From a virus: 30,468 bases of DNA. The notes under the pieces were generated by a model. That model searched no databases. It saw nothing but the letters and a program-made list of their open reading frames with translations, and was not told the DNA's origin. Of the stretch, positions 1 to 30,468 are shown piece by piece. Each line of letters starts with the position of its first letter. Within the stretch, counting starts at the first letter, position 1. The DNA is taken from the IMG/VR virus record IMGVR_UViG_3300048079_000078, positions 1 to 30,468 of that record. One strand, 5' to 3'. The position numbers and the translations under genes are program-made.

Positions 1-69
1 ACCGATGGCGACGTTCAACCCCGCAGGCACGCTCGGCGCAGTCGCCCCCCCCGGCTCGGGGCACGGTGA
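1..69 (+). CDS. 3' end of an unidentified gene (partial)
   Basis: The frame beginning at base 1 is open and ends with TGA at 67-69. This stop forms a GTGA overlap with the next start (GTG at 66), the same coupling seen at most junctions here, which is the main reason to believe it. Only about 22 basic, proline-containing codons are visible, so no function can be given. The call rests on the junction pattern alone. Confidence 0.35.
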   Translation, partial: TDGDVQPRRHARRSRPPRLGAR

Positions 70-341
70 CGGGCTCGAAGCTCCACGGGCTCTGGATCGA
101 GCGCCGGGGGCATCTGGTCGCGCTCGCGAGCGTGAGCCGGCTCTCGAGCGGCCGGCTCCAGGTGTCTACGACGGGCTCGCCCGGCGAGCCGGCCACCCAC
201 TACTCAGGCGCGAGCGCTTCGACCCCGCTCTGGCGAAAGGCGCCGGACGTCGAGGCCGAGGCCTTCGAGCGCGCCCGTGCCGGGGAGCGCCTGCCCGATT
301 CCCAACGCACCCGGTCGGACGGCCGACCCTTCCGGAGCTAA
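66..341 (+). CDS. small phage protein of unknown function
   Basis: Encodes 91 residues from GTG at 66, overlapping the preceding stop as GTGA; a GGGG run lies just upstream. The first half looks like a small beta-rich fold (hydrophobic strands around WIERRGHLVALASVSRL) and the C-terminal third is charged and probably disordered. I recognise no family. It is the first complete member of a chain of short plus-strand genes, with the next ATG three bases after its stop. A long open frame on the opposite strand across this region looks like a GC-rich shadow. Confidence 0.5.
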   Translation: MTGSKLHGLWIERRGHLVALASVSRLSSGRLQVSTTGSPGEPATHYSGASASTPLWRKAPDVEAEAFERARAGERLPDSQRTRSDGRPFRS

Positions 342-344
342 TCC

Positions 345-1094
345 ATGCCCCTGCCCACCCTTCAATCGTTCAAGGTGACGCGCTTCGGCCACCGGCTCGG
401 CTCGGTCGAGGTGCTCGACGACGTCACGTGGCTCGTCGGGCTCGAGCGCCTGCCGGAGCAGGAGCGCCGAGAGATCGAGCGAGCCGCGCTCAAGATGGCC
501 GCCGAGCCTGCGACCGTGCTGTACCACGTCGGCGACGGCGAGACGATCGTAAGCCGGGAGCGCGCCGACGAGCCGTTGACCGTGCTCTCGCACTCCAGCT
601 CGGTCGACGAGCGCGGCCCAGACCCGACGGAGCGTAATCTCTGGCAGCTCTCCGACGGCTCGTGCGTGGAGGAGATGTTCGGCGATTACTACCTGCACCC
701 GACGAGCGGGGGCCGGCTGCCGATGGGAAAGGCTAACGAGCGAGCGCTAGGCGGCGATGCTCGCGCGGTGGTCGACGCGTGGGAAGCTCGTGAGCAGGAG
801 CAGCGCGACGCGCAGGAGCAGGCGCGCGCCGAGGTCGAGCACGCGGAGCGCCTGGCGTTCCCCACGACGCTCTCGCACGCTCGGGCCCGGATCTCGGCAC
901 GCCTGCTCACTCTGCTCGTCGGCGGGCCCCTGACGGAGCTGCCGACGGAGGGCGACGTCGCCGAAGCGCTCGACGCCGCGCTCAATGAGTACGGCTCGCT
1001 GGTCTTCGCGCACGGCGACTCGACGAGCGCCTGCGCGCACTGTGAAGCGCCCGACCTGCACGGCCCGGCCGATCACCGCCGGCGGGACGCGTGA
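345..1094 (+). CDS. hypothetical phage protein, 249 aa
   Basis: ATG at 345 follows the previous TAA by three bases. The first 125 residues or so look like a compact mixed alpha/beta domain. Residues of about 140-175 are a Glu/Gln/Arg/Ala-rich helix likely to be coiled coil, followed by a helical region. The C-terminus has a Cys-x2-Cys pair (ACAHCEAPDLHG) near a His, a possible partial metal site. No family is recognised. Its stop overlaps the next start as GTGA, implying translational coupling. Confidence 0.6.
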   Translation: MPLPTLQSFKVTRFGHRLGSVEVLDDVTWLVGLERLPEQERREIERAALKMAAEPATVLYHVGDGETIVSRERADEPLTVLSHSSSVDERGPDPTERNLWQLSDGSCVEEMFGDYYLHPTSGGRLPMGKANERALGGDARAVVDAWEAREQEQRDAQEQARAEVEHAERLAFPTTLSHARARISARLLTLLVGGPLTELPTEGDVAEALDAALNEYGSLVFAHGDSTSACAHCEAPDLHGPADHRRRDA

Positions 1095-1462
1095 GCGCCC
1101 CCCGGCCCGTGCTCTGCGTCGTCTGCTCCCACGAGCCCCGGCTCCACGGGCCGAAGGGCTGCACGGGGCCCCCCTGTCCCTGTCCGGCAGGCGACGACGA
1201 CGGGCGCGGTGGCGGCGACGACGTCTCGTGGCTCGAGGCGTGCGGGTGTTACTGCTCGGCGACGTGCCCTGCGGAGCTCGTCGTGGTGAACGTGACGGGC
1301 GTAGCCGAGGAGCGCGGCTTCCGGCTCTTCTGGCAGGTCGAGGGCTCGCCGTACCGGACGCCAGCGCTCGGGCTCTCGACGTCCGAACCCTTCCGACGGG
1401 AGAGCGACGCGCGCGCTTACGGGCTGCGAGTATGGGGCGAGCGAGCCCGGAGGGCACAGTGA
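1091..1462 (+). CDS. cysteine-rich hypothetical protein
   Basis: Encodes 123 residues from GTG at 1091, overlapping the previous stop by four bases. The first 60 residues contain many Cys: CVVC, a CTGPPCPC cluster and a CGCYC...C cluster, spaced like one or two zinc-binding knuckles. The remainder is a small beta-rich segment with aromatic residues. A zinc-binding regulatory or nucleic-acid-binding role is possible but unproven. The gene ends in a GTGA overlap with the next one. Confidence 0.55.
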   Translation: MSAPRPVLCVVCSHEPRLHGPKGCTGPPCPCPAGDDDGRGGGDDVSWLEACGCYCSATCPAELVVVNVTGVAEERGFRLFWQVEGSPYRTPALGLSTSEPFRRESDARAYGLRVWGERARRAQ

Positions 1463-1677
1463 CCTATCCCGACACGCGAGACGGCGCGCGCGCCCTGCTC
1501 CTAGCCGAAGGCTATCCGGAGCGCTCGGGCACCGACGTGATCCCGGACCCGGTGCTGCGCCACGTGTGGGCGGTGCGCTTCTACGAAGACGGGCGGGGCG
1601 CCGTGCTCGACGTAGAAGCCGGCACGGTCGACGAGGTGACGTGGCGGTCGTGGCCCCCGAGGACGACGCGCCGATGA
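1459..1677 (+). CDS. small hypothetical protein, 72 aa
   Basis: GTG at 1459 overlaps the preceding TGA (GTGA), and the stop at 1675-1677 overlaps the next ATG (ATGA). The sequence has alternating hydrophobic and polar strands (LRHVWAVRFYEDGRGAVLDV), suggesting a small beta sheet. No known family is recognised. The coupled junctions on both sides are the main support for it being a real gene. Confidence 0.5.
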   Translation: MTYPDTRDGARALLLAEGYPERSGTDVIPDPVLRHVWAVRFYEDGRGAVLDVEAGTVDEVTWRSWPPRTTRR

Positions 1678-1925
1678 ACATCACTCCCGACGAGTACGCG
1701 CCGGCCGTCGCGCGGTTCCTTCACCACGAGGGCGGGCTCGGTTTTCGCTGCCGGATCTGCGCCAGGCGCTTCGGCGCTCCCAGCCTACGCGACAACCGGA
1801 GCGGCTTCCAAGGCTTCGGCTACCGGGGCACGCGTCGGGGGCTCAGTCGCGCGCAGGAGCGAAACCACCTGCGCGCGCACGCTCGCACGGTCGCCGCGTG
1901 CTTCGCACTCCTGCTCGGGCTCTAA
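1674..1925 (+). CDS. small putative zinc-finger protein
   Basis: Encodes 83 residues from ATG at 1674. It contains FRCRIC (Cys-x2-Cys) and later NHLRAH (His-x3-His), the ligand pattern of a single C2H2-type finger, although the spacer is longer (about 36 residues) than in classical fingers. Such fingers in phages often bind DNA. It is the last gene of the plus-strand chain, and its TAA overlaps the stop of the convergent methyltransferase-like gene by four bases, leaving no room for a separate terminator. Confidence 0.5.
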   Translation: MNITPDEYAPAVARFLHHEGGLGFRCRICARRFGAPSLRDNRSGFQGFGYRGTRRGLSRAQERNHLRAHARTVAACFALLLGL

Positions 1926-2623
1926 CTCGCGACCCTCCACCACGCCCACGCCCGGAACGGACCCCACGCCCAGATGACGTCGCCCCGGAGCCCTGCTCCT
2001 GCGGCCCAGCCTTCGTAAGCGCTCGCCGGCCACGGGATGAGCTGGCCCCGGAGCCGTGCCCACTTCGCCAGGATCTCCGGCGCCGGCACGTCGCGCAGCA
2101 GCTTCCAGTCGGAGTACAGCCCCGACCAGAGGTCGGCCGCCTGCGCGTTCGCCGCTTCGCATTTCTCGGCGACGACGACGAGCGCTCCCGGCCGGAGCCA
2201 GGACGCGAGCCGGTCGAGCGCCACGAGCCGGGCCGGCGGGTCGATGAACTGGAGCGAGAAGAGCGCCAGGAGCACGTCGAAGCCTGCCCCAGCGGGCTGC
2301 CACTCGAGGATCGACGAGGGCACCAGGGTCGGTCGTCGCAGCTGGGGCAGGGGCGAGAAGCGCTCGCGCGCCTTGGCGATCATGCCCTCATCCGGGTCGA
2401 CGCCGTAGGCGCACACGCGATGGGGCGAACGTGCGAGCACTTGGCCGAGCGTGTATCCGGTCGAGCAGCCGACGTCGAGCAGGCGCGAGCCGTCCGTCAG
2501 ACGCCACGCCACAACCGACGCGACCAGCTCCTGGAGCGTTTCGTAGCCGGGCAGGTGGCGCCTGACGTGCAGGTCGAAGTCCTCGCCGATCGCACTGAAG
2601 CTCCACGTCCCGGCTTGGCTCAC
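1922..2623 (-). CDS. CmoA-like class I SAM-dependent enzyme
   Basis: Encodes 233 residues from GTG at 2623, overlapping the upstream cytosine methyltransferase stop as GTGA. The class I Rossmann fold shows SAM motif I LLDVGCSTG (48-56) and motif II YGVDPDEGM. CmoA-family hallmarks are W7-x-F9 near the N-terminus, PGY at 25-27 (E. coli CmoA has VPGY39), GCS in motif I, FSLQF (122-126) where E. coli has FTLQF, and an essentially ungapped match by eye from EK153-154 to the AGL at 210-212. CmoA makes carboxy-S-adenosylmethionine from SAM and prephenate. The position matching E. coli Arg199, which I recall as a carboxylate ligand, is Trp188 here, with Arg190 and Arg192 nearby. The activity may therefore be carboxy-SAM synthesis or ordinary methyl transfer. 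Confidence 0.75.
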   Translation of the reverse strand: MSQAGTWSFSAIGEDFDLHVRRHLPGYETLQELVASVVAWRLTDGSRLLDVGCSTGYTLGQVLARSPHRVCAYGVDPDEGMIAKARERFSPLPQLRRPTLVPSSILEWQPAGAGFDVLLALFSLQFIDPPARLVALDRLASWLRPGALVVVAEKCEAANAQAADLWSGLYSDWKLLRDVPAPEILAKWARLRGQLIPWPASAYEGWAAGAGLRGDVIWAWGPFRAWAWWRVAS

Positions 2624-3846
2624 CGATTTCTCCGTCGTCTCGGCGCCTGCGCGTCGGCGGGCGCCAGGATCTCGTCTCGGATCGTCTCGGCGATCGCCTG
2701 CATCATCGGCGGGGGCACGCTCCGGCCGAGCCGTTCCCATTGCTGCGCGTAGCTCCCGACGAGCGCGAAGTCGGCAGGGAAGCCGAAGAGCGCGCGGAGC
2801 TCGGCGATGGTGAACTTCCTCGCCGCGCTCGGATGCACGACGCCCGCGGCGCCGAGATTCCCCCCGGCTTGGGTGATCGTAGGGCAGGGTGCGTGCGAGT
2901 CTGCCCGGATGAGGTTCAGGTACTTCCGGGAGACGCCCCCGGGCTTCAGGCGCCGGGCTTCGTCGGCGATCGCGAAGCGCTCGATGTTAAGCGCTTCCGG
3001 GCCGGCGTCGCCGGGCAGGCTCGCCCCCGACGAGCCCTGGCGCTTATGCTCGTCGATCGCCCGCATCTGATAGAAGCCGCGCCAGTGCGTGACGATCGTA
3101 GGAGCCGGCTGGTGCGACGGCCGGAGCTTGCCCCGGCGTCTCGACGTCGCGGCCACTTCCGGGAGCGCGTCGCGCACGCTGTAGCGGTAGAGGCGTGGCG
3201 TGGGGAACGCGGGCTCTCGCTCGAGATCGTTCCGGACGCCGAGAAAGACGACGCGCGCCCTGCGCTGGGGCACGCCGAGCCACTGTGCGTCGACGACGCG
3301 CGCCGCGACCCGGTAGCCGGCGCCGGCGAGCCGTTCCTTGATCTCGAGGTAGTAGCCCTTGGCGCGCCCGATCGCGAGCCCCCGCACGTTCTCGGCGACG
3401 AAGACTCGGGGCTGGACGCCCTGGAGCACTCGCACGTACTCGAAAAAGAGATCGTCCGCGCGCTGCTCCGTCTCGCTGTAGCGCTTCGTCTGCCCCCAGT
3501 GCTTCTGGCGCTTGCCAGCCGTCGAGAAGCTGGAGCAGGGCGGCGAGCCTTCGAGCACGTCGACGGCGCCGGCCTCGAGTCCGATGGCCTTCAGGATCTC
3601 CGCAGGCTGGACCGTCCGAATGTCTCGCGGGTCGATCGGCACGTCCGGGAAGTTAAGCCGGTAGCAGTCGCGCGCGATCTCGACGAACTCCGACGCCCAG
3701 ATCGTCTCGTAGCCGGCGAGTCGGAAGCCGAGGCAGGACCCCCCGCACCCCGTGAAGGTCGACACGACGCGGTAGCCGTTGCTCGGCACCGCGCGCGTCT
3801 CGGCCATCGACGGGCGCAGGTAGGGGGGCTTCGTCGTCGTCGTCAT
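2620..3846 (-). CDS. DNA cytosine-C5 methyltransferase-family enzyme with altered motif X
   Basis: Encodes 408 residues starting at ATG 3846, which overlaps the upstream stop as ATGA; an in-frame start ten codons earlier lies inside the upstream gene and is not preferred. Motifs are in canonical order: I FTGCGGSCLGF (31-41), IV GSPPC with catalytic Cys104, VI ENV (152-154), VIII QRRAR (from 194), a target-recognition region of about 210-330, IX around PCPTIT, and X. Motif X reads LGRSVPPP with Arg375, where the family normally has Asn (GNS); the codon at 2722-2724 is CGG. That Asn contacts SAM in known structures. The enzyme should act on C5 of cytosine in DNA. Recognition site unknown. Coupled to the CmoA-like gene downstream. 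Confidence 0.92.
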   Translation of the reverse strand: MTTTTKPPYLRPSMAETRAVPSNGYRVVSTFTGCGGSCLGFRLAGYETIWASEFVEIARDCYRLNFPDVPIDPRDIRTVQPAEILKAIGLEAGAVDVLEGSPPCSSFSTAGKRQKHWGQTKRYSETEQRADDLFFEYVRVLQGVQPRVFVAENVRGLAIGRAKGYYLEIKERLAGAGYRVAARVVDAQWLGVPQRRARVVFLGVRNDLEREPAFPTPRLYRYSVRDALPEVAATSRRRGKLRPSHQPAPTIVTHWRGFYQMRAIDEHKRQGSSGASLPGDAGPEALNIERFAIADEARRLKPGGVSRKYLNLIRADSHAPCPTITQAGGNLGAAGVVHPSAARKFTIAELRALFGFPADFALVGSYAQQWERLGRSVPPPMMQAIAETIRDEILAPADAQAPRRRRNR

Positions 3847-4472
3847 TGTTTCCAGCGATAGCCGCACTTGGGACACTGGTGCGTGGTGTCCTCGGTCGGC
3901 GTCGGGAAGCTCCCGGGCGCCGTCTCCTCGAGCCGGCCGAGCCAGCCCTTGATCTCGTGCTCCGTGAAGCCGGTGAGCGTCAGGTCGCCGCCTTCGACTT
4001 CGAGAGCCCGCAGGAAGCGCTCGAGATCGTCGGGCTCCCAGGTGCCGCTGTTCCGGTTGAGCACCAGCATCAGCTCGCGCTCTCGCTTCGCGTTGACGTC
4101 GACGTAGAGCACGGGCACCTCATGGGTACTGGTATCCGGGTGGCGCGCCGATTCGGCCCGGATGCGCTGGTGGCCCGAGACGACGCCGGGCGCCGACCCC
4201 TTCGGCCAGCCCTGCTTCCTGCTCCGCAGGTTCAGGACGATGTTCTCCACCCACCCGAACGTCTCGAGCGAGCGCGAGAGCACGCCGAAGTCGTGCTCAC
4301 TGATCCGGCGAGGATTCTCCGGGTGCATCCACGCCGTCAGGTGCGCGAGCGTCGCCACTACCACGGGCTGCCACTCGCGCGAACGCCCGCAGCCCGGGCA
4401 CCGGACCGCCGGGGCCGTCGTGCTCTCGGTGCTCTCGAGACGGGCGCAGGAGCCGCAGCGCCACGTCGGCAT
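3843..4472 (-). CDS. ParB/sulfiredoxin-like domain protein with zinc ribbons
   Basis: Encodes 209 residues from ATG 4472, directly after the stop of the upstream gene. An N-terminal zinc ribbon has C6-x2-C9 and C25-x2-C28, and a C-terminal CPKCGY pair lies at C200/C203. Between them is a ParB-like domain: HPENPRRIS, then SGHQRIRAE (the ParB box II-type Gx2R motif), then EVPVLYVDV and LNRNSGTWEPDDL, a combination common in phage and plasmid ParB-like proteins beside DNA methylases. ParB-fold proteins include CTP-dependent DNA clamps, nucleases and small-molecule kinases, so the reaction cannot be stated. Its TGA overlaps the methyltransferase ATG, suggesting a joint role in DNA modification or protection. 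Confidence 0.75.
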   Translation of the reverse strand: MPTWRCGSCARLESTESTTAPAVRCPGCGRSREWQPVVVATLAHLTAWMHPENPRRISEHDFGVLSRSLETFGWVENIVLNLRSRKQGWPKGSAPGVVSGHQRIRAESARHPDTSTHEVPVLYVDVNAKRERELMLVLNRNSGTWEPDDLERFLRALEVEGGDLTLTGFTEHEIKGWLGRLEETAPGSFPTPTEDTTHQCPKCGYRWKQ

Positions 4473-4829
4473 CTAGGCCGCGCTCGGCTGGTCGTGGTCC
4501 TGCCGATCGTCACCGCCGTCACCCGGGCCGTAATCGGAGCCACCCAGGTCGAGCTGGAGCTGTCCGCCGGCGCGCCACGCGAGCGTATGCGCCGGGCTCT
4601 CTTCGCTCGGGAGCTTCACGCGCGCCGAGCACCGCACGTTCGGGGGCGAGTCGTCGTCCTGCTCGAAGCAGACGGCGAGCGCGATCTCAGCCTTGACCGT
4701 GCCCATCATCTTGTGGAGCTTCGTCTCGACGAAGCCGAGGTGATCTTCGACGAGCTTTCGCAGGTCGGCCAGGATGATCTCCAGCAGCTCCTCCGAGGGC
4801 TTGCGCTTTTCTACTCTCGTCTTCCCCAT
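4473..4829 (-). CDS. hypothetical protein, 118 aa
   Basis: The chosen ATG at 4829 has a strong upstream GGAGGAAAG ribosome binding site, so a longer in-frame start at 5045 is rejected. The first 45 residues are a charged helix (KPSEELLEIILADLRKLVEDHL), the middle looks like beta strands with one Cys pair far apart, and the C-terminus is very acidic. I cannot name a family. The gene lies inside the replication/modification operon and its first 143 bases overlap the 3' end of the gene upstream. Confidence 0.6.
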   Translation of the reverse strand: MGKTRVEKRKPSEELLEIILADLRKLVEDHLGFVETKLHKMMGTVKAEIALAVCFEQDDDSPPNVRCSARVKLPSEESPAHTLAWRAGGQLQLDLGGSDYGPGDGGDDRQDHDQPSAA

Positions 4830-5160
4830 CGTGCTTTCCTCCGTCGCGCCGCCGTTCATAGGCGACGCGAGATAGCAGCGAAGCGAGCGGGATGGCGACC
4901 TGCACTGGCGCGGCTCCCAGCTCCTCGAGCATGGCGAGCGCTCCGCGCGCGCGCTCGCCCCGGTCGCGCAGGCACGGGCGCCCGGGCTTTTTCCAGCGCC
5001 GTTGGCCCGTCGTCTGCGAGCGACCGTCCTGAAGCGTCGGCTCATACGTCTCGACCCGGCCGTAGAAGGCGAGCGCGTCGCGCAGCACCCACCAGGGGTC
5101 GAACAGCGACAGCCCCGGGAGCGCGAACTCGGACGCGGGCAGGATGACGGGCTCAGTCAC
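4687..5160 (-). CDS. hypothetical protein, 157 aa
   Basis: GTG at 5160 overlaps the nuclease gene stop as GTGA. The N-terminal 105 residues look like a folded domain rich in aromatic and hydrophobic positions (LSLFDPWWVLRDALAFYGR). The last 50 residues, encoded by bases shared with the following gene, are charged and low in complexity. The true product may therefore be mostly the first 110 residues with an accidental tail. No family is recognised; neighbours suggest a replication or DNA-modification accessory role. Confidence 0.5.
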   Translation of the reverse strand: MTEPVILPASEFALPGLSLFDPWWVLRDALAFYGRVETYEPTLQDGRSQTTGQRRWKKPGRPCLRDRGERARGALAMLEELGAAPVQVAIPLASLLSRVAYERRRDGGKHDGEDESRKAQALGGAAGDHPGRPAKARRRSPRLRRDEAPQDDGHGQG

Positions 5161-5543
5161 GGGCTGATCTCCTCGTAGGTGTAGACGCCGAGCGGTGTGC
5201 GCCCCTGATATTGCTCGACGACGCCGAGAAACCGTAGCTCGGGAAACTCCTGAGCGGCGACCTTGATTCTCAGTCGCGCGGCCTCGCGCCAGTGCCCCTT
5301 GAACTCGTGCATCTCGACGTAGCCGTCGACGTCGAGGCACCAGAAGTCGCAGGTGTACCACGCGCCCTGCGCGAGCCGGAGCTTCACCGCCTCGAAGCGC
5401 CAGAGCAGGATCTCGCCGGCGACCCGGCGGATCTCGAGGCTCTGCGAGTAGCGCTGCTCGGCGGGGTTCATCTCGCCGTAGCGCTTCGCCTGCCGGACCT
5501 GGCCCCGCGCGCGCACGCGCCAGCGACGGCGCCGGGGGCTCAC
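5157..5543 (-). CDS. DUF1064-like phage endonuclease (PD-(D/E)xK fold)
   Basis: Encodes 128 residues from GTG 5543, overlapping the upstream stop. After a basic N-terminus, the core shows a restriction-endonuclease-like site: D66 in YTCDFW, then E80-F-K82 in MHEFKGHW, and a later Lys/Arg-rich helix (RLRIKVAAQEFP). This matches the DUF1064 group of phage nucleases, thought to act as resolvase- or RecB-like DNA-cutting enzymes during replication or packaging. Length is typical for the group. Its position between the putative replication protein and the modification genes fits DNA metabolism. Confidence 0.75.
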   Translation of the reverse strand: MSPRRRRWRVRARGQVRQAKRYGEMNPAEQRYSQSLEIRRVAGEILLWRFEAVKLRLAQGAWYTCDFWCLDVDGYVEMHEFKGHWREAARLRIKVAAQEFPELRFLGVVEQYQGRTPLGVYTYEEISP

Positions 5544-7048
5544 AGCTCGTCCTCGTCGCCATAGGGTGACTCCGGATCTGGCTCGGGCTGGCGCGCCTCG
5601 GGCTTCGGCACGGGGCGCAGGGGTCGCGCCGGGGGCGCCGGCCGGGGCTTGCGCTCGGGCTCGTCGGGGCGCCGGAAGCCCGAGACGACGCTAGCCGCCA
5701 CGGCGCCGATCGGCACAGGCTCCCGGCTCGGGCTCCGGGCCGGGGCCGTTCGGGGCTCCTGCTGCGACGTAGTGCGCGCAGGCGGCGGCGCCGGGGGCTT
5801 CGTGGCTCCGTTCTGCTCGGCCCGGCGCCTGTGCACGTCCGGGTCCTCCCCTGCCGGCGTGACCCGGGGATGCGTCCGGCGGTACTCGGCAAGCGCTCGA
5901 GCCTGCTCCCCCGAGGCTTGCTCGGCCGTAGCGACGCGCTTCAGGTCGGCTAGTCCGCCGTCTAGCGTGGTCCGGGCTCGCTCGTGGCGGGCGCCTTCGT
6001 CGTCCGCCGAGACGGTCGGGCCCCGGCGCTTGACGTGCGTGCGCCACCACTGGAGCGTTTCGGCCGCGACCGCCGCGTTGAACTTGGCGCGCGACGCTTC
6101 GGCGCCCGGCTTCCGGAACGCCGCCACCTCGATCCTGGGCAGCTCCCGGGTGAGCCACGCCGTCTTGACTTCTCTGGTGCCCGGCTCTTTGCCGAGGAAG
6201 TTGACGAGCTTGTTGACCCGGGCCGGCAGGGCTGACGTGACGTACTCGGGGGGCACCAGGGTCGCGCGCTCTTCGTCGGTGAGCTCTCGGGGCGGCGCCG
6301 GCGTTTCGGTCCCTACGTGTGTCCCTACGTGTTCCCCCGACGCCGTGGTGCGCGCCGAAGGCTCTGCTGCTCTCGTCGTAGTAGGTCCCTCTTCTCCTGC
6401 TCTGCTCTTCTCTTCGAACGTCTTAGAGAAGAACGAAGATGCAGAGGGAGTCTCCTGCAAAGGCTTTACCCTCTGCGCTCTTCGTCTCCTGCTAAGGCTA
6501 GAAGAGGAGAGAGCGGTAGCGGTGCCTACGTGTTCCGTCGTAGCGGTACGCGTAGGGCCGACCGTTTCTAGCAAGTCCGGTAGGATAGCTAAGCGAGCAC
6601 GGCCGAGCCGAGGCCATGCCGTGGTCGAGCGAAGGCCAGCGTCTGGTCGATAGCCGGTCAAGCCGTGGCTCTGCGCCGGCTCTGCCGTGGCTTCGCCGTG
6701 GCTTCGCGCCGGCTCGTTTCCGGTCGGCACGAGCAGCCCAGACTCGAGCACTGCGCGCCACCTAACTTGGCAGTCGCGCGCGCGCGGGCCGGGCCCGAGC
6801 AGGTAGGCCACGTCGGCGTAGCTCAGCTCGAGCGCGCCGTCCGAGTCGAGCTGCGAGCCTTTCCGCAGGAAGAGCACGGCCGCTCGCAGCGCGCAGGCTT
6901 CCAGCCCGCGGTAGACGAGCACGGAGTCGGCGAGTTGGAGCATCCACCGCTGCGCGTGCTTCGGCGCGATCGGTCGCGGCAAGTCCCCTCCCACCCTGAC
7001 GGCCGGAGCAGAGTCTATGCCCGGGGGCCGGCCGCTGTCTAGGGCCAT
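5540..7048 (-). CDS. putative phage replication/DNA-binding protein
   Basis: Encodes 502 residues from ATG 7048. Residues of about 30-110 look like a winged-helix/HTH domain of the phage replication-initiator kind (LADSVLVYRGLEACALRAAVLFL...LSYADVAYLLGPG). A low-complexity linker follows (about 110-235), then a helical domain (about 240-340) and a very Pro/Arg-rich C-terminal tail. No helicase or polymerase motifs are seen. As first gene of the minus-strand operon, opposite a recombination module, it is placed like an initiator, and direct repeats lie within its coding sequence as in phage lambda gene O. The initiator role is inferred from position and architecture; a transcriptional regulator is the alternative. 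Confidence 0.5.
   Translation of the reverse strand: MALDSGRPPGIDSAPAVRVGGDLPRPIAPKHAQRWMLQLADSVLVYRGLEACALRAAVLFLRKGSQLDSDGALELSYADVAYLLGPGPRARDCQVRWRAVLESGLLVPTGNEPARSHGEATAEPAQSHGLTGYRPDAGLRSTTAWPRLGRARLAILPDLLETVGPTRTATTEHVGTATALSSSSLSRRRRAQRVKPLQETPSASSFFSKTFEEKSRAGEEGPTTTRAAEPSARTTASGEHVGTHVGTETPAPPRELTDEERATLVPPEYVTSALPARVNKLVNFLGKEPGTREVKTAWLTRELPRIEVAAFRKPGAEASRAKFNAAVAAETLQWWRTHVKRRGPTVSADDEGARHERARTTLDGGLADLKRVATAEQASGEQARALAEYRRTHPRVTPAGEDPDVHRRRAEQNGATKPPAPPPARTTSQQEPRTAPARSPSREPVPIGAVAASVVSGFRRPDEPERKPRPAPPARPLRPVPKPEARQPEPDPESPYGDEDEL
6309..6332. repeat. tandem 12-bp direct repeat (iteron-like)
   Basis: GTCCCTACGTGT occurs twice in perfect tandem (6309-6320 and 6321-6332) inside the putative replication gene. 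On the coding strand it produces the repeated peptide HVGT. A related copy lies at 6522-6533. Confidence 0.7.
6401..6500. other. possible replication origin: low-GC segment with hairpin between iterons
   Basis: I count 51 G/C in these 100 bases, clearly below the surroundings. An 8-bp perfect inverted repeat, TCTTCTCT (6406-6413) and AGAGAAGA (6425-6432), has an 11-base loop. Iteron-like repeats flank the segment inside a gene that looks like a replication initiator, the arrangement of origins of the lambda O type. This is inferred from pattern only. Confidence 0.35.
6522..6533. repeat. third iteron-like copy (one mismatch)
   Basis: GTGCCTACGTGT differs from the tandem copies by one base (C to G at its third position). 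It lies about 190 bases from them, on the far side of the region of lower GC. Confidence 0.6.
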
Positions 7049-7123
7049 CGAGTGAGAGATTCCGCTTCCCTTTTCCGGGGCCTATCGGCTACGATCCCGG
7101 GCCCGACGTAGAGGAGAGCCCAC
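7049..7123. promoter_or_regulatory. divergent intergenic region, likely bidirectional promoter
   Basis: This 75-base gap is the only divergent junction in the window, so it must feed the replication/modification operon leftward and the recombination operon rightward. A weak sigma70-like pair for the rightward operon may be TTCCCT (7066-7071) and TACGAT (7090-7095) with an 18-base spacer. A GAGGAGAG ribosome binding site precedes GTG 7124. I see no convincing operator. Confidence 0.4.
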
Positions 7124-8290
7124 GTGCCCGATCCCGTGCAGGTGCCCGAGGTAGTGCGCGAGCCCGAGCGCGCGATGGTGTCGACAGGCTCACCTGGCGA
7201 CGCCATCCAGAGCTTCCAGCAGCTCGAGCTGGGGATGGAGCGCGCACGGAACATCGCCAACCGGCTGAGCCATCTCGTCAAAGAGAAGCACCTAGCCGTG
7301 CAGATCGGGCAGGGTGAGCACCTGAAGGTGGAAGCGTGGTGCGCGCTCGGCGCGATGGTCGGCGTCTCGCCGATGACGGAGTGGACGCGCCAGGTCGCCG
7401 GCGCCGACGTCCCAGCCTACGAAGCGCGCGTCACGGCCGTGCGGATCGCCACGGGGCAAGTGATCTGCGCCGCCGAGGCCGACTGCTGGTCCGACGAGTA
7501 CAAGAGCCTGCGCGACGGGGGCTTCCGGCACAACTGGGTCCCTGGCTGCCCGGTGCACGAGACGCACCCCAAGACGCCCTGCGAGTACGCGCCGACGCGC
7601 CACGCGCTCCGGTCGATGGCTCAGACGCGTGCGGTGTCGAAGGCGCTAGGGCAGGCGCTCCGGTGGATCGTGGTCCTGGCGGGGTACTCGGGCACGCCGG
7701 CCGAAGAGATGACGTTCAAGGACGATGGCGCCGAGAAGCCGAAGCCGGCGAGCTTCGAGCGCGGCGCCGCGCAGGCGCGCGCGAAGCAGGAAGCCGCGGC
7801 GCAGGCTGGCAAGCCGGCGCAGGCGCCGGCGACCCGGGATGAGTGGGACAACAGCACGGCGGGCCCGCCTCCGGCTCCCGGCCCGGCCCGGAGCGCCGAC
7901 GCGATCTCCGAAGGGAAGCAGCGGCGCGCGTGGGCGCTCGCGAACAAGCGAGCCGGCGAGCTAGGTGGCGACTGGACGGCTGACGCGCTCCTGCTCCGGC
8001 TCTGCCGCGCGCTCTCCGTCTCGGAGGTCGGCGAGATCCACTGGCGCAACTTCGGGAACCAGAAGCAGCCCGAGCGCTATCCGGACTGGATCGAGCTGTT
8101 CCTCGAGACGTGGGAGCCCCCGGAAGAGCCGGCCGCCCCGCAGGAGCAGGAGCCCGGCCCCCAAGACGAGGCCTTCGTGGACGGCGCCGTGCCCCAGGGC
8201 GCACGCCGGAGCACGGCGCGCGCGCCCGACGATCGCGACGAGCCGCCCCCGCTCGAGGACGCCGACCAGCGCGGGGGCTACGGAGAATGA
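7124..8290 (+). CDS. putative ssDNA-annealing/recombination protein
   Basis: Encodes 388 residues from GTG 7124, preceded by GAGGAGAG. Residues of about 30-200 match a phage pattern often found beside Gp157-like genes: a helical start, the segment LKVEAWCALGAMVGVSPMTEW, a beta region (YEARVTAVRIATGQVICAAE), and the helix HALRSMAQTRAVSKALG followed by LAGYSGTPAEEM. The C-terminal half is Ala/Pro-rich with a second helical segment around 260-315. I infer a role in homologous recombination or single-strand annealing from this resemblance and from the Gp157 neighbour; there is no direct motif proof. An inserted CPVHETHPKTPC stretch may bind metal. The stop overlaps the next ATG (ATGA). Confidence 0.5.
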   Translation: MPDPVQVPEVVREPERAMVSTGSPGDAIQSFQQLELGMERARNIANRLSHLVKEKHLAVQIGQGEHLKVEAWCALGAMVGVSPMTEWTRQVAGADVPAYEARVTAVRIATGQVICAAEADCWSDEYKSLRDGGFRHNWVPGCPVHETHPKTPCEYAPTRHALRSMAQTRAVSKALGQALRWIVVLAGYSGTPAEEMTFKDDGAEKPKPASFERGAAQARAKQEAAAQAGKPAQAPATRDEWDNSTAGPPPAPGPARSADAISEGKQRRAWALANKRAGELGGDWTADALLLRLCRALSVSEVGEIHWRNFGNQKQPERYPDWIELFLETWEPPEEPAAPQEQEPGPQDEAFVDGAVPQGARRSTARAPDDRDEPPPLEDADQRGGYGE

Positions 8291-8796
8291 GCCGGCCGAA
8301 CGTCAACGCGCTCTTCGACGTCGCCGACGCCATCGAACGCATCTTGGCGCAGGAGTGCGACCCGGAAACCGGCGAGATCACGGAACGCACGCTGGAGCAG
8401 CTAGACGCGCTCGAGGGGCACCGTGACCGGATCGCGCTCGACGTCGCGGCCTACCTGAAGGGGGAGCGCTGCGAGGCCGAGAAGATCCAGCGAGTGGCCG
8501 ACGAGCTCAGCGCCCGCGCCAAGGGGCACCGCGACCGGGCAGAGCGCCTGCTCGAGTACATCGGCCGGATCGTCCCCGCCGGAGACAAGCTCAAGGACGA
8601 ACGCGTCACGATCTCGTGGAGCCCGTCGAGCTTCACAGCGGTCGACGACGCCAAGCTGGTCCCTGCCGACTACTGGCGTCAGCCACCGCCTCCGCCACCC
8701 CAACTGGACAAGGTGATCCTGCTCGCCGTGCTCCGTGCCGGGCAGGTGATCCCCGGCGTTCATCTCCAGAAGAGCCACTCGCTCCGGGTGAAGTGA
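8287..8796 (+). CDS. Gp157 family protein (siphovirus Gp157)
   Basis: Encodes 169 residues from ATG 8287, which overlaps the preceding TGA. It has the layout of the Gp157 family: a long N-terminal helical coiled-coil region (about 1-100, with ETGEITERTLEQLDALEGH), then the beta segment ERVTISWSPSSFTAVDDAKLVPADYW, a proline run, PQLDKVILLAVLRAGQVIPG, and a terminal SLRVK. Gp157-type genes usually sit in phage recombination/replication modules beside annealing proteins or exonucleases; their biochemical role is not well defined. Length is normal for the family. Confidence 0.88.
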   Translation: MSRPNVNALFDVADAIERILAQECDPETGEITERTLEQLDALEGHRDRIALDVAAYLKGERCEAEKIQRVADELSARAKGHRDRAERLLEYIGRIVPAGDKLKDERVTISWSPSSFTAVDDAKLVPADYWRQPPPPPPQLDKVILLAVLRAGQVIPGVHLQKSHSLRVK

Positions 8797-8797
8797 G

Positions 8798-9355
8798 ATG
8801 ATCAAGGTGACGCTCGAGTCCGACGGCGCCGGCACACCGCCGACGTTCCGAGCCTTGCGTCTCGCTCTCGAGCGCATGGCCTGGATGATGCTGCTCCAGC
8901 ACCACGCCGGCAACCTCTCCCGGCTCGCGAAGCACAGCGGGCTCGACCGGAGCCACGTCACGAAGCGCGTCCGAGAGCGAGGGCTCTGGGGCTATCGCGA
9001 GCAGGCGCGAGCGAGCAAGCACAGCCGCCTGAGCGGGCTCGGCTACGTCTCGGGCACGGGCTATCTGGAGCGTCAGGTCTGGAGAGCGCTGTTCGGCCCT
9101 ACAGGCGAAGCCATCGGCGAGATTCTTCAGCACCAGTCTCTCGAGACGGCCGAGCCGTACCAGCCTTCACCGCCGGCCGCCGAGCCGCGGGAAGACGGGG
9201 GCAATAGGGCCCCCACCGAAGGATCTCAGGAGATGACGAGATCCGACCGCAGCACACCCAAGAGCGTCGGGGGGATGGTCCACCCGACGCTCGCTGCCCC
9301 TATTCGCGCCTTCGCGGAGAGCCTGCTCCGGCTGGTCGACGTCGAGCCGTCGTGA
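8798..9355 (+). CDS. Fis-like helix-turn-helix protein
   Basis: Encodes 185 residues from ATG 8798, two bases after the previous stop. Residues of about 25-70 resemble the Fis-type HTH found at the C-terminus of NtrC-family activators: a helix LERMAWMMLLQHHAGNLSRL, then AKHSGLDRSHVTKRVRERGLWGY. The rest is polar with a short hydrophobic C-terminal helix. It probably binds DNA, either as a regulator of this module or as a DNA-bending accessory factor. No ATPase domain is attached. The stop overlaps the next GTG start. Confidence 0.55.
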   Translation: MIKVTLESDGAGTPPTFRALRLALERMAWMMLLQHHAGNLSRLAKHSGLDRSHVTKRVRERGLWGYREQARASKHSRLSGLGYVSGTGYLERQVWRALFGPTGEAIGEILQHQSLETAEPYQPSPPAAEPREDGGNRAPTEGSQEMTRSDRSTPKSVGGMVHPTLAAPIRAFAESLLRLVDVEPS

Positions 9356-9630
9356 CGGCCGAAGAGCGCGCCGAGATCGGCTCCTGGGTCGAGAGCAGGC
9401 TGAAGGCGATGGGGCGCGAGTACCCTCACGACTCCGCCCGAGCCCACGCCGCGCGCCGTATCCAGCACGCCGTCGACCTGAACGCTCCGGGCACGCTCGA
9501 GTGTGAGGACGATCTGCGCGCCCTGGCGTCTGCACTCGGGCCCCACATCGCGAGCCGTGGTGTCTCGCCCGAAGTCGCGGTGCTCTACACCAGGACGCTC
9601 GAAGCGCTCGGGCGCAGTCTCTTCGACTAG
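9352..9630 (+). CDS. small hypothetical protein, 92 aa
   Basis: GTG at 9352 overlaps the previous TGA. The protein is predicted mostly helical and charged (RAEIGSWVESRLKAMGREY, then ARRIQHAVDL). No family is recognised. It sits in the plus-strand recombination operon, with a TAGGAG sequence at its stop that probably serves as the ribosome binding site of the next gene. Confidence 0.5.
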   Translation: MTAEERAEIGSWVESRLKAMGREYPHDSARAHAARRIQHAVDLNAPGTLECEDDLRALASALGPHIASRGVSPEVAVLYTRTLEALGRSLFD

Positions 9631-9641
9631 GAGCCGTTCCA

Positions 9642-9872
9642 GTGAGCGACGTCGAGAGCCCCCGACGCGATCCCACGCAGGCGACAACGGTGCGCCTGGA
9701 TCGACAGCTCCACCGACTGACGCTCGGCTACGCCGTCGCGCGTCGCATCCCCTTCCGACGTGTCGTCGAGATCGCGCTCCAGGACTACCTCGCCAAGCGC
9801 TTCCACGAGGACGGCGAGCTGGCCGAGTGCGTTCGCCGTTTAGCGGCGGTGCGCGCGAAGGCGAAGCCCTAG
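9642..9872 (+). CDS. small ribbon-helix-helix-like protein
   Basis: Encodes 76 residues from GTG 9642, preceded by TAGGAG at the end of the previous gene. ATTVRLDRQLHRLTLGYAV could form the ribbon and first helix, and FRRVVEIALQDYLAKRF the second helix of a CopG/Arc-type DNA-binding fold. A role as a small repressor is inferred. Its TAG overlaps the stop of the convergent virion/lysis operon. Confidence 0.5.
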   Translation: MSDVESPRRDPTQATTVRLDRQLHRLTLGYAVARRIPFRRVVEIALQDYLAKRFHEDGELAECVRRLAAVRAKAKP

Positions 9873-10114
9873 CGCCGGCGCTCTTCGATCCGGCGCAGAT
9901 AGCCGTTGTTCTCGGCGACCTGCTCCCGTAGCCCGTCCAGGCTGTTGCGCAGCGACTCGATGCTCTGGAGCGTGCCGACCGTCACCTGCTCGAGCGACGT
10001 GGTGCGGGCGCCGTTCGCGCGGACTTCGCCGTAGAGCACGACGCCGCCGACGATCCCGGCGATGGAGACGCCGACCACGACTCGGGTGAGCGCGCCGTTC
10101 GTGAGCGGTTTCAC
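9869..10114 (-). CDS. small membrane protein with coiled coil
   Basis: GTG at 10114 overlaps the upstream stop as GTGA; product 81 residues. One hydrophobic span (about 11-28, VVVGVSIAGIVGGVVLYG) is followed by a heptad-like helix (TSLEQVTVGTLQSIESLRN...VAENNGYLRRIEERRR). A single N-terminal membrane anchor plus coiled coil would fit an accessory lysis or superinfection protein, but no family is recognised. It is the last gene of the long minus-strand operon and its stop overlaps the convergent gene. Confidence 0.5.
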   Translation of the reverse strand: MKPLTNGALTRVVVGVSIAGIVGGVVLYGEVRANGARTTSLEQVTVGTLQSIESLRNSLDGLREQVAENNGYLRRIEERRR

Positions 10115-10611
10115 GGGGTCACCTCCGGCTCCGGCGGGACGTAGCCTGGCACGAGCGACTGGACCTGCTGGGGCAAGCCTTCCCACCAGTCGTACCGCTG
10201 GAGTCGCTTGAGCTTCGGGAGCTTCGGCGTCGGCACGGGCTCGGGCTCGGCCGCGACGTGGAGCACGACGTCGTGGCCCGGGGGCGTCAGCACCTCGGGC
10301 ATCGGCGCCGGCTCGACGGGCTCGGGCCCCATCCCCCCGCCGTGGAGCACGCGCCAGCAGCGCTCGTCGCGCTCCTGCGCCCGGACCAGCTCGGCGGTGT
10401 AGACGGCCGAGAGCCCCTGGAGGAGCTGGACGCTCGCGGCGCTCTCGCGCGCGATCGACGCGCGCTCCCCCTCTGCTCCCCGCCACTGGTAGACGCTGCC
10501 CCCGGTCCCGAGCGCGCCGGCCACGGCGGCTACGGCCGTCAGCAGGCGCACGAGCCGAGCACTCCCCGCGCCGTTCGCCGGGGCCCCGGTAGGAGACGAG
10601 CCGTTAGGCAT
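10111..10611 (-). CDS. membrane-anchored Pro-rich protein, possible spanin-like
   Basis: Encodes 166 residues from ATG 10611, with GGAGG about ten bases upstream. One membrane span at about 20-37 (LVRLLTAVAAVAGALGTGG) precedes a helical segment of about 40-85, then a proline-rich C-terminal half. N-terminal anchor, periplasmic helix and proline-rich stretch beside a holin-like gene suggest an inner-membrane spanin or another lysis accessory. There is no decisive motif, so the call is tentative. Confidence 0.4.
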   Translation of the reverse strand: MPNGSSPTGAPANGAGSARLVRLLTAVAAVAGALGTGGSVYQWRGAEGERASIARESAASVQLLQGLSAVYTAELVRAQERDERCWRVLHGGGMGPEPVEPAPMPEVLTPPGHDVVLHVAAEPEPVPTPKLPKLKRLQRYDWWEGLPQQVQSLVPGYVPPEPEVTP

Positions 10612-10683
10612 CTTCCTGGCCTCCTAGGGCATCCTGCGCAGCCCGCCTCCGGGGCGCCCCCGGGGCGTGCCACGTGGAACACT
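10612..10683. other. 72-base intergenic gap with GC-rich inverted repeats
   Basis: Between two minus-strand genes there are overlapping GC-rich palindromic runs (GGGGCGCCCCC and CGGGGCG). No T-tract follows on the minus strand, so a classic terminator is not supported. It also carries the ribosome binding site of the gene downstream. Confidence 0.3.
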
Positions 10684-11157
10684 TTAGGCCATCAAGGCGA
10701 CGAGCACGGCCGAGAGCGCGCCCCGAGCGACCTTGCCCCCGACCTGCTTGAGATCGGCGACGAGCGCGGCCCTGCCTTCGACGATCTGCGCCCGAAGCTC
10801 GGCGGCGATCTGCGCGCCCTGGAGCGAGAAGCGCACGAGGTCGCCGTCGGAGAGCGCGGATAGGTCGAGGTGGTCGAGCGAGCCGTCCTCGAGCGCGAGC
10901 CCCCGGACGATCGAGAAGGCGAAGTCCGCGCCCCCGGTCGCGATCGTCGGGGCATGCCTGACGATCAGGTCGGTGAGCTCGTCGCGCAGCTCGACGTGCG
11001 CTTCGAACGGGTCGACGTCGCTGGCTCGGGGGTCGGCCTCGAGCCCCAGCTCTTCGGTCGCCTCCCGCAGCGCGAGCTGCCGGAAGCCTTCGAGCATCCC
11101 GTCGAGTAGGAACCGCGCGCGCTCGGCGAGCCCTTCGGGCTTGATCAGGAGTCGCAT
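10684..11157 (-). CDS. hypothetical protein, 157 aa
   Basis: The start chosen is ATG 11157, two bases after the stop of the upstream gene; an upstream in-frame extension overlaps that gene and reads as shadow. The sequence is mostly helical and acidic (GLAERARFLLDGMLEGFRQLALREATEEL), ending in a short hydrophobic segment (ARGALSAVLVALMA) that could touch the membrane. Its place between a holin-like gene and small membrane genes suggests lysis or late function, but no family is recognised. Confidence 0.5.
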   Translation of the reverse strand: MRLLIKPEGLAERARFLLDGMLEGFRQLALREATEELGLEADPRASDVDPFEAHVELRDELTDLIVRHAPTIATGGADFAFSIVRGLALEDGSLDHLDLSALSDGDLVRFSLQGAQIAAELRAQIVEGRAALVADLKQVGGKVARGALSAVLVALMA

Positions 11158-11159
11158 GG

Positions 11160-11717
11160 CTACTCGCCCCCCAGCACGGCCGAGCCGTCGCGCCACATCG
11201 CCGACCACGCCCCGAGCATCCGGACGCGCGCGCCGGCGTCGAGACGCCCGGTGGCTTCTCGGGCCCACGCTTCATCGCAGACGCGCGACTGGAACGCGTG
11301 CGCGCGCGCGAGCCGGGGCACGGCGGCGCCGGCGCCGAAGGGGACCCGGTAGGCGACGGCGGTGCCGGCCGTGTCCGTGAGCGCCACGGCCGAGCGCCGG
11401 TGCGCATCGCAGACGTCGACGGTCAGCCGGGTCGCGCTCTGCCCGTAGGCGGCGGCGTCCCGGTAGCCGGCTCCGTCGTAGTGGACGCAGCCGAGCCCGA
11501 GGAGCGCGACGAGCAGGAGCACGGGCGCCACGGTCGGCGAGCCCTTGTCCTTCCAGAGCACGGCGACGGCGCCGGCGAGCGAGATGCCGACGGCCGCGAG
11601 CGCTTCGACCTGCTCCGGCTCGAGGTAGATCCCGAAGCCGGTCAGGAACGTGATGAGCCCGAGCCACGAGGAACGCTCCCGGGCGCGCGCGAGCAGGAAG
11701 CGGAGCAGGATCGGCAT
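11160..11717 (-). CDS. holin-like protein continuous with lipoprotein-like domain
   Basis: Encodes 185 residues from ATG 11717 behind GGGAGGA. Two membrane spans, about 17-32 (SWLGLITFLTGFGIYL) and 40-55 (LAAVGISLAGAVAVLW), separated by a short acidic turn and followed by KDKG, look like a small phage holin. A third hydrophobic stretch (63-76) ends at Cys77 (LLGLGC), an imperfect lipobox, followed by about 108 soluble residues with two more Cys. An internal GTG at 11561 (residue 53) would give a product with a signal-peptide-like N-terminus. The gene may encode a holin and a lipoprotein (o-spanin-like) in one frame. Holin call moderate, lipoprotein call tentative. Confidence 0.5.
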   Translation of the reverse strand: MPILLRFLLARARERSSWLGLITFLTGFGIYLEPEQVEALAAVGISLAGAVAVLWKDKGSPTVAPVLLLVALLGLGCVHYDGAGYRDAAAYGQSATRLTVDVCDAHRRSAVALTDTAGTAVAYRVPFGAGAAVPRLARAHAFQSRVCDEAWAREATGRLDAGARVRMLGAWSAMWRDGSAVLGGE

Positions 11718-11765
11718 GGTGGAATCCTCCCGGCCGGCAGTCTACCTCGCCCCGGGCTCCTGGGG

Positions 11766-12065
11766 CTAGAGGGTCCGGACGGGCAGCAGGAACTGGCGTT
11801 GCCAGATCCGTGGGCCGGGCACGCCGAGGTTCGACGTCGCGGTCAGCTCCAGGGTGTAGTCGATTCCGTCCGTGCCGCCGGTGATCCACACCCGGGCGAT
11901 CTTGCCGCCGGCCAGGATCTCCTGGGTCACGAGCGTCGGCCCGGCAGGCGAGACGGTCCAGACGCCCGAGACGAGCTGCTCGGTAGCATCGAGCACGGCC
12001 GTGAAGTCGACGGAGTAGTCGAGCCGGTCGCTCGGGTCCTTCCAGGGGAACGTGTGGACGGCCAT
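11766..12065 (-). CDS. fiber-tail adaptor-like structural protein
   Basis: Encodes 99 residues from ATG 12065. The pattern PSDRLDYSVDFTAVLD, then SGVWTVSPAG, then a beta strand and ARVWITGGTDGIDYTLELTATSNLG with a final basic strand matches the small all-beta phage fiber-tail adaptor group, which joins tail fibres to the tail end. It lies just downstream of fibre genes, as expected. The stop is TAG at 11766-11768, and a 48-base gap separates it from the holin-like gene. Confidence 0.65.
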   Translation of the reverse strand: MAVHTFPWKDPSDRLDYSVDFTAVLDATEQLVSGVWTVSPAGPTLVTQEILAGGKIARVWITGGTDGIDYTLELTATSNLGVPGPRIWQRQFLLPVRTL

Positions 12066-12299
12066 CTAGCACCTCTCGCCTTCCGGGATCGCATAGCGCC
12101 GGGAGTCCACTACACGGTACACCCGGGGGCCGGTGATGGGAACGCTCCGGAGACCCGAGACGGCGAAGCTCCGGGAGAGCCCGGCCAGGGCCCGGAGCCG
12201 AGCCTGGGGCCCGAGCGCGTAGGCTCGGAGCCCGGCCCCGATCGCGACGCTTCGCGTCTGCACCAGCGCGTGCTCGCGCTCAACACACCTCGGCGACAC
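12066..12299 (-). CDS. small hypothetical tail-region protein
   Basis: A 77-residue frame from GTG 12299, ending directly before the adaptor start. It is basic, with short hydrophobic patches (SRSFAVSGLRSVPITGPRVYRVV). No family is recognised. Support comes from tight packing: it overlaps the preceding small gene by 20 bases and abuts the next. Its N-terminus could also begin at an internal start. Confidence 0.4.
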   Translation of the reverse strand: MSPRCVEREHALVQTRSVAIGAGLRAYALGPQARLRALAGLSRSFAVSGLRSVPITGPRVYRVVDSRRYAIPEGERC

Positions 12300-12471
12300 G
12301 ATTCTGTCTCAGCTCCATCCGGCGAGCGGGGCTCGCTAGCGTTACGCTTCTCGACTGCTCCAAGCAGTAGGTGCGCTCTTTCTCGAGCGGCAGCTCAGTG
12401 CCGGCCGTGACGACGATCCCGAAGATGACGAGATCGGCTCCAGCCCCGACGGCGCGCCCTAGACCGACCAT
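12280..12471 (-). CDS. very small protein with hydrophobic segment
   Basis: A 63-residue frame from ATG 12471, three bases after the stop of the fibre gene. The N-terminus has a weakly hydrophobic stretch (ADLVIFGIVVTAG) and the rest is polar. No family is recognised. It fills a gap that would otherwise be non-coding and overlaps the following small gene. Confidence 0.35.
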   Translation of the reverse strand: MVGLGRAVGAGADLVIFGIVVTAGTELPLEKERTYCLEQSRSVTLASPARRMELRQNRVAEVC

Positions 12472-12474
12472 AAA

Positions 12475-13749
12475 CTACACCACGTCACGCTTCGAGATCA
12501 GCGGGCCCTGCGGTCGATTGCCCGTGTTGATGTTCGCGCCGAACTGATCGAAGAGATCCGCGCGCTGAAGCTCGGTCACTTCGTCGTCGTTATACACCAC
12601 TTCCTGCGCCGGGTTCGGGACCCAATCGACCATCCGGTTGTTCGTGAGATGCTTGCGGGTCGCGATCGTGTCGGAGCCCCGGACCACGCGCTCGGAAGCG
12701 AGAGGGAACCCTACGGTATTGACGATCTCCCCGATGCCAGCGAGTACGATGATCGGGCTTCCGCTGCCGGTCGAGAAGTGGACCTGCGCCCCCTTGAGTA
12801 CCGCCGCGAGTAGGTCCCCACCGGCGATGTTCACGAACTGCCAGAAGCCGACCAGCCCCTCCGCGAGCATCGTGGCAGCGCCCGCGCCCATGTCGATCCG
12901 GGTGCCGCCGCCGAAGCCCACCAGGCCTACATCGCCCGCACGAGCCGGGCCGACGAGATTGAACGCTGAACCGATGGAGAGGGCGATCGAAAACCCACTA
13001 GCGCCATCGGCCTCAAAGGTGCAGTTGTCGAAGGTCCCGTCGAGCCCGGTGGTGTTCCCGGTGGAGAGCCCGATCTGGCACTCCGTCCCGATGACGCGCC
13101 CCGAGAAGTTGCCCCAGGCGGTGATGCGCCCGAGCCGGACCCCCGCCGTGCTGATCGCGCCGGCTCCGGTCGAGAATCGGATGATATCGTTCTGCGGGTC
13201 GACGCCCTCGAAGGTGAAGTCGGTGAACACGCCGCCGTTGACGGTCGCGTCGAGCAGGAGCGTCGAGCCGTTCGACCGGATCAGGAAGGCTTTGGGGAGG
13301 TTGAACGCCGCCCGGATCGTAAAGGCGTTTGCCAGGTTATTCACGGGCAGCTCGGGCGTCCCGCGCGGGTACGCCGTCCCGGGCACGCCGAGCACCGTAT
13401 CCACGTGGACGCGTCCGCCGAAGCGCTGGAGCGCCGACTCGTCGGGGTAGCCGCCGACCACGACTTTCGACTCCTGGATACGGCCGGTCACCGTGTCCCG
13501 GAGAATGACGATGAGCTCGGCGAACACCGTGAGCGGCGTGGTGAGATTCGCGGTGGACCACTCGTAGGTGGCGAACCCGCCGAAGGCGGTGCCGGGGATC
13601 TCCGTAGCGTTCGCCGACGCGATGGATAGCGAGGCCCCGGTCGTCAGGTTGCGCACGAGCACGGCCTGGATCTGCCCGGCCGGGAGCGCCGACAGGAACT
13701 TCCCGACCGCGTGCATCGTCTCGCCGAATTGCGGGGTGGCGTATCTCAT
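12475..13749 (-). CDS. tail fibre / receptor-binding-region structural protein
   Basis: Encodes 424 residues from ATG 13749, overlapping the upstream stop as ATGA. The N-terminal 110 residues form a beta-rich domain that ends in ESKVVVGGYPDES. The centre has the glycine/asparagine-rich repetitive strands of a beta-helix-like fold (about 120-350). The C-terminus contains EVVYNDDEVTELQRADLFD, a pattern often seen at the end of phage tail-fibre or appendage proteins. A host-surface contact role is inferred from position after the baseplate genes. No catalytic site is visible. Confidence 0.6.
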   Translation of the reverse strand: MRYATPQFGETMHAVGKFLSALPAGQIQAVLVRNLTTGASLSIASANATEIPGTAFGGFATYEWSTANLTTPLTVFAELIVILRDTVTGRIQESKVVVGGYPDESALQRFGGRVHVDTVLGVPGTAYPRGTPELPVNNLANAFTIRAAFNLPKAFLIRSNGSTLLLDATVNGGVFTDFTFEGVDPQNDIIRFSTGAGAISTAGVRLGRITAWGNFSGRVIGTECQIGLSTGNTTGLDGTFDNCTFEADGASGFSIALSIGSAFNLVGPARAGDVGLVGFGGGTRIDMGAGAATMLAEGLVGFWQFVNIAGGDLLAAVLKGAQVHFSTGSGSPIIVLAGIGEIVNTVGFPLASERVVRGSDTIATRKHLTNNRMVDWVPNPAQEVVYNDDEVTELQRADLFDQFGANINTGNRPQGPLISKRDVV

Positions 13750-15512
13750 TCTCCGAACTCTCCCTCATAGGGCGGCGAGATCCGATCGACAGGAAGATCC
13801 GAGCCGACCGGCTCGGACATGACGAAGGGGTCGTTGTGGAGCCGGAAGCCGCCGCCCTCGCCCACGAAGCGATGCGTGAAGTTGGTGACCGCGTTGCTCG
13901 AGGCTCGATGCTGACGGCGTAGGTTAACGCCCACCCCAGCGTTTAGGAAACCGTTCACGTCCGTCACCCCGGTAAATACCTGCGTCCAGGCCACACCATT
14001 GTTCTCGTAGATCGTCACCGTGAATCCGCTGATCTCTATAGGAGTCGCATCGGGCGCGTCGAGAGAGACGAAGCGGGGGTTGAACGTGTACTGCTTTTCA
14101 CACGTTGCGGCCCCGCCAGAGTTTATCCCTAGCGTCGTGATATCATAGTCCTCGCCTGGGTTGAGAAAGATGAAGAGCCCGGAGATGATCGTCAGGAGCG
14201 GAGAGACCACCAGATCGCTCTTCCGGAGCCCGGCGAGAGTCCCGACGGACACGACGGCGGCGGCGGCGGTCGTGTTCTGGCAGAGCAGGAGGTTCGCCAT
14301 GTCGGCGGAGCCGGTCAGGATCAGGTAGCCGATCCCGCCGACTACCGCGGTGGACTCGACGAGCCCCCCAGCCCCCTTCAAGGTCAGCCCCTCGCGAATG
14401 ATCGAGGCGATAAACTCGTCGGCGAACGGCCCGCCGAGCAAGCCCGCAGGGTTTCTCGTGTCCCAAAGCGAGCCGTAGGCCCGGAGCCGGGCCAGGTTGA
14501 ACGGCGTCGAGTTGAGCTGGCCCGGGTCTACGCCTACCCACGCCGAGCAATTCTGCGCCGAGAAGCGATTGCCGAGACGCAGCCCGAGCCGGAAGTTGAG
14601 CGAGCCCGTCCACCCGGCCCCGGTGAGCGGCCGGATGTTCACGGGCCCGCTCCCAAGATCGCCCCCGGTCCCCGCCGTCGCGGCTCGACGCGCGACGAAC
14701 ACCGTCTCGTTGCCCGAGGTCCAAGCGGCGTCGCCGACGAGCCCGGCCTGCTCCACGTAGATGTTCGTGAGACCGTGGATCGTGTAGAGGGTGCGGGTGA
14801 CGCCAGCGACGTCTGCTCGTCTCTTCCGGATGTAGTCGCTGATCGCGCCCGAGCCGAAGAAGGTGCCGGGCGTGGGAGCCGCGATCGGGGTCGCCACATC
14901 GAGATATCGCTGCCACGTGAGGGTGGCCTCGTCGATCTGAAAGGCTACGTGGACTCCGCGTCGCGCCGTGAGCGTGCCCGAGGCAGCCTGCGTCGCCATG
15001 CCGACCCCGCCGTCGGGCGGGCGAGCTATCACCCGGGTATTCGACAGGATCTCCTGCACGTACCAGGCGCCGTTATTGGCGAGAGTGGTGGAGCCCGTCA
15101 CGACGAGACGGTCGCTGAGATCCATGATGACGCCGCCGACGGCCTGGCTCATGAAGGTGGCGCCCGCGACTTCGATAACTGCGAGAGCGGTGCCCGGGAT
15201 GGCGGTGACGGACGTGATCGCGCTCGCCGTAAAGGTGTAGGCCGCGGCCCGGTTCAGGCGCGCCGCGTTGCCGACTGCGCCCTGATCGGCAGGCGCCGGT
15301 CGGAGCAGATACGTGTCCGGCGTCGGCACGGTGTCGATCGCCGAGGCGGAATAGAAGCCGTCGTTCCCTCCCGTGCCGAAGAGCTCAATTATGTCGCCGA
15401 CCAGGGCCGTCGTGAGATCGGCGGTGACAGTAAGGACCCCGGCGACGATGCTGACGATCGCGGGCTGCGAAGCCGTCCGCGACCCCTCGCCCTGCCGGAA
15501 GGTGATCGCCAC
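13746..15512 (-). CDS. large tail appendage protein, beta-rich
   Basis: Encodes 588 residues from ATG 15512. The N-terminal 230 residues have alternating beta strands with repeated patterns (VLTVTADLTTALVGDIIELFG, and later DRLVVTGSTTLANNGAWYVQEIL), resembling small domains in phage tail proteins. The middle (about 240-460) is glycine- and asparagine-rich and probably beta-helical, and a C-terminal module contains ISGFTVTIYENNG and TDVNGFLNAGV, similar to carboxypeptidase-like or Ig-like beta modules. It is likely a fibre or spike component. Stop overlaps the next ATG. Confidence 0.55.
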   Translation of the reverse strand: MAITFRQGEGSRTASQPAIVSIVAGVLTVTADLTTALVGDIIELFGTGGNDGFYSASAIDTVPTPDTYLLRPAPADQGAVGNAARLNRAAAYTFTASAITSVTAIPGTALAVIEVAGATFMSQAVGGVIMDLSDRLVVTGSTTLANNGAWYVQEILSNTRVIARPPDGGVGMATQAASGTLTARRGVHVAFQIDEATLTWQRYLDVATPIAAPTPGTFFGSGAISDYIRKRRADVAGVTRTLYTIHGLTNIYVEQAGLVGDAAWTSGNETVFVARRAATAGTGGDLGSGPVNIRPLTGAGWTGSLNFRLGLRLGNRFSAQNCSAWVGVDPGQLNSTPFNLARLRAYGSLWDTRNPAGLLGGPFADEFIASIIREGLTLKGAGGLVESTAVVGGIGYLILTGSADMANLLLCQNTTAAAAVVSVGTLAGLRKSDLVVSPLLTIISGLFIFLNPGEDYDITTLGINSGGAATCEKQYTFNPRFVSLDAPDATPIEISGFTVTIYENNGVAWTQVFTGVTDVNGFLNAGVGVNLRRQHRASSNAVTNFTHRFVGEGGGFRLHNDPFVMSEPVGSDLPVDRISPPYEGEFGE

Positions 15513-15515
15513 GGC

Positions 15516-16019
15516 CTAGACGGCGACCTGATCCAGCGCGAGCTGGACGCCGGCGCGCTGCGCGTCGATCGACGCTCGGCCGAGCTGAGCCGCTTCCACT
15601 AGCGCGTCTCGGGGCGCCGACGGGGGAAAGCTGAGCGCCTGGGAGATCCCTGCGTCCACGTTCGCGAGCTTGGTGACGAGAAGCGCGAGCGTCGCCGCGA
15701 GGGCCTGAGCCTGATTCTCCGCGTCGATCGGGGCCAGCGTGCTCTCGAGCAGGTGGTCGAATACGGCGCGCGCCGCGTCGCCCGCTCGCGCCGGCCCGAT
15801 CGCGGCGACCTTCGGCGCTAGGGAGACGTCGTAGTCGGCGGTAGCGATCCAGCCGAGATCGACCAGGCCCGCGAGAAAGACGTCGAGCCACTGGCTGAGC
15901 ACCGGCTCGACGAAGCCCTGCGCGAGCGCGAGCGAGAGAAGCTGAGCGCGGTTGCCGCCACTCGGGTGCGTTTGCCAGTAGAGAAGCAAGCCGTTGAGCG
16001 CGTCGGTGAGCGTCTTCAT
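15516..16019 (-). CDS. hypothetical helical tail-region protein
   Basis: Encodes 167 residues from ATG 16019, overlapping the upstream stop as ATGA. Almost entirely helical by composition, rich in Ala and Leu (ALAQGFVEPVLSQWLDVFLAG, QAQALAATLALLVTKLANV). No family is recognised. It lies between the DUF5675 protein and the fibre genes, so it may be a chaperone or a structural spacer for the tail end. Confidence 0.5.
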   Translation of the reverse strand: MKTLTDALNGLLLYWQTHPSGGNRAQLLSLALAQGFVEPVLSQWLDVFLAGLVDLGWIATADYDVSLAPKVAAIGPARAGDAARAVFDHLLESTLAPIDAENQAQALAATLALLVTKLANVDAGISQALSFPPSAPRDALVEAAQLGRASIDAQRAGVQLALDQVAV

Positions 16020-16441
16020 CTGATTGCCTCGGCGATCTCGAGCGCGTGCGCCTGCGCGCGCGGCAGCGCGACGCGGAGATCGGCCATCGCGTCGCGGCTC
16101 CGCAGGACCGCGAGCCGACCGTCGAGCTGGCCGAGATAGCGCCCGGGGGCGATGCAGCCCCGGAGCTCAGTAGGTAGGTTCGCCGCGTGGATCAGCACGG
16201 CCGAGCGCGTCACACCGGGCGCCGGGAAATGCGCGACGCCGACGCCGACGAGCGCCCAGCAGGCCGGGAAGCGTTCGGTATGGTGAGGCTCGAGCGTGTA
16301 GCTGCCCGGCGGGATGCGCGAGCGCTCGGGCGCGTTATCGGCCCAGGGCAGCTCGGCCGTGAACAGCAGTAGCCCCGGCCCGCGCAGCACGCCGAAGGTC
16401 CCGTCCTCCTGGCTCAGGATGCGGGTAAGCTCGAGTCTCAC
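16016..16441 (-). CDS. DUF5675-like protein
   Basis: Encodes 141 residues from GTG 16441, overlapping the upstream stop as GTGA. The pattern is that of DUF5675: LTRILSQEDGTFGVL, then ELPWADNAPERSRIPPGSY, then SAVLIHAANLPTELRGCIAPG. The conserved LIHxxN and GCI resemble a cell-wall-acting catalytic site (His and Cys), so the family is suspected to act on peptidoglycan. Beside tail genes it could serve in wall penetration or act as lysin, as no other endolysin is visible in the window. The enzymatic role is inferred. Confidence 0.72.
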   Translation of the reverse strand: MRLELTRILSQEDGTFGVLRGPGLLLFTAELPWADNAPERSRIPPGSYTLEPHHTERFPACWALVGVGVAHFPAPGVTRSAVLIHAANLPTELRGCIAPGRYLGQLDGRLAVLRSRDAMADLRVALPRAQAHALEIAEAIR

Positions 16442-17271
16442 GCGAGTACCTCGAGCGCGAACCAGCTCTGATTGTTGCCGCCTGCGACGTCGAGAGCCGC
16501 GCCGGCGTCGTGGAGTACCTCCACCTCGAAGAAGTCGGCAGCCGTCGCGGCGATGCGAGGCGTCTCGACGTGCGAGGCGTGCTCCAGAGTCGCCGTCGCG
16601 CGCAGGCGGTTCCGGCCCCGGCCGGCGAACGTCGCCGCGCCGTTCTTCAGGAGCCGGATCTCCCGGTCACCGTCGGCGTCGGCGGCGAAGACTACCTGCG
16701 CGACGAGCTTCACGGCCGTGATACCCATGCTCGCCGGGATCGTGATGCGACTCGGATTGGAGCCCGGGTTATGGAAGCCGGGATTCTGCGCGTCATCGTG
16801 CGTCTCGGAATCCCAGGTGAGCACCGTCGGCGTAGCGTTCGCGATCGACTGCGTGGTGGAGTGGAAGAGATGGACGCCGAAGCGCGGGTGCAGGAGCACG
16901 CGCATGGCGTCGGCGCTCTCGAAGTGATAGAGCCCGAAGTCGAGCCCTCGGGGGATGACGAGCCCGGCGCCGCCGGTCGGCCGAGCCGTGAGCGTGAAGT
17001 CGCCCGTGGTGCTGTTCTTGATCCAGAGCTTGCGCTTCCGGTCGGGCAGGTCGACGGCGATGTTGGCGGTCAGGAGCCCGGTGAGCTCGAGGCGCGTCGA
17101 ATAGAGCACGGTGTCGTTGTCGAGGTTGACGGTGGCGCCCCCGGCGACGGACTGGCTGGTGAAGTCGCAGAGCGCGCCCTGCACCTCGTTCACGTTCTCA
17201 TTGTGGGTGACTTCTTTGTCGGCCTGCGCCGCGGTCATCGCGTCGAGATTCAGGTGATTGCCACTCGGCAT
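16438..17271 (-). CDS. tail-associated protein with DUF2793-like start and C1q/TNF-like C-terminal domain
   Basis: Encodes 277 residues from ATG 17271 behind GGGGGAGAG. The N-terminus (LNLDAMTAAQADKEVTHNENVNEV) resembles DUF2793, often found on phage and GTA fibre proteins. The C-terminal half (about 135-275) has the beta-jellyroll pattern common in phage fibres: FHSTTQSIANATPTVLTWDS, then a strand before MGITAVKLVAQVVFAADADG and REIRLLKNG, ending FALEVLA. It likely binds tail hub or host glycans. Confidence 0.65.
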   Translation of the reverse strand: MPSGNHLNLDAMTAAQADKEVTHNENVNEVQGALCDFTSQSVAGGATVNLDNDTVLYSTRLELTGLLTANIAVDLPDRKRKLWIKNSTTGDFTLTARPTGGAGLVIPRGLDFGLYHFESADAMRVLLHPRFGVHLFHSTTQSIANATPTVLTWDSETHDDAQNPGFHNPGSNPSRITIPASMGITAVKLVAQVVFAADADGDREIRLLKNGAATFAGRGRNRLRATATLEHASHVETPRIAATAADFFEVEVLHDAGAALDVAGGNNQSWFALEVLA

Positions 17272-17283
17272 GCTCTCCCCCGG

Positions 17284-20200
17284 CTAGGTCCCGAAGACAG
17301 GCTCCCAGCTTACTACTCCCAGCCCTACGGCGCTCGAGAGCTGCGCCACCATCGCGAGAATCCCCTGCCCGGCCGTGAAGCCGTCCGTGACCTGCTGAGC
17401 CGACGAGTACACGAAGGTCTTGAGCGTCTGCGTCGACGTCCGCAAGACGACGGGCGCGACGAGATCCTGGATGAAGTAGCTATCTCCGACGGTCGGCGTG
17501 AACGCCCAGCTCGCATCGGCGAGCGTCAGCACGGTCGCGGTATTCGAGAGCACGCGGCGCAGGTGGACGCGACCCCTGGTGAAGTCCGTCGGCGTCGCGC
17601 TCGAGCCGTGGTGCGGGTTGTGGCGATGGAGTACGTAGCGCCCGGCGTGCTCGTCGACCGTCCAGCCGGCGCCCGTCTGGGTGAGCGTCGTCGCCGTGAT
17701 CCCGGTCGAGACGCCCCGGAAGCTAGGGTTGATGAAGTCAATCCGGTAGTTTTCAGCCGTCTCCCCGATCGGGGGATCGGTCACGCCGTCATTCCAGTCC
17801 AGCTCGCCGCCGACGCGCGCCTGCCGCTGCCACGACACCACGATCAGGTTCGCCCCGTCTCGCGTGCTCTCGATGTGCCGGACCCGGTAGGGTTTCAGCC
17901 CGAGCCCGCTGATCGCCTGCCCCCGTTGAGCCGAGTTGTCGAGCAGCCCGGCGAGCGTCACGGCGCGCCAGTGCCGCACGACGTCTCGCTCGGCCGGGGG
18001 CTGCCCCGAGTAGGAGAGCGCATCCTGGTCGAGCAGGACCACGAGCGTTCCGCCCCGGTGCCCGTTCTCCGCGGCCCAGCCCGTGCCCCTGCGTCCCCGG
18101 ATGAGCGTCGAGAAGTCGAAGCTGCCGTCACCGTTGTCCACGACGGTCGCGAAGCGAATCAGCTCCTGACCGACCATCAGCACGTTCAGGTTGGCATCGG
18201 CCAGCAGGGCGGCCTCGGCGACGGAAGCGAGCCGAGCTGAGCCCGACGCGATCCGGACCCGGAATGTCGTGATACGATCCCAGACCATCCAGTCGAAGTA
18301 GGGCGCGAGCGCGAAGGCGGGCGTCAGCCCGAGCGCGCCCGTGACGACGGTGCGCCCCCAGGTCGAATCGTCGCGCGCCACTTCGATCTGCGCGAAGGTC
18401 AGGCCCCCGTCCACGCTTTTCTGCATCGACGCGCCCCGCCAGAACGCCGTCTCCTGCTGGGGAGCCGAGCCCATGTAGAGCGGCAGCGCGAGCCCGGCCG
18501 TCGGGTCGTCCGCGTCGCGGAGCAGATAGTCGAACAGGAACAGCTCGCTAGCGCCGACGGAGCCGAAGGTGTCCCCGACGAAGAGATTGTCGTCACCCGT
18601 CTGATTCGTGAAAGAGTACGTCTCGGAATCTTCGCTCTCGGCGATGTGCTCGACGACGAGCCCGCCACCTAGCACCACTTCGGCGAGTCGAGCGCCGAAC
18701 GTGAGCCCGTCCTTCGAGATGTTCACCACGTCGCTCGGGTCGAGTCGTAGGTGCTTCGGGAGTGTCTGATACTTGAAGCCATATTTCTTGACCCATTCCT
18801 GGTAGATGAAGCGCTCGACGATCGACCGGGCTTCGGTGGCGTTGAAGACGATCGGCACGTCCAGGGTGACTTTCTTTCGGGAGAGCGTCGTGGGGGCCGG
18901 CGCGCCGATGCGCTTCTCGTACTGATCGCCTACCTGGAGATCCTTGTTGACGTCGATGAAGCGGACGTCGACCTGCTCCGGTAGCTCGACGTCCTGCCCG
19001 ATCTCTTCCTGGAGCCGTTGCAGCGACTCGGGGGGCGACGTCTCCGAGAATGCGCCGAGATCGTCCTCCGCGATCGTCGCTGCGACGGCGCCACCGCGCA
19101 GGATGAACTTGATCTTGAAGTCGCTCTCGACACCGTCGAAGAAGTACGCGAGCGCTAGCGGCTCGATGAGCGCTCGCACCGTGCTCGGCAGATTCGCGAT
19201 GGGGTAGCCCCGGAGCTGTGCACTCGCGAGCCCCGACGCGTCGACCTGGGTGGCGACGTCGAGCCCGGCTCGAGCGCATAGGGCCTCGACGCCCGACTGG
19301 AGCGTCGTGGTGAGCTGCGTGACCCGATCGAAGGCGATGCGTCGCAGGTCGAACGGCGTCGTGTTCCGGACGGCGTAGCAGAGATTCGTGAGCGAGTCGT
19401 ACAGCACTTGATCGCAGAGCCCCGGCGACGTCCAGTAGTCGCCGAGATCGTAGATGCGCTCGAGCACGCCGTCGGAGACTCGGATGCGATAGACGATCCC
19501 GTCCGTCTGACTCGACACGTCGGTCGTAAAGAGCAGCCCGGCCTGCGCCGCGTACTTGAACAGGAAGCGGTTGGAGAGCACGAGCCCGGCCGTCGCTTCT
19601 CGGATCAGGTCGCCGACGGTCACGCTCGCGTGGTCCTCCGAGAGCGTCCAGAGCGTCGTGAGCGTGGCGAGATCGAACTTTCGGACCTGCCGGAGAGCCG
19701 GGGTTCCGGAGTTGTTGATCTTCCCGATGAGTAGCGCGTGGCTCGCGACGTCGTAGCCGATGTGGTGAGCGTCGGTCATCGTGGTCAGCGTCGTCAGGTT
19801 GTGCGTCGCCTTGATCTGAAGCGAAGCCGTCGTCGGCGTGCTCGCGACGATCTCGAGCTGGTAGAGGAAGACGATGCCGGCGTCGGTGCGCGCGATAACC
19901 CACACGTCGCCGTTCTTGTCGGCGCAGATCGAGCGGACCATTCCGAGCCCGGGCTGCATCTCCGGCAGGTCGCGCACGCCCTGAATCGAAATATCGCCGG
20001 CTCCCGACACGTCGCCGTTGGCGTTCAGGTTGATGAGCGAGAGCCGGCCGTGCCCCGTCTGCCCCGAGCTAGCGAGCGTGCTGGTGACGATGTAGCTGCC
20101 GATGCCACCGGCCGCGGCCTTGCTGATGTAGACGGACTGGTCGGGCCGATAGGTGCCCGTCGTGACCGTCGAGTCTCCGGAGACGAGCAGGGTCGAGCCC

Positions 20201-21222
20201 GTGAGCGCGTCGAGCCGGTGGACCCGGTAGCCCGTCGAGCCGACCCGAGTGAGCGCGTAGAGGAAGCCTAGGTCGTCTAGCTCTAGCTCCGACACTATGT
20301 CGTTTGACGAGACGTCTAGCTCGAAGCGCTTATATTCGACGTCATTGAGCACCGGGTTGTACCGGACCACCGCCTGAGCGTCGATCCCGACGGTGGTGGG
20401 CTGCCCGGGATTCTGAATCCAGTAGATGGTGTTTCGGTTTCGGTCGAGCAGGAAGGCGGCGTTGATGAGCCCCCCACCGCCGGGCGCGTCGATGATCGTG
20501 CTCGTCTTGTTCGCGTCCGCAGCGTAGGCGACGAGCGCTTCCAGGTTCGGCAGGTGATTGCCGAAGTCGGCCAGGGGCAGGTTCTCGAAGACGGCATAGC
20601 ACTGGCCTCGGTACGCGGGCGTGTTCGCGAGCCCTTCGACGCTCGAGATCAGCGTGTCGGCGAGCTGGGTAGCGTCTCCGACGTAGAATCTCACTTGCAG
20701 GTCCGGATACTTCTTGACGGCGTCGCCGAGCTTCGTGTTGTCGATGATCAGTTTCCCATTGCACCAGACCTTCAGGAGCCCGTCGACGGCCGCGACCCCT
20801 TCGCCGAAGCTCGCGGCGAAGTCGCCGAAGTAGCTATAGGTGTTCGACGAGATGCTGCCCCCACCGCCCCCCTTCCCTGCCGACGTGCTGTGGTGGGTCT
20901 TGACTTCGCGAATGTCGCGCGACCAGATGATCCCGCCGGAGACTCGCACCACGCCCCCGAGCTGAATCGGGATCGGCTGCCCGTAGCTCGAGATCGTGAC
21001 CACCCGGTCCTCGAGCCGGGGCCCTTCGGTGTGCTGGCCTTGCGGTTTCGGCCGGAGCAGGATGCTCGCCGCGATCGCGGCCGCCTGGATCGCGACCTGC
21101 GCGATGGCGATGATGATCGCCGTCTCGATGCCCTGGAGGGCGACCGGGGAGAGCACGACGAGCGCGCCGAGCAGTCCGGCCCGGGCGACGTGCTCTCTCC
21201 GGCTCAGCTTCGCTCGGGCCAC
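17284..21222 (-). CDS. GTA/lambda J-type tail hub (host specificity) protein
   Basis: Encodes 1312 residues. The start chosen is GTG 21222, with GGGGAGA seven bases upstream; the earlier in-frame ATG lies inside the peptidase gene. An N-terminal hydrophobic stretch (about 15-55) precedes the hub core with GPRLEDRVVTISSYGQPIP, GKGGGGG and PLADFGNHLPN. Residues of about 235-625 are a beta-propeller-like insertion. Then come a Phage-tail_3-like domain (from about 635), the Rcc01698-like LIRGRRGTGWA signature (about 1035), and a C-terminal beta-sandwich interrupted by another inserted domain (about 1175-1252). It should form the tail tip that contacts the host and channels DNA, as RcGTA g15 does. 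Larger than I would expect for a plain GTA hub. Confidence 0.88.
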   Translation of the reverse strand: MARAKLSRREHVARAGLLGALVVLSPVALQGIETAIIIAIAQVAIQAAAIAASILLRPKPQGQHTEGPRLEDRVVTISSYGQPIPIQLGGVVRVSGGIIWSRDIREVKTHHSTSAGKGGGGGSISSNTYSYFGDFAASFGEGVAAVDGLLKVWCNGKLIIDNTKLGDAVKKYPDLQVRFYVGDATQLADTLISSVEGLANTPAYRGQCYAVFENLPLADFGNHLPNLEALVAYAADANKTSTIIDAPGGGGLINAAFLLDRNRNTIYWIQNPGQPTTVGIDAQAVVRYNPVLNDVEYKRFELDVSSNDIVSELELDDLGFLYALTRVGSTGYRVHRLDALTGSTLLVSGDSTVTTGTYRPDQSVYISKAAAGGIGSYIVTSTLASSGQTGHGRLSLINLNANGDVSGAGDISIQGVRDLPEMQPGLGMVRSICADKNGDVWVIARTDAGIVFLYQLEIVASTPTTASLQIKATHNLTTLTTMTDAHHIGYDVASHALLIGKINNSGTPALRQVRKFDLATLTTLWTLSEDHASVTVGDLIREATAGLVLSNRFLFKYAAQAGLLFTTDVSSQTDGIVYRIRVSDGVLERIYDLGDYWTSPGLCDQVLYDSLTNLCYAVRNTTPFDLRRIAFDRVTQLTTTLQSGVEALCARAGLDVATQVDASGLASAQLRGYPIANLPSTVRALIEPLALAYFFDGVESDFKIKFILRGGAVAATIAEDDLGAFSETSPPESLQRLQEEIGQDVELPEQVDVRFIDVNKDLQVGDQYEKRIGAPAPTTLSRKKVTLDVPIVFNATEARSIVERFIYQEWVKKYGFKYQTLPKHLRLDPSDVVNISKDGLTFGARLAEVVLGGGLVVEHIAESEDSETYSFTNQTGDDNLFVGDTFGSVGASELFLFDYLLRDADDPTAGLALPLYMGSAPQQETAFWRGASMQKSVDGGLTFAQIEVARDDSTWGRTVVTGALGLTPAFALAPYFDWMVWDRITTFRVRIASGSARLASVAEAALLADANLNVLMVGQELIRFATVVDNGDGSFDFSTLIRGRRGTGWAAENGHRGGTLVVLLDQDALSYSGQPPAERDVVRHWRAVTLAGLLDNSAQRGQAISGLGLKPYRVRHIESTRDGANLIVVSWQRQARVGGELDWNDGVTDPPIGETAENYRIDFINPSFRGVSTGITATTLTQTGAGWTVDEHAGRYVLHRHNPHHGSSATPTDFTRGRVHLRRVLSNTATVLTLADASWAFTPTVGDSYFIQDLVAPVVLRTSTQTLKTFVYSSAQQVTDGFTAGQGILAMVAQLSSAVGLGVVSWEPVFGT

Positions 21223-21710
21223 GTCGTCTCCCCTACCAGCTCGGGGTAGCTGTAGCAGGCGGTGGTCCAGGCCCGCAGCTCTTCGTCGAAGCAGCACTCG
21301 ACGACGCGCCGGTGGCGCAGACAAGCGTGGATGATGCCGAGCAGGGGGCGCCCGTCGAAGTAGAGATCGGAGAGCAGTCCGAGATGGTGCGCATACTTCG
21401 CCATCGGGTGCTTCAGGTAGACGACGTCGCCCGGGAGCCCGGCCGTGAGAGCCTTCGGCGTCAGCCAGCGCGCGAGCTCCGCCTGCATCAGCGAGCCGTT
21501 CGGCTCGCGCCGGTAGATGTGCACGCCGACGCCCGGTCGTAGCCCGATCTCCTGCGCGGGCACAATCGTCATCCCGGCGCAGTCGATCCCCCCGAAGGCG
21601 CGCCGGCCCCGGAGCACGGTCCTCATGCGTCCCTGGTGGACGAAGCGCGAGCCCACGAAGGTTCGGGCGTTGTCGACGAGCGCTCGCCGGGTCGGGGCTA
21701 CCGTCGCCAT
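21204..21710 (-). CDS. NlpC/P60-family tail peptidase (C40)
   Basis: Encodes 168 residues from ATG 21710, which has GGGAGA seven bases upstream; an alternative ATG at 21743 would overlap the previous gene. The family pattern is ALVDNARTFVGSRFVHQGR, then GGIDCAGM with catalytic Cys44, GDVVYLK, and HHLGLLSD with catalytic His109. Such proteins (RcGTA g14, lambda K-like) cut peptidoglycan during DNA entry and sit at the tail tip. Position between DUF2163 and the hub gene is exactly that of GTA clusters. The stop overlaps the hub start by 19 bases. Confidence 0.88.
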   Translation of the reverse strand: MATVAPTRRALVDNARTFVGSRFVHQGRMRTVLRGRRAFGGIDCAGMTIVPAQEIGLRPGVGVHIYRREPNGSLMQAELARWLTPKALTAGLPGDVVYLKHPMAKYAHHLGLLSDLYFDGRPLLGIIHACLRHRRVVECCFDEELRAWTTACYSYPELVGETTWPERS

Positions 21711-21729
21711 GCCGGCATCTCCCGCAGCC

Positions 21730-23181
21730 TCACGCTTGCGCATCCGGGTACTTCAGGAGCCGATCGCGCCCGGGCAGGTGGGGCTCGCCCCGGAAGTTGA
21801 CGGCGTTGGCGAACTTCGCGGTGCAGACGGCGAGCGTCTTGTCGCAGCCCGGCCAGATCAGGAAGCGGTCGTTCTCGACCGGGAGAAACGGCATCGGCAG
21901 GAAGAGCTTGAGCTCACCACCGGGTCCGACGCCGCTCGAGAAGAGCTTGACCTCCATCGCGCGCCCCTTGTTCGCGCCGGACACCCACTGGAGCAGTCCG
22001 CCGGTGAAGTAGGCCGCGATGCTCGGGAGCGCGACGTGGCCCTCGTCCTGCGCCTCGAGCGTCACGTCGTCGTAGAGGAACTCGCCGGCGACGAGCGTGG
22101 GGTTGTTGTGCAGGAGCCGGATGACGGCGAAGCGGGCCCCGACCGGGAGCGGGCGCTGGTGGAGAAACTCCGTGTAGGTCGCCCCGGGGTTCGGCGTGAC
22201 CAGGGTGCGCTCGTCTTGGAGCACGACGTTGTTCGCGTCGAGCACCCGGAGCCCGATCTCGGCCGTCTGAGCCCCTGCCCCGGCGCCGTTCGCCACCCAG
22301 ACCCGGAGCGAGAGATCCTGGAGCCCCGTGTCGATCGTCGCCGCGGCGAGCCCTCCGGCGACGAGATCGACCGACTGCTCGAGCACGGAGAGCACGGCGA
22401 CCGGGAGCGTGGCGTCGGCGCGAAACTGGAAGACGCCCCCGTGCGGCGCGATCCCGAGGACCGTTCCGACGGCGGCCCACTCGCCCGACGCGACGGTCCA
22501 GCCGGCCGTGCTCCCCGACTCGGCGCCGGGGTTCGTGAGCGTGAAGGTGACGGTAGCGCCGGGGGCGACAGCCCCCTTGATCTGAAACTGCCGACGGCTC
22601 GTGACGACGCTATGCACCCGGTTGTCGCGCCGGTACGTCAGCGTGGTGTTCGGGTCGATCGCGAGATCAGAGAGCCCGCAGCGCTTCATGATGACGGCGT
22701 TCGCGGTATCGAAGACGTCGGCCCGGCAACGCGGGGAATAGACGTCGCCGATGACTCGCTCGAAGCGCCCGCCGAGCCCCCGCAGCTCTAGGGTGAAGGT
22801 GCCGTCTCGCACGACGGAGCGCCCGAGATTCCCTGCCCTGAGCTTGATCGCCCCGTCGGCGAGATTCTGCCAGTTGACCATTCGCATCTCGAAGCTGGCG
22901 TCGTCGTAGAGCCCGGCGCGGAGATCGGCCTTCGTGATCCGGGGCGAGTCGAGCAGGGCGGTCAGCTCGAGATTGTCGACGGAAAGGTCGGACTGATTCG
23001 AGATCGCGCTCCGCATGTAGCCGGTCGACGCTTCGTAGACCAGCGACTCGAAGGTGAGATCCCGGTCGTGGTCAGTGAAGCCGAGAATCGCCCCGTCTCG
23101 CCGGACGACGCGAAAGAGCGTCGCGAGCGTCGTGACCCCCTGCGCGATGTGCGTGATGAGCCCGGCGCTCGCGGCCTTCAC
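21730..23181 (-). CDS. DUF2163 tail protein with inserted beta domain
   Basis: Encodes 483 residues from GTG 23181, sharing a base with the previous TAG. Residues 1-205 carry the DUF2163 start (THIAQGVTTLATLFRVVRRDG, FTDHDRDL). Residues of about 378-483 carry the C-terminal part (GHVALPSIAAYFTGG, then WPGCDKTLAVCTAKF, then NAVNFRGEPHLPG) with its paired Cys. Relatives such as RcGTA g13 are roughly 300 residues; here about 170 residues (205-378) are inserted, with a carbohydrate-binding-module-like pattern of beta strands. The protein forms part of the tail tip or hub complex. Confidence 0.88.
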   Translation of the reverse strand: MKAASAGLITHIAQGVTTLATLFRVVRRDGAILGFTDHDRDLTFESLVYEASTGYMRSAISNQSDLSVDNLELTALLDSPRITKADLRAGLYDDASFEMRMVNWQNLADGAIKLRAGNLGRSVVRDGTFTLELRGLGGRFERVIGDVYSPRCRADVFDTANAVIMKRCGLSDLAIDPNTTLTYRRDNRVHSVVTSRRQFQIKGAVAPGATVTFTLTNPGAESGSTAGWTVASGEWAAVGTVLGIAPHGGVFQFRADATLPVAVLSVLEQSVDLVAGGLAAATIDTGLQDLSLRVWVANGAGAGAQTAEIGLRVLDANNVVLQDERTLVTPNPGATYTEFLHQRPLPVGARFAVIRLLHNNPTLVAGEFLYDDVTLEAQDEGHVALPSIAAYFTGGLLQWVSGANKGRAMEVKLFSSGVGPGGELKLFLPMPFLPVENDRFLIWPGCDKTLAVCTAKFANAVNFRGEPHLPGRDRLLKYPDAQA

Positions 23182-23801
23182 TAGACGATCTCCCGCACCT
23201 CGACGACATTCAGCGTCCAGTCTTTGACGTCGTCGAAGCGATCGGTGATCTGCATCTCGTCGGAGTCGAAGCGTACCGGCGTGTCGAAGTAGCCCGTCCA
23301 CTCGAGCGCGGCGGCGCCTGCCGGCGGGGCCGAGAACGTCACGATGCCCGTCGTGGTGTCGATCGTGTACGCGCTCGTCGGCTGGAGCACTCCGGCGACG
23401 AAGATGGAGAGCGCGCCGAGATCCGGCGAAGGCTTCGTGATGTTCCGGACCCAGGTGCGCGCGCCGGCCGTGTACGTCTTCGTGAGCTGGAAGGTGGTAT
23501 CGGCGCCGTCTCCCGTGCCGAAGCGCTCGCGGGAGATCGCTTGATGGTCGACCGGGTCCTGAAAGCGAAAGCCCGTCGCGCGTCCCCTCATAGCGTTGAA
23601 AAACGCCACGAGCCGATCCATCTGCTCTGCTGTCTTGACGCCGTGCTCGACTGACCACTGGTGGCGAGCGTCGGCCCAGTTGATGTTTCGCTGCTCCTGC
23701 CCCCCACCCGACTGCGAGACGGTCGTGGCCCAGCGCGGGCCCCCTTGCGCGCCGTGGGAAATGTCGATCGGGAAGCGCACTTCCTCGAAGGTGATGCTCA
23801 A
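23181..23801 (-). CDS. DUF2460 distal tail protein
   Basis: Encodes 206 residues from ATG 23801, overlapping the tape-measure stop as ATGA. Clear DUF2460 features are FEEVRFPIDISHGAQGGPRW near the N-terminus, AFFNAMRGRATGFRFQDPVD in the middle, then a beta insert and FDSDEMQITDRFDD near the end. The RcGTA homologue (g12) is the distal tail protein that joins tube to hub. Gene order and length are normal. Confidence 0.93.
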   Translation of the reverse strand: MSITFEEVRFPIDISHGAQGGPRWATTVSQSGGGQEQRNINWADARHQWSVEHGVKTAEQMDRLVAFFNAMRGRATGFRFQDPVDHQAISRERFGTGDGADTTFQLTKTYTAGARTWVRNITKPSPDLGALSIFVAGVLQPTSAYTIDTTTGIVTFSAPPAGAAALEWTGYFDTPVRFDSDEMQITDRFDDVKDWTLNVVEVREIV

Positions 23802-25690
23802 CGGTGACGCCCCTCTGCGTCGCGCAGGCCTCGAGCCGTGCGCGCCATGATCTGCTTCTCGCTCCGTCGGAACGAGTCGGCGTCTTTGACGCCGTGGATG
23901 TTCATGGTGACGTTCGCCGGGGCCCCGGCCGAGTCTCGCATCGGCGTCACGCGACCCGGTTGGCCGACGGCTAGCATCTCGGGCCCGCGCTCGCCGACGA
24001 CGAAGGCTTCACCGGACTCGAAAGGGCCCCCATGCTGAAGGAAGAGCGAGGCGATCGAGAGCCCGGCTTGGATCCAGCCCCCGGCTCCACCCTGCTGTGC
24101 ACCACCGGCGACTCCGCCAAGCGCGCTGGTGGCGCCCGTCGCTTCGGGCAGGCTCTTGCCGCCGATCAGTCCGCCGACCGTGCCGAGCAGGTTCTGGATG
24201 CCAGACTTGGCGAACTCCTGGATCAGGTTGTCCAGAAAGCCCTTCCACGTAAACTCGCCTTCGACGAGCGCTTCGATGAACGGCGACAGGGTGTCGGCGA
24301 GTTTCTGCCCCAGCTCTTCCTGCCCTTTCTCGAGCGCGAGCCGGCGCTCCTCTTCGAACTTCGCAATCTCGGCGTTAGCGATCTGGTGGATGCCGATGCG
24401 CGCCTCCAGGTGTTTCTGCTCGTCGGTGATCAGCCGGTCGGCGTCGGCGAGCCGAATGTCCCGTTCGCGTTCGATCAGCTCGATGATCCGGCCCTCCGCT
24501 TGCAGGCGCCCCTCGGTGATGGTGTCGAAAAAGTCCTGCGCTTCTTTCGCGCGTTGCTCGGCCGTCTGACTCGCCTTGCCCGCGAGCGCATCCGTGAATG
24601 CCTGGGTGGGTGACGGCGTGCCACCGGCCCCGGCCGGCGCCGGCGTCGGCGCGCCTGCGGGCGCCGGCACCTCGCCCTCGGGGGTGATGACCGTCTTCCC
24701 CGGCCGGCCGAAGCGATCGAGGAAGCTCGAGGACTGCGAGCCGGCGAAGCCCTTGACCTTGTCCCAGAGCGACTGGACCTTGTTCACGGCGCCCGCCGCC
24801 GCAGCACCGATCGAGAAGAGCGCGCCGGCGATGGTGCCGAGCGCTTCCCCGACGGCGCGCACGTTCCCAGCGAACTCCGGCGTGGTGAACTGCTCGGCGA
24901 AGCTCTTGGCCTCGCCGCTCGCGCCCAGCAGCCCCTGCGTCAGGTTCACCTTCACGATGTTCGCGACCGTCTCGAGCGCGTCGCCAGCGGCGTCGGCGTC
25001 GCGAGCGAGCTGGGTGGACATGACGAGCCCGAGCTCCTCGGCGCGTCGCCCCAGGGCCGTGATCTCGGCCGAGCCCTGGATCAGGAGCGGGAGCAGTTGG
25101 GAGCCGAGCCCCCGGCCGAAGGCCGCGGCCGCGAGCGCGGCTCGCTCGGTCGGGCTTTCGATCTTGGCGATGGCATCGGAGAGCAAGAGGAAGCCCTGCT
25201 CAGAATCGGTCGTCACCGCGAGCTGCCGAGCCAGCTCGGGGTTCGTGTCCTTCAGCATGTTGAAGAGCTTGCCCTCCCCCTGGGAGAGCAGCCCCATGTT
25301 CCGGGAGAGCGCCAGGAGCCCCGACTCGAGAGCGCCCGTCGTCACGTTGTTCTGCTGCGCGGCGAAGTTGAGTCGCTGGATGCCTTCGACGGTCACGCCG
25401 AGCTTCTGGCTGAGCCCGAGCAGGGCCTCCCCGGCGTTCAGCGCGTTCCGGAAGAGCAGAGCGAAGCCGGCCGCGCCCCCGGCGACGCCGAGAGCGCCGA
25501 GCACGGGCCCGAGCGCGCGCGCCGCGGCGCCGAGCGACGCGCCGAAGTTGGCGCCGAAGCGCTTGCCGCGCCGGTCGAGATCGTCGAGGTGCCCCTGGAC
25601 CTGTTTCTTGCCCTGCGCGAAGCCCCGCGAGAGCTTGTCCAACTCGACGGTCAGGACAACTTCGGCCTTGCCGATCTCGCCGAAAGACAC
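23798..25690 (-). CDS. tail tape measure protein
   Basis: Encodes 630 residues from GTG 25690. The N-terminus is helical (LDKLSRGFAQGKKQVQGHLDDL), followed by a hydrophobic region of about 50-80, long helices with phage_tail-type patterns (LSQKLGVTVEGIQRLNFAAQ), a Pro/Ala linker at about 340-370, a strong coiled coil at about 375-475, and a C-terminal segment with GERGPEMLAVGQPGRV typical of tape-measure ends. It sets tail length and acts in DNA injection; at roughly 0.15 nm per residue the tail would be on the order of 95 nm, an estimate only. Position after the frameshifted chaperone is standard. Confidence 0.88.
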   Translation of the reverse strand: MSFGEIGKAEVVLTVELDKLSRGFAQGKKQVQGHLDDLDRRGKRFGANFGASLGAAARALGPVLGALGVAGGAAGFALLFRNALNAGEALLGLSQKLGVTVEGIQRLNFAAQQNNVTTGALESGLLALSRNMGLLSQGEGKLFNMLKDTNPELARQLAVTTDSEQGFLLLSDAIAKIESPTERAALAAAAFGRGLGSQLLPLLIQGSAEITALGRRAEELGLVMSTQLARDADAAGDALETVANIVKVNLTQGLLGASGEAKSFAEQFTTPEFAGNVRAVGEALGTIAGALFSIGAAAAGAVNKVQSLWDKVKGFAGSQSSSFLDRFGRPGKTVITPEGEVPAPAGAPTPAPAGAGGTPSPTQAFTDALAGKASQTAEQRAKEAQDFFDTITEGRLQAEGRIIELIERERDIRLADADRLITDEQKHLEARIGIHQIANAEIAKFEEERRLALEKGQEELGQKLADTLSPFIEALVEGEFTWKGFLDNLIQEFAKSGIQNLLGTVGGLIGGKSLPEATGATSALGGVAGGAQQGGAGGWIQAGLSIASLFLQHGGPFESGEAFVVGERGPEMLAVGQPGRVTPMRDSAGAPANVTMNIHGVKDADSFRRSEKQIMARTARGLRDAEGRHR

Positions 25691-25691
25691 C

Positions 25692-26087
25692 CTACGGCTC
25701 CCCCTGCCCCTGCTCCCCTGGCTTCAGGAGCGAGGCCACCATCGCCTCGTGCTCCTGCCGGCGCTGCTTCAGCCCGGCCTGGGTGAGCTTACGCGAGCGC
25801 AGCTCTTTGAGGTAGCGCCCCAGCGGGGGAATCCGCCGGAGCCGGCCGACGTGCCCGGCGTGCCACCCGGTCGCCCGGGCCAGCGAGCGCTGCCACTTCG
25901 TCTGCTCGTCGTAGGCCTCCCTGCGGAGCCGTAGCTCCCAGGGGGTGAGGCTCCAGAAGTCGGCTTCTAGTAGGCCTAGGTGGCCGCAGGCGAAGCGTTC
26001 GGCCGCGACGAAGTATCCCGTCAGGTCGGGGTCGGGATCGCCCCGGACGGCGTCGCCTTCGTAGGGTCCAGCAGGGCCTCCTCCTCG
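25692..26087 (-). CDS. frameshift extension of tail assembly chaperone (T-like part)
   Basis: This frame, 131 codons ending with TAG at 25692-25694, has no ATG, GTG or TTG start near the beginning of its conserved part (DLTGYFVAAERF, then ADFWSLTPWELRLR). It is in the -1 frame relative to the gene upstream, which overlaps it. It is therefore best read as the C-terminal part of a frameshift product of about 235 residues, as in lambda G/GT. The helical segment with FWSLTPWEL also recalls the small g10.1-type protein of GTA clusters. The extended product would recruit the tape measure during tail assembly. Confidence 0.65.
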   Translation of the reverse strand, partial: RGGGPAGPYEGDAVRGDPDPDLTGYFVAAERFACGHLGLLEADFWSLTPWELRLRREAYDEQTKWQRSLARATGWHAGHVGRLRRIPPLGRYLKELRSRKLTQAGLKQRRQEHEAMVASLLKPGEQGQGEP

Positions 26088-26398
26088 GGGCCCGACCGGC
26101 CCCCGCGGTAGGCCCGGATGAAGGCGACGGCGAGCCGGATCTGGGCCGCCTCGAAGTCCACATCCCACTCCCCGACTTCCTCGGGCGTCAGCTCCGGCTC
26201 GCTCGGGAGCAGGGCCGCATGGAGCAGGTGGCGTAGGTGGTACGGCGACGGCTCCCGGGTGATCGCGAACAGCTGGCTCATGCGTTCGAGCCCGAAGAGC
26301 TGTGTGACGACGGCGAGCGAGTTAAGCGTGAATCGGAGCTTCCGGAGCTTGCCCCCGATCTCCAGCTCGACCTCGCCACGGTGAGCATTCTCGGCCAC
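26021..26398 (-). CDS. tail assembly chaperone (G-like)
   Basis: Encodes 125 residues from GTG 26398, with GGGAGGGAGA upstream. The pattern is that of GTA-type and siphovirus chaperones: GEVELEIGGKLRKLRFTLNSLAVV near the start, a helical middle, then EEVGEWDVDFEAAQIRLAVAFIRA. Ends at TGA 26021-26023 in the unshifted product. It coats the tape measure during tail assembly and is not expected in the finished virion. It contains the probable slippery site that yields the longer form. Confidence 0.82.
   Translation of the reverse strand: MAENAHRGEVELEIGGKLRKLRFTLNSLAVVTQLFGLERMSQLFAITREPSPYHLRHLLHAALLPSEPELTPEEVGEWDVDFEAAQIRLAVAFIRAYRGGRSGPEEEALLDPTKATPSGAIPTPT
26087..26093 (-). promoter_or_regulatory. 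probable -1 ribosomal frameshift slippery site GGGCCCC
   Basis: Read on the minus strand in the zero frame this is G GGC CCC, an exact X XXY YYZ heptamer. Slipping back one base puts the tRNAs on GGG and CCC and continues into the open downstream frame. It lies after codon 102 of the chaperone gene, within the overlap of the two frames. Confidence 0.6.
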
Positions 26399-26448
26399 GG
26401 TGACTCTCCCTCCCGGGGCCGGACGCTACGTCAGGGCCGAGCTCCGCG

Positions 26449-26853
26449 CTAGACGGCGCTCCAGGGGCCGTCCACCTCGAGCGTGACGGCGATCGTGGCG
26501 CTGTCCTGGTCCGGGTGGGTGTCGGCGATGTTCGCCACGATGACGTCGGCCTGCTCAATGTCGACACCCGCGAAGCGCCGCCGGCACTTGATCGGGAGCC
26601 CGAGGCGCATGGCGACCTTCAGGAGCCCGTGCGCGGCATCGTTCGGGACGAAGAGCGCGTCCATGTCGACCGTGCTGGTGTACCGACCGGCCTGCACTCG
26701 ACGAGCCCGGCCGTCCTGCTTGTTGGAGCCGTCGATCGTCTCCGTCGTCTCGGTGAAGGTGACGTCGCGCTGCGAGCCGATGACGGTGTAGACGGGCACC
26801 GCCTCGGTCCCGGTATTCACGATCAGCAGGGTGTCGGCGCCGTTCTGCGACAT
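26449..26853 (-). CDS. major tail (tube) protein
   Basis: Encodes 134 residues from ATG 26853 behind GGAGGA. Matches the TP901-1/GTA major tail protein pattern: LLIVNTGTEAVPVYTVIGSQRDVTF, then ETIDGSNKQDGRARRVQAGR and DMDALFVPND, with a beta-rich C-terminus ending TIAVTLEVDGPW. It polymerises into the tail tube. The position just before the chaperone genes is exactly as expected. Confidence 0.92.
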   Translation of the reverse strand: MSQNGADTLLIVNTGTEAVPVYTVIGSQRDVTFTETTETIDGSNKQDGRARRVQAGRYTSTVDMDALFVPNDAAHGLLKVAMRLGLPIKCRRRFAGVDIEQADVIVANIADTHPDQDSATIAVTLEVDGPWSAV

Positions 26854-26879
26854 GGAGTCCTCCTACGCGCCCGTCGGCG

Positions 26880-27236
26880 CTACTGCCGCTGCGTGCGCAG
26901 CGCCGCGACCGTCACCGACGTCACGCCGGTGTACGTGACCTGCACTCGGCCGCTGGCGTCGGCGTAGCCCCCGCTCGGGACCTTGATCAGCTTCCGGAGG
27001 CCGGCTCCCACCACCATCGCGATCGCCGCCAGGGTGAGCTCGCCGAACCCTTCCTTCCGCACGGCCGTCCGCTGGACGGCGATCGTCACCGTCTGCGAGC
27101 CGCCGCCGGCGTTCCGGATGTAGAACATCGTGTCATCGTCGTTCGGGTAGGAGTCGCCCCCGGCCGCGGCCGCGACGGCGACGGCGTCGGGGTCGATCTC
27201 CAGCGCTCGGATCTCGGTGACGGCGAGCAGGGCCAT
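26880..27236 (-). CDS. small beta-rich virion-type protein (copy 2 of tandem pair)
   Basis: Encodes 118 residues from ATG 27236 behind GGAAGGGGAAAG. It starts MALLAVTEIRALEI, then has AAGGDSYPNDDDTMFYIRN and RTAVRKEGFGELTL, and ends SGRVQVTYTGVTSVTVAAL. This layout is common in small phage proteins annotated as structural or decoration-like, with the AGGDxxxNDDxTxxxxxN core. It is a clear paralogue of the next gene upstream. Function is inferred: decoration of tail tube or head. Confidence 0.65.
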   Translation of the reverse strand: MALLAVTEIRALEIDPDAVAVAAAAGGDSYPNDDDTMFYIRNAGGGSQTVTIAVQRTAVRKEGFGELTLAAIAMVVGAGLRKLIKVPSGGYADASGRVQVTYTGVTSVTVAALRTQRQ

Positions 27237-27255
27237 GAGCTTTCCCCTTCCTGCC

Positions 27256-27618
27256 CTACTGCCGCTTGGCGCGCAGGGCGGCGACCGTGACCGACGTGAC
27301 GGCCGAGTAGGTGAGCTGGACGCGTCCGCTGGCGTCGGAGTAGGAGCCGATGGGCACCTTGATGAGCCGACGCGACGTCGCCGGCACCACCACGGCGATC
27401 GACGCGATGGTCAGCTCCCCGAACCCTTCCTTGCGGACGGCCGTGCGCTGAGCGGTGATCGTGACCGTCTTCGGCGACGCGTCCTGATTGTTGATGTAGA
27501 GGAAGGTGTCGTCGTCGTTCGGGTAGGAGTCCCCGCCTGCATTCGCGGCGACGTCGACGGCGTCGAGATCGACGCCCGCAGCGGCCTCGGAGACTTCGGT
27601 GACCGCAAGCAGAGCCAT
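27256..27618 (-). CDS. small beta-rich virion-type protein (copy 1 of tandem pair)
   Basis: Encodes 120 residues from ATG 27618; its ribosome binding site (GAGGAGG) lies in the end of the preceding gene. Shares MALLAVTE, AGGDSYPNDDDT, TAVRKEGFGELT and SGRVQLTYSAVTSVTVAAL with the downstream copy, about two thirds of positions by eye. The differing patches (residues of about 9-20 and the D43-K50 region) would lie in loops. A decoration or tube-associated role is likely; exact partner unknown. Confidence 0.65.
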   Translation of the reverse strand: MALLAVTEVSEAAAGVDLDAVDVAANAGGDSYPNDDDTFLYINNQDASPKTVTITAQRTAVRKEGFGELTIASIAVVVPATSRRLIKVPIGSYSDASGRVQLTYSAVTSVTVAALRAKRQ

Positions 27619-27619
27619 G

Positions 27620-28042
27620 CTAGACCTCCTCGAGCGTCAGGCGCACCGTGACCACGCGCCCGTAGACGTCCTTTTCGTCGATCACTCCCATCCCGGCGAC
27701 CTCGGCAATCACGGTGGCGTAGCCGGTCACGACGAGCAGGAAGCGGTGGAAGAGATCATGGATGCGTTCCTGCGCGTCTTCGATCAGGTCGGCTCCCCCG
27801 TTGGCGTCAGCATACACCCGAACGTCTCGCACCACACGCCGGCGCCGGGTCGTCTTGGTATCCTCGGGGACCTGGGTGACTTCCCCCACGGTGACGACGT
27901 AGGGGAGCACGGCGTCCTCCGGCACCGGGTCCACGGAGAACACGGCCGGATCGCCCGACCCCACGGGGTACTTGGCGATCAGGGCCGTCAAGGTGGCGTC
28001 GGCCTTGAGCCGGGCGACGAAGGCGGCGGTGAGCTCACCCAC
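27620..28042 (-). CDS. tail terminator / tail completion protein (DUF3168-like)
   Basis: Encodes 140 residues from GTG 28042, overlapping the upstream gene by eight bases. Family pattern: a helical start (FVARLKADATLTALI), DPVPEDAVLPYVVTVGEV, a beta hairpin with RRRRVVRDVRVYADANG, a helix, and a final strand RVVTVRLTLEEV. Corresponds to RcGTA g8-type terminators that stop tail polymerisation and connect tail to head. Gene order agrees. Confidence 0.82.
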   Translation of the reverse strand: MGELTAAFVARLKADATLTALIAKYPVGSGDPAVFSVDPVPEDAVLPYVVTVGEVTQVPEDTKTTRRRRVVRDVRVYADANGGADLIEDAQERIHDLFHRFLLVVTGYATVIAEVAGMGVIDEKDVYGRVVTVRLTLEEV

Positions 28043-28460
28043 GGGTCAGGGCCTCGATGATCTCGCGCTCGTTCTCGAGCAGGGCCCGCCGGAGGAACGG
28101 GCGGGGCCCCTGGCGCACGTTCCGGCCCAGCGAGTCCGTGCCCGTAAAGCCGTACTCGAGCCGGCGGGCATAGACGACGTCGGTGCCCATCCGGCCCTCG
28201 ATCCGGTTGCCGACCCTGCCGGCCCGGGCCCGGAGCGAGAGCCGGAGCCGGCCCGAGAGCACGTGAGGGGGGTCCCCTTCGCGCGAAGGATCGAGACCGA
28301 CGAGCCGGCCCGATGCCGAGCGCCGGATCGGCTGGCCCGTCGAGATCAGCCTCACGGCGGCGTCTCGCACCACGGTCATCGCCCGGAGCATCCCGCGCTC
28401 GAGCGCCGCGGCGACGGCTCGCTCCACCGGGCCCTGCTCCCACGAGAGCTTAGACGCCAC
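28035..28460 (-). CDS. HK97 gp10-like tail completion protein
   Basis: Encodes 141 residues from ATG 28460, overlapping the upstream gene by eleven bases. HK97 gp10 features: an N-terminal helix, LSGRLRLSLRARAG, then GTDVVYARRLEYGF and the conserved RPFLRRAL near the C-terminus. These proteins act at the head-tail interface. The order (connector, closure, gp10, terminator) is typical. Confidence 0.88.
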   Translation of the reverse strand: MASKLSWEQGPVERAVAAALERGMLRAMTVVRDAAVRLISTGQPIRRSASGRLVGLDPSREGDPPHVLSGRLRLSLRARAGRVGNRIEGRMGTDVVYARRLEYGFTGTDSLGRNVRQGPRPFLRRALLENEREIIEALTRG

Positions 28461-28791
28461 TCTCGAACCTCCGGGCGTTCACATGCCGGTGGTGCCCCGC
28501 TTCGCTCGGGTCCTCGACGTCCAGCACCTCATAGCGCAGGGAGCCGTTCAGCACGAGATCGGAGCGCCGGACGTCCTGGGTGGGGAGCACGTAGACGACG
28601 TGGGTGGGTACAGCTTCCTCGCGCTGCGCCGTCGCGCGTTCCTTGTAGCCAGCCGGCCGGATGCGGGCGGGGACGCTCGTGGCCAGGTTCGCGAAGGCTT
28701 CGATGTGCCCGCCCTGCCCGTCGGCCGTCCGGCTCTTGCGCTGGATCGTGACGCGCAGGGGCAGGAGCCCGAGTCGGATCGGTCGGCTCAT
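28450..28791 (-). CDS. phage head closure / head-tail adaptor protein
   Basis: Encodes 113 residues from ATG 28791, overlapping the upstream stop as ATGA. Typical closure-protein pattern: LRVTIQRKSRTADGQGGHIEAF near the N-terminus, then VPARIRPAGYKERATAQ, THVVYVLP, DLVLNGSLRYEVLDVEDPSE and a final RRFESG. It plugs the connector after DNA packaging and provides the tail docking surface. Confidence 0.87.
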   Translation of the reverse strand: MSRPIRLGLLPLRVTIQRKSRTADGQGGHIEAFANLATSVPARIRPAGYKERATAQREEAVPTHVVYVLPTQDVRRSDLVLNGSLRYEVLDVEDPSEAGHHRHVNARRFESGV

Positions 28792-29468
28792 GCCACGCGC
28801 CCCCACCGCGCCAGGAACTTCGCCGTGGCCGACGCCAGCAAGCTCCCGGAATCCGCGCCCCCGTAGGTGGCCGACCAGTCTCCGATGTGCTCCTGGGTGA
28901 CGTTCGGGTCCACGTCGATCGCCGCGTGAGCCGCCCGGATGAGCAGGAGCGCGTAGGCCTCGACGTCTCCGGGCAGGCGCTCCGTCGGGAACGCCGGCGG
29001 TACGATGGGGGCCGTGAAGCTCCCGGGAAAGCTCGGGAGCTGGTAGCCCGCGGTGTAGTCGACCGTGTAGCGCTTCTCTTCGCCACCCGGGACGATCGTT
29101 TCCTCGATCCAAGCGTCGCCGAGTACCACCGTCCAGAGCCAGCCCTGGCGCCGGTAGAGCACGCTGGCCTGACGATCGTGGACGGTGAAGTCGGTGACGG
29201 GCCCCCCATCGAAGGCGACGCTGTGCACCTGCACCAGCGGCGTGCGCTCGAGCAGCATGGTCGGCCGGCCGTACCCCCGGACGATCTCTTTGACGCGCTC
29301 CTGCGCCCACCAGCGCCCCGACGCCGCGACCACCTCGGCGCTCGCTTCTCGGATCAGGCGCTCGAGCCGGGGGTGCTGAGCCTCGTCGGTGATGTTCAGC
29401 TCTTCCTTGACGCGCTCGAGCGTCGTGAGCCCGGTCGCCGGCGCGGGGGTGACAATCTCGGAGATCAA
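28788..29468 (-). CDS. gp6-like head-tail connector protein
   Basis: Encodes 226 residues. The start is TTG 29468, since AGGAG lies about nine bases upstream and no ATG/GTG exists before the conserved part. Family pattern: TTLERVKEELNITDEAQHPRLE, a helix, then ERTPLVQVHSVAFDG, YTVDYTAGYQLP and a C-terminal helical region with EAYALLLIRAAHAAI. It forms the connector ring under the portal. TTG starts are unusual in this window; the tight spacing (nine bases after the upstream stop) supports it. Confidence 0.82.
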   Translation of the reverse strand: MISEIVTPAPATGLTTLERVKEELNITDEAQHPRLERLIREASAEVVAASGRWWAQERVKEIVRGYGRPTMLLERTPLVQVHSVAFDGGPVTDFTVHDRQASVLYRRQGWLWTVVLGDAWIEETIVPGGEEKRYTVDYTAGYQLPSFPGSFTAPIVPPAFPTERLPGDVEAYALLLIRAAHAAIDVDPNVTQEHIGDWSATYGGADSGSLLASATAKFLARWGRVA

Positions 29469-29478
29469 GCGCGCGCTC

Positions 29479-30363
29479 CTAGTTTCGGAACATCAGCACG
29501 TTCGCGTGCGCGAAGTAAGCACACGCAACCGCCGTCGAGATGCCCTGGAACTTGGCGTCCTGTAGCGCGGGCACCCGGATGGCCTGGGGCGTGGCACTGT
29601 TGATGACTGCGGCCGAGGTCGTGCTCGCCGGGGGCATGAACCAGCCGAGTACCTTGGTGAAGGGGCCGGTGCTCGTGCTCTCCCGGAGCATCAACCGGCC
29701 CTCGCAGGTCGCCGCAGCGGCCGTCGAGATCGGAGTCCACCCGACGTCGTAGAGAAAACAGGTGTGGGCGCTCGGGCAGGTGAACGCGCCTGGCGTAAAA
29801 CCCTGCTCGCCGACGTGGATGACGCCGAGTAGCTCCGTCGTCGGCGCGTCCGGGATACCATCGACGACGCCGTCGGTCGTGTCGATGTGGATGAACACCC
29901 GGCCGGCGTTCGTCGTGCCGCTCGTCAGGCGCGCCGCAGTCAATCGCAGGAGTGGCACGCCGGTATCGACGAAGGTCAGGCCCGCGAGCGTCGCGGTAAA
30001 GGTGACCGGGTTGCCGTTCGCGTCGAGGCCGGAGATGCTCATGGCCTGTGTGTCGCCCGCGGAGGAGCTCGAGATCCGGGTGTTCACCGCCGCCGACGTC
30101 GGCAGAAAAACCGTGCCGGTACTGAGCGCGTCCTGCGAGCCCGACCAAACGTCCTCGGTCGTGCCGGCGGCGCTAATCGTATTCTGCGGGTTCCAGCGGT
30201 AGTAGGTGACGCCCGATACCTGGCCGAGTTGGACGAGCGTGAACCACGCCGCGGGGTGCGGGAAAAGCTCGTGCTTCGTGACCTGCGAGAGCGCCGGCGC
30301 CGGGAGCAGGATTGCCAAGAGCGCGAGCACGCCGAGCGCGCATCGACGGAGCGACTGGAGCAT
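29479..30363 (-). CDS. virion-type structural protein with N-terminal signal peptide
   Basis: Encodes 294 residues from ATG 30363, behind GGAGGA. The first 26 residues are a classical Sec signal peptide: positive n-region (SLRRC), hydrophobic core (ALGVLALLAILL) and PAPALS before the likely cleavage. The body resembles beta-rich structural proteins of phages: SAAGTTEDVWSGSQD, then AMSISGLDANGNPVTFTATL, FVDTGVPLLRLTAARLTSGT and GRVFIHI. A bare structural protein should not need export, so its true destination is uncertain. Its position between the partial upstream gene and the connector suggests capsid decoration or an exported phage product. Confidence 0.6.
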   Translation of the reverse strand: MLQSLRRCALGVLALLAILLPAPALSQVTKHELFPHPAAWFTLVQLGQVSGVTYYRWNPQNTISAAGTTEDVWSGSQDALSTGTVFLPTSAAVNTRISSSSAGDTQAMSISGLDANGNPVTFTATLAGLTFVDTGVPLLRLTAARLTSGTTNAGRVFIHIDTTDGVVDGIPDAPTTELLGVIHVGEQGFTPGAFTCPSAHTCFLYDVGWTPISTAAAATCEGRLMLRESTSTGPFTKVLGWFMPPASTTSAAVINSATPQAIRVPALQDAKFQGISTAVACAYFAHANVLMFRN

Positions 30364-30369
30364 GGTGTC

Positions 30370-30387
30370 CTCCCGCGCGCCCGGGAG
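30370..30387 (-). promoter_or_regulatory. small hairpin overlapping a ribosome binding site
   Basis: CTCCCG (30370-30375) and CGGGAG (30382-30387) form a perfect 6-bp stem with a six-base loop. On the minus strand the second arm includes the start of the GGGAGGA ribosome binding site of the signal-peptide gene, so folding could reduce its translation. No T-tract follows, so it is not a standard terminator. Confidence 0.3.
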
Positions 30388-30392
30388 CGCGC

Positions 30393-30468
30393 CTACTTCT
30401 TGACGACGGGCAGCCGCCCCTTCGGCGGCGCCCCCGGCCGGCCCGGGCGTTCGAGCGCCTTGTCGGCC
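30393..30468 (-). CDS. 3' end of an unidentified upstream gene (partial)
   Basis: One minus-strand frame is open from the right edge to TAG at 30393-30395. The 25 visible residues are Lys/Arg/Pro/Gly-rich (KALERPGRPGAPPKGRLPV then VKK), a disordered C-terminal tail. From gene order the owner would be a head-region protein, but nothing in this fragment identifies it. Confidence 0.5.
   Translation of the reverse strand, partial: ADKALERPGRPGAPPKGRLPVVKK

Follow-up and report, generated by a model that had tools for sequence, protein, structure and literature searches.

A phage ParB-CmoX-CmoA gene cassette that probably carboxymethylates cytosines in DNA

A ParB-like gene, a cmoX-like gene and a cmoA-like gene of a phage probably constitute a DNA-modification operon that makes 5-carboxymethylcytosine (5cxmC) via carboxy-SAM (probability about 0.89, by analogy with a proven system). 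These genes are located in the window, the whole stretch of 30,468 nucleotides analysed here, which is an incomplete record (IMGVR_UViG_3300048079_000078, positions 1 to 30,468). A natural DNA carboxymethyltransferase, CmoX, has been reported for Synechococcus phage S-B43, in which the phage CmoA makes carboxy-SAM and CmoX uses carboxy-SAM to form 5cxmC (Yang et al. 2025, Nat Commun 17:281; PMC12783734). In the same way, the CmoA of the window would convert SAM and prephenate to carboxy-SAM, and its CmoX would flip the target cytosine out, with Cys104 attacking C6 and Arg375 gripping the carboxylate of carboxy-SAM, and would move the carboxymethyl group to C5 to yield 5cxmC in the phage DNA. 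This 5cxmC may block host restriction enzymes; HhaI resistance has been shown for the homologous system (PMC12783734). The activity of these particular proteins, the sequence that they target and any benefit for the phage are inferred by analogy. An earlier note on the window had proposed that the gene pair could carboxymethylate phage DNA. The proposed mechanism matches the S-B43 experiments, but is already published and no longer new, so that the pair is a new example of the published carboxymethylation system, not a new kind. The proposal, made from the letters of the DNA only, is an independent hit on a modification that was first proven in December 2025 in another phage.

The features of the cassette are listed in Table 1. 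The cmoX frame encodes 418 residues when it is read from the GTG at 3876 and 408 residues when it is read from the ATG at 3846, which is the more likely start. The protein contains the motifs GSPPC, ENV, QRRAR and ERLGRSVPPP, and the Arg of the last motif is residue 375, as counted from the ATG at 3846. The complete frame and these motifs bear out the earlier description of a C5-methyltransferase with the usual motifs and Arg375 at motif X. The overlap of its TGA stop with the GTG start of cmoA as GTGA was likewise seen correctly, and lies at 2620-2623. Three base changes are necessary to convert the CGG codon 375 to AAC or AAT, and a 95% identical relative (locus L002, IMGVR_UViG_3300048080_000167) agrees with the window both in gene order and in the use of CGG for this residue. 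A read error is therefore very unlikely, as the earlier note had argued, and a read error or a wrong frame was rejected on these grounds as the source of Arg375. A degenerate, functionless remnant would be consistent with the divergence of the window CmoA from E. coli CmoA, but is highly improbable, because both frames are intact and the relative, with 95-96% identity in each of the two proteins, retains the order, the overlap and the Arg codon. The ParB-like protein has zinc-ribbon cysteine pairs at both ends and matches the ParB-like family phrog_620 (2.8e-22), with no match to Pfam ParBc. Its gene is a probable operon member with cmoX and cmoA.

Table 1. Positions of the cassette genes and of the motif X codon in the window
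Feature	Coordinates	Strand	Evidence
cmoX-like gene, putative DNA cytosine C5-carboxymethyltransferase	2620..3876	-	PF00145; 8YF3 sequence and fold matches
cmoA-like gene, putative carboxy-SAM synthase	1922..2623	-	233 aa, GTG start; TIGR00740, phrog_4752, fold
Arg375 codon CGG, motif X Asn position	2722..2724	-	Alignment to SpCmoX Arg350
ParB-like gene	3843..4472	-	phrog_620 match; abuts cmoX directly upstream

The window CmoX is most similar to the S-B43 enzyme (SpCmoX) regardless of whether sequence or fold is compared. It matches the Pfam family DNA_methylase PF00145 (3.2e-53), and its best PDB sequence match is 8YF3, the 1.9 A structure of SpCmoX (E 2.7e-65; next 6.8e-22), with a pairwise identity of 39%. 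The earlier note had proposed structure prediction for both proteins. The AlphaFold model of the window CmoX (mean pLDDT 85.9) has 8YF3 as its best fold match as well (E 3.0e-30; next 4.7e-21), and that of the window CmoA (pLDDT 92.3) has E. coli CmoA, 4GEK (Foldseek E 3.6e-19; VIA-align Z 28.4, a score at which YecO and 4IWN are tied). SpCmoX has Arg350 in place of the motif X Asn; this residue is in contact with the carboxymethyl group, and the R350N variant accepts neither cofactor (PMC12783734). Arg375 of the window CmoX aligns with Arg350, the carboxylate binder of SpCmoX, which supports the earlier suggestion that a basic residue at motif X could hold the carboxylate. Phe25, Glu47, Phe48 and Asp69, which contact the adenine and ribose of carboxy-SAM in SpCmoX (PMC12783734), correspond to the identical residues Phe31, Glu53, Phe54 and Asp75 of the window CmoX. 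Likewise, Ser95-Cys98 corresponds to Ser101-Cys104, so that the SPPC catalytic motif is located at residues 101-104. Thus, all carboxy-SAM contacts checked by alignment to SpCmoX are conserved. The window C5-methyltransferase is very probably a natural carboxymethyltransferase that uses carboxy-SAM on DNA cytosines, as judged from its likeness to SpCmoX.

Alternatively, the enzyme could be an ordinary 5-methylcytosine enzyme in which an Arg is tolerated at motif X, with an unrelated small-molecule methyltransferase as its CmoA-like neighbour. However, among enzymes of solved structure the nearest is SpCmoX, which is proven to transfer carboxymethyl groups and does not use SAM (PMC12783734). 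The CmoA-like protein has TIGR00740 as its best NCBIfam model (1.9e-13), for which it scores 50.7 bits, below the curated cut-off of 193.3, and it matches phrog_4752 (5.6e-33). It is only 23% identical to E. coli CmoA, it lacks Arg199 of that enzyme, and the SAM-dependent methyltransferases CysG and BelI are near to it in fold (Z 26-27 versus 28). In contrast, the proven S-B43 CmoA (SpCmoA) is likewise without Arg199 and likewise below the cut-off (115.6 versus 193.3). According to the alignment, the window CmoA retains Tyr39, Asp62, Ser66, Asp89, Lys185 and Lys198 of the E. coli enzyme, and Lys174, Lys187 and Arg192 of the window protein have Lys175, Lys187 and Arg192 as their counterparts in SpCmoA. 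The window protein, unlike CysG, has the two Lys residues that do not vary between E. coli CmoA and the phage CmoA groups.

Arg199 of E. coli CmoA forms a salt bridge with the carboxylate (PMC3663124). The earlier note had cautioned that the window protein has Trp188 at this position. The alignment confirms this position, but the caution carries little weight: SpCmoA, a proven enzyme, has Glu there, and its kcat is ten times as high as that of the E. coli enzyme (PMC12783734). Inactivity of the window CmoA owing to Trp188 is therefore not supported. Both the window CmoA and SpCmoA have Arg192 at the position of E. coli Glu203, one helical turn after the 199 site. The 129 CmoA sequences from the collected loci fall into three groups by residues 199 and 203, plus one sequence with Ser/Glu: Arg or Lys199 with Glu203 (n=33), another residue at 199 with Arg203 (n=22, including the window CmoA), and Glu199 with an uncharged residue at 203 (n=73). 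The residue pattern suggests that in the second group the carboxylate-binding Arg may be shifted by one helical turn, from 199 to 203. These groups lead to a testable idea about the way in which the new carboxylate is held in carboxy-SAM synthases.

The earlier note had also proposed to ask whether, across phage genomes, C5-methyltransferases with Lys or Arg at motif X co-occur with CmoA-like genes more than Asn versions do. To examine this, 114 loci with at least 1.2 kb of flank on both sides were drawn from viral contigs and bacterial genomes, with a query that was mostly of the Arg type, and CmoA was sought within 6 kb. CmoA is present at 85 of the 88 loci with Arg at motif X, but at none of the 9 with Asn or the 16 with Met (25 in total). 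The association is clear in these numbers, which represent few independent events. One of the three Arg-type exceptions (L165) has CmoA approximately 5 kb downstream. Fisher's test for Arg versus Asn gives p 1.5e-10 on loci that are related to each other. In the tree, Arg and Asn change approximately four times, and the only two well-supported independent pairs both change in the expected direction, a number too small for significance. Arg-type enzymes are thus paired almost exclusively with CmoA, as the Asn and Met types at these loci never are, which is a further point against an ordinary 5-methylcytosine enzyme, and this alternative is improbable. A ParB-like neighbour is present at 82 of the 88 Arg-type loci.

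The loci also include other arrangements. The C5-methyltransferases with Met at motif X (GMSVPP; L178-L199 and L204) are mostly from Bacteroidota and form one supported clade, with no CmoA nearby. In Staphylococcus phage vB-SscS-F1 (L039, 5980-8498), CmoA and a CmoY-like ligase lie next to a distant C5-methyltransferase whose motif X residue is Gly, which possibly represents another way of binding carboxy-SAM. Erwinia phage Yoloswag (L040, 5998-7656) has CmoA and a CmoY-like ligase, and CmoX is absent from the stretch examined. Multiple ParB-CmoX-CmoA cassettes per bacterial genome are found in L136-L154, mostly metagenome-assembled genomes of Verrucomicrobia. A chromosomal, non-phage role for these cassettes was considered and rejected, because the four loci examined (L143, L145, L154 and L164) look prophage-like by eye, with genes for polymerase, helicase and large terminase, and a portal-like gene in one. 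The multiple cassettes apparently sit in multiple related prophages.

In S-B43, the ligase CmoY couples glycine to 5cxmC, and the phage DNA contains the glycyl form without free 5cxmC (PMC12783734). By the same route, 5cxmC in the window's lineage could be an intermediate only, to which a non-homologous tailoring enzyme adds an amine. This possibility is consistent with the presence of a ligase, either CmoY-like or of the glutamine-amidotransferase type, near 30 of the 88 Arg-type loci, as compared with none of the 25 Asn or Met loci, and with the fact that most genes of the 56-kb relative (G001, the record that contains L002) have no assigned function. However, a search for the CmoY-type Asn_synthase domain (PF00733) gives no match in the window, G001, S-CRM01 or Moraxella phage Mcat8, but does detect CmoY in S-B43. 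No ligase family emerges when the larger uncharacterised proteins of G001 are scanned with Pfam, and no recurrent candidate tailoring gene was seen beside the ligase-less cassettes in a noisy scan that returned mostly shadow frames and phage structural genes. A role of 5cxmC as an intermediate only is therefore doubtful, although a ligase from a family that these scans do not recognise may lie elsewhere in the genome. Plain 5cxmC may be the final base in the window's lineage, because the Asn-synthetase-type ligase is undetected in the window and G001. We tentatively propose, as one combined reading, that the ligase-less phages (the window's lineage, S-CRM01 and Mcat8) end with unamidated, negatively charged 5cxmC and that the CmoA Arg of the window's group has moved from 199 to 203. 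If true, free 5cxmC would be a state so far unseen in native phage DNA, one for which the ligase-less cassettes provide a direct test.

The relative G001 is 56,185 bp in length, and most of the window aligns to it. Its ends share a direct repeat of 127 bp, which a genome that is circular or otherwise complete would be expected to show. The identity between the window and G001 is 99.99% over 17027-30468 and approximately 92.6% over 1935-17153 of the window, and changes abruptly near 17.1 kb, which suggests that phages have recombined or that the assembly is mosaic. Two similar genes of approximately 120 aa that lie side by side (26880-27237 and 27256-27619 of the window), each with approximately 76% DNA identity to the G001 counterpart of the other, are likely a tandem duplication in the structural region. 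In G001, a small protein encoded at 31508-32080, just downstream of a terminase-like gene, has EXXH ferritin-type diiron-like motifs by eye, and matches no Pfam or PHROG family convincingly. A tail protein of the window's phage is similar to tail proteins of Caulobacter, Brevundimonas and Rhodobacter phages, which is a weak hint of an alphaproteobacterial host. With this phage, the known range of the carboxymethylation system comes to include one that is GC-rich and whose tail gene resembles those of Caulobacter and Rhodobacter phages.

The CmoX-CmoA-CmoY system of S-B43 resembles that of the window in having a homologous C5-methyltransferase with Arg at motif X, the same carboxy-SAM contacts and a phage CmoA alongside. 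The two differ only modestly: the gene orders are ParB-CmoX-CmoA in the window and CmoA-CmoY-CmoX in S-B43, and no CmoY is detected in the window; the residue at the 199 site of CmoA and much of the CmoX sequence differ as well. ParBc-domain genes are present near many cmoX genes, and 5,615 CmoX candidates have been tabulated with their CmoA, ligase and ParBc neighbours (PMC12783734); cmoX of the window also has a ParB-like neighbour. Mcat8 (KR093632) has CmoX followed by CmoA, as the window does, with no ligase found in its 40.7-kb record, but its CmoA belongs to another sequence group, with Glu at the Arg199 site and without the Arg one turn later. Streptomyces phage TurkishDelight (NC_073473, genes 121-125) has ParB-like, CmoX and CmoA genes in the same order and on the same strand as the window, and its CmoX is 48% identical to that of the window, but a glutamine-amidotransferase-type ligase lies between CmoX and CmoA. 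E. coli CmoA (4GEK, 4IWN) shares its fold and many SAM contacts with the window CmoA, but serves tRNA modification with CmoB. Engineered M.MpeI N374K is a laboratory mutant with Lys and CG specificity, unlike the window enzyme, but in both a basic motif X residue is associated with carboxy-SAM, the use of which it permits in the mutant (PMC12783734) and probably in the window CmoX.
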